IMG/VR virus record: IMGVR_UViG_3300030116_002181
Coordinates: 1-39,304 of that record
Length of the DNA stretch: 39,304 bases
Direction: 5' to 3' (one strand)
DNA from: a virus
Positions 1 to 39,304 of this stretch are shown here, one piece after another; positions within the stretch are counted from its first letter, which is position 1, and every line of letters starts with the position of its first letter. The notes beneath the pieces were generated by a model. That model was not told the origin of the DNA. It saw only the letters and a list, made by a program, of their open reading frames with translations, and made no database searches. The position numbers and the translations under genes are program-made.

Positions 1-1905
1 GATGATGACTTAGTAAAAAATGTTACAAATAGAGTTTTAAATAGGGCAGATGTAAAAGGAGCTTTTAATCAAAGAGCTTTACTTGACACATATATGTATG
101 ATGAAATTGTAGATGATCAAGGAACTACAGCAGCTCAAGTACAGTTAGACGAAATGCAAATGTCTTTAGAAGATGACATAAATGCATTAAATCAAAAAGG
201 TGGTGCGTTAACTGCTGAGGAGACAACAAAATTAAATAGTTTACAAGAGCAGTTAGAAAATCTTATTGAAAGTAGACAAGAAAACGGAGATATGTCAACT
301 CTTCAAAATATAGATCTTAACAATAAGATGAATGACTTCTACAAATCTAATGTAGCTAAATACGCATACGATAAAAGAGAATATGCTAGAACATATGACG
401 ATGACAAAGAGTGGCTGGCAAATAACACTGGATCAGAAAGTATAAATAACCCTCAATATGTGTATACTCCTAGCCTAGCTATGGAAGTTCCATCTTTAGG
501 AGGTACAGACACTAATTCATTAAATAGCTTTATTCAAGAAAAAGAAACATCAATTCAAACTACTTTAGATTACTTTAGTAATTTAGAAGGAGTAGATATT
601 TCTCAAGATGAAATTTTAGCTGATCTATTAAATTTAGATGATTTTGGAGTGCTTACAGAAGATGGAAAATATAGTGAAACTATACAACAATTATCTAGTA
701 AATACAACGTAACTCCAGAAGTATTTATAGAGAAAGCTAAACAAACTCAGATAAATAAACAAAAACAACTTTTAGCTCAACAACGTAAAAAAGAAGCTGA
801 AACAAAAGTATTTAGTGGTGACTATAATGCTATAAGATCTGAAGAGTTTGCAGAATTAACTAAAACAAGTGACTCTAATCCAGAACTAGCTATAAATGGA
901 GTAGATATTAAAAATGCTTTAGTTAAAATAGGCGCTATAGATAAAAATGCATCAGTTAAAGATGCTTTAGATTATTTATATAAAACAGCGGGAGGATTTA
1001 ATAATATAAAAATATCATCGGGGGCAAGTGAGAATTTATTATTTGGATTTGGAGAATCAGGACATGCTTTATTGCAAGCGTTATTAGCTGATAAATCTCC
1101 AAATGCTATATATGATTCAGAAGCAGCATTTACAACAAATGCTTCAACGGAACAAAGCGCTATGAATTATCAACTAGCTGACTTCTTAAAAGACTATACA
1201 ACTAGTAAAGAAAATGATGAGAAAAAGCTAACTGAGCATTATCAGGCTAATGTAAAAACCGATACAGGTTGGAATATGAATGATTTTGGAGACACAGAAA
1301 ATTCAAAGGAAGTAAGAGCTGCATTCAAATCAACCTTTAACGACCCAAGTGGGTTTTTGACTGTTCCTATATTTAACACTTGGGACGAAAATGCTGATCC
1401 AAATGAATCATATACTATTGCTGATTATATTGAAGATAATGGAGGTTTGTTTACTGACGGAAATGTAGAGATAAATGCAGATAATATAAGTCTTAGTTCT
1501 GTAGTCAGAGCGGATGGAGTATCTACGATTACTATTCCGTTAACAAATACAAAAGACGGTAAACCTGTACACATTATTGCAAGAGCTGATGGTGTAGGAA
1601 ATCCAGCTTTAGAAAGATGGACTAGTTCTGCAGAATACGAAGCAGGAAAGTTATGGCAAATGGGAATACAAGCGCATTTAACTAGTGGTAAATTTGCACC
1701 AGAGTTACTTGAAGGTATAGTATTTGATTATAATAATAATAAAGTTATTATTAACGGCGTGGCAAACGATATGGCACAAGGATTGCAAAAAGTTGCAAAT
1801 ATGTTAAATAGAGTTGGGTACGCAAAATCTATGGGAGGACTCGATGTAGATAAAGATAAATATAAAGCTTTCTTTGAAAAACTAAAAGTTACAAATAATA
1901 AATAA
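1..1905 (+). CDS. C-terminal part of a large virion-block protein (5' end outside window)
   Basis: The reading frame is open from base 1, so the first visible Met (base 94) is probably internal. 634 residues are visible up to a TAA at 1903-1905. I do not recognise a family. The visible part is acidic and polar, rich in Asn, Asp and Gln, with a predicted helical Gln/Lys/Glu stretch around codons 235-265 and no signal peptide or membrane segment. It contains no cysteine, as expected for this block, but unlike the next genes it also has none at its C-terminus. It lies 3 bases upstream of the 1161-residue gene and is probably cotranscribed with the giant virion proteins. By position it may be a structural or cargo protein; function unknown. 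Confidence 0.8.
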   Translation, partial: DDDLVKNVTNRVLNRADVKGAFNQRALLDTYMYDEIVDDQGTTAAQVQLDEMQMSLEDDINALNQKGGALTAEETTKLNSLQEQLENLIESRQENGDMSTLQNIDLNNKMNDFYKSNVAKYAYDKREYARTYDDDKEWLANNTGSESINNPQYVYTPSLAMEVPSLGGTDTNSLNSFIQEKETSIQTTLDYFSNLEGVDISQDEILADLLNLDDFGVLTEDGKYSETIQQLSSKYNVTPEVFIEKAKQTQINKQKQLLAQQRKKEAETKVFSGDYNAIRSEEFAELTKTSDSNPELAINGVDIKNALVKIGAIDKNASVKDALDYLYKTAGGFNNIKISSGASENLLFGFGESGHALLQALLADKSPNAIYDSEAAFTTNASTEQSAMNYQLADFLKDYTTSKENDEKKLTEHYQANVKTDTGWNMNDFGDTENSKEVRAAFKSTFNDPSGFLTVPIFNTWDENADPNESYTIADYIEDNGGLFTDGNVEINADNISLSSVVRADGVSTITIPLTNTKDGKPVHIIARADGVGNPALERWTSSAEYEAGKLWQMGIQAHLTSGKFAPELLEGIVFDYNNNKVIINGVANDMAQGLQKVANMLNRVGYAKSMGGLDVDKDKYKAFFEKLKVTNNK

Positions 1906-1908
1906 GGC

Positions 1909-4900
1909 ATGCCTATACAGTTTACAGAACAAGATGAGTTAAATGCTTCTACTAATCTGCCAAGAAAAAAACAGGGTGCAGGTATAGCTATTACTGAAGA
2001 AGAAAATGCTTTAGATAGGCCTACTCAAATAAGCAGTCCTTTATTTTTTGATACTGTAGATTTTACAGATACATATACTGACGATCTTTATAAATATACA
2101 GATTATGGTGTAGTTCCTACTAGATTTACAGACTGGAATGAAACAAGAGCGCAAAATCAAGGTACTGGAGAAAAATGGATGCGGGGTTTAGCAAAAGCTG
2201 GTATAACAACTTTAGGAGCAGTAGCAGAAAATACAGTAGGAATATTGACAGGTTTAGGATCTGTGTTAACAGGAGGTCAGTATTATGATAATGCTGTAGG
2301 TAGAACTGTAGACAAAGCTAATGAATGGGCACGAAGTCAAATGCCTAACTATTATACAAAAAGAGAAGAAGAAATGGGAGCTTTCCAAAGACTTGGAACA
2401 GCAAACTTTTGGGCAGATAAGGCTATGAATGGTTTAGGTTACTCTCTAGGTTCTATAGCTACTATGGCATTGACTGGTGGAGCGGGTTATTTAGGTATGG
2501 CGGGTAGAGCAATGGGTGCTAGCAGAATGGCTACACTAGGAGACAAAGCTGCAAAAATACATAAACTATATAAGACTACAAAAAGTGCAGCTACTGCAGG
2601 TAAACTTACTGATATGATGGGTAAAGTATCTGCTGCACAAAGATTTCAAAGAGCGGGGCAAATGCTCGATGCGGGTATTATGATGTCGCTTGCAGAGTCA
2701 TCTGTAGAAGCCAGAGAAACTAAAAAGCATACATACGACACTCTTGTAGAAAATGCGTTAGAACAAAAAGGATTAGAGTACGAATGGCAACTAGGTGAAG
2801 AAAAATTAAAAACTTTTAGAGATGCTTCTAATGCTGCGGGTAATGTAAACTTTGGTTTAAACATGGCTGTATTATCAGCATCTAATGCATATATATTTGG
2901 TAAAATGATGTCTCCTAAATATGTGCAAAGAAGCGGAGCCCTTAGAGGTATAAAAAAGAACCAAGCAGGAGAGTGGGCAGATAACACAGCTAAAGGTTGG
3001 AGAAAAGGATACAAGAGAGTTAAACCTGTACTGCAAGGATCAGCTGCAGAAGGTATTCAAGAAGGTTCGCAATATGCATCTAATATAGGTACTACAGAAT
3101 TCTATACTTCTAAGTTTTCTGATATGGGAGGTATTAGTAGAGTAGAGGCATTAAACGAGGGTTTATCTAGAACGTTTGGAGAAACAGAAGGTATAGAATC
3201 TATATTACTAGGTATTATTACTGGTGGTATAATGGGTGGTGGAACCTCTTTAGTAAACAAACCTATGAAAGCTAGAGATGCTGCTGCACAACAAGTACTA
3301 GATATATTAAATACAGGTGAGTTTTTAAACAGTGTAGATAAAGCGCAAGGTCAAGAACGTACACTAAAACTGTTAGAAAAAATGGAGGAGGCGTATAAAA
3401 ACGATGATCCAGGACTAGCAGAACAATATAGACTACAAGCATTGATGAGTGATATAATCACTATGGACAATGCAGGGTTAATAGATTTATACAAACAGAA
3501 ACTTGATGACGCAGTAAACTTGCCTGATGAAGAATTTGCAAAACAATTTGGGTATAATACTGAAGTAAAGTTTGATAAACATAAAGTTGTAGAAGAATTA
3601 AAAAAAGATATTGATATTATAGTAAAAAGAAAAAATGCTATTGATGCAATGTTTCCAACTAGAAGAACATTGGGTATTCCTAGATTATTAATGTCAGAAG
3701 AAGCTAGAGCAAACGAAGAGCAAAGAATTAAAGAAACTGTAATATTAAAAGATGCATTACTACAACAATCTGTATTTTTAGATAAAGTAGAAGGATATAA
3801 AAAAGAAGCAGCACAAAATATTGCAGATATTATACCTGGAATAACATTAAGTAGATTAGAAAAATCAGCAGACTCTGCTAAAGAAGAGTATGATAGATTA
3901 ATAGAAGAAGCTATTTTAGCAGACCCTAATGCAACTAATGAAAATGAATTACCAAAAGAAGTTAGAGATGCAGCTCTTCAAGCAGCATATAAAAAATTTA
4001 TAGATGATACGTCTAACGGCATAGAAACTAAATATAATCCTGCAGACACTGAGCGTTTAAGCAAAGCTTTAGGTAAATATTATGGTTTACACTCTGCAGA
4101 ACAAGAAGTATTTGAAGGTTGGAATAGGCTACAGACTAATGCTGGTAGAAATGACTACATCAGAGTAGCGTTAATGGATGAAAAAAACAAAATTAACGAA
4201 GAGTCTGATAAAATGGTTGAGGATCTTATACAACAAGAAACTGACCCAGAAAAAATTGCTAAAAATGTACCAGAAGGAGCTAGCACTGCAGCAAAAGAAA
4301 AAGCAAAAAAAGAAGTGCAGAATATAAATAATATTAGACAAAATATTATTAACAAGTACATGGATGAAAAAGTCAGTATGGAGGAAATAGATGCAGCTAT
4401 TGAAGAGCGTAAAGACTCTGAACTTAGAATGCCATTTGAAAATACTGAAGACAAACAAGCCTACATAGAGCTTTTAGAATTAAGAAAAATTAAAAAGACT
4501 AGAGAAGGTCAAGGTTTGGTTAATCCACAAGCAGAGCAAGCAGAACAAAATAGTAAAGATATACAAGAAACTGTACTAGTTGTAGACAGTGTTGAAAAAC
4601 TTAAAAGGGTATTTAAACCTGTACATCCAAATGAGCACTATAGCCATGTAACTTTATCAAAAAAGGAAAATTTAAGCGATGACTATTTAAGTCGTTTTCC
4701 AATAGGAAAAGAAAAAAAGGTTAAAATTATAGGAAGGTATAAATCTGATAGAATGGATGTTATTCTTATAGAACCAACTATGGCTAGTGATTATAGTAAT
4801 CCTTTTATTGTACTATCTTTAGCAGACGGTGTCACTATGGCTGAGGTGCAACCTGCTTTATTTGAAGCACAAAAAGGTACAAAAATAAAAATGTACAAAT

Positions 4901-5394
4901 CTCCTAAATATGTAAATACTACATTTGGATATATGGATGGTAACGGTGCATTTATTACTGACACTGTAGAAGAGTCTGCACCTGAAGCGCCTGTTGACTC
5001 TGCTGCTGAAGTAGAACAGCCTGTAACAGAACAGCCTACTCAGAATCTAAATGAGATTGAAGAACAAGCTGAGATGCAACCAGGTGAACAAATGCAAATG
5101 TTTGAAGAACAGCCTGTAGATGAATTGCAATCTGAGGAGTATGATTCTTTTGTAGAAGATGATGTTATTATATTAGACGATGAGTTTGTTCCTGATGATG
5201 TTAAAAAAGCTGAATTACAAGCATTTAACGTAGAACAGAAAAAGCAAACAAATGAGCTTGTAGAAGAACCATCACAATCTTTAGGAGAGATTATGTCACA
5301 AGAAGATATAGTGGCTGAAGAGGAAGCTTTACGTAAAGAAATGGAAGAGCTTAAAAAGAATTTAAACAAAGAAGACGATAACTGTGCTACGTAA
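1909..5394 (+). CDS. Giant virion/ejection-type protein with hydrophobic Gly-rich segments
   Basis: An 1161-residue protein. Glycine/alanine-rich hydrophobic segments lie at about residues 96-122, 174-203 and 430-448, a pattern seen in phage internal proteins that enter membranes during DNA delivery. Residues 450-900 look mainly helical and charged. After about residue 985 comes a long acidic Glu/Gln/Pro-rich tail ending in a coiled-coil-like segment. The only cysteine is the third residue from the end (Cys1159). The start lies 3 bases after the previous stop, and the TAA overlaps the next ATG by one base (TAATG), so the two are translationally coupled. Directly upstream of the virion RNA polymerase region, it is best read as a virion cargo or ejection protein. 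That is inference from context and composition; no enzyme motif is visible. Confidence 0.85.
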   Translation: MPIQFTEQDELNASTNLPRKKQGAGIAITEEENALDRPTQISSPLFFDTVDFTDTYTDDLYKYTDYGVVPTRFTDWNETRAQNQGTGEKWMRGLAKAGITTLGAVAENTVGILTGLGSVLTGGQYYDNAVGRTVDKANEWARSQMPNYYTKREEEMGAFQRLGTANFWADKAMNGLGYSLGSIATMALTGGAGYLGMAGRAMGASRMATLGDKAAKIHKLYKTTKSAATAGKLTDMMGKVSAAQRFQRAGQMLDAGIMMSLAESSVEARETKKHTYDTLVENALEQKGLEYEWQLGEEKLKTFRDASNAAGNVNFGLNMAVLSASNAYIFGKMMSPKYVQRSGALRGIKKNQAGEWADNTAKGWRKGYKRVKPVLQGSAAEGIQEGSQYASNIGTTEFYTSKFSDMGGISRVEALNEGLSRTFGETEGIESILLGIITGGIMGGGTSLVNKPMKARDAAAQQVLDILNTGEFLNSVDKAQGQERTLKLLEKMEEAYKNDDPGLAEQYRLQALMSDIITMDNAGLIDLYKQKLDDAVNLPDEEFAKQFGYNTEVKFDKHKVVEELKKDIDIIVKRKNAIDAMFPTRRTLGIPRLLMSEEARANEEQRIKETVILKDALLQQSVFLDKVEGYKKEAAQNIADIIPGITLSRLEKSADSAKEEYDRLIEEAILADPNATNENELPKEVRDAALQAAYKKFIDDTSNGIETKYNPADTERLSKALGKYYGLHSAEQEVFEGWNRLQTNAGRNDYIRVALMDEKNKINEESDKMVEDLIQQETDPEKIAKNVPEGASTAAKEKAKKEVQNINNIRQNIINKYMDEKVSMEEIDAAIEERKDSELRMPFENTEDKQAYIELLELRKIKKTREGQGLVNPQAEQAEQNSKDIQETVLVVDSVEKLKRVFKPVHPNEHYSHVTLSKKENLSDDYLSRFPIGKEKKVKIIGRYKSDRMDVILIEPTMASDYSNPFIVLSLADGVTMAEVQPALFEAQKGTKIKMYKSPKYVNTTFGYMDGNGAFITDTVEESAPEAPVDSAAEVEQPVTEQPTQNLNEIEEQAEMQPGEQMQMFEEQPVDELQSEEYDSFVEDDVIILDDEFVPDDVKKAELQAFNVEQKKQTNELVEEPSQSLGEIMSQEDIVAEEEALRKEMEELKKNLNKEDDNCAT

Positions 5395-7151
5395 TGGGAT
5401 GCGATAAAGATAAAATATTTAAGATAGAAGACAGGCTTGCAGAGATACAAGCTAGGCTAGGGCAATTAGAGTCTATGAAAGAGTCTAAAGAAATACTTAC
5501 ACCTGAAGGCGAAGTAGGCGTATCTAATGCAAAAGGACGTGTAAAAATGTTTAGAGCTCCTAATGGTAAGTATAAAAGATCTGTAACTATACAGGGGCAA
5601 GAAATAATACCAGAGTATAAAAATCAAAATACAATAGATTCTAAACCTGATGGTGTAGAGGAAGTATTTATGGATGACCCTAGGTTGAAGTCAGGCGATT
5701 TAGTAGAAGTACAATACGTAGAAAATGACTTTTGGAAAAACAATAAATGGCAGTATGAAAACGAAGAGTGGAAAGCTGCGCCTTTGTATTTAGTAGATCA
5801 AGACGGTAATGTGCTAGACTTGTTAGAATCGTATAAAGAAAATAAAGAAGCTACATTAAAAAGAAAAGAAATATACGAAGCTATATTAGCTGGTAAAAAG
5901 GTTGAACTACGTATTAAAAAGAAAATGTACAACTTTAACAATGTACAATACGCAGGATCTCCTGTGTTTATGGATGTTAGAGAAAACCTTACACCTAGAC
6001 TATTAAAAGATTCTAATGGTAATATTATAGAAGCTTCTGAAAATCAACCTGTTGTGTTAGCAGCTGCGCGAGGTATAGAAAAAGACCACTGGGGGCAAAG
6101 CGGTGTACCTAGGTGGGATATGGGAGATGTACAAAATGTAGAGAATGAAGATGTAGTAACTGCTATGCAAAACGACGTAGCAAATATAACTCCTATCTAC
6201 GAAGGATCTGATGCAAATACTAAAGCAGGTCAAATTGCAGCTGTTGTTTTAGCGCCTGATGGCAGGTATACTGTAGCATATTTGTCTACAAGAACACTAT
6301 CTAACAAAGCAGTAGAATATGTATTACAATCTGCTGCCTCAGGAAATACAGAAAGTGTAGGAATGCTTGTAGGAAATAATACAAGAAAAGAAACTGCATT
6401 TAAAAACAATAGATTTCTAAATATAACAAGCCTTGTATATAAAGGTGAGCCTAGAACGTTTATAAACTTTTACAGTGAAGGACACGCTAAAAATGGCAAC
6501 ATGCAATCTTTGGTTAGAATAGAAGGGCCTGAACTAGCAAAAGCACTTAACGGTGAAAAATTTAAATACAGTGTAGGAGTATTTGGGGTTAGTAAAGCTG
6601 ACTCTTTACGTGCAAAAGAAATATTAGAACAAGGGGGTAGTCCTAAAGCTCCAAATGTTAGATGGGTAAATTCTAAAAATATTGTATCTTTGCCTACAGA
6701 AGGCGTAGATGTTATCTCAGAGCTAAGAGCTATTCTTAAGTCTAAAAAACATCATGTCGATGCTGATTTACTAAACAGTCAAGAACAGTTTGAAATACCT
6801 GGTTTTACAAAACCTGGAGGATACAATACGTATCAAGACTATTTGTTTGACACTAAAGCGCACGGCGAACAATTTAATCTTGCTACAGATGTGGTAAACA
6901 ATACTGCAATTGTAAATACAGATATAAAAAATATAGAAGGATCTACATTCTTCAACACAACTTTAACGTTTAGTGATTTGTTTATTGATGGCACATCACA
7001 AAAAACAGAAGAAATTGCAAGTACTAAGACGTCATTACGTCCTGGTACAGGAGCGGCAAGTGCTGGTCCAACAATAACAAGAAGAACGGCTCGTTCTCAA
7101 GCAGAGCAAATGGCCGCAGAAAAAGAAAAATTAGATAACTGCGGGTTTTAA
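5394..7151 (+). CDS. Virion-block protein with terminal cysteines, function unknown
   Basis: A 585-residue protein whose ATG overlaps the previous stop by one base. Residues 5-35 look like a short amphipathic helix. The rest looks like beta-rich globular domains, and the last 40 residues are a Thr/Arg/Ala-rich linker followed by a charged helix. I recognise no family. It has exactly two cysteines, at position 3 and at the third residue from the end. Its place between the hydrophobic 1161-residue protein and the RNA polymerase suggests a virion component packaged or ejected with them. It might be an accessory polymerase subunit, but nothing in the sequence proves this. Confidence 0.85.
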   Translation: MGCDKDKIFKIEDRLAEIQARLGQLESMKESKEILTPEGEVGVSNAKGRVKMFRAPNGKYKRSVTIQGQEIIPEYKNQNTIDSKPDGVEEVFMDDPRLKSGDLVEVQYVENDFWKNNKWQYENEEWKAAPLYLVDQDGNVLDLLESYKENKEATLKRKEIYEAILAGKKVELRIKKKMYNFNNVQYAGSPVFMDVRENLTPRLLKDSNGNIIEASENQPVVLAAARGIEKDHWGQSGVPRWDMGDVQNVENEDVVTAMQNDVANITPIYEGSDANTKAGQIAAVVLAPDGRYTVAYLSTRTLSNKAVEYVLQSAASGNTESVGMLVGNNTRKETAFKNNRFLNITSLVYKGEPRTFINFYSEGHAKNGNMQSLVRIEGPELAKALNGEKFKYSVGVFGVSKADSLRAKEILEQGGSPKAPNVRWVNSKNIVSLPTEGVDVISELRAILKSKKHHVDADLLNSQEQFEIPGFTKPGGYNTYQDYLFDTKAHGEQFNLATDVVNNTAIVNTDIKNIEGSTFFNTTLTFSDLFIDGTSQKTEEIASTKTSLRPGTGAASAGPTITRRTARSQAEQMAAEKEKLDNCGF

Positions 7152-7164
7152 ATATGAATAAATT

Positions 7165-10100
7165 ATGGCATGTACAGTACAACGCAATCGTGATGGCGCG
7201 ATTGAAAAGGTTCTTGCCCCTAACGGGAAAGAATCTATCCTCTATAACGAACTTAGCAACAGACTAGGAGACAAAGAGGCAGCTTTAGAAGCATATTCGT
7301 TTGTATTTACAGATAATTTTAAGAACGCATTTGGCAATTGGTTAGAGCCAGATGAGACTTTATCTGATAAATTAGATGAAAATGGTGAACCGTTCTTGGT
7401 TCACGCTATAGCTCCGCCTATAAAAATATCTATTTCGTCTACTATCCCTGGATACTCTGAGCAGAACATAAAAGATGTTTCTGATTTACTTATAAATAAA
7501 TACATAACTAGTGCACGTAAACTAGAACAAGAAGGTAAGTCTGTAAAAACAGGACAACTTATTAACTCTATTAGAAACTCTTTTCTTAGAGATGCATTCT
7601 CTAGACCAGATGGTACACCGCTACCAGTAACAGGTAAAGAAGGTAGAGAAGTATTAAAAATATTACAAGAGTATTTAGAAAAAGAGGGTACTGACGAAGG
7701 TCGTCGTCTTTTAAAAATAAACAATATACAAGCTAGGTCACCTATTGCGCCTGGCTATCCGTCGCAAGACAACCACGATAACTTTTTAGATATATATGAA
7801 CAGTGGACTGATGTTGTAGAGGGTGAAGAACAAAACGTTACACGTGCTGGATTCCAAAGTGTTATGGCTAATAGAATGAAAAACTATGGCCTAAAAATGA
7901 CACTAGGACAAGAAACGTTGGAAGAAACAGAGGAAGGTTCTTTGTTTGAAAGAATCTATTCTAGAGCGAGAGTAAAAGAGGACATGAGAACCAAAGTAAA
8001 TGAAAAGGTAAAAACTTTTTTAGCTACTATAGAATCTAATGACAATTCGTATTTAGGATACAAAAGATTTATACCGTTTGAAACTGTATATGCGGATCTG
8101 CAAAATGGGCTAGCTGGTAGTACAGACTTTGCAGAAATGGTTGTAAGAATGAAAAACATGTCTAAAACAAAACCGCACATCAAACAGGTTTATGACAAAC
8201 TACAACAAAAAGACGAAAACTTAAAAGCTGCTTTTTACTTTACGTTTGCTCTACATAAAAATGAATTTGTTCTATTTAAAGAAACAAACAGTGGTCTTGT
8301 AATTATGGATGCAAAAAGAAACTCTTTGCAAAATAAATACATGTCACAATGGAAAGCTACGTCTACACAAAAAGAAGGCGCTACAAACTTAAGACATTTA
8401 TACAAAGTAGCAGAAACAGAAGACGGTGTACAATACACATTAAATAATTCTACTGCAAATAGTATTGTATCTAATTGGAATAAGATGCAGGAAATTTACG
8501 ATATGAATGAAATGGATTCTGTACCTCCTGCGCAAATAGAAGCCATGGTAAACTTCCTTAGAGGGTTTGGTATAGATTTGTCGGGTAAAAGTGTAGAAGA
8601 AGACATGCTTGCATTACAAGGATATTTAGAAATAGGAGATACAACGTTTTCTCCTGGTTCTGCTCCATTGAGAGGTGTACCGTTGTATAAATCAATGATA
8701 GCGTCACCAGACTTCCAACTTGTTAGACTAGTAAATGCTATTGTAGATGGTAAAGCTGTGCGAGGTAAGTTTAAAAACTTTACACCTAAAGAGTTTCCAC
8801 AAAATGTATATACCTCACATGCAGGTATTATATCTAAATTTGCAGCTATACCTTTAAGCACTGAAACAGATATATTTGGGTCGTTTATAAACTCTGCAGG
8901 TAACTCTATATTCCCTATAAATCTAACTACAGTTATGGATGACTTGTTGTTAGATTTAAAAGGTAGAGATCCAATGTTTTTTGAAAATTACTATCAAGAT
9001 CCATTCTTTAACCCTGTAAGCTCGCAAGAAACAGGCAATAATAAAAAAGTACAATCTTTATACTTACAATTATTTGATAGCAAAACAGAAAAAGGTAATC
9101 TAAAAAGATTTAGTAAAAACGCTAGAAAAGAGTTACGAGGAATGACTCTAGATGCATTTAGAAAACTTAGCGGTAAGACAATAGAATATGCAGGCTTAAA
9201 TGCAAAAAACTCTATGTATCTTAGAATGGCTGCGTTTTTAAACCCTAGTGGTAAAGCTGGATACACTATGATGTCTACGCCTAACTTAGCGGATAGATCT
9301 AAAATGAAGTTTTATATTGTTCCTACAGTAGAAACTATGCAGGACAAATTAAAACTTAGTGAAGAAGAAATAATAAAAGGTATTATAATACAAGACTTAA
9401 TGCGTTACAAGCAGGCTAAGAAAGATTTAGAAACTTTGCCTGATAATAGACTAATACCTGGTTTTCATACAGGTGTAGAAGGACAAGAAGGAAATGCATT
9501 TAAAATGCAACAGTTTACTGTAGTAGAAAACACGCAACTAGGAGACATAAATCTATACGGCGGACCATATATGTTAAGTGATGTTGACTGGGCTGCATAT
9601 GTAAAAGGAGATCCTCTAGATATAAATAGAGATTTAGTAGATAATGCATTAAATATAGAAATTCAAAAAGTAAAAGATTACATAACTCAAAAAACTGCAG
9701 ATACAATGCAGTCTTATAGAGAAGCAGGTCTAATAAAAGGTAAAGGTATAAAAAATGTAAACTCTAATAAGTTTAACAACTTAGATGATTTATTTAGATC
9801 GTATACTTTAAATACGATAATACACAAGATAGAAATGCAAAAGTTTAGTAGAGGCGGTATATCGTTTAACAAAAACTATGCAGACTTTTCTAAGCGTTTT
9901 GGTAATATGGAAACTCCTGGTTACAAACTATTACTAAAAGGAATGCTAGCAGAGGATGGACCTATGGCTGATTGGGGATTTTTTCAAGAGTTTAACGAAG
10001 GTCTAATGGATGACTTTTTTACAACGCCAGAAGTGTATGATCAAATAGGAGACTCTATTACACTAGGTCTTATGGAAATAGAAGGCATGAGTTTAGAAGA

Positions 10101-13100
10101 CGCTTCTAAAGTAGGTAATGCTTACAAAGGTGGTCAGTCTAATAAATCTGATGCATTTGGTATTGTACCATTAGCTACTTATAGAGCATTTAAACAAGGT
10201 AGAGGTGATTGGTCAGATGTAGAAGAAAGAGCATATGAAAGATATGTCAATGCTCCGTCGGGACAGAAGCGTTATATGGATGATAATGGTAACCGCTTAA
10301 GAGTAGAACCTATAAAACAGTACTATGATAGAATGACTTATGTAGATGGTAGAATGGTACCGCAAGCTACTAAGAACTCTTATATGGTACTACTAGAAGA
10401 GTATACTAGAACAAACCCTAAAGCAGATTTAATACGTAAACGTATGGAAGGGATAGAAGAGTTTAAAGGTTTAGATCCTATACATGCAATTAATACAGTA
10501 TCTACCAAAAAGCTAGCAAAAAATGGTGTAGAAGATTTATCTACAGACACACAAGCTAAGCTTGCTAATATGACATCTGTAAAAATGAAAGGCTCTGGAT
10601 TTAGAATACCGCAACTTATACCCGATAAAGGTAAAAAGAAGTCAGGTGTTTTAGGTAGACAGTTTATGATTAATATTATTGCAAATTTAAACTTAGCTAG
10701 TCCTAATGCAAATTACAATGTAGACGGTCAAGCTAATCTTACCGCACAGCAAACTTTTGATCTATACCACAATAGTATAGGTATAAAAATAGATAAAGCG
10801 TATAATCAATTAATGAATGAGCTTGGCTATGCGGGATTAGAAAAAGCAATTAAAGAAAACAAAGGTATTGACAAAGCTAGACTAGCATTTTTACAAAATT
10901 TAAGAGGTATTATATCTCAAGAGGCTGCAGAAAGAGAGCTTCCTGAAAACTACATGCAGGCCCTAACAATAGAAAAAGACAATCAAGGTAATTGGCAGTT
11001 TATGATGCCGTTATCATTTCCAAACTATAAGCGTAAGTTTGAGTCTATTATTATGGGCGTTCTTAAGAAACGTATAATAAAACAAAATGTAAATGGTGGT
11101 AGCGCAAAACAAATAGCAGAGCTTGGAGGCCATATAACTTCGCAAGATGCGGGACTTACAGAACTTAAGTTTGTAAGATATGAAGATGGTACTATTAAGA
11201 AAGCTGAAGTTGCTATAAGATCAGATATTGCTGCACAATACGGATTTAAACCTGGTGATGACTTATCACAAATACCTGAAGAGCTTAGAACTATTATAGG
11301 CTATCGTATTCCTAATCAGTCTAAAAATTCTGACATACCTTTAGTAATAAAGTATGTATTACCCGACAACTATGATCAAGCAATTGTTGTGCCTGGTGGT
11401 ATTACTACACAGCAAGGTAGTGACTTTGATATTGATACATTGTATTTATTAATGCCGCATACAAAGTTAAATAAAGACACAAATACAATAGAAAAAATAA
11501 AAGTGCCTTATGATAAATTATTTGACGAGAGTGGTAAGCTAGACATGCAAGAGTTAAATAAACTAACTCCTAAAGAAGTTGACAATATCTTAGTTGACGT
11601 GTCTGAAGCTATATTAACATCACCTGTGCACTTTAAAGAGGTAGTTACACCACTAGATTCTCCAGACTTAAAATCTATAGAAGCGTCTGTAAAAGAACAA
11701 TTGCAATTAGATGTAGAGTTTGACCACAATGATCCTATGGTAGAAGTGTCTTTAGAAGAAATTAATAAAGATGGTCTTGCGGGCGTTGGTATATATGCTA
11801 ATGCATTAACAGGTACAAACATTGCAAGATACAGTACTATGAGAATAAATGAAGGAACGCCAATGATCGACGGAGTGCCTTACAATACATTGCAAAATGT
11901 AAAAGATAACAAGTCTGTATCTGACAACATGCTTGCATTAGGTAGAGAAGACGAATTTATAGAGTATGTAATATCTAAAAGAATAAGTTCTTCTGTAGAT
12001 AATGCAAAAGAACCAGGCATGTTCTATAGAAATGATAACTACTTTACAGGATTAGTGCACACGTTATTTGACTCTGTAGGTATAAATGAGTTTGATACAC
12101 ACGGTTATATAAACCAACCAATTATTAGAAGACTGTCTGATATATATAAAAAAGGTGAGTTTACACCTAACATGATTATGACAGCTGTATCTGAAACTTG
12201 GAATGAATATGCAGAACTAGTAGCAGAAGAAACAGGTCAACCAAAAACTGATATAGATGCTATTTGGTTTGATGCTAAAGAAACGGCGTTAACTATAGGA
12301 CCACACGAAATGTCTAGTTCTAGATTAGAGGATATTACAACTGGTGATGTTAGAGAGCAGGCGCAATATCTTGCAAACTTTATACAATTCTTTAGAACTG
12401 GTAGACAACTAGGTAATGCATACAAAGTATTAAACCAAGACAAAGGTGCGGACAAAGCATCGTTCGGAGGACTGTTAGAGTTTAGAGGTATGTACGAAGC
12501 ATTATTAGAAGGACAAACTGTAGAAGGTGTGGAGGGAGTATTATTTGGACAAGAGTATCCAATGCAAAGAGCGTTTAATTTAGCAATAGAACGTATGTTA
12601 GAATTTGGTGATCAATTCTTTTTGCATAGATTACCATCAGTGCGTGTTACAAAAGAACATATAAGAAATCTATTAAACATAGAAAATTTATCAGAAGCGG
12701 ATCACAGAAACATAGAAGAAGCAATGCTTCTATATATGATGTCACAAAACAGAGAAGATAATCCGCTAGCAAATGTGTTTACAGAGGATAACATTATAAG
12801 GTTACTACTTAATCCAAATACATCTTTAGTTACTGTGGTAGAAGATTTAAAAACTGCATACCCAGCACTAAAAAATAATCCTTTTGTAGCTAATCTTATA
12901 GAACATCCTGAAAACTTAAGACCTGAGATGCCGTTAACTAGACTTAGATTCCAAAACTTATATAGTTTTTCTAAGTTTGAAAAAGATATGTTTACAGATG
13001 GTATAAAAAATATGTTTGCTAATCCTGGTATATATACAGAAGACCCAGCTGGACAGCTTGCAATTAGAAATTTTGCATTAGATTTAATTAAAGTATCTTT

Positions 13101-13698
13101 GCTGTCACACGGGTTTACGCCTGGGCATGACACGTTTATAGATATTATACCTGCAGGAATGTTAACTAAATCAGCTACGTATTTTAGAAATGAAAGGGCA
13201 AGAGTAAAAGCAGATAGTAGTGCTAACTATTTTGGTAATGATTTTGCGCATAAATTTATACGTAACTTCTATTACACAGATATAGTACCTAATATAAAAG
13301 TTAACAAAAAGCAAGTTGTAGAAGCTATGACAAAAGGTAATTATATACAATTAGATAGCACAGATTCTAGAATATACTCTAAAATACACGGACAACCTAC
13401 AGCATACTTTACAGTAAATACAAAAGATGGTAAAGTACTCTTTGTTAGAGAAAGTTTTGAACCTAAAGGTAAAGCTATATATGCAAAATCATCTACTTTA
13501 GGTATACCTTACGGATTAAAAGAGATGAATGTGTACGACGCAGAAGGTAAAAAACTTAGAAAATCTGTAGGAGAAACTACTAGAAGATTTATTAGAGTAA
13601 AAGGTAGTAACACAATGCCTGGTGTAGAACATCAGCAAAAGAAAATCAGAGACACAATTGCACGTCAAGACGAGCAAGCTCAAAAAATATGTAGTTAA
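7165..13698 (+). CDS. crAss-like phage virion DNA-directed RNA polymerase
   Basis: A 2177-residue single-chain RNA polymerase of the crAss-like/YonO type. The diagnostic motif is SDFDIDTLY at about residues 1419-1427. Asp1420, Asp1422 and Asp1424 would bind the catalytic magnesium in the double-psi beta-barrel, in a DFDID version of the cellular DxDGD motif. Length and motif match the Cellulophaga phage phi14:2 enzyme, which is carried in the virion and transcribes early genes after injection. The start MACTVQ lies 13 bases after the previous stop. Apart from Cys3 and Cys2176 the whole chain lacks cysteine. It probably transcribes the minus-strand early genes in this window; that assignment is inferred from the family. 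Confidence 0.93.
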   Translation: MACTVQRNRDGAIEKVLAPNGKESILYNELSNRLGDKEAALEAYSFVFTDNFKNAFGNWLEPDETLSDKLDENGEPFLVHAIAPPIKISISSTIPGYSEQNIKDVSDLLINKYITSARKLEQEGKSVKTGQLINSIRNSFLRDAFSRPDGTPLPVTGKEGREVLKILQEYLEKEGTDEGRRLLKINNIQARSPIAPGYPSQDNHDNFLDIYEQWTDVVEGEEQNVTRAGFQSVMANRMKNYGLKMTLGQETLEETEEGSLFERIYSRARVKEDMRTKVNEKVKTFLATIESNDNSYLGYKRFIPFETVYADLQNGLAGSTDFAEMVVRMKNMSKTKPHIKQVYDKLQQKDENLKAAFYFTFALHKNEFVLFKETNSGLVIMDAKRNSLQNKYMSQWKATSTQKEGATNLRHLYKVAETEDGVQYTLNNSTANSIVSNWNKMQEIYDMNEMDSVPPAQIEAMVNFLRGFGIDLSGKSVEEDMLALQGYLEIGDTTFSPGSAPLRGVPLYKSMIASPDFQLVRLVNAIVDGKAVRGKFKNFTPKEFPQNVYTSHAGIISKFAAIPLSTETDIFGSFINSAGNSIFPINLTTVMDDLLLDLKGRDPMFFENYYQDPFFNPVSSQETGNNKKVQSLYLQLFDSKTEKGNLKRFSKNARKELRGMTLDAFRKLSGKTIEYAGLNAKNSMYLRMAAFLNPSGKAGYTMMSTPNLADRSKMKFYIVPTVETMQDKLKLSEEEIIKGIIIQDLMRYKQAKKDLETLPDNRLIPGFHTGVEGQEGNAFKMQQFTVVENTQLGDINLYGGPYMLSDVDWAAYVKGDPLDINRDLVDNALNIEIQKVKDYITQKTADTMQSYREAGLIKGKGIKNVNSNKFNNLDDLFRSYTLNTIIHKIEMQKFSRGGISFNKNYADFSKRFGNMETPGYKLLLKGMLAEDGPMADWGFFQEFNEGLMDDFFTTPEVYDQIGDSITLGLMEIEGMSLEDASKVGNAYKGGQSNKSDAFGIVPLATYRAFKQGRGDWSDVEERAYERYVNAPSGQKRYMDDNGNRLRVEPIKQYYDRMTYVDGRMVPQATKNSYMVLLEEYTRTNPKADLIRKRMEGIEEFKGLDPIHAINTVSTKKLAKNGVEDLSTDTQAKLANMTSVKMKGSGFRIPQLIPDKGKKKSGVLGRQFMINIIANLNLASPNANYNVDGQANLTAQQTFDLYHNSIGIKIDKAYNQLMNELGYAGLEKAIKENKGIDKARLAFLQNLRGIISQEAAERELPENYMQALTIEKDNQGNWQFMMPLSFPNYKRKFESIIMGVLKKRIIKQNVNGGSAKQIAELGGHITSQDAGLTELKFVRYEDGTIKKAEVAIRSDIAAQYGFKPGDDLSQIPEELRTIIGYRIPNQSKNSDIPLVIKYVLPDNYDQAIVVPGGITTQQGSDFDIDTLYLLMPHTKLNKDTNTIEKIKVPYDKLFDESGKLDMQELNKLTPKEVDNILVDVSEAILTSPVHFKEVVTPLDSPDLKSIEASVKEQLQLDVEFDHNDPMVEVSLEEINKDGLAGVGIYANALTGTNIARYSTMRINEGTPMIDGVPYNTLQNVKDNKSVSDNMLALGREDEFIEYVISKRISSSVDNAKEPGMFYRNDNYFTGLVHTLFDSVGINEFDTHGYINQPIIRRLSDIYKKGEFTPNMIMTAVSETWNEYAELVAEETGQPKTDIDAIWFDAKETALTIGPHEMSSSRLEDITTGDVREQAQYLANFIQFFRTGRQLGNAYKVLNQDKGADKASFGGLLEFRGMYEALLEGQTVEGVEGVLFGQEYPMQRAFNLAIERMLEFGDQFFLHRLPSVRVTKEHIRNLLNIENLSEADHRNIEEAMLLYMMSQNREDNPLANVFTEDNIIRLLLNPNTSLVTVVEDLKTAYPALKNNPFVANLIEHPENLRPEMPLTRLRFQNLYSFSKFEKDMFTDGIKNMFANPGIYTEDPAGQLAIRNFALDLIKVSLLSHGFTPGHDTFIDIIPAGMLTKSATYFRNERARVKADSSANYFGNDFAHKFIRNFYYTDIVPNIKVNKKQVVEAMTKGNYIQLDSTDSRIYSKIHGQPTAYFTVNTKDGKVLFVRESFEPKGKAIYAKSSTLGIPYGLKEMNVYDAEGKKLRKSVGETTRRFIRVKGSNTMPGVEHQQKKIRDTIARQDEQAQKICS

Positions 13699-13699
13699 T

Positions 13700-16600
13700 A
13701 TGGCATGTAGATATTATTTAAAAGGAAAGTATAGTCAACTTTACACAGATCTATACACTGAACTAGAAAGCGGTAAACCTAGTATTGAAAAAGTTTATGA
13801 AATATTAAAAGGAGAACTTTTAACTACTAGGCATGGATTATGGTTTGTAAAGCAAGGTGAAAGCCATTTGTATGCAATGCAAGAAATCAACAGAATAAAC
13901 AGAGATTACCCTGGTCTTATAGAAACTAAGTATCATAGAGACAGTTATAAGCCTTTTGGTAAAGCGGGTAATAAAGTATATAAAGCTCGTGTAAATAAAT
14001 TTGTACTAGATGCAATTGTACCTCAACAAGAGCAACTTGATATTATAGCTGAAAGTAAAGAGCAACTACAAGAAATGCAAGATCAGGATGCGTTACTATC
14101 TGAGCAAGTACGTCTTGATAACACATCTGAGCAGTCTAAAGGTATTGTAGGTGAACAAGAAGACAGACCAGTTACAGAACAGAAAGCAGACAGATTAAAA
14201 TCAAACTTTGCTAAGGTAGGTATTAATGTAGACGTAGAGTTTACTAAAGATTTAGCTGATAACGTTGCAGGAGATGTAGTAGGTGATGGTGCGCGTAAAG
14301 CAACAATACGAATAAATGAAAACTATTTATTAGATGATACTGTATACCACGAATTTGGCCACATATATATAGATCTATTAGGAATGGACAACTCTTTAGT
14401 GCGCCAAGCATTAAAAGAATTAAAAGATTCTGACTTAGCTAACCGTGTTGCCGAAATGTATCCTGATCTGTCTGGTGTAAGACTACAAAAAGAAATACTA
14501 GCTACAGCAATTGGTGAGCAAGGCGCTAAGATAGAGCGTCGTAATCCATCTAAACTGCAAGTAATACTAAACAAAATATTTAGAGCAATAGGTAAAATAT
14601 TTGGCGTAGAACCAAATGCCGCGGCAGTGTTAGCGGAACAAATGTTTGCAGGAGAAATACGTAGAGATTCTTTATCAGGCCAAGTTAGTAACCTTGTACA
14701 AGAAAGTAGAACTAGGGAAAAACTAGATAAACTTATTGCAGAAACAAAAGTACTTGCGCGTAACCTTATAAACATTGCAAGATCTAAAGGTAACGAAGCA
14801 GCCCTGGCCCGTGCAGAGAAAATGATGGAAAACTTAGAGCAAGTAAAACAGCTAGAAGACTTCTTAGATTTTATTGATACAGCTGGTAAAGCAACCGCAA
14901 ACATTAGTAATAAATTTGCAATTATAGAAAAGAAAATTAGAGACGGAGAGCCTGTAACTACTGAAGACATGGCTAGCATTGTAGATCTAAAACAATACTT
15001 AGATGGTTTTGAAGTATTAAAAAACATAAACATAGCATTTACAGAAGATGCTAAACTTAGAGCAGTGCCCTTACAATCATTTATAGATACACAATCTAAA
15101 CTGCGTGCTATTATTGCTGAGCGAGAAGCTCTAGAAGCAAAATATTATGAAATAGGTATACCTGCATTAGCGGATAGATTGTTACCGTTTGCTGTAAACG
15201 AGATCAATGAACAGCTAGACACACTTATAGAAAATATAAGAACACAAAAAACTGCGTCTAGACATGTAGAAACAAATGACAAACGTTATGGTAAACTTGC
15301 AAAAGATTTAAAAAACGGTACAATAACACAAGAAGAGTTTGATCAAGGTGTAGAAGACCTAGCTATACAGCAGTTGCAAGAAAAAAAATCTAACAGAGAA
15401 AATTTAATTGCGCTACTAACAAAAGCATCTAGAGATAAAAGTAAGTTTTCTTTTTTACTAGATCCACTTATATATTCTAACGATAATGCAATACAATTAT
15501 TTACTAAACTAGTTAAAGATTCTTTATACCAAGCAGATGACAATACTAAAGATTTTTTATACTCATTACAAGATGCGTATAGAGAATTTGTAGAAAGTCC
15601 AGGCGTAAGTGAGAATAATGTAGAAAAAATGAACAAGCAATTGGTTGAAGAGATAGAAGAATATACGTACAACGAGAAGACAGGAAAGTATGAAAAAATT
15701 ACTAGAGTAGCTTTTGTGCAAGAGTACGATATAGCTAGATATAAAAAGAACAGAAGAGAAGCAGTGCAAAAAGCATCTGATAAAACTAATTACTATACAC
15801 CAAAAGATTTTGCAACTGAAGAAGAGTTTGAAAAATACTTAGCAAACATAGAAGCTACAAGGCAAGGTGGATACGCAGCTGCTAAAAAAGCATTTAACTC
15901 AGAAATGCAAAAATGGTACCGCATGAATACATCTCCAGTAGATGGGGCTATTGACATAGCAAAAGAACATGAGAAAAAAATTAGAACTACAATAAAAGAA
16001 ATAGCTAACCTACAAGAAAAAGTTTTAAAGAATGAGGCTAGTCCAACAGAAATAGAAAAACTTACAACTTTAGAAATAGAACTAGCTAATTTAGAAAGAT
16101 GGAAAAACCAAAACTATTACATTGATAAATTTGGTGATCAGTCTACACCTATCGTAAAAGGTGGACTTGTTAGACCATCTCTTGGAGAAATGGGCCCTGC
16201 TCGTACTAACAAAGTAGATTATACAAATCCTAAATATCAAAAAATACAAAGCAATCCTAAACTAAAAAAATATTACGATTTTTTATGGGACAATTATAAA
16301 AAGGCGCAAGACAAATTAGGCAAGGCTGGTAACAGAATGAGTAAAAACCCTTGGGATAAATACTCATACATGATACCATCTATACGTAAGACAGATAAGG
16401 ATCGTGCTATAGAGCAAGGTATTATACCTCTAGCAAAAGAATTATGGAAAGAAGGGACCGATATTGTAACAACAGATGTTGTATATGGTGATAGATTAAA
16501 AGGTATTGGCGGAGAAGAATACAAATTAATACCTGTATTCTACACACAGCCTATAGATAAAAAAGACGTTAGTTATGATTTAGCGGGAAGTTTAGCGCAG

Positions 16601-18151
16601 TTTACACACATGGCAAATATGTTTGAATCTAAATCTAAGATACAGGCAGAAGTACAGCTAATGATAGATGTTATAGGTAATAGAGAAACATCGCTAACTA
16701 GTCCTATGGGCACAGAGATTATGGATGTTATTGCAAAAGGATTAGGATACGACATGCCAATAACAAGACCTGGCCAAGAAACTAATAACTTTAAACATTT
16801 ACAATCTTTTGTAGATAACGTGTTCTTTGGTGAAAAATCTATAAAAACACAGTTTAACTTTTTAGGTAAAAACTTTGAGGCTAACAAGATGGCTGGAATG
16901 ATAGCTGGATATACAGCAATGAATTCTTTATCATTTAACTTGTTACAAGCTGTTAACCAAAGTACTCTTGATAATATACTAGGTTATGCAGAAGCAGTTG
17001 CGGGACAATTCTACAACCAAAAATCTTGGGCTAAGGGCAAACAAGTGTACTGGGCAAATGCAGGAGCAATGTCTGATGTAGGTAAAATGGCACCTGAGTC
17101 ATACCTAGGCCAAATGATTGATATATATGATCCTATACAAGGAAACTTTAGAGATAACGTTGGTAGAAATGTCACAGGTACTAAAGCTAAAAAACTATTT
17201 ACATCTAACGCTTTATTCTTTTTACAGCATGGAGCTGAACATGAGTTGCAAGTATCTAGAATGCTAGCAATGATGGAATTTGTAAAAGCAAAAGACAAAG
17301 ACGGTAAACAGTTGAAGAATAAAGATGGATCTGATATGACTATATTAGATGCGCACAAAAAAGGTAAAAACGGTAGAGTTAAAATAGATCCAAGAGTAGC
17401 CAACTTTAATAAAATGGATTTTATGAATAGACTGCATGGATTGAATAAGCGTACAAATGGTGTATACAATGACTTTGACCAGAACCATCTAAAAAGATTA
17501 TGGTATGGTAAACTAGTAATGCTGTTTAGAGGTTGGATGGTACCTGGTATTAGAAGACGTTTTGGACATAGTGAGTTGTGGCATGTAGATCAAGAGATGG
17601 GAACTCTTACGCAAGGTTCATACATAACATTCTACAAACTATTAAAAGACTCTGTTATAAAACAAAGCAACCAGTATTCTACAATGACAGAGCTAGAAAA
17701 ACAAAATGTACGCAGAACTATGGTAGAGCTAGGAGCATTCTTATCTACAATTGCAATCTACATGGCTCTATCTATGGATGATGATGAAGAAAAAAACTAT
17801 GCTACTACATTTATACTATACCAAGCACGTCGACTACAAACAGAACTTGGAGCGTATACTCCAATATTAGGAACAAGAGAAGCATTAAGGTTATTAGAAA
17901 GCCCATCCGCAAGCATTAGACCAATACAAAACTCAGTAAACTTAATGGAATCTATTTGGAAAAATGGATTATATTTTGGTAGCGGAGGTAATATAATAGA
18001 TGAAAAAGAAATATACTACCAAAGAACACAAGGTAAGTATAAAAAAGGAGATCTTAAAATACAGAAAAACTTAGAAAAGATGGTTCCGATAGTAAACGGA
18101 TTTGAAAAATCTAAAAATGCAGAAGAAGCTCTAAACTGGTTTAATAAGTAA
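13700..18151 (+). CDS. Giant virion protein with zincin-like metallopeptidase domain
   Basis: A 1483-residue protein counted from ATG 13700. The frame is also open from an ATG at 13658, but 13700 lies one base after the preceding TAA and gives the same Met-Ala-Cys start as its neighbour, so I prefer it. HEFGH at residues 217-221 fits a zinc metallopeptidase HExxH helix; Glu265 in a following helix (KEILATAIG) is a plausible third ligand, giving a gluzincin-like site. Residues 330-860 are long, charged and helical. A hydrophobic segment lies near 1343-1356. Cys3 is its only cysteine. crAss-like phages are known to carry zincin domains in giant proteins next to the polymerase. It may process virion proteins or cut host wall or host proteins on entry; the substrate is unknown. 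Confidence 0.85.
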   Translation: MACRYYLKGKYSQLYTDLYTELESGKPSIEKVYEILKGELLTTRHGLWFVKQGESHLYAMQEINRINRDYPGLIETKYHRDSYKPFGKAGNKVYKARVNKFVLDAIVPQQEQLDIIAESKEQLQEMQDQDALLSEQVRLDNTSEQSKGIVGEQEDRPVTEQKADRLKSNFAKVGINVDVEFTKDLADNVAGDVVGDGARKATIRINENYLLDDTVYHEFGHIYIDLLGMDNSLVRQALKELKDSDLANRVAEMYPDLSGVRLQKEILATAIGEQGAKIERRNPSKLQVILNKIFRAIGKIFGVEPNAAAVLAEQMFAGEIRRDSLSGQVSNLVQESRTREKLDKLIAETKVLARNLINIARSKGNEAALARAEKMMENLEQVKQLEDFLDFIDTAGKATANISNKFAIIEKKIRDGEPVTTEDMASIVDLKQYLDGFEVLKNINIAFTEDAKLRAVPLQSFIDTQSKLRAIIAEREALEAKYYEIGIPALADRLLPFAVNEINEQLDTLIENIRTQKTASRHVETNDKRYGKLAKDLKNGTITQEEFDQGVEDLAIQQLQEKKSNRENLIALLTKASRDKSKFSFLLDPLIYSNDNAIQLFTKLVKDSLYQADDNTKDFLYSLQDAYREFVESPGVSENNVEKMNKQLVEEIEEYTYNEKTGKYEKITRVAFVQEYDIARYKKNRREAVQKASDKTNYYTPKDFATEEEFEKYLANIEATRQGGYAAAKKAFNSEMQKWYRMNTSPVDGAIDIAKEHEKKIRTTIKEIANLQEKVLKNEASPTEIEKLTTLEIELANLERWKNQNYYIDKFGDQSTPIVKGGLVRPSLGEMGPARTNKVDYTNPKYQKIQSNPKLKKYYDFLWDNYKKAQDKLGKAGNRMSKNPWDKYSYMIPSIRKTDKDRAIEQGIIPLAKELWKEGTDIVTTDVVYGDRLKGIGGEEYKLIPVFYTQPIDKKDVSYDLAGSLAQFTHMANMFESKSKIQAEVQLMIDVIGNRETSLTSPMGTEIMDVIAKGLGYDMPITRPGQETNNFKHLQSFVDNVFFGEKSIKTQFNFLGKNFEANKMAGMIAGYTAMNSLSFNLLQAVNQSTLDNILGYAEAVAGQFYNQKSWAKGKQVYWANAGAMSDVGKMAPESYLGQMIDIYDPIQGNFRDNVGRNVTGTKAKKLFTSNALFFLQHGAEHELQVSRMLAMMEFVKAKDKDGKQLKNKDGSDMTILDAHKKGKNGRVKIDPRVANFNKMDFMNRLHGLNKRTNGVYNDFDQNHLKRLWYGKLVMLFRGWMVPGIRRRFGHSELWHVDQEMGTLTQGSYITFYKLLKDSVIKQSNQYSTMTELEKQNVRRTMVELGAFLSTIAIYMALSMDDDEEKNYATTFILYQARRLQTELGAYTPILGTREALRLLESPSASIRPIQNSVNLMESIWKNGLYFGSGGNIIDEKEIYYQRTQGKYKKGDLKIQKNLEKMVPIVNGFEKSKNAEEALNWFNK

Positions 18152-18165
18152 AGCTAAATAGACGG

Positions 18166-18200
18166 CAAAAAGGGGGCTGCGAAGCCTCCCTTATTTTCTT
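18166..18200. terminator. Bidirectional terminator between converging gene blocks
   Basis: A GC-rich hairpin pairs GGGGGCT with AGCCTCCC around a GCGA loop, with A-runs on the left and T-runs on the right. Read on plus it is followed by TTATTTTC; read on minus it is followed by TTTTTG. It therefore suits both blocks where they converge. Its right arm and T-tract overlap the stop of the DUF1599 gene (18191-18193). Confidence 0.85.
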
Positions 18201-18733
18201 TCTAGTGCCATTTTTAACAGCAATAGATAGCCTATTAAATCATCAACTGTATCTTCTGTTTTATCATTAATACCTTTGTTTTTAATACGCATAATTTTAT
18301 CATCCATACGAACGAGCAAAGATTCTACAGCATCAAGCTTACTAAATATATTAGCAGGATTAAGAGCGCTATCGCCATAGGCTGCATTCTTTTCCTTTAA
18401 TAAATCAGTAACTTTTTTTGTAACTTTATCTAAATGCCATGCAAAATCTACATTTTCAGGGACTTTCCACTTATCTATATTCAGACCCGTGGTAATCTCA
18501 TCTAAAGCTTTTACCTTTTCTTCCCATGATATAGAATCAGTTGTAGGAACAGTGCAGTCTCCTGGCTTTGCTGGTTCACAACAATCTATAGGATACCAAA
18601 AAGTCCACTGTGTTTCGCCTGGCATTATTAATCTAAACCCTTCTCTTGGATTCTTTTCTACTACTTCGTAAATGTGGCCCACCTTACCGCGGTGGCCACA
18701 ATTCTTAATTATTCTTACAAGTTGTTTATACAT
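18191..18733 (-). CDS. DUF1599 / nucleotide-modification-associated domain protein
   Basis: 180 residues. The C-terminal half, from about residue 100, matches my memory of DUF1599 (nucleotide modification associated domain 1): a helical domain with EKNAAYGDSALNP, then KLDAVESLLVRMDDKIMRI and DTVDDLIGYLLLLKMAL. Its Asp/Glu-rich helices resemble all-alpha NTP pyrophosphatase folds. The first 60 residues form a small beta domain (YKQLVRIIKNCGHRGKVG) with several cysteines and may be a separate binding module. It is the last gene of its unit and overlaps the upstream 247-residue gene by 8 bases. A role in nucleotide-pool or base modification is inferred from the family name and its replication-block position. 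No catalytic activity can be claimed. Confidence 0.85.
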   Translation of the reverse strand: MYKQLVRIIKNCGHRGKVGHIYEVVEKNPREGFRLIMPGETQWTFWYPIDCCEPAKPGDCTVPTTDSISWEEKVKALDEITTGLNIDKWKVPENVDFAWHLDKVTKKVTDLLKEKNAAYGDSALNPANIFSKLDAVESLLVRMDDKIMRIKNKGINDKTEDTVDDLIGYLLLLKMALERK

Positions 18734-19469
18734 AGTCTTTTATATTAAATGTTTCGTTATCTTCGTTTATTATACTCAATAGTTCTGAATCTGGATCTAG
18801 TGTACAACCCAACTTTTCCTCCATATCTTTTCGACGTGCTTCATCTTGCCACAAAATTTGCGCAATTTCACTATCGTCGCCAACATTATGAAATCTAAGA
18901 ATATCTAGTTTGTACTCTTCAGAAAATTTAGAGTATTTACCATTTCTAAATTTATCAAAATCTTCTTTTGTTCTTTTAGGCACAGTAAATACAAATAATA
19001 CAGTGTTTGTACTAGGATCTGTAACTCTACTAAAGTCTCTAAACTGAGCTAAGGCTTTTTCAAACTTTAAAAACAAAGGATCTGCGGACCATCTATACAG
19101 CAAAGCTATACAATATCCATCTTCTTTTGTTTTAATAAAACAATTTAAAAATAACCTAGACCAAAAGAATAATCTTCTAGTACCACCAAGCATAGGCATA
19201 ACAAAAGTAGAAGCTTTTGTACGCCTAGCCATGGTTAGGTGATAAGATACTATATTATTTAAAACCTTGCGGTCAATATAATTAATCTTATATTTAAAAT
19301 GTTTTATTGTAGGTATATCTCCTATACTAAATATTACACCATCAGGACTTTCTAGAGATACTATCTCATTATTTACAGTATGTGGTGTTAATACTTTCGT
19401 ACCTCCTGTTATCTGAAACGTAAGTGCGTTTACAGGAGAGTAGATTAGTTGATCGCATTTCACTGCCAT
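18726..19469 (-). CDS. Conserved-looking hypothetical protein of the replication block
   Basis: 247 residues, unrecognised. It looks alpha/beta, with no signal peptide or membrane span. The middle (about 80-150) is rich in aromatic and basic residues, including ARRTKASTF and RRLFFWSRLFLNCF; the C-terminus is acidic. It is tightly coupled: its start overlaps the end of the exonuclease gene by 10 bases and its end overlaps the DUF1599 gene by 8. This gene order suggests a helper role in DNA metabolism, but no motif supports a reaction. Confidence 0.8.
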   Translation of the reverse strand: MAVKCDQLIYSPVNALTFQITGGTKVLTPHTVNNEIVSLESPDGVIFSIGDIPTIKHFKYKINYIDRKVLNNIVSYHLTMARRTKASTFVMPMLGGTRRLFFWSRLFLNCFIKTKEDGYCIALLYRWSADPLFLKFEKALAQFRDFSRVTDPSTNTVLFVFTVPKRTKEDFDKFRNGKYSKFSEEYKLDILRFHNVGDDSEIAQILWQDEARRKDMEEKLGCTLDPDSELLSIINEDNETFNIKDYV

Positions 19470-20242
19470 TGTTCTTTATTTAAGAGTTTAACATTATTTA
19501 CTACTAGCTCTGGTAGTTCAATGTCAGCCTCCCGAAGAACATCTTCTTTAGATTTTAGTATGTAGATAAGTTTGAATGTCTCAGCAAATTTAGTAATTCC
19601 TTCACTAATTCCAAACTTTTCTAAATATTTTTCTAATGTAAACATAGGCATTTCTGTTATATTTACTTCTTGCAACCATTTATCAGCTGTCTTTTCTCCA
19701 ACTTTTGGTATACCTTGTATACCGTCAGTGCTATCACCCATTAACATTTGTTTCCAAAGAAATGTTTCTGCACTTTCTACAGGAGTATCTATATGTTCAG
19801 CTGTTCTATAGTTAAAATGTATACCTGGTACTTGATGTATAACATCTTTGTCAGGGCTGCAAATTACAGTATCTCCGCCATATTTATCAGCGTATACTGC
19901 TACTAGGTCGTCAGCCTCTAGCTCAGATATATAAATAAAGTTCCAGTGTTGTTGTAAATATTCTTTTAATGCGTAAAATATTATTGGTTTACTTCCGTGC
20001 TTTCTATTATACTTATAGTTTTTTGTTTTCGCTGCTGCATATCTAAAACATTTGCCTATTGTAAGAAAACCTGCAAAATTGCAAGTGTTATTTATGTTAA
20101 GCATTGTTAAAATTCTTTGATCTATACCTTCTATAGCTTCTTCTAGTGTAGGCTTGCCCATCTCAAAATAAAGTAAACTATCAGCATCTATCAAAACAAC
20201 AGGACCATCATCAGGCAAGTCGTTAATATCTATGTTGTCCAT
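19460..20242 (-). CDS. 5'-3' exonuclease / flap endonuclease (PIN-like plus H3TH)
   Basis: 260 residues, the length of a stand-alone phage 5' nuclease such as T5 D15 or T4 RNase H. Acidic metal ligands are visible in LIDADSLLYF (Asp19, Asp21), ELEADDLVAVYA and VICSPDKDV. These are followed by a helix-hairpin-helix-type DNA-binding motif in LMGDSTDGIQGIPKVGEKTA, typical of the H3TH region. It would remove RNA primers and flaps during replication. The family A polymerase in this window has a 3'-5' proofreading domain but no 5' nuclease domain, so this separate protein completes the Pol I-type set. It is the first gene after the terminator at 20267-20282. Confidence 0.93.
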   Translation of the reverse strand: MDNIDINDLPDDGPVVLIDADSLLYFEMGKPTLEEAIEGIDQRILTMLNINNTCNFAGFLTIGKCFRYAAAKTKNYKYNRKHGSKPIIFYALKEYLQQHWNFIYISELEADDLVAVYADKYGGDTVICSPDKDVIHQVPGIHFNYRTAEHIDTPVESAETFLWKQMLMGDSTDGIQGIPKVGEKTADKWLQEVNITEMPMFTLEKYLEKFGISEGITKFAETFKLIYILKSKEDVLREADIELPELVVNNVKLLNKEQWQ

Positions 20243-20262
20243 AATTTAAAATTTAGATACTA

Positions 20263-20286
20263 TAAAGGGGACTTTCGTCCCCCTCA
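20263..20286 (-). terminator. Terminator after rIIB-like gene
   Basis: GGGGAC at 20267-20272 pairs perfectly with GTCCCC at 20277-20282 around TTTC. On the minus strand the hairpin is followed by TTTATAG, a short and weak T-tract, so termination may be partial. It separates the rIIA/rIIB unit from the exonuclease unit. Confidence 0.7.
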
Positions 20287-20309
20287 TAGAAATTAATTAA
20301 AGCACTATA

Positions 20310-21479
20310 TTACAGAGCATTTAACTCTGCAATGTCTTTGTCACAAGAAGCTTTGCATTCAGCATATGCTTCAACCGCTTCTTTGCGCATCTCTTCCCAC
20401 TCAGCATCAGTCTTAGCTGCGTAAGTAGAACTATGATATATAGAACCATTTACACCTGCAAGTGAAGAATGTACAAAATACTGTAGACATCTGATAGCAC
20501 CAGTCTCATCGTCAGGCACTGCACCAATATGCATAGGATCAACAAAGATGTTGTGAATCTCACCGCTGTAGTATGCAATGTACTTAAGACCACCGAAGTG
20601 TAAACCTTTAACGCAAGATGCATTGTCGTTTGTATTTACATAAGACCAGTCTGGTAATCTGTGTGTACAACCAACTTTAATAAAGTGTCCTGGCTTAGCG
20701 TATCCATTAGGGCCTTCGCAGTAAAATGCATCACCACTATTACCCATAACAGATGGCTCAAACAATCTATCTTCTACAAACTCAGGTAATCCACCTTCTT
20801 CAATCTCACCTGTGTCAGGATTGAATGTACGCTTGTAACGATCTACTCTTTCACCAGTCTCTGTGTCATAGGCGTGCATAATTTCAGTAGATACCTTGTA
20901 GCCATTAAGTAAACCCTCTTGAGTAATCTTCATCTGATACATAGTAGCTCTACGCTCAGCAACTTCTTCACTCAAGCCGTGATCTTCCATTAACTCTGTT
21001 TTAAGTTTAGGATGTACATACTGTAAGTTTACAAAGTTAAAGAACTTCTCAGCAAATTTATCTCCTCTATCATTATCCATCTTCTTTTTCAAGATAGGAT
21101 TACGTAAAAATCTAATCCACATCTTTACAAGCGGCATAAAATCTACACCTTTATCAAGTGATTCAAAAATACGATCAACCAAAGCTTGCGGCATAGGTAT
21201 ACTAGATACAACACCTTCGTGCTTTAAGAAAAACTCACCTGTGCCTTCGTTAACGTGAATCCACGAGCACTCAGTTTCTACAGTTGTTTTGTAGTCTTGG
21301 ACAGTAAGCTTAGCAAACTCTTCTATGAGTGCGTTGTACTCGTCCATAGTTTTAACAGATTGCTGTTTGTCAGACAACTCCATCATTTTTTTATAAGTGT
21401 CCTCGGAGTAATTGACACTAAACGGCGTGTCGCCGTACGAACCAGATATTTGGTTCTCAATAACATTAATTGTAATCAT
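20310..21479 (-). CDS. rIIB: rIIB-like protein
   Basis: 389 residues. The C-terminal two thirds carry the rIIB-family pattern I recognise: a stretch around WSYVNTNDNASCVKGLHFGG followed by a Tyr-rich segment, a pattern of small-domain proteins seen in rIIB relatives of many phages. The N-terminal part is an acidic beta domain. It lies directly downstream of the rIIA-like gene, the same pairing as in T4, where rIIA and rIIB act together at the membrane in exclusion of other phages and lysis timing. The molecular role in crAss-like phages is unknown. It is preceded by a 147-base gap with two hairpins, which suggests separate control. Confidence 0.8.
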   Translation of the reverse strand: MITINVIENQISGSYGDTPFSVNYSEDTYKKMMELSDKQQSVKTMDEYNALIEEFAKLTVQDYKTTVETECSWIHVNEGTGEFFLKHEGVVSSIPMPQALVDRIFESLDKGVDFMPLVKMWIRFLRNPILKKKMDNDRGDKFAEKFFNFVNLQYVHPKLKTELMEDHGLSEEVAERRATMYQMKITQEGLLNGYKVSTEIMHAYDTETGERVDRYKRTFNPDTGEIEEGGLPEFVEDRLFEPSVMGNSGDAFYCEGPNGYAKPGHFIKVGCTHRLPDWSYVNTNDNASCVKGLHFGGLKYIAYYSGEIHNIFVDPMHIGAVPDDETGAIRCLQYFVHSSLAGVNGSIYHSSTYAAKTDAEWEEMRKEAVEAYAECKASCDKDIAELNAL

Positions 21480-21540
21480 GATTTAATTAATTTAGTTATA
21501 AAGTTAATATAAAAATTTTGTTTATGCAAATAATTAGGGC

Positions 21541-21615
21541 TGAGAATGAGCGACGCAATCGTCTGATTCTCAATTAAGTACATACTCCCTCGTCAGGACT
21601 TACGCTCTTGTACAC
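21541..21615 (-). promoter_or_regulatory. Structured leader between rIIA- and rIIB-like genes
   Basis: The 147-base gap contains a strong hairpin (TGAGAAT 21541-21547 with ATTCTCA 21566-21572, capped by GACG/CGTC around CAAT). Next to it a weaker GTACA/TGTAC stem encloses a CTGACGAG sequence. The first hairpin has no long T-tract on the minus strand (GCCCTAATTATTT follows), so it looks more like a 5' leader structure for rIIB than a clean terminator. It could be an RNA-stability or attenuation element. Confidence 0.45.
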
Positions 21616-21626
21616 CCATAATTATT

Positions 21627-24362
21627 TTACCAATCTAGTCTACCTTTAGCGTCTAGGTAAACCTTGATTTCTTTGATAAGATCTTGATCCAAATCTTTGT
21701 CGCTATTAGGAGAGTATGATACTTCATCAATGCAATCCAATAGTGTATGCACACCCTCAGACCATTCTTGAAGTTCATCAAATTTATCCATCAACTCTTG
21801 ATCTTGACCAATAGCTTCTGGCACATCTAGCACAAAGAGTTCACGACTCTTCTGCTGTATAGCAGCGGCGTCATCATTATTTTTGCAGAAAGTATGCATT
21901 TCTACAATCTTCTCGATCATAGGAAATATCTCAGTCTGTTTAATCCACTGACTTGTTTTTACATCATAGTCAGCTGCATTGTATACATCCTGAAACTTTT
22001 CAAATAAGTCTGGGTTAATATCCTTAAGACAATATAAATATGTCTTAGGTAACACACCTTTCATCTTATCTGCAGTGTACCATTTTATTGCATGTTCATC
22101 CATAGTATATCCTCCATTAGGTGTTAGTTGTAAAAAGAATTCATCAATGTGTTTAACATTAGGGTTCATGCTAATGTGTTTAACATTGCTCTGTGAGACT
22201 CTGATAATCTGCGGTGTATCCCAATCAAAGTTAGTATTGTGATATACCGTACCATCAGCATTAGTTTCAGTTTTTGGTATTACCGCAGAACTATTACTAA
22301 ATCTAACAGGTGGTGTATCAAAGAAGAACACTCTATCATCATCTCCAAGCTGCCATCTCATCATATCTGTATACACTTCATCCACTCTAGGAGCAAAAGG
22401 ATGTATCATACCACAAGCTGCCATCAGTTTATCGTCATCAGCTGCAGTACCATAATAGGTAATACGCTGAGTCTTCATAAGATCTTTTACCTTTGGTTCA
22501 ATCTTATCTCTGATGTAGTGATTGTCGCTACCTGATGCATGCCATTGCTTATCGTTGTATCTAAAAGTGTATGCAACCATACGCTCTTCTATCTTACGAC
22601 GTTCAGCGGGCGTAATGTTCTCGAACTGTGCAATCTCCTTAGCCTTAGCAATCTCATCCTTGTATTCTTCTAGCCACTCTTCATCTACCTCTATGTCATC
22701 ATAATAACGACTGTGTGTAGATAGTTCGATTAGCTCAAGAACTCTAGCACGTTTAGCTATACGCTTAGCATGCTTCTTTTTATTCTCTACAGAATTAAGA
22801 GTAAGACCAGAGTTAAACTCTGAAGACTTAATACAAATAATAGAACCTTCACACTTGTGTATAAGATACATATCTTTATACTTGCTATGATGCTCTTCAC
22901 CCATGATAAAGATGTTATTATCTCTCAATTGGCTGTAATTCTCAATAGCATTTCTTTCGATAGTATCTTCACCATTACTGTAGTTTTTACTCTTATGTAT
23001 AACCTCAACCTTCATACCTGCGAATAATAACTTTACAGATTCATTCTTAAGTCTAGGGTCTGGGCCAAATTTAGGCTTGAGTTGTTCCTGGTCAATAATG
23101 TTGGACAATCTACCAAGCACACTACCGCTGTCAGCTTGAGTTAAAACTTGCTTACAAGCTATCAACCAAGACACAAAGTCTGTTTGCTTAAGCTCTTCTT
23201 GCACAATCTCACTAGCTTCATCAGCAGCTGCTTCGATTACAGACTTGATGTATGCTTTAGTGTTCTCATTCCATATTACCTTTTCACGTGACGGCGTAAC
23301 ATCTACACCCTCTTGCAATACAATCTCTTCACCAGTATCTGGGTCATTGATAACTTGTCTTGCAGGACATTTGAAAGCAATAGGTCCCCACATCTGCTGC
23401 ATCTCCAACTCACGGAAATCGACAAAGCCATAGTTAACACCAGTTGGTGCGCCTACATCTTTAGTCAATACAATATGCGGCTTACTAAACAGATATGTAT
23501 CAGAGATAATTAAGTTGTCAGAGTTATGCATAACCTTTGGGTGAATATTCTCTTCTCTTTCGTAACCATCTTCTGCAATACGCTTAAATCTAATGTTAGG
23601 CATATACATCAGCTGTTCTTCTATCGCATCACGGTAATCTCGTCTGTTGTGTTTCTTTACTCCAAACGATACTATAGTCTGATTCTTTGCATCCGTAGGT
23701 ACATAGTGCACTTTCGTTCCATCGCTAAGTACAACATGTGGGTTAGTTTTACCAGCCTCTGGATTAAATGCAGGTACAATAAAATCTGTCTTGTAATTGT
23801 AACAGTTCATCTTAAATCTCTTACCATTATGCACAGTCTCTATAGTGTAAAAGTCTACACCAGTTGACAATGCAACCTTAGCACCAAGACCAAATGCGCC
23901 GAAGTTTTCAGCTGTGTTACGCTTAGTTGAATAACCAAGTTCAAGCACACCCTCTAAACGGCGTTCACCAATACCAACACCATGGTCGTGTATACTAACT
24001 ACATCGCAGTATCCTGTTCCTTCATTCTCTTTGTATGTAATTTGTACGGTATTGTTTTCTGCATCTAAATGATTCAGATTGTAATAACTAATATCAAAGT
24101 TACTATCAGCATATTGATCGCCGTAACGCTCAATATAATAGTCTTCTACTTTAGCTTTACCAGTTAGTATCTCTATTGCCATTTCTTTCTCACGTTGTGC
24201 ATCGGCACCATTGGTAGCCAGCTCACGCACGGTAGACGGAATGGGTGTAGAGTACTGTGTAGATTGTAAGATGTCAAATACCATCTTTTCTGCGCCCTTG
24301 TTAATTTTCTTAGCAAGGCCTTCAGATCCTTTGATCTGTTTGTCAATCGTTTTTATACTCAT
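21627..24362 (-). CDS. rIIA: rIIA-like protein with GHKL ATPase domain
   Basis: 911 residues. The N-terminal 170 residues carry a GHKL (Hsp90/MutL/histidine-kinase type) ATP-binding fold: N-box RELATNGADA at 46-55, G1-like HDHGVGIGERRL at 125-136, and G2-like ENFGAFGLGAKVALS at 152-166. This matches the rIIA family, although the protein is longer than the roughly 725-residue T4 rIIA. The remaining 740 residues are charged and helical, without clear membrane segments. The downstream gene is the rIIB partner. ATP binding is supported by motifs; the biological role (membrane function or interference with competing phages) is carried over from T4 and uncertain here. Confidence 0.88.
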   Translation of the reverse strand: MSIKTIDKQIKGSEGLAKKINKGAEKMVFDILQSTQYSTPIPSTVRELATNGADAQREKEMAIEILTGKAKVEDYYIERYGDQYADSNFDISYYNLNHLDAENNTVQITYKENEGTGYCDVVSIHDHGVGIGERRLEGVLELGYSTKRNTAENFGAFGLGAKVALSTGVDFYTIETVHNGKRFKMNCYNYKTDFIVPAFNPEAGKTNPHVVLSDGTKVHYVPTDAKNQTIVSFGVKKHNRRDYRDAIEEQLMYMPNIRFKRIAEDGYEREENIHPKVMHNSDNLIISDTYLFSKPHIVLTKDVGAPTGVNYGFVDFRELEMQQMWGPIAFKCPARQVINDPDTGEEIVLQEGVDVTPSREKVIWNENTKAYIKSVIEAAADEASEIVQEELKQTDFVSWLIACKQVLTQADSGSVLGRLSNIIDQEQLKPKFGPDPRLKNESVKLLFAGMKVEVIHKSKNYSNGEDTIERNAIENYSQLRDNNIFIMGEEHHSKYKDMYLIHKCEGSIICIKSSEFNSGLTLNSVENKKKHAKRIAKRARVLELIELSTHSRYYDDIEVDEEWLEEYKDEIAKAKEIAQFENITPAERRKIEERMVAYTFRYNDKQWHASGSDNHYIRDKIEPKVKDLMKTQRITYYGTAADDDKLMAACGMIHPFAPRVDEVYTDMMRWQLGDDDRVFFFDTPPVRFSNSSAVIPKTETNADGTVYHNTNFDWDTPQIIRVSQSNVKHISMNPNVKHIDEFFLQLTPNGGYTMDEHAIKWYTADKMKGVLPKTYLYCLKDINPDLFEKFQDVYNAADYDVKTSQWIKQTEIFPMIEKIVEMHTFCKNNDDAAAIQQKSRELFVLDVPEAIGQDQELMDKFDELQEWSEGVHTLLDCIDEVSYSPNSDKDLDQDLIKEIKVYLDAKGRLDW

Positions 24363-24391
24363 TTTACTATTTTTTAAGTATTGTTAAACAT

Positions 24392-24616
24392 TTATTCATC
24401 TCTACGAAATTCTGCTGCTTCTTCTCTTTTTCTTTCAGCATATTCATAGTCTTCTATAGGTACTTCAAACTCTTCTTTACATTCACTACAGATATAATCT
24501 GCAGAAACATATTCATCATAGTTTGTGTACTCGCTGTATTCTGAGCCACAGCAAGGGCTTACCATATCTGTAGAGTCATCTCTATCAGACATAGTTTTCC
24601 ACTGATCATAATTCAT
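24392..24616 (-). CDS. Small zinc-ribbon protein
   Basis: 74 residues. Two cysteine knuckles, SPCCGSEY near residues 21-28 and YICSECKEEF near 42-51, give a CxxC-type pair arrangement that suits one structural zinc. The rest is strongly acidic, with a charged helical C-terminus. Such small zinc ribbons are frequent in phages as adaptors for nucleic acids or proteins. It is the first gene after the terminator at 24639-24660, 29 bases before rIIA, and is probably cotranscribed with rIIA and rIIB. Exact function unknown. Confidence 0.8.
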   Translation of the reverse strand: MNYDQWKTMSDRDDSTDMVSPCCGSEYSEYTNYDEYVSADYICSECKEEFEVPIEDYEYAERKREEAAEFRRDE

Positions 24617-24634
24617 AATTAAAATTTAGTTAAT

Positions 24635-24660
24635 AAAAAAAGAGCTCGTTAAAGCTCTTT
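24635..24660 (-). terminator. Terminator after the DUF1064-like gene
   Basis: AAAGAGCT (24639-24646) pairs with AGCTCTTT (24653-24660) around CGTTAA. On the minus strand it is followed by a run of seven T. The stop codon of the upstream gene lies in the loop. Confidence 0.85.
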
Positions 24661-25086
24661 GATAAGTTCTATAGTTTTTAAAACTTGACCCTGATTCTTA
24701 GGTAAATACAGTACTGGCGGATCTTCCAGCTGCATTAAATGATTTTTAAACATTTTCCATTTTACAGGAAATACGTCATTTGCAAAACCTTTTACTTCTA
24801 TAATCCACTTACCATTAGGATCTACAAAGTCAGGAGTATATGTAATATCTCTAATTTTGTATGTATTGTCTACATATCCTTTAGTTTTATGTGGTTCATA
24901 ACATTGTTGAGAATAATGAAAGCCTTCTTGTAACACGTACTTCTTTTTTTCGTATAAGCATTTAACTTTTGCTTCTTCTAGTTTTTTATACGTAAAAAGT
25001 TCAAGCTTTGACCTGAACTTAATACCTTTATATACTTTACTAGTAGCGTTTCTTACTTTTTTATTTGCTTTTACTTTTCGTCTCAT
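24649..25086 (-). CDS. DUF1064-type PD-(D/E)xK nuclease
   Basis: The frame is open from an ATG at 25131 (160 residues), which would overlap the previous gene by 49 bases. The Met at 25086 gives a classic 4-base ATGA overlap and 145 residues, so I chose it. The protein fits DUF1064 (phage endonuclease I/VRR-like): basic N-terminus, KFRSKLELFTYKKL with the first acidic residue, then YTPDFVDPNGKWIIEVKGF, which supplies Asp and the ExK pair of a PD-(D/E)xK nuclease. Likely roles are branched-DNA or recombination-intermediate cleavage; the substrate is not determined by sequence. It follows the metallophosphoesterase and precedes a terminator. Confidence 0.82.
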   Translation of the reverse strand: MRRKVKANKKVRNATSKVYKGIKFRSKLELFTYKKLEEAKVKCLYEKKKYVLQEGFHYSQQCYEPHKTKGYVDNTYKIRDITYTPDFVDPNGKWIIEVKGFANDVFPVKWKMFKNHLMQLEDPPVLYLPKNQGQVLKTIELIKEL

Positions 25087-26216
25087 ACGTTTGTTTGTAA
25101 GTATCCCTCGTAACCTCTTGTTTTGCTCCATATATGTGCTTGACCTGTTCGTTTAGCTTCATAGCCCATCATTTTATGCCAAGCATCGTTAGCACATATT
25201 GATGGTATAAATCTAACTTTAATACCTCGATATTCGTTTACCATTTCCTTATGCATATGTCCACAGTGTACTTCTCTAAACTTAGTCTCTGCAAATAGCA
25301 AAGGCTGCTCAGTTGCCATTATTAATGGCATTTCAGCTGGTTTCTCCTTGTCTCCGTGTGTAAACATAATTAAGCTAACTCCGTATTTATAGTATTTTCT
25401 AGAATCATATCCATTATCTACAAAAACTCTATCATCATTTACAAAAAATGCTCGCAAAAACTCGCCAGCATAAAACATTCTTTCGTAATCATGATTACCT
25501 TGCACCACTACAACATCAACAGGTGCAGTCCTAGCTAAATAGCTTATTGCTCTTATCATAAGATTGCAATAACCTACAAACGTTTCTTGCCATTCTGCTG
25601 AGTCTTGTTGAGGTGTGCCTTTTGTAGTAGCTCTAGAATAACCTTCAGAGTTCATACCATCATTACCAATAGGTAAAAGTATGCGCTCTATGTTTAATCC
25701 TTTTGCTTTATGTAATAGATCTTTTACAACTTTCATATATTCCTCTTCTGCTTCATCAAGAGTTTGTCCTGTATATTTACCATAGTGTATATCTGGTAAT
25801 GATATTTCATACACTACAGCATCTTCTACAGCTTCATATTCTTGTTCAACCTTAGGACTATATGATTCTAATAAAGATACTATTTCGTCTTTAGTTCTTT
25901 TAACTACATCGTCTTCGCCTTTTACTACAACAGAGAATCTATTATCTCCTTGCATATTTTGCCAAAACTTTACAGACTTAACATCATCTTCATCTATTTG
26001 GTTTTCTTTTAAAAACTTTTTAAATTCACTGATCTCTGATGCGTTTACATTATTAAGGTCAAATTCTTCTGATCCTTTTGCTTCTATCCTAGCTTCTCTC
26101 AAAGCATGTCTACAAGTTTCAACGCTACAATCTAATTTTTCTGATAGTCTTTCTGCTCCTTCTTTTAAATATCCTGGTCTTCGTTTTAAAAATTCTTTTA
26201 CTTCTTGTTTGTTCAT
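25083..26216 (-). CDS. HTH plus calcineurin-like metallophosphoesterase
   Basis: 377 residues. The first 50 or so form a helix-turn-helix-like region (AERLSEKLDCSVETCRHALR). From about residue 135 there is a calcineurin-like phosphoesterase: LPDIHYGKY (Asp142, His144), PIGNDGMNSEG near 182-192, VVQGNHDYERMF (Asn241, His242, Asp243), MFTHGDKEK, and VHCGHMHKE near residue 319. All dinuclear metal ligand motifs of the family are visible. The substrate may be DNA or a nucleotide; relatives include SbcD-type nucleases and protein phosphatases. It overlaps the primase stop by 4 bases, so it is expressed with the replication genes. The HTH suggests a DNA-directed role (inference). Confidence 0.88.
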   Translation of the reverse strand: MNKQEVKEFLKRRPGYLKEGAERLSEKLDCSVETCRHALREARIEAKGSEEFDLNNVNASEISEFKKFLKENQIDEDDVKSVKFWQNMQGDNRFSVVVKGEDDVVKRTKDEIVSLLESYSPKVEQEYEAVEDAVVYEISLPDIHYGKYTGQTLDEAEEEYMKVVKDLLHKAKGLNIERILLPIGNDGMNSEGYSRATTKGTPQQDSAEWQETFVGYCNLMIRAISYLARTAPVDVVVVQGNHDYERMFYAGEFLRAFFVNDDRVFVDNGYDSRKYYKYGVSLIMFTHGDKEKPAEMPLIMATEQPLLFAETKFREVHCGHMHKEMVNEYRGIKVRFIPSICANDAWHKMMGYEAKRTGQAHIWSKTRGYEGYLQTNV

Positions 26217-27208
26217 ATTTGTAATTCTATAAGAGTTTTCAACCCTCCAGATCTTTTAAAGTGTGCAATATAATCAGACAAATCTTTTAATTTATATACA
26301 TCAGGTATAATGATATTTTTTAAACGATACTTTGTACTAATTTTTTTTGCCATTGTTTGTCCTGGGTTATTTGGATTGTTAAAATCATTGTCATAAAATA
26401 ATGCTACTTTCTTGAACCTCTTTTGTAATTCCTCGATCGTCTTGGTTTCTGGCATTTGCATTTCTGATTGCAAGGCGACTGCGGAGATACCCATCGCGAA
26501 CAAGCACATAACATCTTTGAGACTCGATGCAATAATACAGAGATTGCCTTTTTCAGGGAGTTGTCTGTAACCTTGTATGATGTCTTTGTTTGTGTTGCTC
26601 GCCCATTTGTTTTCCTCTTCATAAGGCGCATAAATTTTGAATTTGTTACCGAACCTATATGCATAAGTTATTGATTTACAGGTAAATCTATTACCATTTA
26701 TCCAATAATGAGATATGGGCTCGACGCCAAATGTAAGTAATATTTCTTTACTAATCAAATATTTACTCCAAAAGTTTTTATCATCTTTATTCCAATTTCT
26801 TCTTCTTTTTTGAATTATAGTTTGCTTTTTAGGCATTTTAAAAGATTCTCTTCTATATCCTATATATCCCATAGTAAATTTTACATCATTACTATGGTTT
26901 GCTAGTCCTAAATTAAAATCACAATCAATAATGCGCAAAGCTGCATAAAAATCACAATTAAATTTTGTTTGTACATATGAAAAACAATTAAAACTATGAT
27001 CAGGGCAACCAAAATCTTTGTACAACAATTTGTTATTGTATACCCCAATAGACACAGATGGTCTAGTATCTTTACGAAGCTCGCTACAAAATTTTAGATT
27101 TAGTTTTTTAAAACTAGGACAATAATATCTAAATATATCATATTCAGAGATTTTTTCCAGAATACTATCTGTATGTAATCTCTCGTTTGGTTTTCTAATT
27201 TTTAGCAT
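26213..27208 (-). CDS. DnaG-like Toprim primase
   Basis: 331 residues. The N-terminal third resembles a CHC2-type zinc-binding primase domain: KFCSELRKDTRPSVSI followed by LYKDFGCPDHSFNCFSYVQ, which supplies cysteines and histidine. The C-terminal part has a Toprim signature: LCIIASSLKDVMCLFAMG (where the usual catalytic Glu is replaced by a Ser/Lys-type motif seen in some phage proteins) and then KVALFYDNDFNNPNNPGQ with the DxD pair. It would prime lagging-strand synthesis with the separate DnaB-type helicase encoded at 30265-31209. It is the first gene after the strong terminator at 27230-27255. I am sure of the Toprim domain, less of catalytic detail. Confidence 0.85.
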   Translation of the reverse strand: MLKIRKPNERLHTDSILEKISEYDIFRYYCPSFKKLNLKFCSELRKDTRPSVSIGVYNNKLLYKDFGCPDHSFNCFSYVQTKFNCDFYAALRIIDCDFNLGLANHSNDVKFTMGYIGYRRESFKMPKKQTIIQKRRRNWNKDDKNFWSKYLISKEILLTFGVEPISHYWINGNRFTCKSITYAYRFGNKFKIYAPYEEENKWASNTNKDIIQGYRQLPEKGNLCIIASSLKDVMCLFAMGISAVALQSEMQMPETKTIEELQKRFKKVALFYDNDFNNPNNPGQTMAKKISTKYRLKNIIIPDVYKLKDLSDYIAHFKRSGGLKTLIELQI

Positions 27209-27222
27209 AGCTTGCGAATTTA

Positions 27223-27255
27223 AATAAAAAAAGGGCAGCTTTTACACTGCCCTTT
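27223..27255 (-). terminator. Strong terminator after SSB gene
   Basis: AAAGGGCAG (27230-27238) pairs perfectly with CTGCCCTTT (27247-27255). On the minus strand the stem is followed by TTTTTTTATTT. This is a textbook intrinsic terminator and would give SSB its own transcript end. Confidence 0.92.
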
Positions 27256-27273
27256 AATTATTGTTATTAAATA

Positions 27274-28050
27274 CTAGAATGGTAAATCAGATCCATCGTC
27301 GTCATTTGTAGTCCAATCTTCATCCTCATTAGTAACTTTATCAGGAGTAATCAAACTAGCTGTAGATTTATGCTCACCAAATACAAGATCAGCATTAAAA
27401 TCAGCATTAAACGCTCCATACTCATCATTTAAAGCTTTTACAAAATAGCTGTCTCTTGGTGTTTTGTATGCACGACCAAAGTATTTTGTATAAACAATTT
27501 GATACTTGTCATCTTTTACACCAACAAGAACACGTACTGGGTTATCTTTTAACACAGATACATATTTCTTAAGCTCAGTTACATCACCTGCTGCAATTTG
27601 CGCAATAGTATCAAAAGTTACCTCATCTCCAGCTGCGACATTTGCCCAGCATTTTGCAAAATTGATTAGAGTTTCCTCACCAACATAAGCTTTACGCTCT
27701 CCGTCAGCTTTCCACCAATCATAACTAGGAGAATCTTCAGACCAAGTAGATTGACCTATAGAATTCATCCATTGGTGTTTTCCTGATTGTGACACTCTAT
27801 GCGTAGCTTGCATTAATATCTCAATCTTGAAACTACCAGTTTCATTTTTAACCCAAAATACAACTTTGTTGTACTCTTGGTCGCCCATAGAAATAGTATA
27901 AACAGGTTCTTGTTTTAGTTTTATTCCTAGGTTATGCAGTTCTTCCAATGTAGGATTTACTGCGATTACATTTACATTTGTAAGGCCAGAGTATAATTTT
28001 AGTCCTCCGCCTGCTACCTCCGAAGAGATAGGATTGCTAGTTAAAGCCAT
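27274..28050 (-). CDS. ssb: Single-stranded DNA-binding protein
   Basis: 258 residues. The body is beta-rich, compatible with an OB-fold domain. The last 20 residues are very acidic and end DDDGSDLPF, the conserved SSB C-terminal tip (acidic run ending in Pro-Phe) that recruits repair and replication proteins. It lies in the replication block between a small acidic protein and the primase. It would coat single-stranded DNA during replication and recombination with the Sak4-like ATPase. The family assignment rests on the tail, context and fold-like pattern, not on a clear OB-fold sequence motif. Confidence 0.8.
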   Translation of the reverse strand: MALTSNPISSEVAGGGLKLYSGLTNVNVIAVNPTLEELHNLGIKLKQEPVYTISMGDQEYNKVVFWVKNETGSFKIEILMQATHRVSQSGKHQWMNSIGQSTWSEDSPSYDWWKADGERKAYVGEETLINFAKCWANVAAGDEVTFDTIAQIAAGDVTELKKYVSVLKDNPVRVLVGVKDDKYQIVYTKYFGRAYKTPRDSYFVKALNDEYGAFNADFNADLVFGEHKSTASLITPDKVTNEDEDWTTNDDDGSDLPF

Positions 28051-28068
28051 AATTAATAGTGTTTAAAA

Positions 28069-28488
28069 TTAAAAGTTAAAATCATCTTCTTCATCCTGTA
28101 ACTCAGGTGTAGCTTCCACAACCATAGACGCTTCTGTATGTACATCAACGTCTAGACTAGCTTCTACATTAGTATTGTCTACTCCATATAACATACTAGA
28201 CGCTTCTTCTTCTGTAGCTTCTACAGGAATGCTAGTTTGGTTAGGATCAGTAACTGTATCATCAACAAAGTTAAAAGAAAGTTTACGTACTTTCTTAGCT
28301 TTTTTACCTTTTAATGAAGGGTGTTGAAACATTTGTGTTACTTCCCACTTTTCTAAGCTATACTTTGCTTGTATACCTGCGCGGTCTATACCATTGTTAA
28401 GGTCCTCAATAATCATCGTCACTGTAATAGTTTGAGGTTTTACTACAGGAGTCGTGTTGGGCTCGACAGCCGTTCTTGCTTCAATCAT
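28069..28488 (-). CDS. Small protein with SSB-like acidic tail
   Basis: 139 residues, unrecognised. Residues 20-60 (VTMIIEDLNNGIDRAGIQAK and the following EVTQMFQHPSL) look like a helix-turn-helix-like domain, followed by a basic patch KGKKAKKVRKL. The second half is low-complexity and acidic, ending DEEDDFNF, which resembles an SSB tip. It lies between the Sak4-like ATPase and SSB, 18 bases from each. A recombination- or replication-accessory protein that binds the same partners as SSB is a reasonable inference; nothing more can be said. Confidence 0.75.
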   Translation of the reverse strand: MIEARTAVEPNTTPVVKPQTITVTMIIEDLNNGIDRAGIQAKYSLEKWEVTQMFQHPSLKGKKAKKVRKLSFNFVDDTVTDPNQTSIPVEATEEEASSMLYGVDNTNVEASLDVDVHTEASMVVEATPELQDEEDDFNF

Positions 28489-28506
28489 TTTTTAAAATTT
28501 TAGCGG

Positions 28507-29205
28507 TTAATCAATAAATATATTTGACCATTCTAAAGGCATGGTCTGACCTTTCAAGTGATCACAACGTGAGCCAGCAGTAATATCTGACATAGAGTCA
28601 AAAGAAATCATAGTATTCTCGTCTTCTCTGTAGATATAACCAACAGCATCAGCGTTAGCACATGTAATTTGCTTTATCTTGCCAGTAAGATCAAGGTCCT
28701 TTACAGCGACCTCTTTACCTTTCTTTTCAAGCATTTTGTCCTTTAGGTGACCTACTAGGATAACATGATCAGCTAGCAAGTTTACTCTATCTATCCACTT
28801 TTTGTATGCCATACGCAAATATAAATAGCCAGCGCCGTTAGGCAATGATAGTACAGACATACCAGGGTTCTTTGTTTCAAAGTTTTTACCCATAGGAGTT
28901 TTCATATAAATTTGTTTTGCCTCCTCTTCACACCATTCTTCAAGTTTTGAGATAGTGTCAATAGCAACATATTTATATGGTTTCTTCTGTTTGATAATTT
29001 CTCTACCGACATCAGCAAGTTCTTTTAAATTCTTAACTTTTATCTTTAAAGCATCGACCATATCAGAACCCTCCTCAAGGTCAATAATCAAACAATTGTC
29101 TAATTGTGATAATACTGTAGTCTTCCCAATTTTTGGTGGACCATATATTATCATGTTCTTAGGCGACTTTCGGCTCGCCTTTACCTTCTTAGTTGGTAAT
29201 TCCAT
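28507..29205 (-). CDS. Sak4/RecA-like P-loop ATPase
   Basis: 232 residues. Walker A is YGPPKIGKTT at 21-30. A Walker B-like strand, YKYVAIDTISKLEEW, lies near 92-106, and a polar sensor-like strand is HVILVGHLKD. These fit the small RecA-core ATPases of the Sak4 (AAA_24) group, which phages use as single-strand annealing recombinases working with SSB. Context supports this: the SSB and an acidic-tailed protein follow directly. It lies 2 bases after the 67-residue gene. Confidence 0.87.
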   Translation of the reverse strand: MELPTKKVKASRKSPKNMIIYGPPKIGKTTVLSQLDNCLIIDLEEGSDMVDALKIKVKNLKELADVGREIIKQKKPYKYVAIDTISKLEEWCEEEAKQIYMKTPMGKNFETKNPGMSVLSLPNGAGYLYLRMAYKKWIDRVNLLADHVILVGHLKDKMLEKKGKEVAVKDLDLTGKIKQITCANADAVGYIYREDENTMISFDSMSDITAGSRCDHLKGQTMPLEWSNIFID

Positions 29206-29207
29206 AA

Positions 29208-29411
29208 TTATTTATAATAGTTTAAAGGTTCTTTTTTGGTTGGTTTTGACATTTCGTCTTCCATTTGTAGCAAAGTTCCAAGTAAAACCCTGTGTTTACG
29301 TGTTAACTCAGGATCAACTTGTTTAACTTCTTCAAGTTTAATCATAGTGCGTTGTACACTGTGTATAAGAAGAGCAATTTCTTCTCTGGTTAAAGTGGTT
29401 TTATTTTCCAT
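29208..29411 (-). CDS. Small helical protein
   Basis: 67 residues, mostly helical and charged (TREEIALLIHSVQRTMIKLEEV), with no cysteine and no membrane segment. It is packed 2 bases from each neighbour, between the radical SAM gene and the Sak4-like ATPase, which supports a real gene. Unrecognised; it might be a small regulator or partner of the ATPase. Confidence 0.7.
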   Translation of the reverse strand: MENKTTLTREEIALLIHSVQRTMIKLEEVKQVDPELTRKHRVLLGTLLQMEDEMSKPTKKEPLNYYK

Positions 29412-29413
29412 AT

Positions 29414-30268
29414 TTAAAATATATATCTGATTTTATTCCAGGGTATTTTACTATTATGCAGCTCTTTAAACTGCTGTATAAACTTGCCCTTTACTCCAAG
29501 TTTATATCTAACATTTTCTCCACCATACTGAGATTGCTTTACCTCCTGTAGTTCAGGACGCCATAACGTTACTTCAGTTTGCGGGTGTCGACCAACATTT
29601 ACAATATGCTTTTTAAAGTTATGTGTAAGAAATATAACTTCTGCAAGCACTTGACTTTTGTAGTCTACATAACTATTTACCATATCAAATAAATCTGCAT
29701 AGTCATCTAACCAGCCTTTGTAAAATATTACAGGACTGTAGTTAACATGTACATCATAGCCTGCATCTATAAATGCATCAATAGCTTTTATTCTATCAAT
29801 AATTTTAGATGTATGTGGCTCATGTATATCTGACATTTTTTGCGGCATCAGACTAAACCTTATACGTATTTTACCTTGCGGGTCAAACATAGTAAGGTCA
29901 GGGTTTACATACTTTGTTGCAAAACTACCCATCGCAATAGGATGATCTCTGAAAAATTCAAAGATACGTTCCCAATCATGATACTTAGCATGCAAAGCAA
30001 AGTCTTCGTTACAACTAATGTCATAAGTAGTAAACTGTGCGTGAGTCTGATTAGGCTTATCTACAGGTGTAAAATAAGCGTGATTGTTAATGTGTGTAAG
30101 TATATCACCAGTGTTAGTAGCAACACTAAGACCTTTGTCTTTGTGTCGTTTCATATAGCAATAGCTACAGTTGTATAAACAACCGTGGCCAAAGCTAGGT
30201 GATATAAAGTCAGTTGATCGTCCAGAATGTCTAATAGTAAAACTTTTACGTTTTACTTTTTCAATCAT
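29414..30268 (-). CDS. Radical SAM protein, spore photoproduct lyase-like
   Basis: 284 residues. The radical SAM cluster motif is CLYNCSYC at 30-37 (Cys30, Cys34, Cys37, CxxxCxxC spacing), preceded by SPSFGHG. This variant spacing and the following pattern resemble SplB-type lyases rather than general CxxxCxxC maturases; the length also fits the short phage SPL-like group. In bacteria SplB repairs UV thymine lesions in DNA. A phage role could be DNA repair or base modification, which its position between the DnaB-type helicase (4-base overlap) and recombination genes supports. The substrate is not shown by sequence. Confidence 0.85.
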   Translation of the reverse strand: MIEKVKRKSFTIRHSGRSTDFISPSFGHGCLYNCSYCYMKRHKDKGLSVATNTGDILTHINNHAYFTPVDKPNQTHAQFTTYDISCNEDFALHAKYHDWERIFEFFRDHPIAMGSFATKYVNPDLTMFDPQGKIRIRFSLMPQKMSDIHEPHTSKIIDRIKAIDAFIDAGYDVHVNYSPVIFYKGWLDDYADLFDMVNSYVDYKSQVLAEVIFLTHNFKKHIVNVGRHPQTEVTLWRPELQEVKQSQYGGENVRYKLGVKGKFIQQFKELHNSKIPWNKIRYIF

Positions 30269-31209
30269 GTTCGTTCGTTAATTGTGAATGTTGACATTTC
30301 TGCTTCATAGGGTATCATACCCAAGAGCCCATCACGATTCTTTTCAATATGACATGCAAGTAAACCTTCAGGGTCTTCGTTGCAGTATTTCTCAGTAATG
30401 CCATATAAATCGTAAGGACGTTGTAACATCATAACAACATGCGCATCCTGACCAATAGAGTCACCACCAAACAAATCTGTTAATAATGGTTGATATTGGT
30501 TTTTTGCACGATGCTCTTGTTCTATGTTACGGTTTAACTGTGATAGTAATATGTTTATAGTTCCCATACGTGACTGCATCCACATGCATCCTTTTGATAC
30601 AGTGTTAAGTCTTTGCAACTCAGTTTCTGCATTACCAAGCACAAGGCGTGAGTGGTCAAATACATTTATAACTGTTGCCTCTGGTTTACTATTACATATT
30701 TCTACATTAGTATCTTTAATAAACTCCATTGAACGTGGTACATTATTAAAGAATACGGGATAGTTATTATATTTAATAACTTCATCTCTGTAAGCCTTAA
30801 AAGCTTCATCTGATAATTTTCTTTCTACTGATAACAGCTCTAATACTTGTTTGTTAGCGCCTTTTGAGCCAGCACGCAATATTTGCTGATAACCTGGCAT
30901 CTCAAAACTCCAATACAATACAAGTACATTCTTGTTTTTGTTTTTATCTAATACGTCAAAGATCAATTGGTTACTAAAAGCTGACTTTCCAACACCAGGA
31001 CGTCCTGCAACTACGTACATTTTGCCTGGCTGTAAGCCACCTAATAAGTTCTTATTTAACCTTTTCCAATTTGTAGGAAAGACATTACGCTGCCCTAGCA
31101 TACCAGTTTTAATATGCGTAAGTGAGGTATTAACAGCAGTTCTAATGCTTTTAAAACCTCTTTTCTTAAAGGGTTCGTGTAATTCTTGTGGTAGATTGTT
31201 GTGTGTCAT
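30265..31209 (-). CDS. DnaB-type replicative helicase (C-terminal RecA-like domain)
   Basis: 314 residues. Walker A is GRPGVGKSAFSNQL at 69-82. Downstream, TINILLSQLNRNIEQEH is the DnaB motif 3/4 region, and DLFGGDSIGQDAHVVMMLQRP matches the DnaB motif with a conserved gly-asp-ser. The DnaB N-terminal primase-binding domain is missing, so this is a short phage-type helicase. The primase is a separate gene at 26213. Its start overlaps the upstream 182-residue gene by 44 bases. Confidence 0.9.
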   Translation of the reverse strand: MTHNNLPQELHEPFKKRGFKSIRTAVNTSLTHIKTGMLGQRNVFPTNWKRLNKNLLGGLQPGKMYVVAGRPGVGKSAFSNQLIFDVLDKNKNKNVLVLYWSFEMPGYQQILRAGSKGANKQVLELLSVERKLSDEAFKAYRDEVIKYNNYPVFFNNVPRSMEFIKDTNVEICNSKPEATVINVFDHSRLVLGNAETELQRLNTVSKGCMWMQSRMGTINILLSQLNRNIEQEHRAKNQYQPLLTDLFGGDSIGQDAHVVMMLQRPYDLYGITEKYCNEDPEGLLACHIEKNRDGLLGMIPYEAEMSTFTINERT

Positions 31210-31714
31210 TTTCTTCTAAATTTTCATACTTTTCCCAAGTATGGTTATTAATCCATGTTTCTAAATTCTGCATATAACCTAAGCTATTACGTTCTACTCG
31301 CAATTGTGTTTTTAAGCAGTTAATAATATGCTTGTGTTTGTACAGTTTACCACCAACTGCGCGTTCATAGCGCTTTTTGGCTTTCTCATTTGTTTTAGCG
31401 TCTGGATCTTTAGCATGTAACACTCTAACCTGCCCATTGACCATTACTTTCATAGGGTAATTAGCACAAAGCTCAGCGAACATCTGATCAATATCTGTAA
31501 CAAACAAATCTACAAAAGATTGTCTAACTACGTGTTGATCAGGTGTTTCGCCTAACTTTATATATCCCTTTTCCTGTAATTCGTCTAAATTTGGTTTTAA
31601 ATTGAGGTCGCGTAAATAATTGTAACCTTTTCTATAGATAATATACAAGTAGATAAAATCATCAGCGCTCATATCTGTTTGGCTTAGCACTTCAAAATCT
31701 AATTCTACTTTCAT
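31166..31714 (-). CDS. Hypothetical protein, possible replication initiator or helicase loader
   Basis: 182 residues, unrecognised. The N-terminal 75 residues look like a helical winged-helix-type domain (SADDFIYLYIIYRKG, then LDELQEKGYIKLGE). The C-terminus is basic to acidic and ends in a Thr/Arg-rich tail. It overlaps the DnaB-type helicase start by 44 bases. Phage genes directly upstream of a helicase often encode its loader or an initiator, so that is a reasonable but unproven guess. Confidence 0.72.
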   Translation of the reverse strand: MKVELDFEVLSQTDMSADDFIYLYIIYRKGYNYLRDLNLKPNLDELQEKGYIKLGETPDQHVVRQSFVDLFVTDIDQMFAELCANYPMKVMVNGQVRVLHAKDPDAKTNEKAKKRYERAVGGKLYKHKHIINCLKTQLRVERNSLGYMQNLETWINNHTWEKYENLEENDTQQSTTRITRTL

Positions 31715-31715
31715 T

Positions 31716-31925
31716 TTAAAAGGGTTTTTCGTTATTACTTTTAAACCTATACAGTTGTTTTATTTTAATTATTATTTCTTCTCTATAATTACCAGAGTCA
31801 ACATCATAAATATATTCTCTACGTTTTAAGACAAGAAAGAGCCCTTCGGACTCTATAATTAATCTTATAAAAGAATTTGTTATAATTAAATAAAGAACTA
31901 CTGCAAATATAAACATTTCATACAT
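31716..31925 (-). CDS. Small N-terminal membrane protein
   Basis: 69 residues from ATG 31925; a longer frame exists from TTG 31934. The first 25 residues (FIFAVVLYLIITNSF) form one hydrophobic membrane span, followed by a basic, polar cytoplasmic-type tail. It fits exactly between the SF2 helicase and the 182-residue gene, which supports expression. No homologue recognised; many early phage membrane peptides interfere with host functions or with superinfection. Confidence 0.6.
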   Translation of the reverse strand: MYEMFIFAVVLYLIITNSFIRLIIESEGLFLVLKRREYIYDVDSGNYREEIIIKIKQLYRFKSNNEKPF

Positions 31926-31946
31926 ACTATACAAGTTTTGTTAATA

Positions 31947-33125
31947 TTATTTCCAAACTACATTTTTCAATGTTTTTACACTGCTTTTTAACCATTTTTC
32001 TTCTTGACTGCCTTTTACATACAAACATACAATCTTACCACGCTTACCTTTTTGGTAACGTATAATACGACCAACACGTTGTATCATAGTCAAGCCTTTA
32101 CTAGTTAATCCACATATTACAGCCATAGTTGCATCTGCTACATCAAAACCTTGATTCAAAGCTTTAGTAGAACATAGTACAGGTTTTACACCTGATCTAA
32201 AATCTGCTAATGCTTGTTCTCTTTGTTTTTTAGTTTTACCACTGTGATATACTGTAGAGAATGTATCTGTAGCTTCAGCAAGTTTATTTGTAAACTCGTT
32301 ACTACCACCAAATACTAATATTTTCTCTCCAATATTTTTAATTACAATTTTTTGTAACATAGCTAACTTATTGTCAGCGTGATCTACCACGGCTTTTCTT
32401 TGTCGTATAGATCTGTAAAACTGTGCAGCTGCAGCTTTCTCTTGTTGAGTAGCTGTATGTTTACCTGCTCCCATAATATATCTAGCCTGATCAAACGCAT
32501 CAAACTGTCCAAGTACATATTTAGCATACACAAATGTATTATTTGCTTTTTTGTACTCTTGTTGTTCAACGCTTGTAAGTTCTACAGGCACACATATAAC
32601 TTCATAGGGAGAAACTAAACCTAGGTTAACACATTCATCTAGTGTTATCCTATACGCTATAGGAGATATAGTGTCAAGTAATTCCTTGTACTCTAAATCC
32701 TCTGGTAGCGTTGCAGTCATGCATAATAACCTTTTATATGTATTGTTTTCAAAAAACTTACGATACTCAGGTGATAAACCAAGGTGTATCTCATCACATA
32801 CAACAATGTCGTAATGATTACCCTTTAGTTTATATGCAGACTGATAGCACATTACGTCCACTCTGTCTAGCAGGTGTTCGTAATTCCATTTTATAAACTC
32901 TTCTTTAAATTGTTCTTGTAATTGCGTAGTGGGTACTAATACAACGCCCACACTATCAGGATTACTATCAAGAGTATGGCCCATAGCAAGGACTCCACAT
33001 CTTGATTTTCCGAACCCAGTGCCAGCGATAATACTACCAATATAGCCATTACTAGCCCATTTATTAAGAGCTTTTCTCTGTTCCTCATCTTTTGTTTTTA
33101 TTAGTTTACTCACACGCACTTCCAT
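31947..33125 (-). CDS. SF2 DEIH-box helicase
   Basis: 392 residues. Walker A is AGTGFGKS at 34-41, motif II is VVCDEIHLG (Asp111-His114), motif III is MTATLP near 136-141, and the C-terminal helicase motif VI is MIQRVGRIIRYQKG near 350-363. All core superfamily 2 motifs are present, as in phage UvsW/RecG-like helicases. It probably remodels forks or recombination intermediates. It overlaps the 86-residue wHTH gene by 16 bases. Confidence 0.92.
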   Translation of the reverse strand: MEVRVSKLIKTKDEEQRKALNKWASNGYIGSIIAGTGFGKSRCGVLAMGHTLDSNPDSVGVVLVPTTQLQEQFKEEFIKWNYEHLLDRVDVMCYQSAYKLKGNHYDIVVCDEIHLGLSPEYRKFFENNTYKRLLCMTATLPEDLEYKELLDTISPIAYRITLDECVNLGLVSPYEVICVPVELTSVEQQEYKKANNTFVYAKYVLGQFDAFDQARYIMGAGKHTATQQEKAAAAQFYRSIRQRKAVVDHADNKLAMLQKIVIKNIGEKILVFGGSNEFTNKLAEATDTFSTVYHSGKTKKQREQALADFRSGVKPVLCSTKALNQGFDVADATMAVICGLTSKGLTMIQRVGRIIRYQKGKRGKIVCLYVKGSQEEKWLKSSVKTLKNVVWK

Positions 33126-33370
33126 AGATTAACTGTTCTTTCTGTTTGAGTATCATAAAAATCACCAGCATGCTCTATCAATCCCTTCTCACGAAGCTCT
33201 GATACACGTCCAGTAACTCTATTTATGTCCCAATCTAAATGCTTAGCTATCATTCTGTTAGTGGCTTGCCCAAGTTCTACATGTAACACTTTTAAAACTT
33301 GCGCTTGTCTACTACTAATAATTTTATCATCTAATAATTTTTTGTAAGATGCAACTGATTTTTGATTCAT
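33110..33370 (-). CDS. Winged-helix DNA-binding protein (MarR-like)
   Basis: 86 residues. SRQAQVLKVLHVELGQATNRMIAKHLDWDINRVTGRVSELREKGLIEHAG is a clear winged helix-turn-helix, with the wing and recognition helix near residues 37-64. The protein ends with CV. It is probably a regulator of the early genes or a small DNA-binding accessory to the helicase it overlaps. No partner is visible. Confidence 0.83.
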   Translation of the reverse strand: MNQKSVASYKKLLDDKIISSRQAQVLKVLHVELGQATNRMIAKHLDWDINRVTGRVSELREKGLIEHAGDFYDTQTERTVNLWKCV

Positions 33371-33382
33371 TTTATAAATAAT

Positions 33383-33511
33383 TTATTGGGTTAATAACAT
33401 ATATAATATTATTCCTAGGATTCCTAAAAATCCAAAATACATTGCTAAATAACTAGCAACTATACTATACTTTCGTTTGTTTTGCCACCAGGGCAATCTA
33501 TCGTCATTCAT
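33383..33511 (-). CDS. 42-residue single-span membrane peptide
   Basis: A 42-residue frame from ATG 33511 to TAA 33383-33385. The start overlaps the stop of the DnaA-like gene (TGA at 33504-33506). The N-terminal 14 residues are charged with Trp-Trp (NDDRLPWWQNKRK), then a hydrophobic stretch of about 24 residues (VASYLAMYFGFLGILGIILY) forms one likely membrane span. It fills most of the 134-base gap between the DnaA-like and winged-helix genes. Basic residues before the span predict an N-in orientation. Unrecognised. Confidence 0.6.
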   Translation of the reverse strand: MNDDRLPWWQNKRKYSIVASYLAMYFGFLGILGIILYMLLTQ

Positions 33512-33947
33512 GATTTATTATTTCTAATATTTGTATTAATTTTGTTTTTAAGTCTTCGTTTTCATGCTCTAAATGCTCTACTCTTGCTGCAAAGCGCGCT
33601 AGTAAGTCATCCTTATCATTTGCATCACTCATACCTTTAATACCTACAGCTGTAGCGCAAAGATTAAAAAACTCCTGATAAGGCTTATCTACATCCATAA
33701 GATCTGTATGCACTTTAAATGCATGTAGAACTGTAGCATGATCTCTATTAAACATAGCAGCATTTACAGTAGTACTGTAATTAAGCTTATCATTAATTAA
33801 AACCATGCATATTCTACGAGCTGTCACTACTTCCGTAGTTCTAAGTTTGCCTCGTATTTTACTGATAGGCACTTCTGTGATTCTAGAAACAGTTGCAAGT
33901 ATTCTTGCTACGTTTGAATCTATTTTGTGTAATTTTATTTTTCCCAT
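33504..33947 (-). CDS. DnaA domain IV-like DNA-binding protein
   Basis: 147 residues. Residues 10-85 resemble the C-terminal DNA-binding domain of DnaA: ITEVPISKIRGKLRTTEVV, then ARRICMVLIND, and MFNRDHATVLHAFK, the conserved DnaA signature helix (usually RDHTTV-h-HA). No ATPase domain is present. The C-terminal 45 residues are a coiled coil. Stand-alone DnaA domain IV proteins are seen in crAss-like phages and may direct replication initiation or regulation. It overlaps the 42-residue membrane peptide. Confidence 0.85.
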   Translation of the reverse strand: MGKIKLHKIDSNVARILATVSRITEVPISKIRGKLRTTEVVTARRICMVLINDKLNYSTTVNAAMFNRDHATVLHAFKVHTDLMDVDKPYQEFFNLCATAVGIKGMSDANDKDDLLARFAARVEHLEHENEDLKTKLIQILEIINHE

Positions 33948-33973
33948 ATTTATTGTTTTAAATTATTCCATCC

Positions 33974-34030
33974 CTCTCTGTAGACCATGACCAAACCACT
34001 GGTTAATAATTAATTAAAAACTACAGAGAG
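33974..34030. repeat. 10-bp inverted repeat flanking an AT-rich centre
   Basis: CTCTCTGTAG (33974-33983) is exactly complementary to CTACAGAGAG (34021-34030), with a 37-base spacer containing ACCACTGGT and the AT-rich AATTAATTAA. It lies in the 97-base gap between the polymerase stop and the DnaA-like start. It may be an operator, an origin element or an mRNA stem. Confidence 0.6.
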
Positions 34031-34044
34031 AGATAAGAATAAAT

Positions 34045-35943
34045 TTATTTTTCCCAAGATTTACTAATATTTGTATCTGCTTTTAACAGACCGTTTGTTA
34101 CTACTTTTAAAGCTGCAAGTTCCATAAGTTCTGTTAGTTTATTTACCCACTTATCAGCATACTCTATTTTACATATTGTATCTATCTGATCATGAACAGT
34201 CATAACTATTTGAACAGGAGCGCTTGTCATCTTAATATAATCTCTAATAAGAATAAGCGCTAGCTTTGTCATATCCGCAGATGCACCCTGTATAGGTGTA
34301 TTCTTACTAGCACGTTCTATACTACCAAGCTCAAAGGTTGCACCTTTATCTGAGTTGATTCTAGGATACCAGCTAGAAAACCATCTACGTCTATTAAATG
34401 GAGGAAATGTTTTAATATAACCATACTGTTTACCAAAGTTTCCAAGCTTAGATAAAAAGCCACCAATAGCAGGAAACGCATCAAAATATTTATTGATTAA
34501 CGTTTCAGCTTCTGGTATGCTAATGTCAAGAGTATTAGCTAGTTTGTGCGGTCCCATACCGTAGGCTAAGCCAAAGTTAATAGTCTTTACATTAGTACGT
34601 AACTTAGAATGCTTAGGACAGTTGCACTTCTCTCTTTTCAGAAGGAAGGCGCAACCATCTTCAGCAGCATCGGTCCATTGTGTGCCGTATACAAGTTCAG
34701 CACACACACTATGTAAGTCTTGCCCTTTTTGTAAAGCATCTATCCATACAGGATCTTTGCTACCAAAAGCGATGACATTCAACTCCTGACTACTATAATC
34801 TGAAGATATAAAACAATATCCTTCAGGGGCTGTAAAGCAATTTCTAAAAGTATTATCTGCAGGTATCTGTTGCATATTAGGTTTACTACTAGCAACGCGA
34901 CCTGTATCTAATATCTGATTAAAACTTGTATGTATTTTATTATCAGAAGACACAAATTTAAAGAAGTCTTTACCGTAAGAGGTAGCTAACTTCATCTTTT
35001 CTTTATATTTAACATATAAATCAATAATTTTATGCTTACGTCTGTGTTTATACATTTCTTTACCATTGACATTTTCTAGATCTGGAACCAGTTTTTTAAA
35101 TACTTTAAGAACTTGTGTAGGACTAGTCCATTTTATGTTAATCTTACGCAATTCATTTACAGGCATAAACAAGTCACCTTGAATATGAGAAGGTACAAAA
35201 TCAGATAACTCAGCGGTAAACATAACCAAATTATCTAACTCATCTCTCATTTTCAAGGCTTCTTGTTCACTTTTTCGTGCAATGACCTCCCAAGCATCTT
35301 TATCAATATCAAGTCCGTTGTACTCAATATCTGCAAATGCTAACACTGCACGATTTTCTAGTTTTATTACATTTTCTAGTTTATTTTTGCTTATCTGTGG
35401 TAATTGATGCTCTCTTATTTGAAGTAGATACTCTACATCTTTAGCACCATATATGATTTGATCATCTGTATAAGCTTGTCCAGTTAAACCAATAAATCTA
35501 TTTCTTATTTCTTTATCTAGTTCTATATTAAGATATTTTTTACAAACATCTTTCAATCCATACTTCACCCCATCCTTGCCGCAGTTTATCACACGTTCTG
35601 CAAGGAAAGTGTCGTAGACACACTCAAGTTCGATACCACTATAGTGTTTGATAAACTTATAGTCAAACTTGGCGTTATGAAGTATTTTTACAATATTCTT
35701 TGATTCAAGTATATCGCGCAATGGTTCTATACTAACATGCCTAGTATCAATTACATACTGATTGTGTTCATCACCTATTTGAAACATAATCATTTTCTTA
35801 CAGGTAAAGTCAAAACCTTCAGTTTCAGTGTCAACACCTAACACATCTACTGTAGAGCAATAGTCAACCACGTCTTGAATTGTTCCCAACTCATAACGTG
35901 ATGACGTAATTGCTGATGTTGTATTAGAGATTAACTGAATCAT
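34045..35943 (-). CDS. Family A DNA polymerase with 3'-5' exonuclease
   Basis: 632 residues. The proofreading domain has GVDTETEGFDF (Asp38, Glu40), ILHNAKFDYKF (Asp94) and YGAKD (Tyr165, Asp169). The polymerase domain has DTGRVASSKPNMQQIP at 346-361, motif A FISSDYSSQEL (Asp382), motif B TNVKTINFGLAYGMG near 450-464 (Lys453), and motif C MTVHDQ (Asp585; most relatives have VHDE). An insertion with KCNCPKHSK at 439-447 separates motifs A and B and has three Cys/His residues. No 5' nuclease domain is present; the separate exonuclease at 19460 fills that role. It overlaps the 92-residue gene by 20 bases. Confidence 0.95.
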   Translation of the reverse strand: MIQLISNTTSAITSSRYELGTIQDVVDYCSTVDVLGVDTETEGFDFTCKKMIMFQIGDEHNQYVIDTRHVSIEPLRDILESKNIVKILHNAKFDYKFIKHYSGIELECVYDTFLAERVINCGKDGVKYGLKDVCKKYLNIELDKEIRNRFIGLTGQAYTDDQIIYGAKDVEYLLQIREHQLPQISKNKLENVIKLENRAVLAFADIEYNGLDIDKDAWEVIARKSEQEALKMRDELDNLVMFTAELSDFVPSHIQGDLFMPVNELRKINIKWTSPTQVLKVFKKLVPDLENVNGKEMYKHRRKHKIIDLYVKYKEKMKLATSYGKDFFKFVSSDNKIHTSFNQILDTGRVASSKPNMQQIPADNTFRNCFTAPEGYCFISSDYSSQELNVIAFGSKDPVWIDALQKGQDLHSVCAELVYGTQWTDAAEDGCAFLLKREKCNCPKHSKLRTNVKTINFGLAYGMGPHKLANTLDISIPEAETLINKYFDAFPAIGGFLSKLGNFGKQYGYIKTFPPFNRRRWFSSWYPRINSDKGATFELGSIERASKNTPIQGASADMTKLALILIRDYIKMTSAPVQIVMTVHDQIDTICKIEYADKWVNKLTELMELAALKVVTNGLLKADTNISKSWEK

Positions 35944-36202
35944 GATAATCGTGATCAGCTCGTATCTCTAAATATTTTTCTTCAGATGCCATTATAGCTT
36001 TTTCTTCAAGAAATTCTTCGTATTCTGGCATAAGGTGTTTGTCTACTAGAATACATACATATTTAGCATATATAGTTTCAAATGTCTGGCCTCCAAATTC
36101 AAATGATTTTAAATTATTCTTGGAGGCTTGTTCATAATTAAATTTAAAGACGGAATATGAACCGTCTGTAATCATCTGATAGATGAAACCCATATGTGAC
36201 AT
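35924..36202 (-). CDS. Small unknown protein upstream of the polymerase
   Basis: 92 residues, unrecognised. The first 60 look like a small beta/alpha domain (FIYQMITDGSYSVFKFNYEQ); the rest is a charged helix. It overlaps the polymerase start by 20 bases, which suggests translational coupling. It may be a polymerase accessory protein, with no motif to support it. Confidence 0.68.
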   Translation of the reverse strand: MSHMGFIYQMITDGSYSVFKFNYEQASKNNLKSFEFGGQTFETIYAKYVCILVDKHLMPEYEEFLEEKAIMASEEKYLEIRADHDYHDSVNL

Positions 36203-36219
36203 AATATTAATTTTAAAAG

Positions 36220-36465
36220 TTAATTTTTAGGCGATGAGCCTGTATACATAATAAAAAAATCACCACGCATTGGTGTAGGTCTACCTTTTGGTTGATCAGA
36301 TCCTTGTGTTCCAAACATAAGTTGAAATCCTATATCTGTATTTATTACCTTAGGAATATCATACTCTACATCTATGCGTTCTCTAGTAATTTTTTCTCCT
36401 CTGAAGACTATTTCTTCTTCGGTGACAACATTTCGTACTATTTTTTGTACCTTGTCATTTCCCAT
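36220..36465 (-). CDS. Small unknown protein
   Basis: 81 residues from ATG 36465. The frame stays open to a TTG at 36492, but the ATG gives a clean MGNDKVQK start. The N-terminal half is a charged beta/helix region (EEEIVFRGEKITRERIDVEY), and the C-terminus is rich in Gly, Pro and polar residues. No family recognised. It is the first gene after the terminator at 36535-36564 and lies 17 bases before the 92-residue gene. Confidence 0.65.
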   Translation of the reverse strand: MGNDKVQKIVRNVVTEEEIVFRGEKITRERIDVEYDIPKVINTDIGFQLMFGTQGSDQPKGRPTPMRGDFFIMYTGSSPKN

Positions 36466-36530
36466 ATAAAAATATTTGGTTAGCAAAAACAAATATAATC
36501 AAAACGATTATATTTATATACATTTTGTTG

Positions 36531-36566
36531 ATAAAATAGGACGAGAAATTAATCCCGTCCTATTAC
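36531..36566 (-). terminator. Terminator after SSB-tail-like gene
   Basis: AATAGGACG (36535-36543) pairs perfectly with CGTCCTATT (36556-36564), with one internal mismatch and a short AT-rich loop. On the minus strand it is followed by TTTATC. It ends the unit that begins at the hammerhead ribozyme. Confidence 0.78.
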
Positions 36567-36577
36567 CAAAAACAAGT

Positions 36578-37174
36578 TTAGAATCCAAGTGAGTCATCAC
36601 CCACTGGAAGCTGTGCTTCTGTTGCTTGAACTTTCTTGTCCTCTACAACAATAGCCTCAGTATCACTCTCTAGTAAGATGTGTTGTACTTCATCATTAGT
36701 CAACACCATCATAGTATTGCTAAATATGTAGTCACCTTTGTGAGTGATATAATCTCCATCTTTACCTCTGCGTTTTGCAGCAGTTTCAAGATTTTGTTCC
36801 TGCCATTTGTTTGGTGCAGTTGTCTCAACGATACGTAGTTTCATACGCACACCATTAATTTCAGGATTAAGAATGTTTAGATCCATAACCTCGCCTTTCT
36901 CAGACATATACCAATCACCGTCGTCACCGAAGTTGATTCCAAATGTATTAGAAGCGTCAGCTGGTTCAGCTGTTACCCAACATCTACGAGCTCTAGTTGC
37001 AAATCTGTCATCAGACTTGTTTAATAGAGTCAACAAACTAACAGGTCTGTCAGATGTTTGTACAATTTCAGCAAATTCTAATTGAATTTTGCCATTACTT
37101 ACTTTTCTTGCACCTGCAAGAAGCGTGTCACCTGGATTTAAGGTATCCAGAGAACCTGTAGCGAATTCTGCCAT
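36578..37174 (-). CDS. Unknown protein with acidic SSB-like C-terminus
   Basis: 198 residues, unrecognised. Residues 12-160 look beta-rich and could be an OB- or other small barrel fold (GDTLLAGARKVSNGKIQLEF and MDLNILNPEINGVRMKLRIV). The acidic C-terminus ends VGDDSLGF, reminiscent of SSB tips, as in the proteins ending at 27274 and 28069. It ends just before a terminator. A second ssDNA-binding or SSB-partner protein is possible but not shown. Confidence 0.75.
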   Translation of the reverse strand: MAEFATGSLDTLNPGDTLLAGARKVSNGKIQLEFAEIVQTSDRPVSLLTLLNKSDDRFATRARRCWVTAEPADASNTFGINFGDDGDWYMSEKGEVMDLNILNPEINGVRMKLRIVETTAPNKWQEQNLETAAKRRGKDGDYITHKGDYIFSNTMMVLTNDEVQHILLESDTEAIVVEDKKVQATEAQLPVGDDSLGF

Positions 37175-37193
37175 GATAATAATGATTAATTAA

Positions 37194-37397
37194 TTAATGT
37201 TTTACCGCTTTCTTTAAGCGATCTTCTAATAAATTTTGCACTCTAAGTTTGTGTGTCATATAGATACTCATCATAGAATACTGTGCATTTTTTACGGATA
37301 AACTAACAGCACTGTCAAGCTCGTTGACATATGCTGCTAGTTGATTATTAGACAATCCGTTGATGTCTATATCTAAATTTACTTTGATTTCTTTCAT
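37194..37397 (-). CDS. Small helical protein
   Basis: 67 residues from ATG 37397, which lies 4 bases after the preceding stop. A longer start at 37430 would overlap that gene by 29 bases, so 37397 is preferred. The chain begins MKEIKVNLDIDING and continues as one long polar helix (LAAYVNELDSAVSLSVKNAQ). Unrecognised. Confidence 0.66.
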   Translation of the reverse strand: MKEIKVNLDIDINGLSNNQLAAYVNELDSAVSLSVKNAQYSMMSIYMTHKLRVQNLLEDRLKKAVKH

Positions 37398-37401
37398 ATC
37401 T

Positions 37402-37770
37402 TTAATATATACCGAAACAATAAGGATCATCTATTTCATCATAATCAGATCCACCAAGCATATGATAGTCCCATTGTTCAGAAGCTATTTCGCCTTGAAA
37501 TGGATTATGATAGGAATCACCTTTAAATTTATCCTTAATTTCCTGTTTAGCACAAGAGATGTATTTATTTTCTCCTAAAATTAAATTTAGTTGCTCTCTG
37601 TTTTTATCTACAGAATACGAAGAAGTATTTATTCTTGATATTCTCATACCAAAAAAAGTTCTAGGATTATTATGTTTAAGCATATTAAGTATATTTAATA
37701 GGTGTTCATCACCTAAATCTTCTACTGCTATTTGTTGACCATCTCTAGTTGTCCAATAATTTGTTTTCAT
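37402..37770 (-). CDS. Small unknown protein
   Basis: 122 residues, unrecognised. It begins MKTNYWTTRDGQQIAVEDLGDEHLLN, typical of small phage proteins whose first strands precede a D-G-x-x-I-x-V-x-D-L turn. The C-terminal half is acidic and aromatic. The start overlaps the small lipoprotein gene by 26 bases, and it is followed 4 bases later by the 67-residue gene. No function can be given. Confidence 0.7.
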   Translation of the reverse strand: MKTNYWTTRDGQQIAVEDLGDEHLLNILNMLKHNNPRTFFGMRISRINTSSYSVDKNREQLNLILGENKYISCAKQEIKDKFKGDSYHNPFQGEIASEQWDYHMLGGSDYDEIDDPYCFGIY

Positions 37771-37915
37771 AATAATTATTTATTAACGAGTCTGCTTTGT
37801 ATTCATACTCAATCCATAATTTATTTAACTCATAATCTAGTTGTATTTGTTCTAGACTACGTGTTGTACCACAACTCACTAGAGCCATAGTACAAATACA
37901 TAGAATATACTTCAT
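37745..37915 (-). CDS. 56-residue lipoprotein
   Basis: A short frame from ATG 37915 (overlapping the previous TAA as TAATG) to TAG 37745-37747. It starts MKYILCICTMALVSCGTT: a Lys, a hydrophobic core and a lipobox-like LVSC at residues 12-15, so Cys15 is the probable lipidated residue. The mature part is about 41 residues, polar, helical and rich in Glu, Tyr and Leu. Its early position, far from lysis genes, suggests a superinfection-exclusion or host-envelope protein rather than an outer spanin, but either is possible. Overlaps on both sides support a real gene. Confidence 0.78.
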   Translation of the reverse strand: MKYILCICTMALVSCGTTRSLEQIQLDYELNKLWIEYEYKADSLINNYYENKLLDN

Positions 37916-38229
37916 TACAATTTAGATTTTAAACGTTCAGCCTCTTCTTGTGCTTTATCATTTTTATCAGAAGGACTATTATAACAATGGTCTAAATTTG
38001 TCTGTTCAATCTCTTCTCTTTCAACAATCTCATCATATACTTCATTTAGTTCTGCTCTTAATCTTTCATTTTCATTAACAAGAGTTTGCCAATCAGATTC
38101 CCAAACGTTATTCTTTTGTTTAAGTTCAAGATTCTCTGCTTTTAACCTATCAACATCTTGTAATGCTTTGGTTAGTTCTAAGTTTCTTTGGAGCATATTA
38201 AACTCCTTAATGTCTTTTAACTTTGTCAT
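37915..38229 (-). CDS. Coiled-coil protein behind a hammerhead ribozyme
   Basis: 104 residues, almost wholly coiled coil (residues 14-75, for example LELTKALQDVDRLKAENLELK heptads), with an acidic helical C-terminus. No membrane segment, no family recognised. The mRNA leader is only 25 bases after the predicted hammerhead cleavage site at 38255/38254, and the next gene, the small lipoprotein, overlaps its stop by one base. Expression may therefore depend on ribozyme cleavage and on read-through of the upstream terminator. Confidence 0.75.
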   Translation of the reverse strand: MTKLKDIKEFNMLQRNLELTKALQDVDRLKAENLELKQKNNVWESDWQTLVNENERLRAELNEVYDEIVEREEIEQTNLDHCYNSPSDKNDKAQEEAERLKSKL

Positions 38230-38248
38230 GCCTAATAATGTTTTTAAT

Positions 38249-38300
38249 GTTACAGACTATCGTGTGATAGTTTCGTCTATTGAAGACTCATCAGTGTAAC
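38249..38300 (-). ncRNA. Type I hammerhead self-cleaving ribozyme
   Basis: Read on the minus strand from 38300: stem I GTTACA, the core CTGATGA, stem II GTCT-TCAAT-AGAC, the core GAA, stem III ACTATC-ACAC-GATAGT, cleavage-site C17 (GTC context), then the stem I partner TGTAAC. Every core base expected in a hammerhead is present (CUGAUGA, GAA, A15.1-U16.1, G10.1-C11.1), and all three stems pair perfectly. Stem I is the open one, so it is type I. Predicted cleavage is between 38255 and 38254, 25 bases before the start codon of the coiled-coil gene. The T-run of the upstream terminator can pair with AAAAA after the ribozyme and extend stem I past an internal loop. Confidence 0.9.
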
Positions 38301-38302
38301 TG

Positions 38303-38342
38303 AAAAAATAATGGGAAGCTACTAATCACTTCACTTCCCATT
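38303..38342 (-). terminator. Terminator directly before the hammerhead
   Basis: AATGGGAAG (38310-38318) pairs perfectly with CTTCCCATT (38334-38342). On the minus strand it is followed by ATTTTTT, and the hammerhead starts only two bases after that T-run. It is a good intrinsic terminator on minus and has no T-tract on plus. Confidence 0.85.
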
Positions 38343-38352
38343 ATAAGTGAAA

Positions 38353-38392
38353 AGAGAGTATTGATATAGAAATACCAACTCTATTACTCTCT
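38353..38392. repeat. 8-bp stem, terminator-like on either strand
   Basis: AGAGAGTA (38353-38360) is complementary to TACTCTCT (38385-38392), with an inner ATAGA/TCTAT pairing. Minus is followed by TTTTC and plus by TCTCTTTTT, so it could end transcripts in either direction or be part of a structured RNA. It lies 11 bases before the stem of the terminator at 38303-38342 in the minus direction. Confidence 0.5.
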
Positions 38393-38509
38393 TCTCTTTT
38401 TAATTGTTTACGATTGTTTGTTCAAGGTTAGCTACTCCTATGTTTCCATTGTCCTAGGAACAAAAGTTGGTTATATATAAATAAGACTATTACACTTTTA
38501 CAATCATTT

Positions 38510-38627
38510 ATAATAGAATGGTATGTCGTACGGAGCACCAGGATTGAATCTACCTTGTAGTTCAACTGCCTCTGTGGGCACAGGTGATCAAACCTGCCTG
38601 TCATATAGAGATCGACCACTCTATTAT
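38510..38627 (-). ncRNA. Candidate structured RNA closed by a 13-bp stem
   Basis: On the minus strand ATAATAGAGTGGT (38627-38615) pairs with ACCATTCTATTAT (38522-38510), with a single G-U pair, giving a 13-bp closing stem. Inside are two hairpins: GGCAGGT with ACCT and GCC around TTGATC, and CAG-TTGAA-CTAC paired through GTAG-TTCAA-CTG with small bulges. The single mismatch in the closing stem becomes G-U only on the minus strand, so I favour minus. It is too long and lacks the T-loop stem for a tRNA. The class is unknown to me. Confidence 0.6.
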
Positions 38628-38649
38628 GTTAAGCTCCTGTAATCTTAAA
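38622..38649 (-). repeat. Diverged repeat copy 1 (TTTAAG-CAGGAG-TTAACATAATA)
   Basis: On minus, the blocks TTTAAG, CAGGAG and TTAACATAATA occur with short variable spacers. The same three blocks occur at 39038-39068. In both, the TTAACATAATA end leads straight into a stem-forming sequence. It may be a phage promoter or an RNA 5' element; no canonical Bacteroidota promoter is seen. Confidence 0.55.
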
Positions 38650-38654
38650 TATCT

Positions 38655-38897
38655 TTAATGATCTTCATCATTCTCTTCATATCTTTTTAATATGCGTTTG
38701 TAGAGGTCAATTTGTTGTTGTAGACATCCTAATTGGAATTCATGAGATTCCTCCATTTTCTCTATCTTTTCTTCAAGAGCCATGGTATTAAAATGAAACC
38801 TAACAAGTTCTTTCTGTAATAACTTAAAGTTTTCTTCATTACAATCAAAAGTTTTAACAAGGGTTTTGAATTCAATGTGCTTGTGTTCAGTATCCAT
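38655..38897 (-). CDS. Small coiled-coil protein
   Basis: 80 residues, helical throughout with a coiled-coil-like centre (ALEEKIEKMEESHEFQLGCL), acidic ends and no membrane segment. It is the rightmost supported gene of the minus block in this window, isolated between non-coding segments. It begins MDTEHKHIEF after an AT-rich leader. Unrecognised; small early phage proteins of this type are often host-takeover proteins, which is only a guess. Confidence 0.65.
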   Translation of the reverse strand: MDTEHKHIEFKTLVKTFDCNEENFKLLQKELVRFHFNTMALEEKIEKMEESHEFQLGCLQQQIDLYKRILKRYEENDEDH

Positions 38898-38933
38898 AAT
38901 ATTATATAATGTAAATTGATTTTAAATGTAAAT

Positions 38934-38988
38934 AAAAGAGCGTGAGGTGTACCTTCTCATCTTTTTATATCTCTACTTTAGCTCTTTT
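38934..38988 (-). terminator. Terminator-like stem upstream of the small coiled-coil gene
   Basis: AAAAGAGC (38934-38941) pairs perfectly with GCTCTTTT (38981-38988) across a 39-base loop. On minus the stem ends in TTTT followed by ATTT. The long loop weakens it as a terminator; it may instead be the 3' part of a structured RNA. Confidence 0.5.
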
Positions 38989-39044
38989 GGTATTATGCGA
39001 CAGCATGAATACTATATCTACTTTAACTCTTCAATAGTATTATG
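38966..39044 (-). repeat. Tandem pair of diverged 32-base repeats
   Basis: 38966-38997 and 39013-39044 share TATATCT, ACTTTA, CTCTT and TATTATG in the same order on plus, with small changes between them. They are 47 bases apart, start to start. Between them lies a GTATTATGC/GCATGAATAC hairpin (38990-39012). On minus both begin with CATAATA. Confidence 0.6.
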
Positions 39045-39068
39045 TTAAATACTCCTGGAGTACTTAAA
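39038..39068 (-). repeat. Diverged repeat copy 2 (TTTAAG-CAGGAG-TTAACATAATA)
   Basis: Second copy of the block at 38622-38649, with the same three conserved blocks. Here the CAGGAG block is also part of a small palindrome (TACTC-CTG-GAGTA on plus). Its TATTATG end overlaps the tandem repeat at 39013-39044. Confidence 0.55.
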
Positions 39069-39145
39069 AGAGAAACTGCCTTAAGATTTTGTGTTATGTT
39101 ATATTATTATAATAATCCCGTAATGTATAGTTGTATGAAAAGTGG

Positions 39146-39184
39146 AAAAAGCTGTGTGAGAGACTTACTTGTCACACTCACACA
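39146..39184 (-). terminator. Terminator-like hairpin ending a possible small RNA
   Basis: TGTGTGAG (39153-39160) pairs perfectly with CTCACACA (39177-39184). On minus it is followed by GCTTTTT. Just upstream in the minus direction, ATTGAG/CTCAAT (39195-39217) can form another stem. Together they could be a small non-coding RNA of about 110 bases. Confidence 0.6.
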
Positions 39185-39268
39185 ACCAATTCCTATTGAG
39201 ATCAGCTCAATTCTCAATACATATATCAAAGTACTGTATCGTAGTGTACGCTGAGTTTAACACAATAT

Positions 39269-39293
39269 AAAAAAGCACTCCGATTAGGAGTGC
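39269..39293 (-). terminator. Intrinsic terminator of an upstream unit outside the window
   Basis: GCACTCC (39275-39281) pairs perfectly with GGAGTGC (39287-39293) around a 5-base loop, followed on minus by six T. It shows that another minus-strand transcription unit lies to the right of this window. Apart from the hairpins and repeats listed, I see no gene in 38898-39304. Confidence 0.9.
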
Positions 39294-39304
39294 GTAGCAA
39301 GCGG

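Follow-up and report, generated by a model that had tools for sequence, protein, structure and literature searches.

Facing terminal cysteines at the split junctions of giant cargo proteins in crAss-like phages, and a possible disulfide-stapled cargo strand

The stretch of DNA analysed here, referred to as the window, comprises 39,304 nucleotides of IMG/VR virus record IMGVR_UViG_3300030116_002181 and carries a run of large genes on its plus strand. The first of these (positions 1-1905) is partial; its product contains no cysteine, sits where crAss001 has the cargo proteins gp45/gp46 and lies outside the chain considered below, and its counterparts in four close relatives (L216-L219) are likewise without cysteine. 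The four chain members follow on the same strand: a 1161-residue protein (1909-5394) related to the N-terminal part of crAss001 gp47 and phi14:2 gp078, a 585-residue protein (5394-7151), a 2177-residue crAss-like virion RNA polymerase with the GSDFDID catalytic motif (7165-13698), and a 1483-residue protein of the gp49 type with an HEFGH zincin motif (13700-18151). The polymerase contains GSDFDIDTLY and matches PDB 6vr4 (E 4e-26) and the phi14:2 RNA polymerase (E 1e-35), so that a DxDxD-motif polymerase related to the phi14:2 virion enzyme, as in the Crassvirales cargo module, is present. It is preceded by a gp47-type protein, the 1161-residue one matching crAss001 gp47 (1e-8) and PHROG 32390, and followed by the gp49-type protein, which matches crAss001 gp49 (5e-46) and phi14:2 gp076 (1e-30). 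Capsid, portal and terminase genes of Crassvirales were not recognised within the window, the record being a 39.6-kb fragment. An N4-type virion polymerase, which is a single cysteine-free protein of about 3,500 residues, was considered and rejected as the identity of the 2177-residue protein, which has two terminal cysteines and is related to 6vr4.

The open reading frames and their cysteines were recomputed, and each of the positions at which an earlier note on this DNA had placed six cysteines, all at facing ends of the four proteins, was confirmed. The chain has six cysteines in 5,406 residues, none more than three residues from the facing end, and the chance of such a placement is about 8e-15 if cysteines are placed uniformly. 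In the 1161-residue protein the N-end has no cysteine and the only one is C1159 (codon 5383-5385), third from the end in NCAT. The 585-residue protein has only C3 (5400-5402, in MGC) and C583 (7140-7142, in NCGF), and the polymerase only C3 (7171-7173, in MAC) and C2176 (13690-13692, in ICS). C3 of the gp49-type protein (13706-13708, in MAC) is its sole cysteine, and its C-end is bare. Cysteine is therefore found at 6/6 facing ends and at 0/2 outer ends of the set. The minus-strand genes of the window have ordinary cysteine levels; the contrast drawn in the earlier note between these and the cysteine-free upstream protein was reproduced.

Scans of viral contigs with the window polymerase as a single-protein query, and of a phage collection with the 585-residue protein, gave no match. 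Since single-protein queries had failed, relatives were reached through family alignments, and about 210 loci were compared, consisting of named Crassvirales, phages of Flavobacterium and Cellulophaga, one cyanophage and mostly IMG/VR contigs. Counterparts of the 1161-residue protein have a cysteine tail in all four of the close relatives (DCKN, DNCNT, DNCKTKK and DNCK), and MGC or MAC is kept in L216-L219 at the start that corresponds to the 585-residue protein. The 585-residue region is a separate protein solely in the window. Its alignment with the 2793-residue polymerase protein of L099 begins at residue 1 of both and covers the N-terminal 540 residues of the latter, and in L216-L219 the 585|2177 junction is fused and lacks exactly those two cysteines, C583 and polymerase C3, that are found only where the 585-residue part is split off. 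At the last junction the polymerase ends in KNCI in L002, whose gp49 is a 70% relative of that of the window, and the gp49 N-end reads MAKKC in L002 and MKRC in L099, the cysteine being kept while its position drifts.

Facing terminal cysteines at split cargo junctions are the rule across crAss-like phages. At splits in the line gp47, RNA polymerase, gp49, the upstream protein has its cysteine at the end and the downstream protein at about position 3-8; for most the place is the last 0-3 residues or positions 3-6, with some variation. At the split between polymerase and gp49 the cysteine was found at 145/152 polymerase C-ends and at 151/152 gp49 N-ends, and the misses trace to introns, wrongly called start codons or tails that are slightly longer. 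Where these two proteins are fused, no C-terminal cysteine occurs at the junction (0/44), nor was one seen at the outer C-end of gp49 (0/146). Among 48 chains defined by homology only, 149 of the 152 junction ends have the cysteine, and 28 of the chains contain exactly 2(n-1) cysteines over 4,300-7,700 residues. The bare outer ends described in the earlier note thus hold in the relatives (0/96), as do the fixed order and the conservation of the cysteines as facing pairs; one-sided loss at a junction, sought in the roughly 210 loci, was absent outside open reading frames affected by introns or start codons. Named phages obey the rule, with gp47 C2339, gp50 C5 and C2404, and gp49 C5 in crAss001, and C1797, C3 and C2179, and C3 along gp078-gp076 of phi14:2. 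Only the internal depletion of cysteine has to be restricted: it holds in the window but not as a universal rule, as chain proteins of gut lineages contain up to about 26 internal cysteines and still keep the terminal ones. In the relatives, cysteine makes up 0.18% of chain open reading frames as against 1.5% of non-chain ones of 150-450 residues, and 5% of the latter have a cysteine within the first 8 residues and 10% within the last 12.

The coupling of the cysteines to the splits was assessed in two ways. Of 388 adjacent pairs of large co-directional open reading frames, 200 had the cysteine at both facing ends, 168 at neither and 20 were discordant (Fisher p 3e-83). As these rows are related, the weight is carried by a tree built from 184 polymerase cores, on which the split state changes 11 and 8 times; cysteine tracks splitting in 6/6 supported (p 0.03) and in 8/8 (p 0.008) independent contrasts. 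A new split with a new cysteine pair is seen in L178 compared with L172, and fully fused giants (5,005-5,711 residues) have no terminal cysteine and, in 6/7, no cysteine at all. Split sites vary, lying before or after the 585-residue part, between polymerase and gp49 or within the C-terminal part of the polymerase, and all behave alike. In the second adjacency test of gp47 and polymerase, the splits as counted wrongly included seven loci in which gp47 is fused to the polymerase and a large cargo protein precedes the fusion. Apparent fusions in L080 and L210 under TAG=Q proved to be wrong-code artefacts and became splits with facing cysteines under the standard code. Five loci first taken as fused-protein exceptions (L034, L043, L060, L061 and L069) carry large insertions, three being really split with a separate gp47 and two undecided.

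A gene-prediction artefact, or start, stop or translational-coupling signals in the DNA, could be proposed as the cause, given that overlaps of a few bases between the genes are common and that TGT accounts for 371 of 413 terminal cysteine codons (1109 of 1418 internally). However, the C-terminal cysteine survives inserted genes and a gp47 gene on the opposite strand (26/27), the facing cysteines are kept in L184 with foreign genes between polymerase and gp49, the cysteine position varies, and MS/MS proteomics underlies the structural annotation of the phi14:2 proteins. Since the pattern persists in convergent genes, translational coupling is rejected as the cause, and we give this explanation as a whole a negligible probability. 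Breaks of the reading frame at the GSDFD motif, due to introns and HNH genes, are mostly without cysteine, and the true ends keep theirs. It is also very improbable that each terminal cysteine serves its own protein, through lipidation, portal or DNA anchoring or stability, with the pairing incidental; the short N-terminal MAC and MSC motifs do recur, but the bare outer ends and fused junctions, and the lack of partners in other cargo proteins and neighbouring junctions, are against it.

The best reading of these comparisons, and probably the correct one, is that the cargo strand is injected as one unit with disulfides in place of peptide bonds. The large capsid-packed proteins would form one linear ordered strand, gp47 followed by RNA polymerase and gp49, which in the course of evolution is cut at varying sites to give between one and four polypeptides. 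At each cut the lost peptide bond would be replaced by two cysteines, one in a flexible C-terminal tail and one near the start of the following protein, at about position 3-8. The link would most likely be an inter-chain disulfide made in the mature virion, where reducing conditions have ended; oxidation would have to come late, because the chain proteins are synthesised in the reducing cytoplasm, and scarcity of other cysteines would prevent wrong bonds. The linked set would then pass through the tail as a single unit, N-end first; in phages with split chains, reduction in the host cytoplasm would then undo the links and allow the subunits to refold. On balance we favour the view that a split polyprotein is rejoined by virion disulfides and that giant proteins including the polymerase enter the host as one strand. 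Published crAss001 data are consistent with parts of this scheme: inter-subunit disulfides occur in the tail hub, ring proteins and gp57, and N-end-first exit is thought likely for cargo protein gp45 (PMC10172136). The terminal cysteines themselves are uninformative on ejection direction or order, and sister copies may pair C-end to C-end or N-end to N-end. The interpretation in the earlier note is supported in part, for fixed order, facing pairs and bare outer ends; release of the polymerase cannot be needed in general, as natural phages carry it fused to gp47, gp49 or both; given the fully fused phages, release may be incidental.

Two other kinds of link between the chains have to be weighed. 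The facing cysteines could act as a hook, with a metal, zinc or iron, or a different thiol ligand bound between them, since cysteine pairs of neighbouring copies could supply four thiolates. This seems very unlikely with a single cysteine per end, no CxxC and no conserved adjacent His in the commonest head and tail sequences, and the cysteine itself as the last residue of many tails. Alternatively, the disulfides could be clamps in a folded, co-packaged polymerase complex with one copy per subunit, threading not being their role, delivery proceeding by partial unfolding and order arising from other contacts. Fusions of the same neighbours suggest that the ends are close in a folded assembly, and the capsid cargo space would fit about six copies each of three polymerase-associated proteins (PMC10172136). 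Nevertheless, differing split sites behave alike, which for a clamp would mean that the two ends at every such site lie near each other in the fold, and the placement of the cysteines at the extreme ends resembles flexible linkers; we regard the clamp as rather unlikely. The AlphaFold2 model of the 585-residue protein has low confidence (mean pLDDT 50), and its termini could therefore not be placed. For the favoured reading, injection as one disulfide-joined strand, predicted linked tryptic pairs were computed for crAss001: ICGANTLYEL of gp50 with CAIIPQVR of gp49 (M 1992.017, [M+2H]2+ 997.016) and CNS of gp47 with CITTNSTIEELAAK of gp50 (M 1812.823, [M+3H]3+ 605.282). The mass-spectrometry data for virions of this phage cover samples both with reduction (R) and without it (NR) (PMC10172136).

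A switchable, conserved covalent link between consecutive cargo proteins would, if true, explain in part how giant folded proteins are driven through a narrow tail in the correct order, for a virus group that ranks among the most abundant in the human gut. It would also provide a testable case of replacement between disulfide and peptide bonds in evolution, and the rule of facing cysteines would mark the true ends of cargo proteins despite introns and changed codes.

The closest known systems are gp47, gp49 and gp50 of crAss001 and gp078-gp076 of phi14:2 (RNA polymerase 6VR4), which have the same proteins, order, catalytic motif and cysteine rule; the window differs in adding a fourth chain member. 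The crAss001 structural atlas reports disulfides for tail and vertex proteins only; the word "cysteine" is absent from its text and its disulfide passages never concern cargo (PMC10172136). Disulfide stapling of cargo proteins end to end, as proposed here, is not known to have been described earlier. The giant virion polymerase of N4-type phages (Schitoviridae) is also injected through a narrow tail and is cysteine-free like the fused crAss-like giants, which in N4 has been attributed to passage through the tail or periplasm (PMC3715699, PMC3915230). It is, however, a single unrelated polymerase, and both it (3342 residues read) and gp51 are without cysteine and without terminal pairs. The T7 internal core and ejection proteins gp14, gp15 and gp16 are likewise large and ejected, and gp15 and gp16 are cysteine-free, but their facing ends carry no terminal cysteine. 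Consecutive polyketide synthase proteins are likewise connected in a set order by short C- and N-terminal docking domains, and these junctions also occur as fusions; the docking is non-covalent, however, and serves enzymes rather than virus-injected cargo.

Recomputation of the large ORFs gave the same four proteins and every Cys position reported in the earlier note, which had proposed a disulfide-joined cargo thread from six cysteines at facing protein ends. The 1161-aa protein has C1159 only, the 585-aa protein C3 and C583, the 2177-aa protein C3 and C2176, and the 1483-aa protein (start 13700) C3. The 2177-aa protein is the crAss-like virion RNA polymerase (RNAP), with the GSDFDID motif and matches to PDB 6vr4, phi14:2 and crAss001 gp50; sequence matches assign the 1161-aa protein to the gp47 type and the 1483-aa protein to the gp49 type. 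The window covers 39.3 kb out of the 39.6-kb virus record. At its N-terminus, over ~80 residues (7165-7404, plus strand), the RNAP of the window resembles the gp49 N-terminus of other phages, at 36% and 45% identity (residues 1-63 of a 1314-aa ORF in the related locus L106, and cr115_1 gp53), as though chain members had a cap module in common.

For comparison, 25 phage-collection records, and 186 IMG/VR loci found with family alignments, were each read in their own genetic code (standard, TAG=Q or TGA=W), and terminal and internal Cys of the large ORFs were tabulated (individual loci carry L numbers). In two crAss-like contigs, L044 and L050, the long ORFs are open only if TGA encodes an amino acid. 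Many chain fusion states were found: three proteins in Steigviridae, gp47 / RNAP+gp49 in Intestiviridae and Crevaviridae, gp47+RNAP / gp49 in Suoliviridae and Flavobacterium phage Fpv1, four proteins in the window, partitions of 1957/517/1914 in phi17:2, 1552/2748 in a Leptolyngbya phage and 3890/1167/1308 in L178, and single giants of 5,005-5,711 aa. HExxH zincin-like motifs occur in different chain members, varying by phage; L099 has one between its 585-like part and RNAP (2793-aa ORF, near residue 630) and another in gp49, of which the window retains only the latter (13700-18151).

The facing-Cys pattern is real and very strong. Among label-free pairs of neighbouring co-directional large ORFs, 200 had Cys at both facing ends, 168 at neither, and 20 were discordant (Fisher 3e-83). 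With homology labels, split RNAP/gp49 junctions had Cys at the RNAP C-end in 145/152 and at the gp49 N-end in 151/152, with none at the C-end of 44 proteins fused at this junction and none at 146 gp49 outer ends; after removal of near-duplicates these counts were 126/131, 131/131, 0/41 and 0/126. The gp47 C-end carried Cys in 69/73 cases when adjacent and in 26/27 when on the opposite strand, and L184 keeps its Cys with other genes lying between RNAP and gp49, so protein identity matters and gene adjacency does not. For 48 chains the limits were set purely by homology; Cys was present at 149 of their 152 junction ends and at none of their 96 outer ends, and 28 of them have just two Cys for each break and none elsewhere. 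Background terminal Cys in other genes of these loci was 5% (N) and 10% (C). The C-end Cys lay 0-3 residues from the end in 197/213 cases and the N-end Cys at position 3-6 in 246/259. The remaining misses come from intron or HNH breaks at the catalytic motif, from start-codon choice, or from a Cys lying 15-31 residues away from the terminus (L168, L188, L074, L213).

Five loci (L014, L022, L032, L084 and L169) have an RNAP frame interrupted exactly at the catalytic motif GSDFD, as by self-splicing introns, and in L014 and L022 an endonuclease-like or unrelated gene fills the gap. Chain proteins of Intestiviridae-type loci (L108-L133) often have internal Cys (0-26), and those of many other contigs (L174-L206) have almost none, a difference that may reflect habitat oxygen; terminal Cys is kept in both groups.

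A FastTree phylogeny of 184 polymerase cores, which are fast-evolving proteins, gave 11 state changes for gp47/RNAP and 8 for RNAP/gp49, and terminal Cys tracked the split in all independent contrasts on supported branches, 6/6 (p 0.03) and 8/8 (p 0.008). L080 and L210 had appeared to be fusions through a real TAG stop being read as Gln, and the standard code shows the Cys pair in both; the tree predates this recoding, whose only possible effect is to take a state change away. Individual loci show the coupling more sharply still. The window 585-aa protein aligns from residue 1 to the start of the L099 2793-aa RNAP protein (39% over 573 aa). In L216, L217, L218 and L219 (the last being the same contig as L099) the 585-like part is fused to RNAP and Cys is confined to position 3 and a site ~5 residues before the C-terminus; the window, split at this point, has C583 and C3 in addition. 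Likewise, L178 has split off a 1167-aa piece, the C-terminal half of which corresponds to the C-terminal part of the L172 RNAP protein, and it has the extra Cys pair. Phi17:2 and the Leptolyngbya phage obey the rule despite having no match to the RNAP core profile, and the rule is therefore independent of the polymerase domain. The Leptolyngbya phage (L011) also encodes at 3049-5073 a 674-aa protein with a lone, unexplained Cys at position 5 (MKKKC), the preceding protein having none.

A bond between the two ends would be the simplest chemical reason why breaks are flanked by Cys on both sides and unbroken junctions lack it. A disulfide is the likely bond, because crAss001 virions hold several inter-subunit disulfides (PMC10172136) and no metal-binding motif is evident at the terminal Cys. 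Short Cys tails linking separate proteins would let them behave like the fused giants of relatives, and ejection as a single thread is plausible; gp45 was proposed to be ejected N-end first (PMC10172136). Host reduction could possibly free RNAP, a release unnecessary in the fused phages. Thioredoxin-like genes are annotated in several of these phages, and no thioredoxin-like Pfam match was found in the 20 minus-strand window proteins scanned. Those on that strand include a radical-SAM protein (29414-30268) that hits the spore photoproduct lyase family of Pfam (E 1e-24), possibly phage-borne UV repair, a small protein (33504-33947) carrying the C-terminal DNA-binding domain of bacterial DnaA (E 2e-14), and a 911-aa protein (21627-24362) whose ATPase domain is of the GHKL type (HATPase_c_3, E 2e-9).

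Within the literature covered by the search, the terminal-Cys pattern is undescribed: no account of terminal Cys or disulfide-linked cargo was found, though the phi14:2 polymerase structure paper, outside that coverage, could mention it. A description of the block of transcription genes in crAss-like phages does not mention Cys (PMC7886860). Absence of Cys from the N4 virion RNAP was noted previously and attributed to passage through tail and periplasm (PMC3715699, PMC3915230). The N4 vRNAP, over the part of its sequence covered, and gp51, as well as T7 gp15 and gp16, have zero Cys and no terminal pairs.
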